Shown here piece after piece: positions 1 through 64,000 of a DNA stretch of 64,000 bases; positions within the stretch are counted from its first letter, which is position 1, and every line of letters starts with the position of its first letter. Made by a program: the position numbers and the translations under genes. The notes below the pieces were generated by a model that was not told the origin of the DNA, ran no database searches, and saw nothing but the letters and a program-made list of their open reading frames with translations. This stretch comes from Owenia fusiformis (Eukaryota > Annelida > Polychaeta > Sabellida > Oweniidae), in NCBI GenBank assembly GCA_903813345.2, contig CAIIXF020000006.1, positions 17,552,348-17,616,347 of the forward strand, given 5' to 3'.

Positions 1-2270
1 TTTTGGCAAATGTTCAAAATAATAAAAGTACATGGCTTTGAATATCTACCCTCAACTGAAATCTTGCAATATTAGAATGCTACCTTGAAGTGACAATATT
101 CAGTGTATAAAATGAGACATAATATTGAACAGATCTGTTTAGAATCCATCACAACTAAAAAATGATGTTCTTGAAAATGTTCAAAGTTTGTAAAACTAGC
201 CGGAATATCTAGACGTCTATTTTTGTTCAAAACTAATTTCCTTACCCTATTTAACTTGATTTATCTTGTCCTAGCCTATTCACTGTTAACATTATGATAT
301 CCTATCCATATCGCTATATACATTACTGTATTGATTCATAGGCTTTGCGTTCACGGTTACGTTGTGAAAAATATCGCTAGCTTAAACTCTCTATTAAATA
401 GTTACCCAAGAAATAATTTCGCCAGACTCTGATTGTTCATATGAAATAAGTAAATTATAGATAATATTCAAAATATTCACCAAGTACAAAGTCTTTATGA
501 GTCATAAGGCGCACTTCATATTTTTATTTTGGAGGAGCAAAAATTGTGAGTTTTGTAGGAAATGGTCAAATTTATTGGTGCCAATATGTTACTCGATCTG
601 TACAGTAGTTACCCGTAGGACATGTAGATATACCATAGTTTCTTTGTTTCACCAAAGAGGTCAGGATATATTAGAAAGCTCTGTAATATCCAGAAGCACT
701 CGATGCCCGACACACATCAAACCCGTGCTCAAATGTAGCACCCGTAATATCTGCGTTCATTTAGCCTACAGACCTGTTTTATGATCTTAGAGGGCTTTTT
801 CATACAGCAATGTAATCCATGGTGTGTTATTTGATTTGACACATGTGCATACTTTGTGACTGTATACAGGTATACGACTTATTTTGGATATGGGTTTCTA
901 AACGTTTGAATGAAATTTTTGCTTAGGCAGCAATATGTCTGTCTAAAGGAATCTAGCAGCAACAATTTAAGAGAAACCAATATAATGAATTTTTACTTGT
1001 TCTTCAATAGATGTCACTTGAATTGATTTCAGCAGAAATACTTTTCAGAGTTCGTTTAAGGGTTTGTTTTCCTTACGATTGGTTGTACTCTTAAATGTTT
1101 CATTAGATTTCTGTATTATGACATCACATTTCAATATGGCCACCATTTTATTAAATATAGCTTATTTTTCAATTTCCTTGGAAATATTTGTACTAGGCAC
1201 ATATATGATAATATACAGTTTAAACTGCATCGAATTAGGTCAATGGTCACCATTGGACTTCATTTTGTGTATATAACATGCCTAACATGTCCCTAGTAGC
1301 CCTAGTAGAGATCTTTAAAGGCGCACCAGCAGTAATCTAAAATGGGGTAGTCTACATCTAAAAAGCCTGAACAGTGATTACTATTTGCGAGTTTTTGTGC
1401 ATAGAATGCGTTTTAAGTTGATTGATTTTCATTTCGATTTAAAACATAACATTATCTAAATATCCTAATGTTTTTTAAATATTTCATCTTTGGATGTTAT
1501 ATAGACGACTCGTTGGGAAATCGTAATAGATAATTAGGGTATGTTGACAAACAAATGTCAAAGAATGACATTCTTAAATGTGATACAAAGAACGGTTTTC
1601 TGAAACTTACATTTTACATACTTTTCAAAGATCTTAACTTGGAAATAAGCATCCTTGAGATCCATCTAGAAGCCTTTTTATTCACGACACATATGTACAT
1701 CTGTGGACTTGGTGCTCTTCACTGTCCTCGTCAATGGTTAAGTGAAAATCTATAAAAATTGAATGAATGTCATAAGTCAGCGGCAAAGCGAAAGATACGG
1801 TATTTTGTTTCTTGACATCAACACGACTATCAATTCATTTGTTTGTCACCTTACGCGTGTGTGTCAGTAACATCCCTCTGCTTGTAATGAAATTATGATT
1901 TTTACAAGTATTTTCATTCCAGGGGGCCTTTAAAGGAAGTAATGGTAAGTGGATGCATACTTCTCCCAAGGGGTATTCAACACCCATGTCAGAGACCACA
2001 TTATTCAGGGACATCGCATAATTAATACCAGCCATTGTTCAATAACAGATTAATGTCATTACTACAAGTGATGTTTTCGTATGTTGCTGATTTTGGGATA
2101 TATAACTTAGAGCTACTTAGAGGAATGATATTTACATTTTCGAGGACGCCACCTATCGATAAATGCAATCAACTGGCAAGTGATTTAAAGCACTCATTTC
2201 TCTTTCGGATTCGGTTATCTTTACTTCACCGTGTACTTGCGTGGCTAAAAATAACACTATTGTGAAAAGT
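1..2270. other. Gene-free AT-rich sequence
   Basis: Short open frames occur on both strands, the longest being 95 codons at 497-784. None shows a recognisable domain, a coding-like composition or a chain of splice-compatible exons. I see no RNA gene here. Confidence 0.5.
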
Positions 2271-3189
2271 CATGCTCCCTACATCGTGCATTTCCTTTTC
2301 GGGTAAAACAATTGTGATGTTTTTCAATTTTTGACAATTTTTAATCTCTCACAGCCCTCGGAGTTTTCCCATTGGATTAGCATTTGTGGGCGATCAACAT
2401 AATTACAACATTCCAGAAAGTCTAAACACTCACCTAAATAACTATGATGCCACTAATGTTAATACAATGGCACACAGGAATAGCCTGACAAAGGTAAAAT
2501 CAGATACCGTTGTCACAAATGGCGGGCATAACCGTCGCTTCAATTAGATTTTCATGAACTGTATGTTTAATAGAGCGACTAGATTAAATTCCTTTGGTAC
2601 TGCAATCACTCAAAGTGTTTTTCTACTGATCATATAGATAAATATGTTCTACCATCGAAATAAAGGGTTTAATTTTACCGATCGGAGAGGACAACGGATA
2701 CTGTATAAATGACAACAGTATGTGTGGGTCTAATGTGATGTAAAATCGAGGTGACAACGGTAATATTTGACAACGGTTTATGTAAAGACAAAGGTAAAGT
2801 GTCTATTTACCATTGTCATTTTCCTATGTTCCAATGCAATATATCCATCACAGTCCGTTGTCACATCTTACCATATGCCGTTGTCTTTGTAAATTATTTC
2901 AAATTCAGATTCCGTTGTCATTGACGATATGGAAGACGCTATATTGTGGCGATTCATCGACGATAAAGTCCCACGAAACGAGGACCAAGTGATTAAAGAG
3001 TTGAAGCGACGGCTATGTCCGCCATTTGTGACAACGGTATCTGACTTTACCGTTGTCAGGCTATTCCTGTGTGAATAGGAAAACTTCCGAGGGCCGTGAG
3101 GGATATATAGCTAAAAGTTGTTAAAAATTTGAAAAAATTCACACATCAGTTTTACCCCAAAAGGAATCCCAATTCATGTAGGGAGCATG
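2271..3189. mobile_element. Foldback DNA element with long inverted ends and iterated CCGTTGTCA motif
   Basis: The left end (CATGCTCCCTAC at 2271) is the reverse complement of the right end (GTAGGGAGCATG, ending 3189). Imperfect complementarity continues inward for over 200 bp, for example CAGCCCTCGGAG near 2354 against the CCGAGGGCCGTGAG block near 3090. The interior carries the 9-mer CCGTTGTCA, or its complement, in exact or near-exact form at about 2507, 2690, 2752, 2768, 2855, 2879, 2912, 3029 and 3050. A 49-codon frame (2929-3078, plus) starts MEDAILWRF and runs into the right arm. No transposase is visible, so this is a non-autonomous element of unassigned superfamily. Confidence 0.75.
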
Positions 3190-3261
3190 GATTTTCAAAA
3201 AAGTGTTTTGAGCCAAGCTAATCTTTACCCCATAAAGAGGCCATCTTTTATCCTAAAAGTA

Positions 3262-3290
3262 ATATTGTTTATTGTTTATTGTTTCTTTTA
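3262..3290 (-). repeat. TTTATTG-type simple repeat, likely LINE 3' tail
   Basis: Three tandem copies of a TATTGTTTA-like 8-mer lie about 100 bp beyond the stop codon of the reverse transcriptase ORF on the minus strand. Many non-LTR retrotransposons end in such a short tandem tail, so this probably marks the element's 3' end. Confidence 0.4.
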
Positions 3291-3384
3291 TTCCCGAAAA
3301 TTAATCGGAGCAACAAACATAATAATTACAATTATACAGTTACTTTATACAATAGAGAATAATCATGAAATGTAAGAATAATAT

Positions 3385-5301
3385 TTACATGAAATAGTGC
3401 TGCACAAATTGCAGCTTATTTGCAACAGTTAGTAAAAAATTACAAAATGTGTCATCATCTAATTGTTGGAGAACATCTGCCTGACTTCCTAGTATGGCAT
3501 CAATAAAAACATGTGTGTCAGCAGAAAACAGCTTGACACCAGTATCTATGTCTAAAATTGAGACTAGTAAATTAAAAAGTTCGTCTCTCTCACAGATAAT
3601 TCTGGGATTTTGGCAATGCAATAGGTAATGCACGATTATGAACTCATTGGTAATAATAATGGTGTCACACATTTTACACTTCTTTTCATATACATTAGGT
3701 AAGGATAAATGAATGAGATTGCCTAAATTCCAAGTGCATTTTGGGAATTGTCTACCCAATTCCCACATTATGCTTGGGCTGAGGTTTGTATGGACGTTAC
3801 GAAAATATTGTAAAGATACATTCTGTTGGCAGCTTTCTTGCCATTTTTTCTCCTCAAAAATATGAATTTGGGATTTAGTAAGCAGTCTCCACTTCTCCTT
3901 AATCAGATATTTGCCATTACAGATGAATTGTTGAATTTGGTCTGGTATATATTCATATTTTTCAGCCAGATTGTATAGATCATTGATAAACCCTTTCTGT
4001 TTAAAAGTTTCCCTGTTCGACAAATAACTTGCCAATCTTAAAATGAAGACTTTTTTAGTAATAAAATGTTTGCATCTACATAATCTGTCGAAAAACCCCA
4101 ATTTAGCCTTATCGATCCTAGCAGACATTGTCCATAATCCAAGGGTCGATAAAACTACATCGGACGGAAATCTCATGCCAAAACGTTGAATTGCTTTTGT
4201 TACTTGACGTTGTGTAAGTTCTAGCAAATAAATGTCTTTTTTGGTTAGGTTTGACCAAAGCTCACATCCAAATAACATGGCAGGTAATATTATGTTGATC
4301 CAGATTCTTAATGAAGTAAGAGGATTTGCATCCTTTACAATGCGGACATTGGCAATTGAGTAATACGAATTTTTGGCTTTTTTACATGCATTAACTACCA
4401 TGTCTTTGCATTTAAAATCACTTCTCAAAGCGTTACCAACGTATTGTTGAGTATTTGCGTTAGGAATAATATCACTGCCTAAGAAGTAACACACTTGATT
4501 TCTGGCTTTTGATGTCTCATTGAATGTGACCACGGCGCTTTTGCCGTCTTCCCCAGCATGGTACAGTAACATCCACTTGCTACTATATTCATATACAATG
4601 TTTAGTAAGGTCTGTAGGTCAGCAGGGGAAGACGCCAAAAGAGTCGTATCATCCGCCACTAAAATGCATGGGATTAGAGTATCACCGATAGTTACGCCGA
4701 CACCTGAGTTACATAGGTCTTCAATAAGACCGTTGATAAAGACGTTAAAATAGATGGCGCTACAGACCCGGCCCTGACCCGAGCCCTCTTTTATTTCAAA
4801 AGTTCTCGACATTTTTCCCATATATAATACGCTCGCTATTGTGTCGGTATAGCTATCTACTATTAACTTGAACGCTTTCCCATTTATACCAAGGTTATAT
4901 AATTTGTGGAAAAGTCCTATCCTCCACAAGTAGTCAAAACATTTTACATTATCCAAAAATGCACAAAATAGTTTGCTTTTCTGTTCACTATAATGGTGAA
5001 TGGCTTCCGAAAGTACAAACATAGCAAATTGACTTCCAGAGCCTTCCTGATAGGCAAATTGAAGTGGGTTAGGGCATTTTAAAATCTTAAATTTAGGAAT
5101 GAGTCTTACAGAAACTATTACATTTTTGTATACTTGTGTGACCAAACAATAAATCATGAACGTCATTTGGTTTGGAATTATTTGTAATATTTTTTTATGC
5201 TTATTGAGGTTGATATTACGACATAAAGTCGAGCATAAACAGATAAAGGATGTGATGGTTGTGGTGTGAAAAACAATTAATCTGATTATACTAATCCTCA
5301 A
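3385..5301 (-). CDS. Non-LTR retrotransposon reverse transcriptase (5'-truncated LINE)
   Basis: A 638-codon uninterrupted frame. Residues from about 75 onward resemble RVT_1 of jockey/CR1-style elements. There is a LQFAYQEGS block, then CAFLDNVKCFD, which holds the first catalytic Asp, then GSGQGRVCSAIYFNVFINGL. The catalytic box reads LVADDTTLLASS, with VADD in place of the usual FADD/YADD. Near residue 540 the C-terminus has a CKMC...H...C pattern like the zinc knuckle that follows LINE reverse transcriptases. No apurinic endonuclease domain or ORF1 lies upstream (towards 5650), as expected of a 5'-truncated insertion. The first ~70 residues are hydrophobic and probably not native protein. 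The lack of stops suggests a fairly young copy. The clade cannot be assigned by eye. Confidence 0.85.
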   Translation of the reverse strand: MRISIIRLIVFHTTTITSFICLCSTLCRNINLNKHKKILQIIPNQMTFMIYCLVTQVYKNVIVSVRLIPKFKILKCPNPLQFAYQEGSGSQFAMFVLSEAIHHYSEQKSKLFCAFLDNVKCFDYLWRIGLFHKLYNLGINGKAFKLIVDSYTDTIASVLYMGKMSRTFEIKEGSGQGRVCSAIYFNVFINGLIEDLCNSGVGVTIGDTLIPCILVADDTTLLASSPADLQTLLNIVYEYSSKWMLLYHAGEDGKSAVVTFNETSKARNQVCYFLGSDIIPNANTQQYVGNALRSDFKCKDMVVNACKKAKNSYYSIANVRIVKDANPLTSLRIWINIILPAMLFGCELWSNLTKKDIYLLELTQRQVTKAIQRFGMRFPSDVVLSTLGLWTMSARIDKAKLGFFDRLCRCKHFITKKVFILRLASYLSNRETFKQKGFINDLYNLAEKYEYIPDQIQQFICNGKYLIKEKWRLLTKSQIHIFEEKKWQESCQQNVSLQYFRNVHTNLSPSIMWELGRQFPKCTWNLGNLIHLSLPNVYEKKCKMCDTIIITNEFIIVHYLLHCQNPRIICERDELFNLLVSILDIDTGVKLFSADTHVFIDAILGSQADVLQQLDDDTFCNFLLTVANKLQFVQHYFM

Positions 5302-7107
5302 TTTATAACTGTACCATCAATAATTCATGATATGATACACGTTATTATCCCTTTGTATTATTATAATGATGGCTATTTCAATAAAAAGAACACGAGTTAA
5401 TGGTTACTGAATAAACCAATATTCGTGTTATGAAATGATCCACGCTGAAGATTCCGAGTAGCAGCAATGATCGACAACAGTTCTTAGAATCACTGCCTAC
5501 AACTAGATTGTATTGTTTTGCATTGATTCCACGAATTATAATGCGTCGGTGTAAACTAATGGACCATAAACATAAAGATAAACAACATATACATGTAGGC
5601 TAGCATGAACCGAACGATGGATAATTTATTAATTTCCAATTTCCCATGGTTCTTAATTAAGCGGATACTGTATTTGTTGTATTGGCAATGCATTTATCAT
5701 CCATGGAATGATAGAAGACATAAAGGTCCGCCTTGACACCGAGAATATAGTCTCCCTTCCATATCTTCCATATCTTGCATATGTGTATAAATTCCATTTA
5801 CAGGATGTCCCACGATATTGTAACCTAAATGAGACGCCAAGAATAACATTTTTACCATTATTGAAAAAGCTGAACTTTTCACAAGATGAAAATTGATTTT
5901 TCAATTAGCAGTAACCGGTTAAAATTCATTGAGATTTGTGCATCACTTCCTGAGAAATTTGATATTTTAGATGACATGCTCTACAGGAGCTCCATGGTGA
6001 TCGATGTAGATGTGAATGCAATTCCAAAAAGGAAAATATTGGTCATGGTACTAAGAGAAGTTTAACATTACTACTGATCAGCGTTTCAGTATCTGATGAG
6101 ATTTTCAAATATTTATGATGAATGTCAGATGACCGAATTTCGAGAATATTGCTAGATCACTCAGTTATTTCATGTTTGTCCCTGTACACATTGAAGTAAA
6201 GGTGGTGGTACTATAACTAGTTTTTTCTCAAAAAATAAATTAAGTTACTTTGCGAAACTTTCAGATGTTTATGATAATTAGAATGTGCTTCCGTGTTTAT
6301 CTAAATGCAATTTTTGGACACCCTGTACTGTACTGCCCATGCGTTAACTTGAGTGAGTATAGCAATAAAGGACAAATGTTTATATCAATAGATTCGACAC
6401 TAGGTATTAGAAAAGGGTTTGTTATATTATGGGTGCACCAGTTTTTCTAGGACCCTCCCGGGTTGAAGAATGCTAATACATTTAATAGTGTTCATGAATT
6501 CATTAGACCTACCTGTTGTACAGCTGCTAATAAACAGCTTTAGGATGTTTTCAAACAAGGCCTTAGTTGGGTATTAAACATTCTGATACTCATCATATCT
6601 TTCTGTTTCTCAACTGGAAAGGAACAAATAGAATGCTTTCTCATGATGGGTATTAAAACTTAGCGTAGGGGTTAATTTCCGCTCTGTGTTCATATCTTCG
6701 AGGATACACAGATCAATGATTTATTGTTTCAGTAAGTTGAAATTGAGCAATTTGATGTAGCACAGAACTGACTGCCACTATGCTGGAAATTTCAGTTGAA
6801 GAAAATGTCAGATTTCAGGTGTAAACCTTATTTAGATTTATTAGAGCTTGAATTGACCAAACAGATAGTTTTTATGTCAGCTTTTGGGATATAATTCCAA
6901 TTATAGAAGGTCAAAATTGTTGATTTATGTATCAAATGAAATAAAATTGATTTACAAATGCAATATTATTGAGTTATTTTACCATTTTGATATGTATTGG
7001 TAAGATAGTATAATGTTGTGAAGTCTGTATCAAATAGTTGAATATTTACTCATTTTCAAGACATTTTGGACACAATGCCTATTTAAAGCTAAGATGATAT
7101 TATCTTA
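5302..7107. other. Gene-free sequence
   Basis: Overlapping open frames of 60-83 codons occur on both strands at 5653-5904, but they mirror each other and match nothing I recognise. No clear repeat structure is visible. Confidence 0.4.
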
Positions 7108-7697
7108 CTCACTACGAGAGCCATGTTAGATTTTGAAACTTATGGCTCTCAAACGGAGAAGTGGACAGCTCATCGATTGTGACCTTTGAAATCGAATTAA
7201 GTCGATCAGCGGCTTACTTTTGGTCTCTAACTGTGTCTTACATCAGTATCATCAATCCGTGTAAGTATTGGAGCGCTGGAGTACTTCTTTTTCGATCAAG
7301 ACTTGTAAATTGTTCATCGAGTGAATTTTTTTAGACCCATTTCCAATATGGCGGTTTGCTAGGTGCGAGATACGCAACGAACGAAATGAATTTTGAAAAT
7401 TAGTTAGGTTCGGACAACCTCCGGAGATTTACGAAAATGTCCGAGCAGAAACCGCCATATTGGAATTTGGCAGGAAAACGATTTACTCGACTAACAATTA
7501 CAAGTCTTGATCGAAAAAGAAGTACTCCGGCGCTCCAATACTTACACGGATTGATGATACTGATGTAAGACACAGTTAGAGACCAAAAGTAAGCCGCTGA
7601 TCGACTTAATTCGATTTCAAAGGTCACAATCATTGAGCTGTCCAAATGCTCCGTGGGAAAGCTATTATATCAAAATCCAAATAGCTTTCGCAGGAAG
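7108..7697. mobile_element. Foldback element, arms about 240 bp
   Basis: 7150-7357 is the near-perfect reverse complement of 7441-7650, around a loop of roughly 80 bp. Each outer end is itself a small hairpin: GAGAGCCAT / ATGGCTCTC at 7117-7151 and GAAAGCTAT / ATAGCTTTC at 7657-7689. The inner arms carry CCAATATGGCGGTTT and its complement AAACCGCCATATTGG. There is no coding capacity. A foldback or MITE of unassigned superfamily. Confidence 0.8.
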
Positions 7698-10667
7698 TAA
7701 ATATTATCATGAAATTGGCAATAATGATGTTGTTCTTATATAACTTATAACTTATCTGACATTTTAAATTGCAAACAATGTAATTATAGATACCAGAAGA
7801 GGAAATAATAGAAATTTATTCCATATTATGGGTTATGGAAAAAATTTCAATAGAGTTTCTTTGCAAAACGTGTTTGAAGCAAATATCAATACAATGTATC
7901 TATCAATCTAACTTCATAACGAACTACAATGCGTAAAATAGGTTCCGTGACTATTTTAAGCGATGAATTGACTTACAATCAATAAAACTCAACTGCAATA
8001 ATTTTTCTTTATATCTAAAAGATTAAAAGTGTTGATTAAGCAATATGTGATATTATGCAATAAGCACATATAGCAAAATCTTGTTTTCGACTGTTACTAC
8101 CTCATGATACGGAAACTTTCATGAAGTAACCAACAGCCATTCATATTTTATGAACCGTACGTCATCTCGTTGGAAATTGAATTATCTTTCTAATGGTGTA
8201 TAATTTATGGATATTCCCAACATATGAGCAAAGATATTACAAAAATATGGACGTTTTTGGCCCACCCTGTACTAAGCATCCATATCCAAATCATAATCGT
8301 TTACAGAGGCAACAAAGACTAGCAACTGGAATTGAGGCTAAAATAATTAATGCAACGATATATTTTACACGCCAGTTTTCTTAAAGGTTAGAAAGTTCTG
8401 ACTTTATATATGAAAATGTTTTGATATTTTCTTGTACTCTCAACTCTCTTTTTTGATAACCAAAATTGCAAAAAAATGTTGGCATGTGTGCTCTTTCTGA
8501 AAAGTTTGCTCTCAACATTTAACAAGTTCTATTCTTTTCTCGAACTGAAGAGAATATTTCCGTGCACGACTTTGTAGGTATAATAGAGAGTTTAAGCTTG
8601 CATAAAAAATCAAAACGCCAACCCAACGTATGACCAATCGCCCATACAAATGCATCGTTTAAATAATTTCCGTTCACGTTTAGGTTGTGAACTTTCAAAA
8701 TTATCTCGATTTTAGAACCTTTTGGTTCATATTGTTCCTTATTCTGTTTTTATATGTTCATAGAAGAATCCAAATGGTCTTTATTCTTTATTCAACCATT
8801 TCATCTTATTTTATTTGTGTGTTTTGATCCAGGTTTATAACAAAATGTACACATTTCTTTTTTAGTTCTTTTTACACAATTTTTAGAGTTAAACTGCTTG
8901 TATTTTTAAACCCATAACATATTGAAAATCTTTCATTTCTTACATTTTAATACAAGGCATCGTCATCAATAAATCGTATTTGTAAATAAACAAGGCGATA
9001 CCATAAGATGACTTATTTGTAGTGAGCAATATGAATTATTTAGCAAAGCAGTTTATAGCTTTGACAAAAAGTTCGTTACAACATGTACAAACAAACAGTT
9101 ATATTTTCTCTTAATTAAAACTTCAACCCCTAAATACTAACTCCGTCACGCACATCTTCACACAAATACACTTATATTTACATTCTATTCATCATTTTTC
9201 ACAACTTCACCTCAACATAAATACTCACGACCTTGTTTTCTATTATTGATTAGGGGAAAAATCAATGCTACGAAACTAGGGTCACCTTATGATAATGATG
9301 CCGTGGAGTGCAAATAGATGGCGAAGAATACATTGGCTATAATTGAATCAACAAATTTCAAAATATCCCAAGATAATTTCATTATTAAACAGTACCTAAA
9401 AACTCCTGTTTTGTGGAAAACAAAAATATTTTCCCCAAAATAAATCAACTAAACAATAATTTATTATGATATCAATCTACTATCCGTATTTCCATTGCTG
9501 TTATAATTGAGAACTTCTTGAATCAAGATGAATGGACAAGAACATAAGAGTTGCATATTGTAGTATTTTTAGATATTATAATATTGTTTGTGTCTTTGTG
9601 CATATACTAAGAAATATTCGAATTTATCACGGAATCCTTTAATAATAAATTGTCAAACATAGCAAGATAAATATGTAGACCACAGAAAACAATACCCAAA
9701 TCAGTTAAAGATTTCAATAAGAACTCTGGTTGTGTCCAGCTATTTGAAGTTATATGGGTGTGTTATCTTGTTTAAATCTTCTCGTTTTTAGTAATACTTT
9801 TCTGCAATGCTTCAAAGTGTGAAGAATATATTTCTACACTTAGAACAATTTTTATATGCATTTGATATTTAATATGACTAATATGACATTGGTACATAAC
9901 CACTAAGTACCAAAACATTATCAATAATCTCCTTTAAAATGATAGCCGACATTATAACCAAAATCCATTATGTTTTGGATGGTTTTGGAAGGAATCTTAG
10001 TCTCGACAATTTGCAATATACAATTTCCTTGGTCTTCTTAAAAATAAATGGATTCTATATACAGCATCATGTATGGGAAAGTAAAATGTGGTCGGGGTTG
10101 GTTAACCATAGCGCATATGTTTTGAATATATACAAAAAACATCATTAACCACATAGAGTATATAATTATGTATATCAGAGAATATATGGCCATTTAAAGG
10201 TAGTGTGTCGATTACTTAAAGTAGCCTGGATTTTGCGGTTGACAAGCCCTTGACTCATACAACAATAACTGCCATAAGTTATTTACATATTTTATCTTTA
10301 TGCTTTTTTGGATGGGGCTTTTGGTACAATAATTATATAAACGTGCGTCACTGTAGATCATATATAATCATTATACATAGAAAGTGAGCCCTAGATGTAC
10401 TTATAAACTCCATGGCTGCCAAATTTAATATACCAAATGAAATGTTGATTTTTGTGAGTGAACCTGGTGCGATGTTATATTAATCTAGTTATAATAACCT
10501 ACAAACACTGTAATCCCTCACTTGCCAAGTACACACTTTGTGTAATTGTACTGCTTAACACACCAAGTGTGTATTATGTAATACGACTCTTTCCAATGAT
10601 TTAATGCACTCTCGGGAATGCGCTACTTCAGGCAAATGCTCTACTGTGAGTTCTGATCTTTATTGTT
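7698..10667. other. Gene-free AT-rich sequence
   Basis: No supported gene. A segment at 8579-8597 (AATAGAGAGTTTAAGC) is the reverse complement of one at 376-394, and both lie close to a TTCACG(G/T)TTA(C/G)GTTGTGAA-like motif (347-367 and 8673-8693). These may be remnants of one dispersed element. The rest shows no structure I can support. Confidence 0.35.
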
Positions 10668-10955
10668 GCTTTATCCAATATTATTAGACCCATTACCCTT
10701 TCATTGATCAGATAGAGCTGACCTTATACTATTAGGGGTATATGGACGTAATATATACTACCGCCTGGGGTCTGTGCATTAAAAACAATAGAATACAAAC
10801 AATAAAATATACAGCACTGATCTTAACTGGTGTTTATCCAATATTATAAGACCCATTATATTACCCTTTGATTGATCTGATAGAGTTGATTTTACCCCCT
10901 ACAATTATACTCTGGGGTATATGGATGTAATATATACTACCGCCCGGGGCCCTGT
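10668..10955 (+). repeat. Direct duplication of a ~115 bp segment
   Basis: 10668-10780 and 10833-10955 share TTTATCCAATATTAT, AGACCCATTA, GGGGTATATGGA and TAATATATACTACCGCC in the same order with small indels. The offset is about 165 bp. Function unknown. Confidence 0.7.
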
Positions 10956-12750
10956 TTAATTTTTTTTTATAAAATATCCCTTCATTAAAAAGTAATTCGC
11001 ACAATAAAGCACATTCCAGTGCAATCGGTTTTGCTACATGCATATACAAATGGAATAACAGAATATTAAAGTACAAAGAAAGTACCAATTGACATGACAT
11101 ACATTTTATTGGTCTTGAAAAGATTCTTTATTGATGAACTTTAGGGTAAAGAAAAGAGCACTAAATTCAATAAACTTTATCCACAAAAGGTGTACCTTAA
11201 TACTGAGGAATCACAATAACCCACCATCCTACATGCAAAATTGCGAATTTCAAATTAAATGTAACAAATATTGAGTACAAGTTTTTGTACCAATTGACGT
11301 TTATTCCAAACAAGGTGCCTCAATATATTCCTCAATTCCGTGTTGGACTGACATTTACTTAAGAAAAAAATCAGATTTAAATAGTTTTCTACTTCAATTA
11401 CCAAACTTCAGATTCCCCTGTCAAAACAGTATATTTTTGTATCTTGGGATTGTCATTGATCAAGTGGAAGGTCAGAGGGCACTTCCTCGCCATCTGTTCT
11501 GGGGAGGTCTTAGATATTCTTTTATTTAGGTGAACTTCGCACGTTTGGTCCAGAGGAAGTATCAAATTTTGCCACCTATTTGTATGAGAATCAATCTGTA
11601 ATCATATTATTTTAGCGGTACCATTGTACAATTGTAGCTACTTGCTTTCTTTTCAATCATGATTCATAAGGTTCAACATACGATGTGAATTTTTCTGTTT
11701 TGTGGTTTTTTTGGAACTTCTGTGAATTCTTAGATCTGTACCTTTATTCTCTGCTATATAGAAGTCATCGTGACCCAAGAGCTAGGCATTTTTATGAACT
11801 TGATCTTGTTGCATGTAATAGTCTATAATGCAATTGGTTTTGATTGATGTATTGTCCTTGAATACTCACAATAAAGCACACCTCGATAAAGTTCGACTTG
11901 ATCGGATAAAATTATTGTAAATTTCGTTAATCTGTTTGTACTTGAATGGGTTATGCATGTTAAATACCACAAAACAAAATAATTAATGTTGTCTTAAATC
12001 AGCAAGTAAAACAGTAACAAATAGCAATCATGATACTCAAGCACACACAAGGGCCTTTTATCTGGTTTAATTAATGCCAACTGTCATATAAACTAAATAT
12101 ATTTGTAATTCGTTTGAGTTTTAATGCTTTTTAGATACGTCACTGCTATGGTTGTCGATTATTGGAGTGAGGTTTCTTAGTTCTCTGTCTCATAAGTTTT
12201 CTCTGGTATTGGGCGTTTGATATTGATACCTGATAATGTTACTAGCTACTGCACCGTTTCACTCTCAAATATCTTCGCATGACTTGAATGTTATTTGCTT
12301 TCTTCAACATCAACCACAAACGGCAACATTTGAAATTAAAGATCTATAAAATACATTTTATTATATCATATATCCATTGGAAATATCAAAACCACTCTTT
12401 ATTAGGCTAAAGGTCCAACGGTTAACGGTTGACCAAGTTTTCTTTCAATGTTACAGACTGGTCTGAACTTCGATGGAAATTGTGATGATGGTCTATTGGT
12501 TTTGATTCCAACAATTTCAGCTACCCTTGTAAATATTCATGGCCTTGATCTGTGAATTCATATTTGATAGTCACCAAGTTCTGGTTTTTGAGACAATTAT
12601 AAGAGGTTTGTGTGGCCAGTGACCGGCATTATCTTTAAGATTCTGTGGTCAAGACCTCTAACATGCTTATTTCAAGACCAAGAGAATTTGGGAACCATGA
12701 ATTCAGAAGAAAATGTATTGTACGGTGGTAGCAAAGGTGGCACATTACTT
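10956..12750. other. Gene-free sequence
   Basis: No supported gene, RNA or repeat. The 79-codon minus frame at 10861-11100 overlaps the direct duplication and looks incidental. Confidence 0.35.
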
Positions 12751-12855
12751 GGTGAGTTTGTTATGTGAAATGGTGAGTTTGTTATGTGAAATTGTGAGTT
12801 TGTTATGTGAAATGGTGAGTTTGTTTTGTGAAATGGTGAGTTTGTTATGTGAAAT
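12751..12855 (+). repeat. 21-bp minisatellite, five copies
   Basis: Five head-to-tail copies of a unit starting GGTGAGTTTGTTATGTGAAA with one or two substitutions each. The 21-bp period keeps a frame open, giving a repeated MVSLLCE-like peptide (12713-12901). There is no other sign that it is translated. Confidence 0.9.
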
Positions 12856-12965
12856 CAAGAGTGACTTAAGATTAGGAAAAGTAAGTATTCCTGTTGAGTA
12901 AGCTTTTGATATCATCTGAAATTACTGCTATTTTACTCTTATGATGTAAATATAGATCATATACA

Positions 12966-13006
12966 GTACATGCCCGGGAGTACATGCCCGGGAGTACATG
13001 CCCTAG
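12966..13006 (+). repeat. 14-bp tandem repeat, three copies
   Basis: GTACATGCCCGGGA is repeated nearly three times; the last copy has diverged to GTACATGCCCTAGA. Confidence 0.85.
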
Positions 13007-14930
13007 AGAAGACAACGAGCCCCAATCTGAAATATATCGAAACACGTTTCTGGCAATTAACCATCAAAACAAACATAAAACAAGCTCAATAAAATTGTCC
13101 TTAAACAGTATCATGGTGCCTCAATTGGCTTATTGAATATAATATTTGAACTAAGACTGTTTCAATTTGTATTCTGGAAATGTTTATCAATATATTTGAT
13201 CCATATTTATAGCTTTTTTCTCTGCTAGGTGTCATATAAGATTGCAATAGTACTTCAGTAACTTTCCCCTCGATCATATTTCATGATTAAACCCATAAAT
13301 ACAGGATCTTAAAAAATTCCCATGATATGTTCAAACACTTGTTGAGGTTTTTGTGTTTGGTAAAACCACTAATGTTATTTAAAAATGAGTTATATTAATC
13401 ACCTTTGAGAATGTTAAACTAATCAGACCCGAAGCCAATTGCACCGCAAGATTTGCTCTGGAAGCCTCGGGGCAAGATGATCTTTTGAATTTTACGACAA
13501 TGTCTCATAGGAATTTGACATGTAGCTATGTAAAAAATGTAACATGAAGATAGATGTATGTGTGTACTCCCAGTACAATACCAGAAGTAGCTTTGATCTT
13601 TCCTTGGGCCTTGGTTAGATTTGATTTGTGTTTGGCTTGTCTATGTGTTTGTACTGATTGCTCTGCACTGGGTCGACCATGGACACGTGGAGCATTGACT
13701 TTTATTCAATACCATTTTGACCAGCTTCAGCATTTGTGAATTGTTGGCGGCCGTTTGGTAGGAACATCCGGGAGCACCCTAAAATAGTCAGTCAACAATG
13801 TATTGAGAACGTGCAACAGTTTAATGAACTATAAGGGACATTCAGTACAACTTCTTTTTTAAGCAACTCTTTTGAGAACTTTGTAATTCGATAGACGGGT
13901 GTCTTTATTCCATTGAACAGTCTAATGCCTGGACTAATTTTTTGTGTACCGATTCAATGCCATTTTATCGATACTTTAAAGAGCAATTTAGTTTTGGAAG
14001 TTTGACGCTAATAAGCAATACCAACCCCATCAACAGCGTTGACAATTCCACACAAGCCTGGAAATCAAGGTCGATCCAGGCTGAACATTAGTGCATGGTG
14101 CCACTGCATCGTCATTTGCGTTCGTGTTAAACCCTGCAACGTTTTCCAAATAAGTGTAGGCGAGCACGTGGCTTTGTTTATATTTTTATTTCAGGGTTCA
14201 ATGTCAATCCATGTTACGTAAACAGGAAAGCGTCCTTTCATGATTTATAAAAGACAAATTGAATTGTACTTAGTCACTCATCTCACTTCCCCCGACGCCT
14301 TCTGGCTTCAAAGCGAGCACTCGATGCTCCGTTCCCTTATTGAAAGCTGTAGTAAGACATATCAGTACTGGATCTGTACTCTTTCACCCAGTACTCATTG
14401 CTCGCTGTTTATCATATTGAATCACCACTTGTAAAACAGAAAAACAACCTCGCTTTCGCTAATTTATTCGTGACGTAAAAAGTCGACAACCTATCACTTT
14501 GCTATATTTTAAATGCTCGAAAAGTCCGCGAAAATGCGACCAATCAAGGCATATTATTTTCATAATATTGAATTAGACTGAAAGTACGTAGGTGGAAGGT
14601 TACGCTAACATCATGTTGAATAAATAATTTTGTGAAGGCAAAACAATGTGCCTCACAGGGTTTACATTATGTTTCAGTTACTAGCTTGTCATAAATCCAT
14701 GTTTTATGTATTGTATTGGGTAAATCCTATGTTCAACAACCATGTATTTAGGATTTCTAATCTTGTTGAACATTAAATCATAAGATAGTTACCCAATATT
14801 TGCTCGAAATCGGTATCGTTTGTAAGCGGTTTCAAGGTGAGATCCAGTCGATCTAAGTAGGAAACGTTAATTCTAGGCCAGCTATCGTAGTAATTCGAGG
14901 TCAGGAGTACTCGGTACACTCGGGGTAAAC
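13007..14930. other. Upstream region of the Ets4 gene, no coding exon seen
   Basis: No supported exon. A CCAAT box (ACCAATCA at about 14538) lies ~390 bp before the putative leader ATG at 14931, so the promoter may be within 14.5-14.9 kb. That is an inference. The open frames at 13554-13739 and 14039-14434 match nothing I know. Confidence 0.3.
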
Positions 14931-15043
14931 ATGGATTGTTCCAAGAAAGAAGATGAATCAGACCCTTTTAAAATCATCTACAGGTCTATGGTACATCAGT
15001 TAATATTTGAATACCAGAGAGGAAGTATAGGACCACGTGCTAG
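14931..15043 (+). other. Probable 5' leader exon of Ets4 (3' part) with an upstream ORF
   Basis: An ATG at 14931 opens a coding-looking frame (MDCSKKEDESDPFK...) that ends at a textbook donor, CTAG|GTAAGC, after 15043. The next plausible acceptor, TATATTTCAG, ends at 16034, just before the exon with the main ATG. Joining the two continues the frame for 18 more codons to a TAA at about 16092, which is 32 bp before the main start at 16124. It cannot be an in-frame extension of Ets4, so if transcribed it is a 56-residue upstream ORF. The 5' end of the exon is not defined. Confidence 0.4.
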
Positions 15044-16123
15044 GTAAGCTGACCACTTATTACTTTGTTAATCTTGCGGTTTCACTGTATAATGGCAACC
15101 ATCTTTTTAGAAAATGACCTAGTTAATGATGTAGGTGGAATGACTTAGAATACAATTGCGGTATTAAAGACAATAGCAGCTAGGAACTTCTTGTTTAAAG
15201 ATTCTTTTTGCAGTGATATTGTTGGTTAATTATTGTATAGTGGTAAAGTGGTTAATCTTGACTTTTGAGTGGTTGATATTTTGGTGTGTTAAAACTACAT
15301 GCAATTGAAAACATGCGATGTTTTTGTTTACTCTATATACCTGATATATCTGCAAACACATACTGACATGCTGAAGTAAAGCGATTTTATTTCATTTTCA
15401 GACTGTTCATTTGGAAACATGCATTTTGTATTTATTGTGTGAAATATATTTTGTTATTGTGTAAAATACGAGTATATTGGGTTAGTTTTATTGTGAAAAA
15501 AATTTACAAGCTATAGATGGAGCTGTATTCCTGTACATTTAAAAATGTGTTGATTCTCAATTAGCCTTGAGATGTACACTTGACATTGAGTTCAGGGTTG
15601 TCCGTAGCTTTGTTTTTCTGAAGCTTAATCGGCTTGCGCCAGTTATACAAGGAACTATTTTATTTACATGATTTATTACATTGAAGTTGTTGTTTTTCTC
15701 AACTGCTCCACGTGTAGTCACATTGACCTGTGTATACGAGGGGACTCAATCCGACTCATAGTTTCAAACCCGTTGCCACTTATCCGAATTAGATCACTTA
15801 CTGACCTCTGAACTTATGTTTTTCTAAAATTAACCAACAATAATTGTTTTTTAAGTTTGAAGTTCATGTAAGATAATTTAGGAAGTGAACTTAAATAACA
15901 GCTGATTCAATGGACAAAAACAAACAAAAAATAAACAGAACAATAAACGTATGCATGATACTGATCCACTTAAAAGGTAATTGTGTCAGGCCGACTAATT
16001 GATAAACACCCATGCATTATTGTTTATATTTCAGAATCAATTCAAAAACCAAACGAATCAGACGCAGTATCATAATCAAGGGAATAACATAATAGATATA
16101 CCGAGGTTTATCTGTAACATATA

Positions 16124-19100
16124 ATGACATTGCTAACCGACGCGCTGTTGCTGCAAGGGAATGACGATCAAATGGTAAGCTGACATTACATTCCTTTTCT
16201 CCATTATCATAATTATATCAACCGCAAATTGTAATATAAGGGTAACACCGGTTACAGTTGTTTTGCAATACTCCTAGCATCAATATCATATATCCTAATT
16301 GGGAAATAAATAGCTATGATTTAGTAGAATACATTCAGAGTTAACTGAAGGACTTGTATTTTAGGAAGAAATTTACATATACTTTGGGAAAATAAGTTGG
16401 CTTATTTACAAAAAAATAAAAAAGGATAAGGTCATTTAGAGGTCACGTGGTCACGTGATATGAATAAATTATCATATATTAAAAGAGAAATGAGTAAGAA
16501 GTACAGTGGGTAGATGAGTTACAGTAAGAATATTACTTGGATAAGTCAGTCATCACATTTTATAGGAACACAAACATACATACATCGTACACCATTTAGT
16601 ATAGAACACCACAAGATGGAATGAAATTTTCTGAGAACTTAACGCAATTTACTTATAATCAACTGAGGGTAAGTATTTTTAATTAAATTTGAACATGATA
16701 ACAGGTGTTTGTTATTTTTTAGTTATTTATTTAGTTATTATTAGTTTGATTAAAGCGAGTCAATTTATGCGTACGACCTGATGGGGACACCCGAGAGAGA
16801 AAGTATCGATCAATGCTTCTAATAATATCACCCAGTGTTATGTCGACCTGAAGTAAGCTTACATTTCACATGACGAATTGTTTTTCTCATCAAATTGTAG
16901 TTTTTGTTTTTACAATGTGACTATTGAAATTTCAAGGGTGTTGTTCAAGGCGTTGTGGTAACCCCTAATAGGATTAGGGTCACTCTCTGGTGTTACCCCT
17001 TGTTAGGGGGACAACACCCTTTGGAACACTAACCAGGTCTAGGAGACCTTGACTGTTGTGGTTTATTCTGTGGAAAAGGATAACAATATAACGATTATCT
17101 TTATCCCAAAACATCGGTCAAGACTTCCTTTTATATGGAAGCCGTAACCATGATGACTTCCTTTTCACACGTTTCTTGTTTACAATTAGGTCACGGTATA
17201 TAATTACATATATGTTAAATGCTGGAGACATATAAGATAATTAACATTCAGACATTACTATTATTAAATCTAATGGTCTGGAGAGATAATCTAACATGGA
17301 TCCTTCATTTGCATCGTAGTAAAAAAGGTTATTAAAGAAGTTATTTATCTCCTTATTAACTGTTCTATTATTGAACCATGTATATTACAAATATTTATTT
17401 TAATCAAGATTAAACAAAAATGTAATTACTTATTCCAAACGTCGGCAACCATTGTTGAAAGCTGAGCCAATAATTCAGTATGCAATAAAATGTTTTGGAT
17501 TAGCAAAATAATTCATTATAACTCAGATTAATTCTTAGAAATCTGCTTTAATGTTACGGAGCGTCCAATTAATGGATGACACATATATTCCATTATGTTT
17601 ATGAAATATTACGTTTGTGAAACATCAATTCTGTTTATGGCGTATGAGATATTTCATGATGTGTATATGAGTAGCAATTCATCAAATATAATCAGCACTT
17701 AATAACCTTATATTCAAGCTGACATAGCTGTTGCGTAACATAAAGTAACTGAATACCAACTGTTTATTTGTGAGCTTGTGGTTCTTTCGATATTACAAAG
17801 TGACATCCACGATTTTAAGAATTCAGTGAATCATATATAAATAACAAACAGTATCCCATCATATATTATTGTTGTTATTTTTATTATCATTGTTATTATT
17901 ATTTGTGGGTTATCCAGTACTAGTGAGTTTATCAAAAGATGTGCAATCACGGTGAACATAAACACACTTATGAATGCTGACTCAAATATTGGTTCTATAA
18001 TCTGAAATGGGTCATTCGGTACAAATTTAAGGTTACGTAACTCGAGATTATCTGCTTGTAATAACATCAAGTCACACGAATTTTCCATCAACTTATTGTG
18101 ATGGCGAAAGTTCATAATCCGTAATGGGTAAATGACATTCGCTAAAGACATTACAATAACGGGCGTCCGTGCGACAGTCAGTTTATTTTATTTCGTAATC
18201 TTTCTTCTAATTATAAAGAATCGGTAAAACTAATAAAGGCATTGTTATCTTGTTTAACAATACGGTCACCTTAACCTTCGTGATTAGTGATTACCATCCT
18301 CTCACAACGCTCCTGAAAATAATCTTTCTCATTATTATCTCGTTTGTAATTACTGATAATCACCATTGTTTTCTATTTTTATAATTCTATTGCGATTATT
18401 AGAAACGTAATTTAGCATAGGATGATAAACAGATAAAGGACGTGACACTTCTTATTTATTCATTTTCATAACAGTCGTACATGTTCTGTAAATGAGTCAA
18501 GGTTAAGAAGGTTTCCATGTCCACTAGTTTTGTATCATTACTCTCTTACGTCCCTTATCCACCAAAAACTTTTTAAACATTCCCCTCAATCCACCCACCC
18601 ACTGGGTCGCCCCTCTCACTCTCTCTGTTCATTATCTTCATCAATTTCTATCAGGGTTGCTTAGTTTTTCAAAAGAACAAGGACACTATTGAGTGTATAT
18701 ATGTAGTTTTGCACCCAGTTCGCTACCTTTAAACAGGTTACATGGGATTACATCTGGGTCTCAGTTTACAGCTGATTCGGGGTAGAGAAGTACTTTTGGC
18801 AGTTTACCAGGTCTTGTGATAAGTGCAACCCCCGGGGTTCAACCAGTCCTTTACACTACACGAACTTATCAACAAAACACGGAGTGACCTTACCCTGATA
18901 AACTTTTGGCATCTTTGTTCATGAAAGAAGATAATTTCTTAGTTATTAATTAAAAATGAGTCTGTAATTTGAGGCCATATATTTTTTGTAACACATTCCA
19001 TGAATACTGTTGCATTATTAAGAAATCGTACTATTATTCTGGTGATTATGTCTATTTCCCTATATTAAGAAATCGGTTAGAAGATATATTGAAAAATTGT

Positions 19101-22100
19101 TGTAATTGGATCCATTCATTTTGGATACAACTTCAACAATTTACTAACAAGCCCTCGCCTATTTACCAGTACAACCCCACTGACAATAAGTACCTCAGAT
19201 TAAGCAAGAGTAGATAAAACTCTTTACGTTGGTTCATCGTATCTCTGATGCTTCACGTCACGATTGACGTTTCATTCATAAAATACGTCAAACTTATTAA
19301 AGTTTAACGAATTACACTTACTTAACATTATTGGCCTTATTACAACTATACTTCTGTAATTTTATATCCAACTTCCACTTTTTCAAGTGCGTTTGTGTTA
19401 GTCTGTTTCACAGTATGTCTTAAATCTGTAAACTATTTTACTGGAATGTGGCACACAGAGAAGACTATACAGATTCCACAGAGGTCTACGCAATGATACA
19501 AATTTCTAAAATCAATATTCAATCAAATATTTTTATAACCAAGAAGTTGTCAAATTTCGATCAAAATATTGACATAGTAAATGATTTGGGGCTCCAATAT
19601 TAAATATCAAGAAAATAACTATCACGATTGTGAACTTATTTATGGTTTTTATATACTTGTTTGTGAAACAAAAAAGCAATAAACATTTCAATAAAAACAG
19701 TACAAATTATGATTCGCAGAAAAAGCAGATTATAAATGAAGAGAAAAACAACTATTTTTACCCGTTATGGTTTATTAAAGTGACATCAACATAATGGAAA
19801 TCTACAGTCCAGTCATCCATCAACTTTGCCTTGACAGCTCGCAAATAGGGTTCATAAACAGAATAAAGTAGACAGGTAGATACTAACTAGAAGATTCTAT
19901 GCAGCAGAGTAAACTGATGGAGTAACAATCAAGCCTTGTTCAGTACTTGATTATCGATCCACTGTTTCAATCAAGGCAAACAGCGGTCACCCTGGCTGAA
20001 ATCAATATCTGACTTAGTTTTACACAGAAACAGACAAACAAGTCGCACCTCATTGCATATGTTTGGATTCATCATTATAACGAGACACAAGTAATTAATA
20101 ACTGCCTCGTTTTTTCATTGAACTTTGGGTGTCATCCAGTACTAATAAACTGAAAAACAACTAGATCGGTAAAAATAACTTGATTGATCTTAAAATAACT
20201 ATCATGTAAATATATAGGTCAACAAATCTTCAGGTGTAACTTCCGACCGATTGAAAATTGCATCCGTGTCCTTAAAGTATTGCTTTGTTATCTGAACTTA
20301 GTGGATGTTCCTTGGTTGACCCTTGATACCTGTTTTAATATCTAGCAGTCGTTATGATGATATTATTAACACTAGTCTATTATTAGCAGTAATCAATATA
20401 CATGTTTTTGACATGGTGAAATTAGTATAATGACTATGATCCAGTATTATCAGCTCCATATTTGGGTCGACCTGGCTCGTATAATCGATTTTGTATCATG
20501 ATATTAATATGTTTAAATACTGCGTCATTTTACATTATAACTTCACCTTCTTTGTGACCAAAAGATGGCAGCCTATCCAAAGGGGAGCCAATCGAAAATA
20601 ACAGATCTACTGTGTATTATTAAACACTGAAAGATATGACATGGCCTGCATTTGTATATACATATTCTAATGTCAGTTTTTATATATGTGTACCTGCAGG
20701 TTCCATTCTCAAGCATCGTTGAAGTATTGTCACCTGACCAGATAGCTAAAGTTGCTGAAATGGCAACTACGATGATGGCAGACTTCAAACCCGACCTAAA
20801 TGCTTGTTTACCACCTGCTTCACAGTGTGGTCAGATGAACTCTTCCCAAGGGACAATGTCAATGTCCCCAATCTCACCTGCCAGTACCCTGTCACCAAAT
20901 CCAGATGCTGAAAAATGCTATCTCAATCTAGATAAATGGCAGACAGATTCACAGAATGGATATAACGATATCTCCTTATATGATGATCACTCTAACACAA
21001 GTGGTTATCAAACCGTACCACAGAACCGACCATATGTGCCACAACCGAGAAGTTGCACACCACAAACTCTATGTCCACCCACACTTTGTCAAAAGAGCAT
21101 CAACGGTGCCCTAAATGGCAACATGGATATGAGTGGATTTAAAGCCACAGCTAACCAAGCCACTTTTGGGATAAAGCAGGAAGCTGATACATATGACTGC
21201 CCTGTTGAAGACATTGTGATGGATCAAGTGAGGAGAGACATGCAGTTAGCCTGTACCAGACTCGACATACCAGCTGGTAAGTGATTTATACATTATTGAA
21301 ATGGATTATCTTAGTAATAACTTCAAGGATAAATGTTCATCAAATATTTCCAAGAATAAAAAGGGAGATAAATTCAAATAATGACTCATTTTATGTTCTT
21401 TATAGATCCCTATCAATGGAGTCCGAGCCAAACAAAGGCTTGGTTGGCGTGGAATATTGACCAGTTCCGTCTCCACGCTGTCAACCTGGCTTACTTTGAT
21501 ATGAATGGTACCACACTTTGTATGCTGAGTGAAGATGACTTTAAAGCTAGAGCACCCCTTGGAGGCGAAATGTTATATGCTCAATTAGAGATATGGAGAA
21601 ATGGTAAGAAAGAAACCTAAATGCCTAAAATGATGTTTATAAGCACATACTGTAGTTTTGGTATTTATTATTTGATGATTGATTTTTTGTTATCCATTTT
21701 AACCCATATGCTTCACTCTCGAGTCTCCCATACAGGGTTGTTTGAATTTCTGTCTTCAGGTTTTAAACTGTTTGAGATTACTCCGCCCACAAGTCCATCC
21801 AGTCCACCAAGCACATTCTGCCAGCAATATGGGGAAGTGAGAAACCCCCAGAAGGGCGGTGTACCGTCCCCTTGCCCCTCAACTGAAAGTTCAGATAGTG
21901 CCTACTCGGCAGCCTCTGCCACATCTCCCAGAAATGGCTACATGGAAGCACAAACATCATTCAATAATAGTAAGTATACCATAGTCTATTCAGTTAATTC
22001 ATTGCGCGAAACCATCCAACTACCTTCGTAAGGAGAGGTAGATTTATGGTTTGAGTTCAACAAGAGTCATTTGGCTGGTTACATGCCAAGCCAAATTGTC

Positions 22101-24286
22101 CTTGAATTGTATCACACAGTGTAAGGATGATTCTCCAACAACAAGGCTGAGAGAATGCTGGCTCCAAATGAAGCCATTACAACAGCAGTTCATGCACCAT
22201 TCTTCACTAGCATGATTCTCGAAGATGGCGAAAACAAAAACAAGTTTAGTTATTTGAGTCATCATATTACAAGGTCTTAATGCTATCATCCAATGAACGT
22301 CTTTTGATTGGACAATAATATGTCAAGAAATGTAGTTGTTATGACAAAAAATGAACCCATCTTGTTAAAGCCAGGGGATTACAAGAAACAAGGCAGCTTG
22401 TTCTCATTTAACTTCTGCCCACATTGCGTACAAATGATCTCTAATGGGGTGATGATATCATCCATTGTTGCATTGTGACATGACATTGGTCACCTTGGCT
22501 ACTAACCTAATAGTGTGAAGTCACCATTGTACTAACTAATGATGTCTAGTATTGCATTGGTGCCTTTAGCCTATTACTAATTCCATTCATGTGAGCAATC
22601 TTACAAGTACTTATTTTTTCGCGTCTTGCACTCCTTCATCTACAAGTGATCTAAGTTCTCATAAATAAGATAAAATACAAAAAAATCTGTTTTTAAACCA
22701 GTGGTAAAATTTACATTCTCCAAATTCTTGTATCCATGGGAACAGTTTGACTGGTGGTATTGATCAAATGATTTATATTAAAATGTTAATTGTGGGATGG
22801 GTTCGCGTGTGCAGAAGTAGATACTAGTAAACAGAATATAACAAAGACAAATAACTGCACAGAAGCACTAGAGCACGTGGCTGATCCATTTTACACTAAG
22901 CCTTCATAGGAAACTATGGTCCTGATATGTTGTGTTAAATCTCTTCATCCTGGTTCACATAGAGTTTATGAAAAACAAAGTGTTATGTTAATGAGTGTTA
23001 ACAAGTGCTTTATTTTTGTTGAATTGGAAAAAACAAATCTTATAGAAAAGTTATTTATTCATAATAAGTGGGTTATCATGTTGACACTGTCTATATTAGA
23101 CCAAATCCCCTCAACAGTATTTCGTAATAACTCTAGCATGTTAAGTGGAAATTTATTAACTTGTTTTCTGTTTACTGTAAATACGTTATTGCAACATATA
23201 TATTGAACTACTGTACAATTAACATTAGTTGGAGTGAGGAAGTGGATAGTTGACTCAGACTTGATACACGATCTCAATCACACAACGATGTCAAGTAATG
23301 ACAAGCACTTCCAGGAATTACATACACATCATCATTTGAACAAAATGTTATATTAGCGTTTATTTCTATTGGAATTTAACAAAATTATAATTTAAATTTT
23401 AAAAATATTTTACACTTTTTCATTTTTGGATTTTAATTCCAAGTTAAATTGAGGAATATTTTATAGGATGATTCATTTTGAATACGGTCGGATCATCTGG
23501 GAATAATAACTTAATTTTTCTCATTGTGTGTTTTCAGATATGTTTCAATACGAGCAACAGCAGCAATGCTCCCCCGAGCCAGTACAACATGGCCGCCAGA
23601 ATATCCATCTTTGGCAATTCCTTAAAGAATTATTGCTTCAGCCTCAACACTATGGCAACGCTATCAGATGGGTAGACAGAAGCAAAGGTAATTGCATTTT
23701 CAAAATTCTAACTTAAACTTTATCGTACCATACGTGATATTTTTAAGGTTTATAACTAAAGTTGTAAACTTTGCATGTAGGATTTGCAAGATATAAAGAT
23801 GATTCAAATTTCCCAGGTGTATAGTATTGTAGCAATAGGCTTAGTGTATGTGTGTACTTAGAACCTGTTGATGATTCACAATTCTCTTGATGTGGCAAAG
23901 GCACTTCGGTACTATAATAATACACATTCAGTGAACCCAGAAACGTCAATACACTGATTCAAGTACAAATACTTCTTCTCGATAAACTTAACATATCACA
24001 AAAACCAAAGATCTAAAATGTGCCCAACTAACTCAAATACACACAGCATTGTCTTCTCCACTTGGCTATTGATGTTCAACAACGTTTTATTGTATTTACA
24101 GGTATCTTTAAAATTGAGGATTCCGCACGAGTTGCAAGACTATGGGGCAAGAGAAAAAACCGTCCAGCCATGAATTACGATAAATTAAGCCGTTCCATTC
24201 GACAATACTACAGAAAAGGTATCATTAAGAAGACCGAACAATCCAAGAGACTAGTCTACCAATTCTGCCACCCTTATCTGTTATAG
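16124..24286 (+). CDS. Ets4: Ets4/SPDEF-type ETS transcription factor, six coding exons
   Basis: Nuclear DNA-binding regulator of the PDEF subfamily. Exons: 16124-16174, 20700-21276, 21406-21603, 21760-21969, 23538-23687, 24102-24286. All junctions are GT-AG, phases agree, and the sum is 1371 nt (456 residues plus stop). The start rests on the 17-codon first exon ([11 protein letters not shown]...), whose phase-0 donor ATG|GTAAGC matches the phase-0 acceptor at 20700. Residues 18-190 are low-complexity, rich in Ser, Pro and Gln, with a SUMO consensus IKQE at 175-178. The PNT/SAM domain spans about 190-276 ([16 protein letters not shown], then [20 protein letters not shown]). A Ser/Pro linker follows. 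The ETS domain at 368-455 has [32 protein letters not shown] and the recognition helix SIRQYYRKG. The [11 protein letters not shown] block with C-terminal LVYQFCHP is diagnostic of SPDEF over other ETS proteins. It is longer than human SPDEF (335). Confidence 0.93.
16175..20699 (+). other. Intron 1 of Ets4 (4.5 kb)
   Basis: AT-rich, with no exon I can support. It contains one hairpin (16934-17021). The open frames at 17831-18151 (minus) and 18969-19217 (plus) have no recognised domain. Large first introns often hold enhancers, but none can be identified by eye. Confidence 0.6.
16934..17021. repeat. Small hairpin / MITE-like inverted repeat
   Basis: AAGGGTGTTGT (16934-16944) is matched perfectly by ACAACACCCTT (17011-17021). 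Further inward, TAACCCCTAA faces TTAGGGGG. The length of 88 bp and GC-rich stem stand out from the surrounding AT-rich intron. Confidence 0.65.
21218..21603 (+). other. PNT (pointed/SAM) domain region of Ets4
   Basis: The domain is encoded across a short intron (21277-21405, 129 bp). The sequence before the junction ([16 protein letters not shown]) supplies the first helix and DPYQW opens the next exon. A PNT domain with this intron position is normal for the SPDEF/ESE group and serves protein-protein contacts. Confidence 0.85.
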
Positions 24287-26090
24287 ATCTGCTGAACATT
24301 GATGATCTGAGAAGTCAATAACAACAAAATGTAGCTACGACTCCCGGGTCACGATTGTATTTCTTAATACAACGGGCACTAGAGAGTAAAGACAAACTGT
24401 ACCAATAAATGTATCCTAGATACATTGGATCTCAATGAAAAAGACTTAATATTCATATGAAGTATTTCTAAGATGAGTATCATTAGTGCTCTGCACAGAT
24501 TCAATAAAGACACTAACAATTTGATGATAGTAATCATGAGAATCATACAATCATTATCTAGTATTGATATGAACAACTTGAGAAAGTAAGGTTGTGAGAT
24601 GAGGACATGCACATGAATAGTTTTACTAGGGCATCTCGTACTGTATATAGTGACTATGCTGAAAGTTATAACATGGAAGGGTAAATGTAGCGAGACTTCC
24701 ATTACATATGGGGTAATCAACTTACTATATTATTGTGTGTCTCTAGTGATGTCCATATATATAGCCCCGGGTCAATATGATTGATTAATTTTGTGGGGTG
24801 TATATATGAATGAATGGTGCTGTGATATTGTAGCATTGCAATGGTTGTCATAGTAACACTGTTGTCTTGTGCGGGTAAATTTGGACCGGTGATGGAAAAT
24901 TTGTTTTATCAACTTTTAATTTTAAGCTGAAGAATGAATCAGTGTTGTGAATGATAGTCATATACAATGTAATCAAATACAATTTATTGTACAAAACCAG
25001 ATTTTTAAAAATATTTTACTTGGTTTGAGAATCTTGAGATCATTCCAATGTTCCACTGCTCTCGCCATTTAAAGATAATGTACTAATTTGATTTCAGCCG
25101 CATTTTAATAAACCGTGTACATATGTAAATACTATTACTATTATTAAATCTATGTACATTTTATGTATAGTATATATATACAATATATAAGTAAAGAAAC
25201 TTAAGGTGCCATATGACTATATATATATTTGCTTTAACTGCGATGTAAAAAACTAACTACAATTAAGTCTTCATAAACAAGCTAGTGTGCCAAACTAATA
25301 CTCAGTAAACACACAGGATTATAGCAATTAAGAATTCACTGAGTCGTTGATAATGTAAAATAAAAGAGTAATCACAAAGTACAACATCCTAAAAAGTGCT
25401 ACTAGTAGCATTCACATATTGATTTTATCCTTTTAAAATCAATGTTATAAGAGTGCTGTACTTGATTTTCATTACTGTAAAAGACAAAAATTTATATTCC
25501 TACAAGGTGAAAATTATTAGATTACAGCATTTTCCCGTTGCCAATACAGAATTAGAACTATACATTATACCTCAAAAGTCAAGATGTTTGTGTTTTAAAC
25601 CTTTGTTTTGCCAGTACACATCAGCACACTCAGAACTTATTGCTTATTTGTGTCATGTCAATAACTTGCTTTTCTTGGATTTACACCTATCATCTATGTG
25701 TCCAGATATTTTGAGACGTTTCCATGTCAACGTGAAACAGCACTTTCAATTGCGATTTTCTAATTGAATATGTGAGGTGCGCCTTTTGATACGATGCAAC
25801 TGTGTATATGGCTTACAAAATTTTGGTCATCTTGAACCGATTGTTGAGGATTATACCTAATGTTACTACTTCATTTATGTAGCTATCGCCTAGTTTACTA
25901 TGACATTATATTAAGTTGTAAATGTACTCCTTACAATGGTTATAATAACCATACATTCAGCTTGCTTGATGATGTAAAGCCCATGCTTCCTGGTATGTAG
26001 CATTATACTGAAAACATTTTGTACAATTTATATCAAATCAATATTGTATATGGATATATTAATAAAATAAGATGAAAAATTCAAAAATTA
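24287..26090 (+). other. 3' UTR of Ets4
   Basis: From the TAG at 24284-24286 to a poly(A) signal near 26061. It has three Pumilio-type UGUAnAUA sites: TGTATATA at 24642 and 24799, and TGTAAATA at 25124. An earlier AATAAA at 25107-25112 could give a shorter transcript that would leave the third site close to or beyond its end. The 104-codon frame at 25453-25767 lies inside the UTR and is probably incidental. Confidence 0.55.
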
Positions 26091-26127
26091 AACATGGCTG
26101 TCTGTCTATTTGTGTTTTGTGTTCATT
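26061..26127 (+). terminator. Ets4 distal polyadenylation signal
   Basis: AATAAA at 26061-26066 is followed 32 bp later by a GU-rich tract (CTGTCTGTCTATTTGTG and on to about 26127). This is the standard hexamer plus downstream element, with cleavage expected between them. Confidence 0.65.
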
Positions 26128-26169
26128 AGGTAAAACTAAAACAATCCACGTAGTACCAACTAAAAAGCA

Positions 26170-26640
26170 GACCCAATGTCCTGTTTAAGAACCCCTATTC
26201 TTACTATTGAAAATGGATTCTAGTATTACTACCAATCATGAATCTACTTTGTTGAGACTCGATCAATAAGTACATTCATGTGGGATAGTACTGCTAGAAT
26301 CCATTCTTACTATTGAAAATCTATTATTCTGTTTATATTCTGTTCCAAACCATTGTGATGATGTCATAATAGCAAAACCTATGCCACGTAACGCCAGTAC
26401 ATGTAAATCACTAAAGTAACACCTAATTATGTTTTCCTGAAAATTTCACATTAATTAGACGAAAACTTATTGAGATATTCAACATTTAGTTTTTCTATCA
26501 TTTTTTACCTTTTTCTCTTAAATTGCTAAAACAATGCGGTTATGGGCAATACCTTGCTAAAAGCAATGTGGGAGGCAAAGGGTTACAGGACATTAAGTTT
26601 AACTAAGGCCCTTTTGAAATTTTTGGTCAGCTCTAATGGC
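26170..26640. repeat. Dispersed repeat copy A (AATGTCCTGTTTAAG family)
   Basis: 26175-26230 is the reverse complement of about 34475-34530 (TAGGGGTTCTTA, TTAAACAGGACATTA, CTAGAATCCATT). 26590-26632 matches the continuation of that copy in direct orientation (AGGACATTAA...CTAAGGCC...TTTTGAAATTT). Copy A therefore has both ends in inverted order, which suggests a TIR-type element. Superfamily unknown. Confidence 0.55.
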
Positions 26641-28250
26641 ATGAATGGTCATATTTGTATCACATTTGTATCAACAAAATTGTCACATTCAATGAAAATT
26701 TAAGAAAACTATAATTAACTGAAATACTAAAATGATAAGTTTACACCTACTCCGGTATAACCTAACATATGAACCAAAAGCTGATAACAGTAGATTCTGC
26801 AGACAATTAAGATTACAGAGTTTTATGGGAGTAATAATGAGGATAAATCATTTTTAAAAACCAGGAGCAAATTTATCCCTCCTCCTGAGAATAAAAATAA
26901 ATAAATGGAGTGTTATATTGAGATTATTCAAAAACTACCAATTGAATATAATGGGGAAATACATTTCGAAACCATAATAGGAAGGAGGGGGTCCTGAGCA
27001 CACGAATGATAAAACAAATTTCAGGGACGCATATTTTAAAGAATTTTGATGTTAACAGCCATCTCGTGACTCGTAGCCCATAACGTACGTTATTGAAAAC
27101 AGCACCCCTTTCGGGGAACTTTTTCTCTCATTAAAACCCTTGATATTTTGATTTTTTGACATTGATTCATGTTCTCTTCATCTTCCTTATTTGTTTTATG
27201 ATACTTTTAATATTCTCTTTTTCTGGAAATAAAGTTCAGAACTGGGTTGGTTGGGTTAAAAGTGCAGATCTTAACCGTTTTTCGAAAAACCGTTTATGTA
27301 ACTTAAGTGGGGAATTAAATCGACGATTCTGTTGTCTTCTGAACTATTTGTTCGCAAATATGTATTGTATTGACGTGTCGCAAAAAGGTGGCGCATTTGT
27401 TTTTAGGGTATCGCGTGAATGTAACTTTGATTCTCCGGATTATAAGATAATATTCTAATTAAAGTTATATATCATTTTAAAGTTGTTTCGATGAAGATTT
27501 TAGATCAACTACACTCCGTTCACATTTTTTGCGCGTTCGTTTTTAAAAAAGAGTTTTTTACCAAAACATCTGGCAAATATCCCATGTTGACACGTTACAT
27601 TTTGAATTATTTTTCGTCTTTAAACGCTCATAACTCAAACAATATATGACTATTATACTTATTTTCCGTCTTGATAAAGGTAGATGGAAGTTTTACTTCA
27701 AAGGATGAATTTTAGTAAGCGTCCCATATTGTGACGTCATAGAGTCTGAAAAATAGAATCTGTTGACAGCGACCTTTTTTGCTCATTTTTTGGTACCTTC
27801 AACTTTTCAGGTGTACATTAAACAAAAAATACGAGATCAATTTTTAATAAATCATACATGATTATTTTGCTCCTAAACTCTAGTTTATTAATAAATAGTT
27901 GATTTTGTTCACAAAAGTATGTGTTTTCTGTTGTATGTGGAAAAGTGGAGGACGAAAGGTTTACGCCATTCGCCTATTTTCAAGCACAGCAACACGTATA
28001 TTTATTTCACCTAAAATATCAATTGATTCGTGTTTTATGATGCTCCTAGCCCATAAACAATATATATATGATATCAGAGTTATTCGTCTAAGATGTTTTG
28101 AGATATAGAGGTAAATGTGGAGGACGAAAGGATTTTCATGTGTGTACATTTTTCTCAAAAACGTCACATTCTATCATGTTAAAAGCGAGGATCCTCTGGA
28201 TTACGCCACAAAATGTGTAACAATGCGTGCGCGAGCTTTTTGTGACACGT
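26641..28250. other. Gene-free sequence
   Basis: Open frames up to 100 codons (27156-27458) have no recognised domain. The 15-mer GTGGAGGACGAAAGG occurs twice (about 27944 and 28119), hinting at a decayed repeat. Confidence 0.35.
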
Positions 28251-28280
28251 CATTGTATTGTATTGTATTGTATTGTATAT
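28251..28280 (+). repeat. TTGTA microsatellite
   Basis: Five to six tandem copies of TTGTA directly precede the large palindrome. Confidence 0.85.
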
Positions 28281-28332
28281 TCTTTATTTCCTCCATTAAA
28301 TTGTCGTGGGATTCTGCCTACAACGTGTGAAG

Positions 28333-29707
28333 TAACCCCCCTATCACACCAAACTAGTTCTTACCCGTTCTTGCCAGTCCTACGAAAACGTCGTAAAACG
28401 GGCTCAATCTGGCTTTGGTCGGGAAATATGTCTGAAATAATTAGCTTCTTCGTTCTTAAACAGTCTTCAATACGTCCATCTCGTTCGCAGTTCGTTCAGG
28501 TCGCACCACGTCAGTGTGCAACGTAGTAGAACGCGTCCCTTAGTCTAGAAGGTCAACATGACCTGATTACAGAACGGTATGGTCGCCATCGAATTTTGAA
28601 TCGATTCAAAATTCTAAAATCACATTCCCGTCTGAGAACGTTCATAAAGATTGAAGTACGACGGTTCCGTTCGTAGTACGTCCAGCTCGTCGTTAGTACG
28701 TTGTCACTCGTTCTAATTTTAGAACGTGACGACCACGAGAACATTTTGAGCATTGTCTAAGTTCTAAAGGACCTACCCGTTCGACTACGTTCGATGAAGT
28801 TTGTAAATAGATTCCAAACGGTTCTTAGTAGGTCCAGTCCGTTCGTACACAGTTGAAGCCCGTTTTCGAGAACGTACTGAGAACTAGTTTGGTGTGATAG
28901 TAGGGTACCCTACTATCACGCCAAACTAGTTCTCACTACGTTCTCAAAAACGGGCTTCAACTGTGTACGAACGGACTGGACCTACTAAGAACCGTTTGGG
29001 ATCTATTAACAAACTTCATCGAACGTACTCGAACGGGTAGGTCCTCTAGAACTTAGACAATGCTCAAAATGTTCTCGTGGTCGTCACGTTCTACAATTAG
29101 AACGAGTGACAACGTACTAACGACGAGCTGGACGTACTACGAACGGAACCGTCGTACTTCAATCCTACAAGGGACGTTTTAACAACGAGTTGAATTGTCT
29201 GAGGACGTGTTGAGAACGAGGTAGAACTAATTGCAAACGGGTTTAAACTGATTGAGAACGTATTTAACACTGCTTATGAACGAGTTAGCAAAAATATAGC
29301 TATCACACCAAACAAGTTGCCACTGCGTTCTTCAAAACTGTGTGCGAACGGAACGAACGTAGCTGCAACTTTCTAAGGTCTATTTACGAACTTTATGATC
29401 GTTCTCAGACGGGAATGTGATTTTAGAATTTTGAATCGATTCAAAATTCGATGGCGACCATAACGTTCTGTAATCAGGTCATGTTGACCTTCTAGACTAA
29501 GGGACGCGTTCTACTACGTTGCACACCGACGTGGTGCGACCTGAACGAACTGCGAACGAGAAGGACGTATTGAAGACTGTTTAAGAACGAAGAAGCTAAT
29601 TATTTCAGACATATTTCCCGACCACAGCCAGATTGAGCCCGTTTTACGACGTTTTCGTAGGACTGGCAAGAACGGGTAAGAACGAGTTTGGTGTGATAGG
29701 GGGGTTA
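28333..29707. mobile_element. Giant palindromic foldback element
   Basis: Left arm 28333-28905 and right arm 28906-29707 are near-perfect reverse complements meeting without a spacer at GGGTACCC (about 28902-28909). The right arm has an extra ~230 bp (29166-29394) with no partner. The outer ends read ACCCCCCTATCACACCAAAC and its complement. If the first A is terminal the flanks are TA/TA, a possible 2-bp target duplication. Degenerate termini (TATCAC(A/G)CCAAAC) also occur at the centre and at 29303, so this looks like two or more related elements inserted head to head. The arms are packed with GAACG/CGTTC motifs. A mirrored open frame appears in both arms (28227-28526 plus, 29514-29765 minus) and is an artefact of the palindrome. 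Confidence 0.85.
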
Positions 29708-29910
29708 GGAAAAAAGAAAAATCGTACCTTCGATGTTCCGACATTTTGTTACCAAAACGAACCATTTCGGTAACCAGCGTAATCGAGTGGATAACCAGTG
29801 ATAAAAGGATGGATGATCAATTTGATTCCATATTTTCAGAATGAAATATCTGTTTTGATTAGAAATATGATTTAACAACCTAAAATGAAAAGGTGCTTTT
29901 AAACTAAGCT

Positions 29911-30046
29911 GTAAGCTTTGATGTGGTCCGTTTGAGCTGATGATGGTGTCAAATGAAAGATAAGGTACATTGGATATACTATGAAATTTAAATATAAGTC
30001 TTTATTTTGCCCAAAAATGTTGAAAATCCCCAAAGTGGGCCTTTAA
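29911..30046 (+). mobile_element. Truncated copy of the TTAA-flanked element (right end)
   Basis: This matches 35858-36003 closely (GTAAGCTTTGATGTGGTCC, GTGTCAAATGAAAGATAAGG, TTTTGCCCAAAAA.GTTGAAAA) and ends AGTGGGCCT|TTAA. No left end (AGGCCCACT) is found upstream, so the copy is partial. Confidence 0.75.
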
Positions 30047-31250
30047 ATATAAATATAGTTAAATAGTTTATACATCCTATTAGCCTATATATTTACTTTA
30101 TACTGTACATATACCAAAATTTATGTCAAATGTGATATATCGAGTGGCCCAAAAAATGAGCCACTTTTTGAGAAGTATTATTTCGGCAACTGATGAACCA
30201 AAACTGAAAAAGAGGAGTCCTGTTAGGGAGAGCTTTCTCGATGAGTGGAACTTTTTCATTATTTGAATGATCATGATGATATTTTAACACAATATCGGTG
30301 AATTTTTATAATTCTAAAATGTCATTTCTGAATTATTAAAAATATTTTTTGTACAACCTTTTTGCGAGACAATGAACTCGTTTCGTATGATGCACATATA
30401 AAAAATGAACAAAATCACTTATTCAGTTACAGCAAAAAACAGTAGAGTTGTATTTAATGACAGCCATGTCAGGATGGCCATCGTGTTTTTTAATAGTCAG
30501 ATTTCAACTCAATGTGTTGCATTAAAAGTATATTCATATTATCACATTACTATATTTTGTACCATATAAAATACAGTAAATTTCGAAAGATTGCACTACC
30601 AAATTTTAACTTGCTTCAAATTTTCTTAAAATCATCTACAAGTTCCCAGGAGTTCAAATCTGACCTTAAATTTGAGATTTGACCTTAAGTGACATTCGAA
30701 AGGTGAAAAAGTTGAGGTTTCAAATTATTTTTTGGGACTTTGTCATTTTCAAGGAACTTTCCATGTATGAATCAATGGCAGGTTTTTTAATTGAAAACAT
30801 GATATAAATTATTGTCAGATATTTTAATTTAGGGAGCCGGCTCGGAGTCGTTTGCTAAGAATATCACAATTATTTTGCCATAGGCCGAAATGTTAACTTA
30901 CAATGTCCTCAAAAAAAGATCGAATTTATATGCTCTTACGTCAAAGCACAATGTCGTATGTACCCACCAGAGAAAAATAATTACAATCGGTACATTGATT
31001 TTTTCCTGTCATGGTTTTATCTCCTCCCCATGAAGAGCTCCATAGTTAGTGGCCGAATCACTCAAAATTAAGCAGTGTATAAATGCGCTGTCTTACTGCA
31101 GTGAAAACGAAATGAACTTCAAGCTGCCCGTGTCAACTTGGTCCATCAACTTACATGAATGCTGATTCTTACCGTGTTCGATTCATGGCCGTCAAAATTA
31201 TACTTCTATAAAATAAATGCTATATACATGAATAGATGTCTCTGCATACA
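30047..31250. other. Gene-free AT-rich sequence
   Basis: No exon, RNA gene or clear repeat. GTGGCCCAAAAAATGAGCCACTT at about 30143 forms a small imperfect hairpin of uncertain meaning. Confidence 0.35.
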
Positions 31251-32577
31251 TAGTCCATGGTATGAAATCTCTAGGACGTCTAATAAAGGAGCTGGTAGCA
31301 CACTATAGCGCAGCGATATTTGACCTAATATTAACATACCTACATATGTTCGCTAATAATTTTTATTATTACCGTTTCATATACTTCCGGCTTTTAGGCT
31401 GAATTATGCCTGCCATTAACAGAGGTCAAAAAATAACCAAAAAATAAAATCCCAATTTTTTACAATTTGGAGTACACAACGCACCAGAAAATAATACAAA
31501 ATAATTTTACATATATGATTTAGTTTTCTAAGCTATACGTTTGAGGTTATCATGCTTATCAATACCGAAAATTATGTAATCAGTGTATCGACCTTTTGTA
31601 TTGTTTCTCAGGTATTAATACGATAAATGCTACAAATTAATCACTTTTATATTAGAATGACAAATGCTTAAATTATGCTAGTTTTTCACAAAATGGGTCC
31701 TTTAGTATTATGTTCACCGCGGAATTAATTGGGACTACAGCTAAAATTCTATTTCTCGAAGTTAGATATAGCTCAGTTGCTTATAAAACAACCAATAAGA
31801 CTTGGACGAATTCATGAATATTTGAAAAAATCGTTGTCATTATCTTCCTAAAATTTGATGATATCCGGCGGTAAGGTCAAAGAAGAAACAACCATTATAA
31901 AACTTGATGAGAGCCAGCAGTAACGTCGAGGAAGAATTGTAAGGCGTTCGATTGCATATGACTCTAATTGATTATTTGACATGCCCTTGGAATATATGAA
32001 CATTCCAATACCTCTGTAACATTTAATTAGATATAAATCTTACCTATTTATTATTGTATTATGTTTTATAAAACATGAACAATAATTTGTTGTTTGACTC
32101 CTTCAGATTATACGGGAAAATTCTGGTAATAAAATGGTCCAAATGGTAAGAAAACTAATATGTTCCCAAGTATAAATAACTTAATATTTCAAACAATTTT
32201 GTTTAATCTGCTTGGCTCATATTTGAAAAATCAAACAAAATCTGAAAAACACACTTGCGTAATTACACTAATTAAACACAGACATCTACAGTAAAATTAT
32301 AGTATATTTGCACATTATCATAATCTAATTTTTGTTCGTATGCTTAGAATAACGGTCTGTGTCTTATAAAACATATAAAAGTTCGAATCAAAATATTTAC
32401 GTTTTTGACCCCTTGTGATGAAATACATTTTTCGACCTGAAAGCCGGAAGTTTTTTCAGCAAATGGTATGTTAAAAGAATCAAGACATATGCACCTCCAT
32501 AAATATTAATTGCTTAAAATGTTGCTGCACTATAGTGTGCTACGGATCCTTCATATTCGGAAGTCATACCATGGACT
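31251..32577. mobile_element. Foldback/TIR element, 1.33 kb
   Basis: The left end TAGTCCATGGTATGA (31251) pairs with TCATACCATGGACTA (ending 32577). Complementarity continues for about 190 bp through TAGCACACTATAG(C/T)GCAGC and ACTTCCGGCTTT to GGTCAAAAA (about 31424 against 32400), with indels. The flanks are ACA on both sides, a possible 3-bp target duplication. The AT-rich interior has no ORF, so the element is non-autonomous. Confidence 0.75.
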
Positions 32578-32625
32578 AACAGTGTCTTTGAGCTTTGATG
32601 GGCCTGGTGGGTCATTTAGTCCCTG

Positions 32626-33437
32626 ATGGACATGGATATGGGGGACTCTGACCCCAATCTTGAAGTTTTGTATGATGCCCCTTTAACAGCCAACCCTATG
32701 GTTACACCCCTCACGGATGCCCACCTATATACCAACCATCACCAATCCCTCAGATCGACCGTCAACCCCTTAAACCCTTCCCACCCAGTAACCATACCCC
32801 TTATGGATCTGACTATCCCCTTTCCCATCCCACCACCTTATATATCTGATCCAGCGATTAAAGTGGTCATCCTGGGTCACTCTTTCGTCAAAAGACTGTC
32901 TAGTGCCCCGCCTGCCCTTCCAGACATTGAATTTACGATGCATGGCTGACTGGCGAGAGTCACGGATACACTTAAATTGGACGCCAGCCTTGTCCATCCA
33001 GATCGGTGACAATGACATCCCCACCCCTTCCCCTAATCCTACATCCCCTTCCCTATCCCATTGTCTCCCAATCAGCTGGCAGAAGACGTCACCAGTCTGG
33101 CAGCTGATATCATGGCCTTCAATTATACAGTGGACGCGGTGGTCATTGGGTCCCTATTCCCAAGGGGTTGGTCCAGGACCCACAAACACCACTTAACACC
33201 ATGGAGCGATCCATACCGTTAAATTCAATGATCATGTCCATTAACTTTAGCCCAATGGCGAAAATACACTGTCTAAATTCCCCTAGGCTCACATTCCATT
33301 ATCACCAAGGGGTCTTTGACGAACACCTTCAGTATCACGACATCCTTGATGACCCCGTGTATTTGAACAAGGACGGGAAAGCCCTACTCAGAGCCTCCTG
33401 GGAGGATTTAGCATGTACTTACAAAATAAAACAGTAA
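32626..33437 (+). pseudogene. Broken SGNH-hydrolase ORF from a retroelement
   Basis: Three overlapping frames form one decayed protein. 32626-32949 carries a Pro-rich leader and then IKVVILGHSFVKRL, the block with the nucleophile serine in the SGNH/GDSL fold. A second frame reads VTSLAADIMAFNY and AVVIGSLFPR (about 33085-33175). The third, 33168-33437, ends with FDEHLQYHDILDDPVYLNKDGKALL, where the family's DxxH catalytic pair (normally DGVHLN) has become DPVY. At least two frameshifts and a stop separate the blocks. SGNH ORFs of this type are known from Ngaro-like tyrosine-recombinase retrotransposons of echinoderms and other animals. No recombinase or reverse transcriptase lies alongside here. 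Confidence 0.6.
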
Positions 33438-34240
33438 GTATTCAGAGCTGCACATCTGCAAACTGTGCCAGGGAGTCTTAGTTACGTCTAGTTAATATTT
33501 ATTCTTTTTAATTAGCTTATCATAAACCAGTTTGCATTATTATACTTAGTCAAGTTGCCTTCTAAGACATGTTAGTGTCTCTTGGGTGCACTTTGGTACC
33601 TAGCAGTTTTTATTATTACACTGAGCCAGTTCTATCTTTTGGCATTCTTGCATTTCCATGGGTGGTTTTATATAACCCTGAGCAGATATAGTGACTTGAT
33701 GTTTCCATTTCCAGTCACGGTGACAACAAAAGCAGCAACTAATACACAGGTAGTCCCAATAAACACGTTGGCAGATGTGGCAGCCACCAGAAGCACAGTA
33801 TCTACCACTTTGGCAATTATGCCTTTATTGAGACTTAACTTGGCGCATGCTTCTCTCACCCCTCTTTTCTTCCCCATCTATCCCTTGCATCTGCACCCTA
33901 TATGCCTTACCTTCCTTATCCCATGGAATGCAAGTTCCATGGTTCCTGCATGCCAATCCTACTTTCTCTGTGCCCCAGCCTCTAACATCTCAGCTACACC
34001 CGTAGCTATATACACAGCCTTTGCAACTGCCTAATGCAGGTTTGGGAACCCATGCTTCCATTCAGCTGTCAACTCCCCCCCCCTCCTTACAGACGGGTAG
34101 ACCATTAACACGGTTGCCCCTCAGTTGAACCCCATCCCTCAAGGATTGCTCCTCCCCCCTACCTACACCCCACCCATTGATCATCAACTGGCTGTCAAGT
34201 TGAATTATATTATATAATATTACATTATGACTCAAGTAGT
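33438..34240 (+). mobile_element. C-rich remnant, probably same retroelement
   Basis: 33850-34200 is pyrimidine-rich (CCCTTCC..., CTCCCCCC), unlike the AT-rich flanks, and resembles 32626-33080. The 150-codon frame at 33582-34034 is Pro/Leu/Thr-rich with no domain. It most likely belongs to the decayed element rather than to a host gene. Confidence 0.35.
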
Positions 34241-34474
34241 AGGATAAATTAGAGGAACATTTGTGATATACTTCATGTAATTATATAGTGATCCGAAAGC
34301 TTACTCGCGATTTCATCGGGTTATACTCACGGTATAATCGGAATGCTCAGAAGGTAGCATCGGGTCTCATAGATTCATCCCAATGCTAAGTCAATCACAC
34401 CCTTGCTGAAATTCTCATTTTCACAGAAGAACTCATAGTCGATCGAGTCTCAACAAGTAGATTCATCTTGGTGA

Positions 34475-34560
34475 GTATTGCTAGAATCCATTACTAGGGG
34501 TTCTTATTCTTAAACAGGACATTAAAGCTTATCTAAGGCCTTTTGAAATTTCGGGTAAGT
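34475..34560 (+). repeat. Dispersed repeat copy B (AATGTCCTGTTTAAG family)
   Basis: The second copy of the repeat described at 26170-26640. It includes TAGGGGTTCTTA, TTAAACAGGACATTA and CTAAGGCCTTTTGAAATTT. Confidence 0.6.
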
Positions 34561-35270
34561 ACTATAAAGGTGGTATATCGCGCTGTAAAACAGTAACTGG
34601 ACCTTCTTACTTTAATTTATATCACGTGCTATCATGTGAGACTATAACCTTATTAGAAAACAAAACATGTAACAATGGGGTTGGTGGCTCAATTTACTTG
34701 TATTCATTTTTCACAATAATAAATTACGTGTACACATATCTTATACAATACACATGTCATAATTATCGAAACTAAAATTGCATAGAATATCATCTCTGGC
34801 CTTTTTCTGGTTTGAATTGATGTTTCGATTCTCTTTGCTCTATTCCACTCGATTTAGCGAGGGGAGTGGACGATTTCTGCTAGAATTTTCACGAGAAGGT
34901 TTACGAATAAATGAATAGATGCACGACATTATCTGTACATATAGGCACAATTTATGAACACAAAGAATGCTTGAAAAGGTCAATCTGCATATCCTTCTTC
35001 TACGAAGTGATCGGATCAAAACCACGTAGATAACACGGGTGTTAAAACACGAATATACCATGAGCACATGCTTTGAGGATCCGCGTTGTTTGAACCTACC
35101 GCCGAGCACAATTATACATTAAGACCCGTTACACAGTCATGATACCGCCGATAAAGCTCATTGCATCATCGGGTCTGCTTTACCCCCGTGGATAAGATAA
35201 AGGACGAGAAACGGTTATAAAAATATACGGTGTCGGACCAGTGATGAGTTTATTTCTGGTAGTTATACAC

Positions 35271-35276
35271 TTTATT
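35271..35276 (-). terminator. Displaced poly(A) signal of lactamase-like copy 1
   Basis: AATAAA on the minus strand. The homologous hexamer in copy 2 (43787-43792) is only 61 bp past the stop codon. Here it is about 750 bp past because the TTAA element (35312-35999) lies between. Confidence 0.5.
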
Positions 35277-35311
35277 CAGGGCGATGATTTACTCTTATTT
35301 CAAAATATTAA

Positions 35312-35999
35312 AGGCCCACTATACTTAATTTAGAATAAAAAATAATCATTGAAACATGTTACTCACACACTCGCTCACAACGTTTGATTTGCTTTAATAT
35401 TGAACCAAAAAATGACTCGCAGAGAAAAAAGCATTTGAAGTTCAGAGATCATTAGACGTGCATGCACATGTTAAACAAAATGCACGTTTTAATTACTGTT
35501 GATTTAAAAGATGGCGACACTCAGGCCCGTAGCCAGGGGGGGTTCGCAGGGTTCGGGCGAACCCCCCCCCCCCCCTGGCCAAAAATTCTTTCAAAATCAT
35601 GCAGTTTTTCACCATTTTGAGCACTTCTCTTGTGATTTTAGCCATATTTGGGCCAAAATTGTCAAATGTGAACCCCCCCCTGGAAATTTTTGAAAACTGA
35701 ACCCCCCCCCCCCTTGGCAAATCCTGGCTACGGGCCTGACACTTCTATGGAAATGAATGTATCATGTAATACAAACAACTTTGCCATCTTTCAATGACAT
35801 TGATAAAAACTTGATATATAAAGCTTGACAGATTGAAAATATTTTTGATAATCTATTGTAAGCTTTGATGTGGTCCATTAGGGCTGTTGTTGGTGTCAAA
35901 TGAAAGATAAGGTTCTTATCAATACATTGGACATACTATGAAATTCAAATGTAAGTCTTTGTTTTGCCCAAAAACGTTGAAAATACGCAAAGTGGGCAT
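35312..35999. mobile_element. TTAA-flanked DNA element in 3' UTR of lactamase copy 1
   Basis: Begins AGGCCCACT and ends AGTGGGCAT, with TTAA on both sides (35308-35311 and 36000-36003). The homologous site in copy 2 (about 43828-43845, ATATTACGTGTTAAAGGG) lacks the insertion. TTAA targets point to piggyBac- or Kolobok-type transposition. No transposase is present. It is interrupted by a G-run MITE at 35522-35738. Confidence 0.8.
35522..35738. mobile_element. CAGGCCCGTAGCC MITE, nested copy
   Basis: Inverted ends CAGGCCCGTAGCCAGG / CCTGGCTACGGGCCTG with G or C runs just inside. It is flanked by a perfect 5-bp direct repeat ACACT (35517-35521, 35739-35743). A second copy is at 40823-41031. Superfamily unassigned. 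Confidence 0.85.
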
Positions 36000-36023
36000 T
36001 TAAGTGAAAGGACTTATTCTTTT

Positions 36024-39000
36024 TTAAAATATTGTTGTAGCAGTCAGAGCAAAAGCCATCATAGAATACAGACAAAGCCGAGAAAAGTTGGTATCACTTG
36101 CCAACGATACATCACATTTTCTCTCTTCTGGTTTGATTCTGGAGTTTTGGAATTCAACATCATCTATTCTTAGACTTGAAAAATCATCGACCAATCCAGT
36201 TTCTGATAAAATGGTGAAGACAACACGTTTAGCGCATCCGTAACATTCTCCTGTAGATTCAGCTACAAAAGCATGGGGAACTCCACTCGGGTAAAGATGG
36301 TACTCCTCACATCCTTTCGTCATAACTAATGTAGCTCTGTTTGGATCAACTTTTATTTTGGCTTCGTCATCAAGATTTACATAGCTTCCAGTGTATGTTT
36401 CAACGGGGGATGATATGCTTTTGGTCTTATCGATGCTAGTATCAGGATGTATTTCAAAACGTCCGCAATATCCACCTTCCTTTGCAGGAAGAGTGTAATT
36501 ACACGCGTAACTGATGTTGAAGATGGGAGTGTTGCCACGGAGGATGTCTGCGATGTAAAAGTGAATGAATGACATAGTTGCGTGCGAATCAACTCCACGG
36601 GGTCCAGTAAGGGAAGTATAAATGCCAAGATTCCATTGCTTGAACAGTGTCATTATAGTATCGTGGGTTCCATAACCGCCGTGTTGTATAAAGTCGCTCT
36701 CTGAAATGTAATGAGTTATGAGTGAAAAGGATTGAACGGTCATGAATGAGAAGTTCTACGGAATACAACAGATGAAAATAAACACCAAAATGTTAAGTAT
36801 TCAATATCACAAGGCAACAAACCATCAACATTGCAAATAGTTTTACCACTACCAGAGTTAAAGTACCATGACTCCAGTTGTATGTCCTAGGTACTTACTT
36901 AGTCGCATATTTCAAGTAAATGATCCAACGCTTTAACTGTTTTCACTCACCTCTGAAATTCCCCATCCAAAATCCCATACCATAAGCATACACTCTCCAT
37001 GTTTCATCAATATCATCCAGACCATCAATCTCAAGGAAGGATGTGTAAAAATTGATGACTTGGTTCGGTTTGTACATTTCCCTCAATATGTTGGGGTCAA
37101 CAATTGGATTGAGGGATCCGTCATTTCTATACGCCCCAAGGTGGAACTTCATGTACTCCGCCATATCTTCTGCTGTTGTCATGACCCCCATGGCTGCCGC
37201 CCATAACGTTTCACTGCAAGTACGAGGGTTGTCCAAGAAGTAATGCACTATACATGTATGCTCTAACTTTCTTGAATATACTTCAATTCAGCTGAAATTT
37301 TGTGTATATAACAATTGAAGTTTTATCTATAATAATATAAGTTTCAGCATCAAACATTTATATCAAGTCTTAATATGGTTGCTATAGCAATATGGGGGTG
37401 GGGGTAGGCGGGGCAGGTACCAATTTTTCTAATTATGAAAAGATCCAAAGATCCAATATTTCTTTCCTTTAAATGATCAAAATGTTAGGGAAATTGTTAA
37501 ATTTATTCAGCATGATGTTAACCAAGTACAAATAATGACATTTAGCACTGTGATGTCATAATACCACAGTTAAATGATCAAAAATGGCTGCAATCCTCAC
37601 CTGAAAACAGAAGGCCTTGCGTTTGGTGGTCTAATTTTATACTTCACTTGGACTCAAAACCACGCAAAACTTTTGCTACCATGAAAAGATTATATAAGGA
37701 GTATATACCAGATATGACTACAATTATGAGATGGCAGAAGAGATTTAAAAGAGATGACTGGACCCTGGATGACAACTCCAAACAAGGGAGGCAAAAACTC
37801 CACAAGTCACAGTGGAAGAAATTACCAAGAGTGTTTGACCTGACAGGCATCAAAAGTACATGACATGCAAAGGGCAATATTTTGAGAAAATGTGAAATGG
37901 GACACTGTGCAATATACACCAATTAAATCTAAGATGTGCTCATAGTAATTTAGTATCCTATATCGATTTTTGAGCCAACTTCTTATAGCTACACAAAATG
38001 GTATTTGTTGATTAATTATTTCATATTTTCAATTTTTTATTCCTTTTGACGGGACTGTATAACCTGCCCCACCCTACCCAAACACACCAACTTGATTTTA
38101 TTATAACATCAATATAGTTTTATCAGTCAACATGAAAATTTGTAGAATAATCAAAATGTCTCTTATGATCATTTACTGAAATTTTCATGGAGAAATATCA
38201 ATTATTGATAAAGTGAGAGCATGTAGTGCATTACTTCTGGGACAACCCTCGTACATTGTTATTAACACATTAATCAACTCTAACGTTTCAAATATATGTT
38301 AGTTTGAGAATTAGAGTATTCTATAATAGCCGTTAGTATGTATTTACATTGAAAGGATCCGAACAATACGTTTGTGAGTATTATCGATTAAAATTAAAAG
38401 TGCTTACGTGACTTCACCTTCAGTACCAGGTGAATCGATGACCACAACCTCTCCGTTTACTAATCGATAACCATACGCAAACTTGCCAAGGGACTCATTA
38501 TAACGATGAGCGAGGGATGGAAATGTCGAGTTCATCTTCAGTGGGGTAAAGATTCGTTCATGCATAAGTTGCGAAAAGGATTTGTTCGTCAGATGTTCAA
38601 GTATCGCACCAGCAAGGAAATAATTTACGTCGACATAGCAGAAACTCTGTCGCATACCCATTACCGGTTCGGTGCATTTTAGCACGCTGAATAAATCAAA
38701 TTCAAATCATAATAGATGGAATACATGCATCCAACAATGAACTGATCCGAACTGGTTTCACCATTCAACTATCCAACTCGTCCAATGAATACTCTCACAT
38801 CAATTCAAATGACTACAAGCTAATGTTATTATGGAATCCACAGCCTTTACTATTGCCTTTGGACGAGACAGACTGTGCCTATCTCAATTAATTGCTAAAA
38901 AATGGCTCTGGAAATCAGATTTGGCTTGTAGACCTTGTAGAACAGGGTTATTGCACTTTCTAATTTAATCAAACTTACTTTACGAACTCTTCAACTGAAT

Positions 39001-42000
39001 TGAAAGGAACGCTCAGAGGTTTCTCAGGAAGGCCACTCGCTTGACCAAGCAAGTCTCTCAACTGTAATCCTTTATTTCTCTCCTCATCTCGAAATCGGAA
39101 CTTCGGCAACAGATCTTTGACCAAGGAGTTCCACGATATCCTTAATTGAGTTGAATAAACTGATAAATTTTGCATATTCTTGAAAAAAATGTCATCCCAA
39201 TGGCTTGTACTCCCATAAATGTGAGGATATTTTGTCTTCATTATCCGATTGACGGATTTGATTCAAATTTTATAGGTCAATGTCTTATGGGAGTATAGGA
39301 CCTCTGCTCGAGAATGAATTTTCGATATGGCCGCTCAATTCAAAATGGCCGCCATTTTTTCTTAAAAATGTAACTTTTGATAACTCAAATTCTCGGATTT
39401 GGTTCAAATTGTATATGCAATATCAGACTAAGGAACTTTGCTCAAGAAGAGATTTTAAGATGGCCCTTGATTTTCAAAATAACCGCCATTTAAAAAAAAC
39501 GTAATAGTTGATAACTCAAATACCAGTAAACAGATTTGGGTCAACTTTTAAATGCTGATGCCGAATGATATAGTAGCTCTGTTCAAGTGCCACCATTTTT
39601 CGTAAAGAATGTTATCTTTGAAACTCAAATATCAGTTAATGGATTTGGGTCAAATATTGTATGGTGGTGCCAAAGGACACAGTAGCTCTGTTCGAGGAAG
39701 AATTTTCAAGATGGTAGCTGAATTTCAAAATGGCCGTCATTTTTGTAAAAAAATACCTTTGATATCTCAAATGCCATTGAACGGATTTGACTCAATTTTT
39801 TATGATGGTGCCAAAGGACACAGTAGCCCTGTTCGAGAAAGAATTTTCAAGATGGTGGCTGAATTTCAAAATGGCCGCCACTTTTTATAAAAAATACCTT
39901 TAGAAATGCCATTAGACAGATCTGACTCAATTTTTTATGATAATGCCAAGGGACATAGTAGCTCTGTTCTAGATAATATTTTTAAGATGGGGGCTGAAAT
40001 TCAAAATGGCTGTCACTTTTCGTAAAGAAATCCGTAATCTTTGATAACTCAAATACCAGTGAACAGATTTGGTTCAATTTTGTATATGCTGATGCCTATG
40101 CACAGTTGCTCTGTTGACAAAATATTTTTCAAGATGGTTGCTGAATTTCAAAATGGTTGCCATTTTTATAAAAGAACGTACATTTAATCTTTGATAACTC
40201 AAATGCCAATTGATGGACTTGGTTCAAATTTTATATGTAGATGCCAAAGAACAAAGGAGCTCAAGAAGGCAGCTGAATTTCAAAATGGCATAAAAACATA
40301 ATCTTTGATAACTGAAATACCAGTGGATGGTTTTGGTTCAAATATTGTATGCTGATACAGTGCATGTAATGTTCTGAAATTTTCAAGATGGCCACTAATT
40401 ATCAAAACATGTTTTGTTCGGTGGGGTTTGCTACTCCTCGGAATTGCTGTTTTTCTAGTTATTTTTGAATTTATCTTCAAAATATCTTCACACCTAAAAG
40501 GCCTTTGACAAGACTAGTCTCGGCTTGGAGAACGAAGTTTATCAGTCGAGGCTTGTCTTTTTTTAATCGGCCTACTTTACGTTATGCCTACTTCGAACAC
40601 TCTTGATATTTTGACATATTGTAGATTTAAATGTCCTCTTTTGAATATTCATAATTTAATTTGGGTGTTTTTCTATATTTTTCATGAAAAAAGTTATTAG
40701 CCCCCTAGACCGCTGTTCTCCAAACCGAGACTTATATCTTTGCGGAAACGAATAATTTTCGACGTACATGATATGGAGATGAAAATCCTAACAACGTCGT
40801 CAGTTTCTTTGCCCTTTTGTTGCAGGCCCGTAGCCAGGGGGGAGGGTTCGGGGGGTTAGGGTGAACCCCCCCCCCCCTTCAAATTTCTTTCAAAATCATG
40901 CAGTTTTTCACCATTCTTACTATTTTTTGAGTGATTTTTGGCCAAATTTACCAAAGTGAACCCCCCCCTAGAATTTTTTGGAAAAGTGAACCCCCCCCCC
41001 CCCCCCTTGGAAAATTCTGGCTACGGGCCTGTCTTGTCTTCTCTGACGACAATACTTTTTCAATAAAATGAGCGATCGGTAAGTCAAAACGATGCTTTAT
41101 TACGGCAACAATTCAGTCTTATATTTGACTCTTGAAAACTCATCATAATTTCTTTCATTTTTGGTTTTCGTAACGAACGAAATGAATTTTGAGGATGTTC
41201 GCACGTCGCATTGTAAGAGGAAGTAGACATGAAAACTAAGCATTGCAAAACGAAATCGCCTGTCAAAATAATACCAACATTTATTGCTTATGCCTAAGTC
41301 TAAAGTATCGCGTTGCCGCGGCTTTCGAAAGCCCATGGTATATATACATGTTGTAATTTTTAAAATCTAAAATAATTTATGTACTCATCTTAAAGGTGGA
41401 AAAGAAAACTTAAAGAAACATAAACATAAACCATTCATGGTAAGTTAGCATTAACGAAGGCTGAAGATCTGAATAATCTTTTAAAACTTTTTAGAAACCT
41501 TCAGACTGTATCGCGACCCATGTACGTGGGTACGACATGTACGAGGTACGTGGTTTTTATACAAAGCCTGGTCGATACGAAAATCGTAAAAGGTGAGTAA
41601 ACTGTGATCATTTTCATACAGATTCTTCGTGTGTTCTGCGTGTATCAAATCCCAAGCCTTTTGAGAGAAAAGTGTCAATATAATAAAAATAAAATAAAAA
41701 AAACAATAACCTCACATTTATGGGAGTACAATGGCTGGGCCTTAAAATATTATTTACTTTATTTTTCTTATATTATTGTTTTAACATGGTACTCACCCCG
41801 TCTCTTCTATCAATTGTGCGAATAGTGTTACAACGAACGACTTGCTGACAGAATATATAAAGTGTATAGTCTCCCCGTCATCGGGTACCTGGTTCTCCAA
41901 ATCCGCATAGCCGTAGCCCGTCGTATAAAGAGGCTCGTTGTCTTGAACAATCGCAAGGTTCATCCCAATCTTCCCTCTGCATTGGAGGATCTCATTTATG

Positions 42001-42089
42001 AATGTGTCTAATTTTGCTTTCATCTGTGGCCAGTCAGTCTGGGCCTGAGATAAGCCCAGTATAAAAACAAGCAGCATTAAAGTCTGCAT
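36024..42089 (-). CDS. Secreted serine beta-lactamase-like protein, copy 1 (five exons)
   Basis: Member of the beta-lactamase/PBP4*-like serine hydrolase fold (PF00144); substrate unknown. Exons in coding order: 41797-42089, 38979-39140, 38408-38686, 36951-37213, 36024-36700. All are GT-AG and in phase, 557 residues. A signal peptide (MLLVFILGLSQAQ) precedes the catalytic domain. SVSK (80-83) is the SxxK nucleophile-lysine motif, YVD (169-171) stands where YxN is usual, and HGG (339-341) matches the third K/HxG motif. ISWNSLVKDLLPKFRFRD and LRDLLGQASGLP are family landmarks. After ~430 comes a Cys-containing beta domain (VETYTGSYVN) like DUF3471. The C-terminal ~18 residues are hydrophobic, suggesting a GPI signal or membrane anchor. 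Intron 1 is swollen to 2.66 kb by satellite, and intron 3 holds a mariner element. The ancestral ATG (42102-42104) is now followed by a stop, so translation must start at 42089. Confidence 0.88.
37223..38251. mobile_element. Mariner-type element in intron 3 of lactamase copy 1
   Basis: Inverted ends CGAGGGTTGTCC(A/C)AGAAGTAATG flanked by TA on both sides (37221-37222, 38252-38253). This TIR style and the TA target duplication are typical of mariner. The paralogous intron in copy 2 (about 45150-45185) shows the empty site. The 1029-bp length is close to a full element, but the transposase frame is largely lost. Confidence 0.88.
37648..37863 (+). pseudogene. Mariner transposase N-terminal HTH remnant
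   Basis: The frame (MKRLYKEYIPDMTTIMRWQ then KRFKRDDWTLDDNSKQGRQ) resembles the paired-type helix-turn-helix of mariner transposases, in which a RWF..F..G...DD...GRP block is conserved. It ends after about 65 codons. The DDE/D catalytic region is not recognisable downstream. Confidence 0.6.
39243..40420 (+). repeat. YY1-like satellite array (~8 units of 135-140 bp)
   Basis: Units share TTGATAACTCAAAT, GGATTTGGTTCAAATTTTAT, GTAGCTCTGTTC, TTTTCAAGATGGC and TTTCAAAATGGCCGCCATTT. It lies in intron 1 of lactamase copy 1 and is absent from copy 2, whose intron 1 is 127 bp. The same family occurs in reverse orientation in a POMT1 intron (62560-63240). AAAATGGCCGCC and AAGATGGC resemble YY1 binding sites. 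Confidence 0.85.
40823..41031. mobile_element. CAGGCCCGTAGCC MITE, second copy
   Basis: Same ends and G/C runs as 35522-35738. The flanking 5-mers TGTTG and TCTTG match at four of five positions, consistent with a decayed target duplication. Located in intron 1 of lactamase copy 1. Confidence 0.85.
41032..41796. other. Remaining intron 1 sequence of lactamase copy 1
   Basis: Absent from copy 2, so probably inserted. 41171-41193 (AACGAACGAAATGAATTTTGA) matches 7373-7395 in the loop of the 7.1 kb foldback, suggesting a transposon relic. No exon is seen. Confidence 0.4.
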
Positions 42090-42156
42090 GTTCTACATAT
42101 GCATTGTGGTGTTTGGTCGGTGTGTAAGACGAATCAATTCATTTCAAACAGAGACA

Positions 42157-42164
42157 ATTTGCAT
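42157..42164 (-). promoter_or_regulatory. Conserved octamer ATGCAAAT upstream of lactamase copy 1
   Basis: A perfect POU/octamer site about 70 bp before the start codon, inside a block (ATGCAAATTGTCTC) that is identical at 48483-48490 in copy 2. Retention in both paralogues is partly expected from recent duplication. Confidence 0.35.
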
Positions 42165-42224
42165 ACAAGTATTGAAGGTGCAGGGCAAATATAAATAACT
42201 TGACATACTGAAGTTCTAGTTATT

Positions 42225-43607
42225 ATTCATGACATGAATCTGGCGACTCGAAGTAGGTTAAAGAATTTAAATACTAAGTTTTTGTAACCTTGTTGAAAAG
42301 TGACGTACACGTCGTCAAATAATGGTGATGGCACTTAAATTCTCCTTCAAATGTTAATATTAGTTCGTATAATATAATTGTTTACGGACTTTTATATCAA
42401 AGGTAATGTGATGAGTGTGTGCAAAGGATGCAGTGCAATCAAATATTCGTTTAGCCAAATATATTTGACGAACATAAAACATTTTTTACAAAAGTAGGCC
42501 AAGTTATATGTCAGAAATAGGTCAGACAGTATAGTAAACGTTTCACTAGTCAGTATAACCACTTTTTATTTCAACAATGCACTTGTTCTCAGATACAAGA
42601 TTGCTAACCAACGCAATGAATCTATCAAATTGAAGCTCTACAACAGTAATCTTAGTCAATGTACAATCGCAATTATTAGAAGGTAATCGCAAGGTCAATG
42701 TCATATATACAAATATAATTATTTCATGAAAATATATTCAAAAATTGTACACTTAGTTAACTACCATCCCTCAAAAAAATACCCCGATAGTTTTCATAAC
42801 CAAATCAGTGGATTTTTCATGATTAAATCATAATTTTATTTCCTTTCAGAAAATCAATTCAGACATCCATCGTTTGAAGAAACATGAAAGATAACGTAGT
42901 ACATCTTACTAGTGTAAATATGTGCCATACTCGAGACAACTCATTGGAAGAGTTACATGTAGAACACTCTGGTAGCCCAGTACAGTTTGGATACGACACC
43001 CGAGGGCAGACGCTCACTTCAGAAATAAATACAAATAGAATGTGACGGGTCAGAATAAGTGAGTAGCTCCCATAATTCATTTAAATCACGCCCAGCAGTA
43101 TGTGATGTCCAATCAAATTGCAGGATATGATCACGTGAACAATCATGAGCACTTGCTCTCTCAGTGCAGCGTATGCGCAAAGTAAAATTTGAAATTGTGG
43201 AGATGGCGTTTATTATTTCAGTTAACATCAATTCAATATCATCATCTCAAAACTACGGTAATACTACTATTGAATTCGATCCAAACATGTAGAGAATACT
43301 CATAAAACAACCGCGAACATTTTGAGATCCATTTCAATGGTGGCAAATGGGGCCTGTAAAATTGGTTATCGAACGTGCCAACTGCCAATACCAAAGGTCA
43401 TATTTTGGAAATCTCTCCCTTTGGTGACGGGTGTAGAACTAAGACCTTGACACATCTCAAGTATAGCTACTACTCTAGCATTACTTCTGATGATTTAATG
43501 TAGACACGTCGACATGGCAGACATGGGACAATGCTTAAATAGACCTACATTTGAATTTGTTCTTGTGAAGTTTTAAGGCCCTTCAAATAATATTTAACTG
43601 GCTTTTA
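42225..43607. other. 5' flank of lactamase copy 1 / junction of duplicated units
   Basis: It aligns in patches with the 5' flank of copy 2 (48541-51060), for example GACATACTGAAGTTCTAGTTATTAT and AGACCT(T/C)GACACA. Contains no supported exon. Confidence 0.5.
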
Positions 43608-43786
43608 TAGGCACAATTTATGAACACAAAGAATGCTTTAAAAATCAATCTGCTTATCCTACTTATACGAAGTGATCAGATCAAAACCATATACGATATT
43701 ATATGTAGATAAGATAAAAGACGAGACACGGATAAAAAATATATGGTGTCGTACCAGCGATGAGTTTATTTCTGGAAGTTATACAA

Positions 43787-43792
43787 TTTATT
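43787..43792 (-). terminator. Poly(A) signal of lactamase-like copy 2
   Basis: AATAAA on the minus strand, 61 bp past the stop codon at 43853. A second hexamer lies at about 43764. Confidence 0.5.
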
Positions 43793-43852
43793 CTGTACTT
43801 GATGATTTACTCTTATTTCAAAATATTACGTGTTAAAGGGCTTAATCTTTTT

Positions 43853-46800
43853 TTAAATTATTGTTGTAGCAGTCAGAGCAAAAGCCATCATAGAATACAG
43901 ACAAAGCCGAGAAAAGTTGGTATCACTTGCCAACGATACATCACATTTTATCTCTTCTGGTTTCATTCTGGAATTCTGGAATTCAACATCATCTATTCTT
44001 AGACTTGAAAAATCATCGACCAATCCAGTTTCTGATAAAATGGTGAAGACAACACGTTTAGCGCATCCGTAACATTCTCCTGTAGATTCAGCTACAAAAG
44101 CATGGGGAACTCCACTCGGGTAAAGATGGTACTCCTCACATCCTTTCGTCATAACTAATGTAGCTCTGTTTGGATCAACTTTTATTTTGGCTTCGTCATC
44201 AAGATTTGCATAGCTTCCAGAGTAGGTTTCGACAGGGGAGGTTGTGTTTTTGGTCTTATCGATGCTTGTATCAGGGTGTATTTCAAAACGTCCGCAATAT
44301 CCACCTTCCTTTGCAGGAAGAGTGTAATTACACGCGTAACTGATGTTGAAGATAGGAGTGTTACCACGGAGGATGTCTGCGATGTAAAAGTGAATGAACG
44401 ACATAGTTGCGTGCGAATCAACTCCATGGGGTCCAGTAAGGGAAGTATAAATGCCAAGATTCCATTGCTTGAACAGTGTCATTATAGTATCGTGTGTTCC
44501 ATAACCGCCGTGTTGTATAAAGTCGCTCTCTGAAATGTAGTGAGTTATGAGTGAAAAGGATTGTACGGTCATGAATGAGAAGTTCTACGGAATGAATACA
44601 ACAGATGAAAATAAACACCAAAATTGTAAGTATATTCATTATCACAAGGAAACAAACCATCAACATTGCAATTAAATAGTTCTATCACTTCTAGTAAGCA
44701 TCGTGAGATATCACAGCCTCCTTTCCGTTTCCTTTTAGAATCATTCTTTGCAAACAGAGATTGTCTGAGTACCAAAATGGAGTTGAAGTACGTCCATATA
44801 TACTAGTACTCCGGTTTTATGTTATTTTAGGAACTTGTTTAGCATATTTCAAGTAAATGCACCAAAAACGCTTTTGCTGTTTTCACTCACCTCTGAAATT
44901 CCCCATCCAAAATCCCATACCATAAGCATACACTCTCCATGTTTCATCAATATCATCCAGACCATCAATCTCAAGGAAGGATGTGTAAAAATTGATGACT
45001 TGGTTCGGTTTGTACATTTCCCTCAATATGTTAGGATCAACAATTGAATTGAGGGATCCGTCATTTCTATACGCACCAAGGTGGAACTTCATGTACTCTG
45101 CCATATCTTCTGCTGTTGACATGGCCCCCATTGCTGCCGCCACTAAAGTTTCACTGAAATTACATGTATATATATATAGTTAATTAACACGATAATAAAC
45201 TGAGAGATTTTGCAACTCACTTATACATGTTATAGTATGTTTATTATTCCCGTATAATAATTATATTGATCACTTCTTGTGTATTTTGAATTTTTTGTTA
45301 GGTAGTAAAGACCGAAACTTGCGATTCAAAGGAGAAATACCGACTCCAGGACTGACGCTAGCTTTTTGTTGAAGAATATTGATGTTGCATTCTGGGTGAC
45401 ATCCTTCTTGATCGTCTATACCATAAGTTATTGAATGATTTGAAGTGCAAACGGGATATATTGCGCTTGAGAAATTCTGTATTATCACGAGACGAAGTCG
45501 AGTGCCAATACAGAATATCAAAAGCACAATATATCCTGTATTGCTTTTCAAATCATTCTATAATGTTTTATCGTGTGATCTTATTTGGCCAATATATCTT
45601 AATTAGGAGATAATCCTAAGGAAATATTCGTACTTGCTCTGAGATTGTCCCCTCTGTACCAATATTTGCTGTATTGTTACGGAGATGAACAACCCTGTAC
45701 CAACAAAAGGTGAGGGGACAATCCCAGTAACAATACAGATTGGTACAGCACAAGACCTGGACAATCCGATGGCTTCAATTTATTGATCATAATGCCGTGG
45801 TCACATTTGCTCCGATTTTTACTATGGCGCCCGGCTGATTGAGTATTTTGTTCAAAATTGAATACAATTTTGAACAAAACACTCAATCGGCCGGGCGCCG
45901 GCCGATGGATCGGAGCAAATGTGACCCGGGCATAAGATAAGTAAGAATGAACGTACAGAGCTGCGCAGTAAATGATGACGTAATCAAACACTTGAAACAC
46001 TTGAGTTATACGTAATACCGGATTAAACCACACTGATGCGTGGGTCACATTTTTCCGATTCATCGGCCGGCGCCCGGCCGATTGAGTATATTGTTCACAA
46101 TTGTATTCAGTTTTGAACAGAATACTCAATCGGCAGGGCGCCGGCCGATGGATCTGAGCAAACGTGGCCCAGGCATTAGGTAGCAACAGAATAGGATGAA
46201 CTGTGTTTCATATTTAAGAATAACCAGCTATAACAAAGAGGGTTGCATTATTCTTCTATTGTTTTTTAAGAATGTACACTTGTCTTGGCAAGCTATCCAA
46301 AACCAATGTGGCACAAAAGACGATTGATTGCCACATGTTGTACACTAAAGCTAAACTTATTATACTATATATATTAGTAAAGACAAATGAAACAAACTTA
46401 AAACTCATCCCCTGTTAAATGCAGTGCATCAAAGCTGAACTAATTACGCCTGCTCACTTCTAAATACACTTACCTCATAGTCAATACGCAAGAAATCAAT
46501 TTTTTTCTAAAATTGAATTATGGACCACTTACCAGTCAGTGCACAGTGTGTGGTTTAAGTTAGATAAACAATTCGTCTTGGGTCTACGCCCGTTGACCAT
46601 TATTTTTCCTAATGACCAAATCTCATAGTTTATCCATTACATAATAAACATGCTATTTCACGGACCTGTCTTTAAGTCCATGGCTATTTTAAGTGAGTTG
46701 CGAAATCTCTCTGTTTCAAATATATGGGTGTAAGAATTAAGAGTATTGTATAGCCGTTGGGATGTATTGACATTGAAAGGATCCGAACAATACGTTAATA

Positions 46801-48428
46801 AACACATATTAAACAGTATCGATTAAAATTTAAATTGCTTACGTGACTTCACCTTCAGTACCAGGTGAATCGCTGACCACAACCTCTCCGTTAACTAATC
46901 GATAACCATACGCAAACTTGCCAAGGGACTCATTATAACGATGAGCGAGGGATGGAAATGTCGAGTTCATCTTCAGTGGGGTTAAGATTCGTTCATGCAT
47001 CAGTTGCGAGAAGGATTTGTTTGTCAGATGTTCAAGTATCGCACCAGCAAGGTAATAATTTTTATCGACGTAGCAGAAACTCTGTCGCATCCCCATAACC
47101 GGTTCAGTGCATTTGACCACGCTAAATAAATCAAAGCCATTATAGATGGAGTGCCTGTGGACTGGTCGGAAATGATTTCATCATTAAACGATCCAATGAA
47201 TGTTCAATGAATACTCTCTCAAGTTATGTGATTATAGACTAGTGGTCAGTATCAAGCGAAGGTAACGGCCGTAACCTTCGCATCTAAGATGGCGGACGGT
47301 AATCGTCAATTTTCATCGAATTAAACTACTACAGTTGACATAATGATTTGATATTTGAACCAAATCAGGCTTATATGACATGTAAACTCTGGAATATGAT
47401 ATTTTGTTCATACATTGTGCCTGGTCGTCACAGTTCAAAGATATTTTCCACCGCTTTATGCAGCATCACTGCATATCAGTTATCTTATCACCAAAATCCC
47501 AGTTACCTTTCCTGAGCGATGGAAGATATCGTTGAACTGCGGTGCGTACGCATATGGTATATGAAAAAATGATCATACTCTAGAGTTTTCATGTCATATA
47601 TGCCCGATATATTTCAAATATCAAATCATTACGTCAACTATAACGTAGTTTAATTCGACGAAAAATAACTTTAATGCGAAGGTTACGGCCGTTACCTTCG
47701 CTTGATACTGACCAGCGAGCTCTGACATCTTTTTATGAACACTGTTTCTTTCATCCTAAGCCAATACACGTTATGTTCCTATTTTAAGTAACATTTAGAA
47801 ATTATATATTTATTTTGATATATTTATATAAAATTCTTACTTTACGAACTCTGCAACTGAATTGTAAGGCCCGCCCAGTCTCTCTGGAATGCCACTCGCC
47901 TGACCAAGCAAGTCTCTCAACTGCATTCCTTTATTTCTCTCCTCATCTCGAAATCGGAAGTCCGGCAACAAATCTGTGATCAAGGAGTCCCACGATATCC
48001 TTAATTGAATTGAATAAACTGATACATTTTGCATATTCTTGAAATAAACGTTATCCCCCATTTCTGGGCATTTAAATGTTAGTTAACTTATTTTTTCAAA
48101 CATAACATATTTATCATCATACTTACTCCGTCTCTTCTATCACTGTGGCGAATAATGTTACAACAAACGACTTGCTGATGGAATATATAAAGTGAATAGT
48201 TTCGCCATCATCGGGTACCATGTTGTCCAAATCCGCATAGCCGTAGCCCGTCGTATAAAGAGGTTCGTTGTCCTGCACAATCGCAAGGTTCATCCCAATT
48301 TTTCCTCTGCATTCGAGGATCTCATTTATGAATGTGTCTATTTTTGGTTTCATCTCTGGCCAGTCAGTCTGGGCTTGGGAGAACCCAAGTATCAAAACGA
48401 GCAGCAGTAAAGTCTGGATGATCGCCAT
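43853..48428 (-). CDS. Secreted serine beta-lactamase-like protein, copy 2 (five exons)
   Basis: Tandem paralogue of copy 1. Exons in coding order: 48127-48428, 47841-47999, 46843-47121, 44891-45153, 43853-44529. All are GT-AG, in phase, 559 residues. The start at 48428 gives a clean signal peptide (MAIIQTLLLLVLILGFSQAQ). An ATG 33 nt further upstream would place a charged stretch before it. SISK (83-86), YVD (171-173) and HGG (341-343) are conserved, including the Asp that replaces the usual Asn of the second motif. The C-terminal domain and hydrophobic tail match copy 1 apart from scattered substitutions, such as the end ATTII for ATTIF. Intron 1 is only 127 bp. Introns 2 and 3 hold a foldback and two MITEs not found in copy 1. 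Both copies look intact, so both may be expressed. Substrate unknown. Confidence 0.88.
45433..45557. repeat. Hairpin element in intron 3 of lactamase copy 2
   Basis: AATGATTTGAA.TGCAA...GGATATATTG pairs with CAATATATCC...TTGC.TTTCAAATCATT around a centre near 45493. A MITE-like palindrome of about 125 bp. Confidence 0.7.
45793..45932. mobile_element. Palindromic MITE, copy 1
   Basis: Ends TGCC(G/C)(T/G)GGTCACATTTG in inverted orientation, GCGCCCGGC / GCCGGGCGC inside, and a central hairpin TTGTTCAAAATTG / CAATTTTGAACAA. TAA flanks both sides, compatible with the 3-bp TWA target of PIF/Harbinger elements. 140 bp. Confidence 0.8.
46037..46175. mobile_element. Palindromic MITE, copy 2
   Basis: Same family as 45793-45932, about 100 bp downstream in intron 3 of lactamase copy 2. 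139 bp. The flanks TGA and TTA are less informative. The 169-codon frame across both copies (45677-46186, minus) is a by-product of their GC-rich palindromes. Confidence 0.8.
47247..47716. mobile_element. Foldback element in intron 2 of lactamase copy 2
   Basis: The terminal ~41 bp are perfect inverted repeats (TGGTCAGTATCAAGCGAAGG ... CCTTCGCTTGATACTGACCA). Each terminus contains a smaller palindrome around ACGGCCGT (GCGAAGGTAACGGCCGT). Imperfect pairing continues inward for about 150 bp. The homologous intron in copy 1 (292 bp) lacks it. Confidence 0.85.
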
Positions 48429-48482
48429 TGTGCTGTTGGGGTGGCGTACGAGACGAAACAATTACTCTCAAACTGAGAGACA

Positions 48483-48490
48483 ATTTGCAT
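48483..48490 (-). promoter_or_regulatory. Conserved octamer ATGCAAAT upstream of lactamase copy 2
   Basis: A perfect octamer 55-62 bp before the start codon at 48428, matching the site at 42157-42164 in copy 1. Confidence 0.35.
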
Positions 48491-48891
48491 GCGAGTAAAT
48501 ATTGGGGTGTAGGACATGAATAAATAAATTGACATACTGAAGTTCTAGTTATTATTTATGTCTCGAAAAAAAGTCAATGCTAATAGGCTTTTCTTTATTT
48601 TGGTGAACTTGTTGAAAAGTGACTTATAAGTCATCAAATAATGATGGTGGCACTTAAAGTCTCCTTCAGATATGCGTTCTTAAGATAACTGTTTACTGAC
48701 TTTTATTTCAAAAGTACATAGGATGTATGAGCAGACTTAGTATGTAGTGCAAACATATACCGACAAAATTATGTGATAAAGAGAAAAAAAATATACAAAA
48801 GTAGACCAATGGTCTACACGTCAAATAAAGGTCAAGTTAAAAATTCCAATGACAGCTATATTCAAAGATTGAATCTGAAGTTAATATTTAT

Positions 48892-49551
48892 AGGATATTC
48901 TATGATTTTGAGGAATATCATTTTTATCTACGAGGTGATATTGATATCTGCGAACGAGTGCATATATCAATATCACCGAGTAGATTAAAATGATATTCTT
49001 AAAAAAATCATAGGATGTTCTTATTATCCTACACTAACAAGGGAAATCAACAAGCGGAGTATATCGTGACAATATCCTCCGCATATTGGGTTTTCCGGAG
49101 TATATCGTCACGATATCCTCCGGATATTCATTTTGCCAATAAATATCAAACTTATTTTTTAATGTTATTATACATTTAGTAGAATAAGTGTAGGATAATG
49201 ATTTATCCCATGGTTACAAGGATATAGATCGAATATCAGGTGAAGATAATATGTGGATCAAGATATCATATTTAGCAAAAAATCCACAAACCATCGAGAA
49301 TCACTTCTCAAAAAGTGATATTCGATGGTTTGGATTTTTTCACATTTAAAAAAAAAAATTTTCAATTTTTTTCTCCAATTTTTTTTCAAGAATTTTTAAA
49401 AAGAAATTTTTCTATTTTTCTCAAAATTTTATCTTTAATTTTTCGCTGGATTAAGATTTCCCATGGGGTGAACGGACAATCCTATGGTTTTTCAAAAATA
49501 TCAATTATATACACTCATGGATTTAAATGATATTTTTGAAAACCATGGAAT
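48892..49551. repeat. Cluster of consecutive hairpins
   Basis: Four inverted repeats lie in 660 bp. 48892-49018 has its centre at GCGAACGAGTGC. 49055-49122 has two direct copies of a palindrome GGAGTATATCGT(G/C)AC(A/G)ATATCCTCC. 49278-49344 reads AAATCCACAAACCATCGA and its complement. 49482-49551 reads ATGGTTTTTCAAAAATATCA and its complement. ATTATCCTACACT (49023) also pairs with AGTGTAGGATAAT (49187), enclosing the second hairpin. This lies 5' of lactamase copy 2 and is absent at the matching place in copy 1. Confidence 0.7.
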
Positions 49552-51065
49552 ATTCCTATATTATTTCGGATGGTGCTATTATCTGAAATAATCTGCAACT
49601 TTATATTGAATCACTATGTACAGTCTTGTTTAATTGCACGGAGTATCTACTTTTATTGTAATGCTGCTAACCTGAAATAAAAACTTATTTCAAAAAATCT
49701 AAATTGTCATAATGGTCATGAGGGATTATTATACCGCAGTCAGTAAACGTTTGACAAGTCAAGATGACTTCAACCTACATACATGTTCTCAGATTCTTAC
49801 TTACCAATCCATCACAAATTAAAGCCCTCCATTGCAGTTTCGGACAATGTCATACATTTGAAGGTTATATCAAAATTAAGGTCATTTAGAAGAATTTAGA
49901 ATATAATTAGAAAGATAAATATATTGATATATATTTCAAGTTCTAAGTGCTCCTCGATATTTTATGATATTTTGTGATAATTTGTTATTTCATATTCTTC
50001 TGTTTAAATTAGTTTGCATTCAAAATCCAAATTTCGGTTACCCTTGATTTGAGACACAGTGGAAACCCCTACACCCGGAAAATAGCCAATTTCCTCAACG
50101 CTTACCCTGATAGTGCACAAATCAATGGACCTATTTAATCAAAGCACTCATATTTCATTTCGTTTTATTAAATTAATTCAAACAGCCATTTCTGGAAAAG
50201 AATCAATGACAAAATAAAAAGATAACTTTAACATCTTTCGAGGGAAAATAGCCTTAGAATATAAATCAATCGGAATGCTTGAGTCAAGTCAAAATAGCTC
50301 AGGCAAGAGTTGGATAGCTCTAATATTCTACACAGATGGAGTTTCACAACAGGTATCTAGCACGACATTGACATAAATAAACTTTGCGAGTGCAGAACAA
50401 AGACCTCGACACACTTCAGATGTCTATTATGTCGAGTATTACACGTGACTTTGATTTGGGCAATTTGACCTTATTCAGGGTGACACAAAAATGCCACCCA
50501 CTAGTTTTGATGTAACTCTCTCAATAATTAAGGAATCTTCGTGAATTTTTTAATAGATAGAGTGTTCAATGGATAAAAAATGTTGTACTTGGATTACATT
50601 AACAACTTTGAGATGTTCAAAAATACAATTTTCTGAAATTGGGATTTCTGTCTTAGCCATTATTTGAGTCATTTCTGTTGGGGTTGCTTTCACTAGCTTA
50701 CCAATTATAATATGTCATATATGCCCAGTTCTTAGATCATTTTGTAAAATTAATTCATAAACCGACTCGCTTAATGGGTAAATTTTAAAAAAGATTTTCT
50801 ATCTTACATTTTTTGAGTGACTTTGTGTCAGAGCATGCCTCCACGGAAAATGAGATATCTCTTTATTTCCAAGTTGTTGATGCTATACCAATATATATCC
50901 ATTGAACACTCGATCTACACATAGAAAATCATGAAGATTCCTTGATTATTTAGAAAGTTGTTCCAAATTAGTGTGTGGCATTATTTTTGTGTCACTCGGT
51001 ACAATGATGTAAACCTTTAAAAATTTTCTTATGATGTTTTGAAGTCCTCTACATATTTTTACTGA
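49552..51065. other. 5' flank of duplication unit 2
   Basis: No exon seen. Parts align with 42500-43600 (for example AGACCTCGACACAC at 50400). Confidence 0.4.
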
Positions 51066-51105
51066 CTTTTATAGACACAATTTATGAACACAAATGTTGC
51101 TTTTA
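51066..51105 (-). repeat. Remnant of a third duplication unit
   Basis: TTTTATAGACACAATTTATGAACACAAA repeats the first bases of units 1 and 2 (34935, 43608) and then diverges. The tandem array therefore once began a third unit, or this was the parental junction used in unequal crossing-over. Confidence 0.65.
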
Positions 51106-51479
51106 TCCTATTGTCACCCTTGTTATGTCATATCAATCATGATATAATTTTTCAATTGTTGCTATTACAGCGCGCTAAATAAGTCTAAAAGTGTGAGTTA
51201 AGTGTAAGGTTATTTTTATATTATTTATTTTGTAAGACTTACCACATATGAACAAACTAAACAAATAGTTACTTACAAATGACTCCAGCAATACCACTGC
51301 TGTTGCAGAAGTAAAAATCTATGTCGAAATCAGGAGGATGTAAGCCCCAGTAGCAATTGTTTTTGGAACAAACTTGTCCATTCAGAAAGACATGTGTGTA
51401 GGATGATCGAAAGTCGCATAACACGGCTTGCGTGATTCTCATTTAAAAAGTCCCAAAACGTTTGCAATTACTTGGAGGA

Positions 51480-52230
51480 GCATCGCGCATATTTATCGCG
51501 TAAATCTTTGCATTTTGTCGGTAAAATGAACAATTACACTGTTACGCCGTGATGTACAGTATCTGACGTCGTATCTATAAGTTCCTAGAAGACGTTGCAC
51601 ATTTTCGTTCTTTACACATCGAGGCAACGTAAACATGAAACATCTATTGATGGTATAAAAAGAACGTTGTTGTAACGTGTCCGTAAAGTTCGTTAGTGTG
51701 GAAAACATAATAAACAGGAACGTTTGATTTTTTACTACATTGGTCCATATGTGACGTAACTCAAACGTTAAAATTCAACGTTGTCAAAACAGGCTTTTAA
51801 TATCAAAATATTTATTGGTGGAAAAAACATGACAAAAACTTTGTGTTCTCACTAAGTCGGTTCATTTCCGACGTATTGTTAGCGTTAAAATTTAACGTTG
51901 TCGAAACGTTTTTTCGATTTGAAATAACATCAAAACGTGACGTCAATAATGACGTTCATGGACCATACTGATCTGACGTTATTTAATAAATATTGAGCAA
52001 AACGTCGATGGATGGTTGAATTTCAACATTGTGGAAATGGCTTCAAAATATGTGTGAGTTAAGGAAACGTTACAAAGACGTCAATATGTTCTCACTAAAT
52101 CGGTTCATTACCGACGTTATTTTAACGTTAAAAGTTAACGTTGTCAAAACGTTCTTACGATGTGAAATAACTTTAAAACGTGACGTCGAAAATAACGTAC
52201 ATGTATCGTCCAGATCCAACGTTATAAATA
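51480..52230 (+). repeat. AACGTT/TGACGTCA-rich repeat block
   Basis: 51848-51975 and 52087-52215 are direct repeats (TTCTCACTAA(G/A)TCGGTTCATT, CCGACGT, TTAACGTTGTC, AAACGTGACGTC). A third, more diverged copy covers about 51700-51848. AACGTT occurs many times, and a perfect CRE palindrome TGACGTCA is at 51938-51945. No coding potential. Confidence 0.75.
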
Positions 52231-53579
52231 AAAAATCCTAACCCTGCTAGGAACGTTAAGTACCCGGTCACCCGGTTTTTTACACAAACCCTCTGTAAAC
52301 CTTTTTCCAATTTTGGCATAGGCCATATCTTGTTTTAAAGATCTTGTCTTAAATTGTTGTACCTTTACACAGTCTAGTAGTCCATGGGTTATTGAATCAA
52401 CAGCATTGTCATTGCAAAATTTACAGTATTGTGAATCTTTGATTTTCATTATATATAACATTTTATTGAAATAACTTGCTCTTTGTAGCAACCTATATTG
52501 AAAATATTGCAGTTTTGTGTCTTTTATTATATCCTTAAGTGATGTGTATATACTTTGCCAGTTGAAATCATTTTCATTGATGTGTAATTGTTTTGCCCAC
52601 TTCACTTGTGATTTTATTGCATTTTTTTGTTTAACTGTATTTTTTAGCAATATGTACGTATTGGTATTCTTCATGAATTGTAGCCTTTCTACGAGATAAC
52701 TTGGTGTAGTACATTGGTCGTTCTGTCTCATAGCCCTTTTCCAAATGTCTGGAATGCATGCTAATATTTTGTACGGTACCTTTTGTACCCTTTGCATTCG
52801 TTTGACTTCACTTTTTAAAAGAGAGCTTCGTCTAGTTTAACTAGACTCTGCACGCAGGGTAATATTTTGCGGTGTTCCAGAAACGTTACTCCATTTAGAC
52901 CATAGCATGTTCTTAGTGTATCGAAAGGTATGATGGTTTTGTTATTATCACGGACTTTAAGACTTTCAGGTCCGTGTTATTATATAGTTGATCTATTTTC
53001 CAAATTCCCTTTCTTTTCCATTCTTCATTGTTTAAGAGTTTGCCCCTGCTGGTAATGTTAGAGTTATTCCAGATAAGTTCATGTCCTATTTCATTGTGTT
53101 TGATGTCCTTTCCCTCAATGAAGTTTATGGACGTCCATATTCTTAAAGCCTCTTGTATAGATTTAATCGTCAGGTTGTTCAGTTGTGCCTTTTCTATTTC
53201 TCTGCAGTTCCATTTCCAAATGTTTTGCCCGTTTTGTTTTCTGAGGTGGTGTCTCCATAGATTTGCCCATTTGGAATTCATTTCCTCGTTATTAATGCTT
53301 TTTATCCACTTTAATTTCAAGTTTCTAGCAAATGCTCTTACGTCAATCATATTTAATCCTCCTCCTTTAACCTCTCTCATTAATGTTTTCCTTGCTATCT
53401 TCTCTGACTTGTTGTTCCAGATGAATGCGTAAAATATATCTTCTATTTTCTTCATTATTTCTCCTTTTGGCATCGGTAGTACTGTCATCATATACGTTAG
53501 TTGACTTATGAGTTGGGCCTTTATTATTATGGCTTTTCCTATTACAGATGAAACATTGGGCTGGTATCACCGTCCTCAA
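52222..53579 (-). mobile_element. L1/Tx1-like LINE ORF2 C-terminal fragment
   Basis: Two main frames of one protein interrupted by frameshifts and stops. 52913-53491 has the post-catalytic region (IEDIFYAFIWNN, REVKGGGLNMIDVRAFARNL). 52222-52797 has the terminal zf-RVT block (FQYRLLQRASYFNKMLY, then CKFCNDNAVDSITHGLLDC). 53367-53579 is the same protein in a further shifted frame. The reverse transcriptase catalytic region and endonuclease are missing, consistent with 5' truncation. Intervening codons 52800-52913 still read like LINE protein (RTCYGLNGVTFLEH). Confidence 0.8.
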
Positions 53580-54004
53580 CTACTAACAATTACAGTAAAA
53601 CCACAAAGTTCATGGACTTTATGACATTTAACAAACAGCTAGCTGTAATGGTATCATGATTTCATAGTGATACATTTCATCGTCAGTATTAGTAAGAATG
53701 TATAAGCGCTGTAACACAACCGATATGTGTAATGACATTAGAAAAATAAAATATCAAACGATACAGTTAATCTAAAGCTAGTCTAGTGTATTCAGTGGGA
53801 GTAAAGCATATAGCAAATGGCTTCTATATTTGTGCAGTAAAATGAGTAAAGATGAGTAAAGATACTTCAACCAAAGATTGAAAAATTGCTCAAAATAATT
53901 TTGTCCAATGGTTCAATGAACTAAATGCAGCAAGCCATCACAATGGTCCACAATCCAGTCATTAACAAAATCCATCCAAGCAGGCATCCCATCTTCATAG
54001 CATA

Positions 54005-54010
54005 TTTATT
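54005..54010 (-). terminator. Candidate POMT1 poly(A) signal
   Basis: AATAAA on the minus strand about 295 bp past the POMT1 stop codon. No clear GU-rich element was checked beyond it. Confidence 0.35.
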
Positions 54011-54303
54011 ACAACTTTTTATGTGTATAAACATATGCAAATATAAAGATCCCACAAATCTAGTTTAATATTTATAAATATATTATTATGCACCCCATAA
54101 TTTTCTAGGTATAAAAAGACATCTCTCTGAAAAAGGTATTTAAAATACTTTTTCTACAATTTACAATTGCATTAAAATTAAATAAAGTTAGTGTTGAAGC
54201 TCAAATAAGGCAAATATCTTTTTTTTTTAAAAGTTTCTCTCATTCACCATGGTGATAACATCGTCTTACTCCTTACACCACACTGTCTCTATGTGACAAT
54301 AAC

Positions 54304-57300
54304 TTATTTATGTACAATAAAATCCCATGATTCCTTCAGTGTTCTATATCGTATATCTTCTGCACTAAGAGGGCCAAGTCCATAAGAGAACACACTCAAT
54401 AGTAGAAACGTCCAGAGAATGTGCACGCACCATAATATCAATAGTCCTTTTAGTATATGTTTTAACCAGTTGTATCTGAAATGAGAAACAAATGATGAGT
54501 ACACATTATTTCTTTATTTTTCCCATAATCGTAAAATTAGTCTCCTATATTGTTTAAAGTAAAGCGAGAGATTGAAGGTCATTTGAGATAACCTACTCTA
54601 GTCAGATCTACTCAGAGTTTTGATTGGTCAACAAGACATCTGTGAGTGCATTATTGTTATGGCAATGTCATAGTATTCCTAATTCTACTCAAATACAAGG
54701 TCACTTGAAGGTTTAGTTTTGATTTAGTAGTCAAGAGGAAAGGAAGTCACATCAAATTTTATAGGTAGCTATTATACATATAGGTGTAGATTTGCAATTT
54801 ACAAAAACTAATGATGCATTTTCCCAATTGCCATTTACAATCCATATGATCAGAACTTCCGCGAGGAGTGTATTTTTGGAAATGAACCTTTACCTGGCTA
54901 TGTGATAGAGATGGTCCAGCACTGCTACTGTAGAGAGGATCTTGAAATACACTGCAGGTAAATAGTTGTGCAGGAATAATTTTGTGTCCATTAGACAGTA
55001 TGGAAGGTAGTTGAAAAAGTAGCCACTTAGAAACACTACACCAGTGAATAAGAATCTCTGCCATTCACCTGTGAATTAATAAAAATAGAATGTTAGATAA
55101 TGTAAATGCCACTTTTGTCTCCATAATAGGATTCATACTGAATTTATAATGCAGGTTTACAAATATCATTTAATTGTATTGTAATTAGAGATAATGTGTC
55201 TATAATGTGAAATATGCTGTTCTGCCAATTGGTTAACCTTGGGAGGATGGGAGGTCTTATATTTGGACAAGAGCAATGGATTTATAATTAAGTACTTTTA
55301 TAATGAAAACAATTGCATCGTATTGTAGTGTTTTATTTTGCTTTGCATGGCATTGTAATATTGCATTATATTGCATTGTATTGTATTGTTTTATTTTATT
55401 TTGCTTTGCTTTGCATGGCATTGTATTGTAATAAATTAATTTGCTTAAATATATAATGTATTATAATTATGCAAGCATTTAGCTCACATAACCTAACAAG
55501 GCATTAACATGCAAAATGTCACTACTTGCCATTTGTTACAGATGCCAAACACCGACTGCCAAATACCAAATGCCAAACACCGTCCACAAAAAAGTTGGAG
55601 ACTGTATATCAATATGTCACCACTTCTGGTGGTGACATAAAAACTGTGTGTTGTTTTTTCAAAAACTTACCCTCTGGCACATCAAAACACAAGCGCTGTC
55701 TTCTGAGCATATAGAAAACAATAAGGCCCAAATAGAAAAACACTCCAAGAACACAACTAAACCAGATAACTGGGTTGCCTATCAGATGAATCTGGGCCTG
55801 CAAAAAGATAAAAAAAAAGTTGTCTTAACTATTAAAGAGAATGTAATTAGATCAGTGGCTCAAGTATAAAATTGCACTAAAATAGGGACAACATGAGATA
55901 AAAAAAATGTAGGAAATTATCAAATTGCCCCAGAACACAAGAGAAAACTCTATAATCATGAGTTGGCAGGTTTTAGAATGAACGCTGAATTAATGATGTA
56001 GGTCATTTAATTTAAGATGGAGGTCATTTTAAACAAAACTTGGTGTTTAGACATCGGGGGTGCAGTAACTTATAAATTCCTTTTTGTGAAAAGCTATATT
56101 TATTCTTCCATAGTAAAGTTATTTTTTTGTTTTATAACCACATCGAGCGATGCTCACAGTGGACTGTTTTACTCCATTGAAACTAATATAAGGATCATTA
56201 GCAATACTACAGGTGATACTTACATTAGAATCTTTATCCAACCAGTATGCAACATTGTAGTCCATGAGAGGCCATTCTGTAGGTTCTGAGCTGTACTTGT
56301 GATCCTGAGGGGCATCGAGCTGGGATGTTAACATCTTAACCTGCAGAAGACAAATACTTTAATATGGAATGTAAAATTATGAGTTTCTTATACTAAAAGC
56401 TGTGATTAAACATCAAATGAATTTACACATGAGTCAGGTGAGGCACGTGCAGAAATAAATATCAGCTAGATAATTTTTCAATTGAAAATCGCAGTAAAAA
56501 TGAAGAATAATGACAGTATTAACTTTATATTTACTTTAACACAATTATTGCCTATGAAAACATTTAACTCTGTTTTAACCTTACAACATATGATATATTT
56601 TCTCTTTTGCGGAGTTTAAAAACGTTGATGATCTTTTTCACACTTGTCAAACTTAAAGGCAGAATCAGAGCTACAAGGGATGACAATATTACAAGCAACA
56701 TGTACAACTGACTTAACAATATAATTTCCTTATAATCTCAATTATAATATCTCCCAAAAGATTTGCTATATTTTATGAAGTTATTTAAGATCCAAAGTGC
56801 AAAAAAGGGAAAATATTTTTTAAATTCTCCGAAATAATAAATGTGGTGGCAACTTTGATAGTAAAATGAATATTTTATTGCAAAAATCTAGTTTTCCTCA
56901 AATAAAGTACATGTATGCATTTAAAGGGTGTTTTTAGAAAACAGACATGCATGGCAAGGAATGATATGAGCCAATTATTTCAAGACTGCTTTCTAGATTT
57001 GATACTATGTTTAACATCTTTCCCAGACTGATGTAAAGTATTACCAGTACCTGTAACTCCAAAAACTTCTGCCAGAAAGAAAGCTGCGTTGGATGTAAGG
57101 GTATCATTTCTGCTTGTGTCATTTCTGTAGTGCCTCCCTCCTCATCAGGTGCTATAAAGTGAAGTGAGCTTAAAACTACAGGATAATGACATTTGATCTA
57201 TGGCAACTATACGGTGGCCAATGGCTTTGCAAAACCAAGGAAAATATGTACAGTAGCATAATATATGGGGAAGCAGAATGTAGATTTTTCTATATTGTTT

Positions 57301-60300
57301 TGTGAGGCTACAGCCACCATAGAGCAAATATGACTGAGACTTAACATTGACCATAGCTCAACTATGAATCACATGAAAAAACATATGAAAACATGAAAAA
57401 TGGTGGCATACCATTGTTAATGACTAAAAAGCAGTCATCCTCAAAACATTGATTTATTGATTTATAAACTTAACAGCACATAAAAGGTAATTTAACTTCG
57501 AGAGTATGAATGTTGAGTTCAAAATCTGCAAATATTTTTTAGGTAATGCCTGATTTTCCCAAGTAAGGAAAATTGAATGAATTTCATGGAAATACCCAGT
57601 CAATGTAGTATGACATATGATACTGGCGTAACTTGCGAATGCCTGCCAGTATCTAGTCCTGATATAAAGTCAACCCTCCCATACTATCTCACCAAAGGTG
57701 AGGTAGATGGGGTAGCATTGAAGGGATTTTGAGGCTTGTAAGATTGGCTATTTTATCTGCTTACATCTTGTATATCTATGCTCCTCTACATTCCAGATAG
57801 TGAGGTCCTGGTGAGTGTCCCTATCTGCAGCTACCTCATACTGGTTGAAGCCCCATTCTGGCAGCTGACGACCAGTTAACTGAAACACAGATCAACATAT
57901 TTATTTATTATTCTCAATTTCCTGTGGTATTCACATGTATGATTTAACTCATCTTGAGTGCAGCTGTTGTATTGAAATGCATATGATTTAACACATCTTG
58001 AGTGCAGCTGTGGTATTGACATGTATGAGTTAACTCACCTTGGGTGCAGCTGTGGTATTGACATGCATATGAGTTAACTCACCTTGAGTGCAGCTGTGGT
58101 ATTGACATGTATGAGTTAACTCACCTTGAGTGCAGCTGTGGTATTGACATGCATATTAGTTAACTCCCCTTGAGTGCAGCTGTGGTATTGACATGTATGA
58201 GTTAACTCCCCTTGAGTGCAGCTGTAGTTTTGACATGCATATGAGTTAACTCACCTTGAGTGCAGCTGTGGTATTGACGTGTATGAGTTAACTCACCTTG
58301 AGTACAGCTGTGGTATTGACATGCATATGAGTTTACTCACCTTGAGTGCAGCTGTGGTATTGACATGCATATGAGTTAACTCCCCTTGAGTGCAGCTGTG
58401 GTATTGACATGCATATGAGTTAACTCCCCTTGAGTGCAGCTGTGGTATTGACATGTATGATTTAACTCATCTTGAGTGCAGCTGTTGTATTGAAATGCAT
58501 ATGAGTTAACTCACCTTGAGTGCAGCTGTTGTATTGACATGTATAAGCCTAACATGTGACTTGATTGTATGCCACACCTCTCCTTCAGTGTTTGCATTAA
58601 CAATCTCAACTCTCCAGAGATTCTGTGCAGGGGTAGATATGTTGTAGTCTATATAGCAGCTAACCTCTTGACACTGGGGAGTCAAAGGTGCTGCCACATC
58701 ATGACTGCAGAAAATAGTCATAGAGTTAGAATAATTTTCACGAAGTACGCAGACCTGACTGTTTTGCTCATTTTGGTTTGTTCACCCTTTTTTCAATTGT
58801 GATAGAAAATTATGCTCCTTTTTAGTGATGCTGCAGTTGCAAAGAAAACTGGACTCGACTACTGTAGATTATGAAAAATTGAGCAAGACAATAAAAAAGT
58901 CTTTTGATGTGTTTATTGTTTAAAAATGATTAAAGGAAATTGCATGAATTTTTTGACAAAACAGTTAATTAATTATTCTAATTAACACAAAGATCTCTCA
59001 GATCATATTGTTGACATTTATTTTACATAAACTGCTCCATTTCGCTTATTTAATAATTCCTACATCTACATTTATTGTAATTATGTTCACTGACTATAAT
59101 GGCTTAAAACAGCCTTCAGAAAGAAGTAATCATTGACACCGGAGTGGAAATGATTATTCGAGGCCCTCATTGCAACAATAATGAGACTATATGACTATTT
59201 ACTGTACCTTCCTCTAAGACATAGTTACCTATTTAGGCCCCTACTGGACATGCCATGAACTAACTGTACAATGTCTCCATCTTGTACAGGTTCCCTTGGC
59301 TCATCCACTACCAGTGAGTTCCTACAATAAAAACATAGCATTATTAATAAGTAAGCCTACATAAATTACATAAAACTTTAGCTGAGTTACCCCTGACATA
59401 GTTATCTGCCCTACGAAATCATCAGTGTCTGGATTGTTCCATGGTACATAGACTATTGTTTTATTTCTGTGAAAAATTTCGTTTCTTGCTGGATCATCAT
59501 ATTGCAACATTTTGTGCCATCGAGTGGTATCTATCTAAATATTTCAAACCTGCTTGGATGCTTTACAATCCACCAGTTATTGACATCTTTAAAAGTGTAA
59601 CATGTCACTTGTTGTTGATGACTGCTCCCCCTATTGTCAGAGTAGCGAACTGGATAGACATGGTTGTGGGAATGAATCCAACATGGCTTCCCGTGGGTAC
59701 TGCGTAGGGTCACTTGGGAACCATAGGAGATCTCTAGGGGCTGTCCCTTTGTAATGGCTGCTAGTCCTCCCTACATCAAATGTACAGCAAGATTATAGGA
59801 TGTGACACATGATATTTACTTCACTTATAACATTTTTTGAACTGGTATATTGTTAGGGTGGTATTTTGAATTTGAGGCTCATTGAGACTTTGAAACGTAA
59901 GAATCACGATCTAAACATGAATGTGTACTGTGCATCAAATATCATATTCTGAGTAACTGTTCAAAAATGAATATCACATAAATAATGTAAATTATACAAA
60001 ATATTGTTTCAAAATTAGCAATTAAAGATTTAAGGAAGAATTTCCAATTTTACACAAAGTCAAATGAAGTCTGTATTATGATTTAGCTCTTTATATTATC
60101 TGTTTAATACCATCATGATATATCTATCCATACAACTCTATAAGTCATACATAAATGAAGCATTATGTCATCTTCATATGATACAGCATCAAATAACATG
60201 GCTTTCATATGCTGCTCTTACAGGTAGGTTTCATCGTTGAAATATAATATAGAGGTACCTCTAAACTAGCTTGAAATGCACTTGTCATAATATCGTCATG

Positions 60301-63300
60301 TGGGCCTGCCTTCGTTAGAATCCCAAGATGGAGGCCAAATACAGTCATATACAGAAGACATGGTAGCATTATTAAGCATGCAGCTCTTGCACTACACAGC
60401 TTCAGCAGATCTTTCTAGAAAAGTAATTTGTTAATGTGTGTTACATTCAATTCAGGAAAGAACTACACACAAAGCATTAACATTCAAATGTCACCATTTT
60501 TTTAATTTTTTTTATTAAGTTATTCATTTGTACAAAGAATACAATACAAAAATACAGTGTGAGTGGCTGTGCTTTTAGCATTATTAGCCACGTTCTACAA
60601 TTACAATATACAATGTATTCAATCAATACTATTGATTAAAATAAATGAGATACAATAAGATAAAAATTGTTTTGTGGAGGATGTCACCATCTGCCATTTG
60701 TTACAGATGCTGAACTCATGTATATCAGATCATTATTTGGTGTGTTGGGGATATTTTCCAAATCTATATTCTATATCCTACCTCAGTGAGTGACTTGTCA
60801 GACACCAGGCTCCAGTTATCTCTAAGCACAACACCAAGAGCCAGAAGTCCAGTGAATACTCCAATATACTTCACACTGAAATATTAAATGTATGTACGAG
60901 GGGTGATCATTAAGTAATGGACATTTTATACACAGCCGCATTTAACACATCAATTGCTTTGACCTTTATGAACTTTATGAAGTGATTATGAACCCTTGAA
61001 ATTTCAAGATAATATGTAATTTTAGTATAAATAATTAAAATTACACCAATAGTCTAAGACTAATAAATGAGTTTGAAAAATACATGAAAAGACACGATTT
61101 TCAATAACTTTTATTCCTTTAAGTGGGTTGGGCAAAAAACCATTTCCTGTAATACACTATAATCATTATAAAAATCAGGATGATTTACCTGGATAAAGGA
61201 TGAAGATGACCCAAAAATTCATCTACATTTTTGGAACTTTCTCAATCATGGTGGAATATTTTCTTTTGTACATAGGGTGTAAATGGGACAAACAATGATA
61301 TAGCTACATTCTATCTATGACAAATATTTAATTAAATCATGTTTTCTGTCAAAGCATATTTACCTCATTGTGGCAGCTATAGAGATTCCTAATAAGGCGA
61401 GCCAAGTCATAGATGAGATTCTGAGTTCTCTGGAATAACAATACAAAATAAAAATAACATTTGAATTCCTTGGAATAATGGCGCATTGTAGTGAATCAAC
61501 ACCTCCTGATTGAAACTGGATTATAAAGAAAATAATGTAATATTTGGTTTTTATACTTTCAAGACAAATTAACTGTTTACCAGATAAATGTTAATTTTCA
61601 AAATCTCAAAGAAACCATCACCAAAATATGCTAACATTAGGTGTTACACTACATAGAGGCAATTTCATACAGAAGTAAGAGGAGTATGGGATTAGATGGG
61701 GTGTTCACTAGAGAGAGGTGTTCACTAATACATGTTTAACTGGCACTGTATAAAAATGTCTACTTCACAAACCTTTGATTCTGTTTCCTGAACTTCAAGA
61801 GACAGAGTATGGAGATTGATATGAAGAATACAAGGATTCCTTCCATGAGGACAAATCTTGACTGAGTAAGCATGGCATTGTCTGGAAAATAAAGATACAT
61901 CTATTCATTTTGTTATCAATTTCATTACTTGTATGCTCCTTCATCGTCATGTAATGTACATATAAACTTCATAACTTTTCATCAGTGTATTCTGAGCTGA
62001 ATCAATCATGGCTTTTTTAATCAAACATGGCCATTAACATTACTGGGCAGTTCAAAAAGCACTGGCAGATCCAGGGGGGGGGGAGGGGGGCAAAATCTTT
62101 TTCATGACTCAAAATTGCCCCCCCCCCCCCCAGCCCTCTTTAGCTTCTGGATCCGCCAGTGAAAAGGATATATTTGATCATGGCAAACTAACCAAATATG
62201 ATGAGGAAGGCAGCCAAAGATGCTGCATATCTGGAGAGGCCCATCTCTACTATGATCTGGTATGTCACTGGGACAGTTAGACTGCCTAACATTGCAGGAA
62301 GAGCTCTCAAGTGCCAGATTGGGACATTTGACATATACTCTGAAAAGAATTAAGATTATGTATATAATGCTTGACTTAATATTGAATAGATGAAAAATCA
62401 CATTTTGTAAGAGTATCACAATGTAATACTAGAAAAACAGCAACTCCACAGAGTAGCAAATTCCACCGAACAAAACATGTTTTGCATAAATAGCAGCCAT
62501 ATAATATTTTGAGCCAAATCCATCCACTGGTATTTAAATTATTAAAGATTATGTTTTTATGAAACATGGTTGCGATTTTGAAATTCAGCTGTCATCTTTA
62601 GATTTCTTCTTTAGCAGAGGTCCTATGTCCCAAGGCATCAGCATATAGAATTTAATCCAAATCAGGTATTTGAGTTATCAATGATTACCATGGTGGCCAT
62701 TTTGAAATTCAGAGGCCATCTTGAAAATGTCTTCTTGAGCAGAACTTCTTTGTCTCTAGGCATCAGCATATATAATTTGAACCAAATCCATCAACTGGTA
62801 TTTGAGTTATCAAAGGTTACGTTCTTTTATAAAAAATGGCGGCCATTTTGAAATTTAGCTGCCATCTTAAAAATTCCTTCTCGAGCAGAGCTCCTATGTT
62901 CCTAGGCATCAGCATGTAAAATTTAAACCAAATCCATTCAATGGTATTTGAGTTATCAAAGTAATGTTGGAATATGGATTTTGGAATATGGCGGCCATCT
63001 TGAAAATGTCTTCTTGAGCAAGGCTCTTTCGTACCCAGGCAACAGCATATAAAATTTGAATCAAATCCATTCACTAGTATTGAAGTTATCAAAGATCATA
63101 TTTTTTCGGAAAAATGGCCGCCATTTTGAATTTAGTGGCCATTTTGAAAATTCCTTCTTGAGCGGAGGTCCTACACCCATTAGACATTTAAAGCCTATAA
63201 AATTTGAGTGAAATCCGTCAACCGGTATTTGAGTTATTGCCCGGACACACTTCGTTCGGTGGAATTAAGCCATTTATCAGAAAACATTTTAGGTGAAGCA

Positions 63301-64000
63301 GAGTTGTGCAAAAAGTCAATGTAACAGGAAAAGCAAATGTGAAAAGAAAAGGCATTCTAGGAAAATGACAAGATTAAATCATATATTCCAATTACTCACT
63401 AAAATGTTTTAGAAACGATGTATGCCAATGTTTTTAAAGTTTCATTGAATCTGAATACAATAATGATATTATATTTGTATAGATCACATTTATATACATC
63501 CTATAGTAAAATTAGCTTATATTCTAATACACAAACCTTGTCCTATTTTCTCAAACTTAAAGAGTCCATCAAAACCTGCTAGATAAGCGCAGCCAGCAAT
63601 AAGCAATTTGCCAAGTGGAGGATGGACATCAAAGAAAAATACTCTGTTCATATACATCCCAGCAAAACGATTAAAATGTAGTTCATCAAACCTATAAAAT
63701 AGTTTGAATCCAAATTTTTAAAGTTCTTTATAACATCAGATTTTAAGATTCAACGATGCAATGTTGAATTGTTTTTTAAAAGAGGTAAAACATAACTATG
63801 TAAAATTCATGTTCCTTTTTGGATACAAAATACATTGTATCCTTTGCAAGGCCAATCCACAACAATGAATGGACATATATGCATTAAAAATCAATTAATA
63901 GAATCTAAAGAGAAAATAATTAACACCATCAACTTACACTACTGCTTTAGGATGCTCTATCATCCAGAATCTTGACACCAAAGCAACGATGAAAAGATTC
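54304..64000 (-). CDS. POMT1: Protein O-mannosyltransferase 1 (16 exons, 5' end outside window)
   Basis: Acts in the ER membrane with POMT2, moving mannose from dolichol-phosphate-mannose to Ser/Thr, as on dystroglycan. Exons in coding order: 63938-64000 (partial), 63537-63691, 62193-62339, 61773-61881, 61364-61429, 60782-60875, 60259-60414, 59550-59770, 59229-59321, 58515-58704, 57765-57879, 57051-57151, 56224-56340, 55671-55797, 54894-55068, 54304-54475. All are GT-AG in phase, giving 699 residues to the stop (human 747). The PMT domain begins in the first exons ([20 protein letters not shown] has the conserved DE pair; [11 protein letters not shown]). Three MIR motifs follow ([11 protein letters not shown] with [21 protein letters not shown] with [23 protein letters not shown]). 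Then come [21 protein letters not shown] and four C-terminal membrane helices, ending [18 protein letters not shown] and [10 protein letters not shown] favour POMT1 over POMT2. Confidence 0.95.
55499..55560 (+). repeat. Dispersed repeat, uninterrupted copy
   Basis: CATTAACATGCAAAATGTCAC...GCCATTTGTTACAGATGC is shared with 60475-60710. There the match is split by an insertion. Confidence 0.6.
57922..58541 (-). repeat. Minisatellite of an exon-intron boundary (14 copies) in POMT1
   Basis: A ~41-44 bp unit is repeated 14 times. Read on the minus strand, each unit holds the last codons of the exon ending at 58515 (encoding HVNTTAALK) followed by the donor region (CTCAAG|GTGAGTTAACTCAT). The copy at 58515 joins the full exon. 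In the other 13 the donor GT is kept in six (around 58038, 58084, 58124, 58253, 58297, 58340). It is lost by mutation in seven: AAG|AT in three and AAG|GG in four. Use of any downstream donor would read K-V-S-stop, ending POMT1 inside the third MIR motif. Confidence 0.92.
60498..60680 (-). mobile_element. Short retroposed insertion with 10-bp target duplication
   Basis: 183 bp flanked by perfect direct repeats ATGTCACCAT (60488-60497, 60681-60690). A T-rich run follows the left repeat, as a minus-strand poly(A) tail would. The related repeat at 55499-55560 shows the uninterrupted state. A SINE or truncated LINE in an intron of POMT1. Confidence 0.65.
60896..60935 (+). mobile_element. Single mariner-like terminus
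   Basis: TACGAGGGGTGATCATTAAG with TAATGGACATTTTATACA resembles a mariner TIR and the ends at 37223 and 38251. No matching right end is found before 61364, so this is a remnant. Confidence 0.5.
62060..62161. mobile_element. CACTGGCGGATCCAG MITE with G/C runs
   Basis: Inverted ends CACTGGCAGATCCAG / CTGGATCCGCCAGTG, a G run inside the left end and a C run inside the right. Flanked by a perfect 5-bp repeat AAAAG (62055-62059, 62162-62166). In a POMT1 intron. The architecture parallels the CAGGCCCGTAGCC family. Confidence 0.85.
62560..63240 (-). repeat. YY1-like satellite array, reverse orientation (~5 units)
   Basis: Same family as 39243-40420, reversed: GGCGGCCATTTTGAAATT, CATCTTGAAAATGTCTTCTTGAGC, GGCATCAGCATATA, AACCAAATCCAT and TTTGAGTTATCAAAG recur every ~110-140 bp. 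Located in the POMT1 intron between 62339 and 63537. Confidence 0.85.

Follow-up and report, generated by a model that had tools for sequence, protein, structure and literature searches.

A mirage-type minisatellite at a POMT1 splice donor of Owenia fusiformis and similar donor arrays elsewhere in its genome

In the annelid Owenia fusiformis, the 5′ splice site of one POMT1 exon is repeated many times in a tandem array, which raises the question of how the gene bears so many competing donors, and whether the array regulates it or is merely tolerated. The first-pass annotation of the window, by which we mean the whole analysed stretch of 64,000 nucleotides, had proposed that array length could tune productive POMT1 mRNA, or that donor mutations in distal copies may have been favoured. 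Here, we consider it probable that the array is a minisatellite of the "mirage" type known from amphioxus, situated at the POMT1 donor, with the first donor used and without a dedicated regulatory device.

The call of the gene as POMT1 held up. Three PMT domain matches lie upstream of the array (61742-63690 of the window), one of them crossing a TAG, and a MIR domain is matched when the exon carrying the array is joined to the following one; a single gene thus holds both kinds of domain. The joined exons scored 28.5 bits against the Pfam MIR cut-off of 25.6; a genome-wide search with the MIR profile did not have this exon among its matches. The joined peptide aligned over residues 1-100 of 102 with the PMT2 chain 6zqp_A (E 1.5e-10), and besides PMT2 it matched ten further solved protein mannosyltransferase sequences (E up to 0.1). 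In both alignments printed for these solved enzymes, the K/L junction formed from the first donor is free of gaps. Judged by the PDB alignment across the junction and the MIR score above the cut-off, the exon with the amplified donor is ancestral. Judging from the human sequence, the gene is presumably POMT1 rather than POMT2; another PMT/MIR locus of the genome lies at C8:38.22-38.24 Mb.

TRF described the array at 57922-58545 as 14.5 copies with a period of 44 and 90% matches, and gave its top score to a period of 86, which is a 44+42 dimer. When the minus strand was cut at each C[TC]CAAG to delimit the copies, 14 donor-like sites were obtained, separated by 13 intervals of 44 bp (eight) or 42 bp (five). 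The annotated tandem array thus stands, while its unit, given before as 41-44 bp, measures either 42 or 44 bp. The exonic part of the unit is the final 27-30 nt of the POMT1 exon, which at the authentic donor ends as CTCAAG/GTGAGT on the minus strand (the slash marks the splice junction). As first described, seven of the 14 copies carry a near-consensus AAG/GTGAGT (after 58515, the authentic site, and after 58341, 58297, 58255, 58125, 58083 and 58039), and the rest carry AAG/AT (58471, 57997 and 57953) or AAG/GG (58429, 58385, 58211 and 58169). With 27 nt of exon, the donor and intron sequence in each unit, and with the gap-free K/L join, the unit does span the true exon-intron boundary, as had been claimed. 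Since the array and the upstream stretch 58546-58720 each match a single place in the genome, no second haplotype was seen. Fourteen ordered and distinguishable copies are not due to chance and argue against a simple assembly collapse. The POMT1 array is real, exact and located at the true boundary (Table 1).

Table 1. Features of the POMT1 array and its surroundings (positions in the window)
Feature	Position	Strand	Length, evidence or remark
POMT1 exon, part of third MIR motif	58515..58704	(-)	190 nt; Pfam MIR and PDB alignment
POMT1 intron	57880..58514	(-)	635 nt, nearly all array; last intron base 57880
Unique tail of the intron with acceptor TGTGTTTCAG	57880..57921	(-)	42 nt
Following POMT1 exon	57765..57879	(-)	3′ end placed by eye
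Minisatellite, 42/44-bp units, 14 donor copies, 86-bp dimeric higher order	57922..58545	(-)	TRF and motif cutting
Authentic donor AAG/GTGAGT (-3 to +6)	58509..58517	(-)	U1 pairing -10.7 kcal/mol
First live decoy, 174 nt beyond the authentic donor	58335..58343	(-)	U1 pairing -12.3 kcal/mol
Remaining five live decoys and GG copies 58211, 58169	58033..58299	(-)	donor motif
Three dead copies adjoining the authentic donor (AT 58471, GG 58429, GG 58385)	58379..58473	(-)	donor motif
Two dead copies closest to the acceptor (AT 57997, 57953)	57947..57999	(-)	donor motif

The variants among the copies suggest how the array grew. Copies 1-2 and 13-14 have common variants that are absent from the inner copies, and among the inner copies 3-12 pairwise differences amount to 0-5 of 44 columns, counting the 2-base length difference. 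From these variants the edges of the array look old and its middle homogenised, and a similar arrangement is reported for the globin mirages of amphioxus (PMC3087553, text accessible in part). AT donors occur only in copies 2, 13 and 14, where a further change, at +10, accompanies them, and the GG donors form two adjacent pairs of copies. This linkage and pairing point to at least two inactivating changes that were later copied.

Beyond the authentic donor, the reading frame continues as V-S-stop. Therefore, any distal donor choice, or retention of the intron, ends the frame, which bears out the annotated stop. The predicted U1 pairing is -10.7 kcal/mol for the authentic donor and for five decoys alike and is stronger at decoy 58341, while at the AT and GG copies it is weak (-1.3 to -6.5 kcal/mol); in this model, U1 pairing cannot separate the authentic donor from the live decoys. 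Among 14 POMT1 donors chosen by eye, only one equals the amplified donor in its U1 match, and none is better. Regulation via RNA structure was also considered and dropped: at each of the 14 copies the nine donor bases are predicted to be poorly accessible, with nothing to set the authentic donor apart.

Taken together, we propose that tandem amplification carried a segment of about 42-44 bp, which straddled the donor and the 3′ end of the POMT1 exon, into the intron. With a single unit the intron would measure 73 nt, and on this basis it would have grown from about 73 to 635 nt. The gene remains intact because the 5′-most copy retains the authentic exon end and donor: on the sequence, splicing from this copy to the acceptor at 57880 gives back the conserved protein. 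This first donor is most likely spliced nearly always. If one of the six live decoys were used, or the intron retained, the transcripts would carry V-S-stop and might be removed by decay or translated to a truncated protein. The POMT1 array is one of many in a minisatellite-rich genome, and its main effect is most likely a longer intron, perhaps with a small cost in mis-spliced transcripts.

Elsewhere in the window, five 21-bp copies of GTGAGTTTGTTATGTGAAATG at 12697-12855 (+) directly follow a short ATG open frame (MNSEENVLYGGSKGGTLLG), and may be a second donor array at a putative exon. Just behind POMT1, open stretches at 52225-53566 (-) resemble by eye a LINE reverse transcriptase in its C-terminal part. 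Also by eye, two alike open stretches at 41796-48461 (-) are beta-lactamase-like and suggest tandem paralogues, and those at 20640-24283 (+) resemble an ETS factor that carries a Pointed domain. Arrays at 39616-40173 and 62498-63173 have units of about 133-146 bp (and 279) with a GGCCGCCATTTTGAAAT-like sequence inside; since such units also occur at four loci elsewhere (L006, L013, L025 and L038), they perhaps belong to a dispersed repeat family.

To see how common donor arrays are, the genome (498.26 Mb in 525 contigs, of which C1-C12 measure 31.9-62.2 Mb each and sum to 477 Mb) was searched for patterns of three spaced intact donors. Besides POMT1, 31 arrays from four pattern searches were examined: 12 comprising nine distinct arrays among the first matches listed (about 100) for one pattern and three more from AAGGTGAGT in three copies, 12 that are the rest of the complete list of 13 distinct arrays with 30-37 bp units, and seven from among the first matches listed (again about 100) for a further pattern. 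An array was called anchored at an exon donor when an open frame runs to the donor and has an upstream acceptor-like AG or start codon, or when the open frame is long. By eye, 9/12, 7/12 and 6/7 of the arrays examined are anchored, that is 22/31, or 23/32 with POMT1. In the two complete lists, all eight loci found with three copies of AAGGTGAGT are anchored, POMT1 included and the two clusters at C1:22.44 Mb taken as one locus, as are by eye 8/13 distinct arrays with 30-37 bp units. The unanchored arrays are L004, L007, L008, L016, L020, L024, L025, L026 and L028.

A protein family, accepted with a Pfam score above the cut-off or a PDB E-value below 1e-5, supports 11 of the 23 anchored exons: POMT1, a Rieske ferredoxin (L003), a Tudor domain (L006), a Reeler domain (L012), SMC4 (L017), CRIPT (L021), PP2A-B56 (L022), an NIF phosphatase (L029), INTS9 (L030), a MATE transporter (L033) and a matrix metalloproteinase (L034). 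The other 12 had no family above the cut-off (L002, L005, L009, L010, L011, L013, L018, L019, L023, L027, L031 and L032), and PDB searches with the L027 and L019 exons gave no match. Behind the authentic donor, the 23 anchored arrays hold from 3 to 48 live donors, with 17 decoys at SMC4, 48 at CRIPT, 6 at PP2A-B56 and 5 at INTS9; conserved genes carry many live-looking decoys. A stop is reached before the first live decoy in 16 of the 23. As similar arrays lie in other genes of this genome, POMT1 is probably not specially regulated.

Three of these loci show further peculiarities. The metalloproteinase exon (L034, C2:14993300-14997000) is followed by a 72-bp donor array in which the frame beyond the authentic donor stays open, without a stop, over 123 codons. 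There, splicing from one of the nearest distal donors would lengthen the protein by 24 residues per unit; of the 17 intervals, two measure 79 bp and shift the frame. At L009 (C2:27476500-27481000, 1916-3666 in donor orientation), the exon is flanked by arrays on both sides: the repeats in front of it bear acceptors (TTTTTCAG/GATATGGCACAA) and those behind it bear donors. Repeats with acceptor-like sequence are also present at L013.

If decoys were harmful in general, their GT should decay faster than the neighbouring donor bases. In the 23 anchored arrays, GT is kept in 328 of 401 distal copies, a figure biased towards retention, equally for all donor columns, as the arrays were found via three intact donors. 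The off-consensus rate per column, averaged over the 23 arrays, is 0.086 for GT and 0.053 for the five other strict donor columns (Wilcoxon p = 0.093), with GT changing more in 13 arrays, less in seven and equally in three. Counted as distinct alleles, the GT excess has p = 0.16, and a p of 0.027 in an earlier set of 17 arrays rose to 0.073 once six more had joined to make 23, and to the 0.093 given above when misplaced first donors were corrected. In the nine unanchored arrays, the rates are 0.099 for GT and 0.082 for the other columns (p = 0.55). As the decay of GT does not significantly exceed that of the other donor bases, general selection against decoys is unsupported, and so, as a general claim, is the proposal of favoured donor mutations in distal copies.

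For POMT1 itself, we regard it as unlikely that selection inactivated the distal donors, the three copies near the authentic donor and the two near the acceptor all being dead. Its dead share, 7/13, is the largest among the anchored arrays and compares with 66/388 in the other 22 (Fisher p = 0.003), the class-wide tendency of GT to change more goes in the same direction, and the chance that all five edge copies are dead with six of 13 live is 0.016, in a test picked post hoc. However, this tendency weakened as arrays were added and is not significant over the class. Moreover, the dead copies of POMT1 show only the AT and GG states, AT being tied to the +10 change; they resemble copied blocks, that is, two mutational states spread by copying and not seven events. 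Likeness among the edge copies (1-2, 13-14) is also expected at array edges without selection.

Still less probable is a length-dependent rheostat, in which more live decoys would divert more transcripts to K-V-S-stop and copy number would set POMT1 output. The six decoys that equal or beat the authentic donor in predicted U1 pairing would fit such a device, as would the stop behind every distal donor. So would human IFI6 (6-16), where splicing does use two of the downstream repeat donors (PMC4526556, accessible in part and citing Turri 1995). However, the exons of SMC4, CRIPT, PP2A-B56 and INTS9 give peptides that still match well in front of their own live decoys. RT-PCR in amphioxus suggests that mirages do not interfere with splicing, according to the accessible parts of PMC3087553 and PMC3902484, and length variation was not seen at POMT1, whose array stands at one place in a single assembly. 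An assembly artefact with wrong copy number or order is hardly credible: long near-identical repeats are prone to error, but these copies bear distinct variants in an ordered pattern and the same kind of array occurs at other exons of the genome.

Some points weigh against the preferred reading, a mirage-type repeat with the first donor used: the use of downstream repeat donors in IFI6, the judging of every anchored array by eye, the 12 anchored exons outside any supported family, and a number of donor arrays not clearly above that of a control motif. In the same unit range, 13 distinct arrays were found with the donor motif and 10 with the reversed motif, and we claim no count excess of donor arrays. 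The matches numbered 362 vs 191, 58 vs 54, 562 vs 229 and 52 vs 71 for donor and reversed motif, counts that are inflated by long arrays. As judged by eye from open frames, one of the 10 control arrays clearly adjoins an exon and one possibly does (L049). The clear case, L041 (C1:60946000-60948100), begins by eye where a thrombospondin-like exon (SVCSVTCGGGSRYRTRNC...) ends, which indicates that boundary arrays are not confined to the donor motif used; another control array, L045, may be a coding repeat. On this evidence, as far as tested, the donor is not a preferred seed. Six arrays (period 15-100, at least 3 copies) were present in 60 kb sampled at six fixed positions, or about 100 arrays per Mb. 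With so many arrays in the genome, some hundreds are expected over donors by position alone, assuming 200,000 introns.

Mirages have been described in amphioxus in the genes Adh3, TnC, PGBD5 and the globins BflGb6 and BflGb9. Their tandem units span an exon-intron boundary and carry splice signals, and both hold for the POMT1 array, half of whose copies keep the donor. By its testable features, undisturbed splicing and length instability between haplotypes aside, the sequence identifies the POMT1 array as a mirage minisatellite. Its units fall within the 10-72 bp given for Adh3 and are shorter than those of the globin mirages (150-160 bp), as far as the accessible text of the source reports them. 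The gene differs, and so does the host, an annelid here instead of amphioxus, which has 19 chromosomes, and the amphioxus cases come with RT-PCR. Searches for COX1 and GFP as markers of the host gave no match, and GFP was matched in none of the controls either.

Other repeats resemble the array in part. In IFI6, as the accessible text has it, the units of a minisatellite also act as splice donors, and two of the downstream ones are used, whereas any distal use in POMT1 would bring a stop. Mirages were proposed as a source of intron gain (PMC3087553, in the part available). Tandem duplication of AGGT sites, a route to intron gain, likewise copies a segment with AG/GT, but it makes a new intron, whereas at POMT1 an existing one was lengthened and no new intron was seen. 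The C. elegans intronic minisatellite CeRep25B shares a link to splicing but is enriched in introns beside alternate exons, and the accessible part of PMC4039745 describes no boundary-spanning units; nor does that of PMC12783039, which reports intronic minisatellites in earthworm. Our literature search found no work that treats minisatellites spanning a boundary as a class in animals other than amphioxus, besides papers citing IFI6, and the search on competing donors found no paper. The new part is thus mainly the reach of the mirage class outside amphioxus. We give about even chances to the view that mirages are no cephalochordate oddity, occurring at the donors of many conserved annelid genes with up to 48 intact-looking decoys.

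Taken alone, POMT1 is a curiosity, a repeat tolerated in an intron; of more interest is the wider class of arrays. Should splicing use the first donor at all of them, the spliceosome's choice would have to follow position (the 5′-most site, exon definition) rather than donor strength or distance to the acceptor, and this genome would be a large natural experiment on competition among identical 5′ splice sites. The choice of a 5′ splice site among identical neighbours is an old question that has mostly been studied with few constructs. Natural arrays with 3-48 live donors at conserved genes would let donor choice be studied across many genes in parallel in Owenia fusiformis, a species with published RNA-seq.
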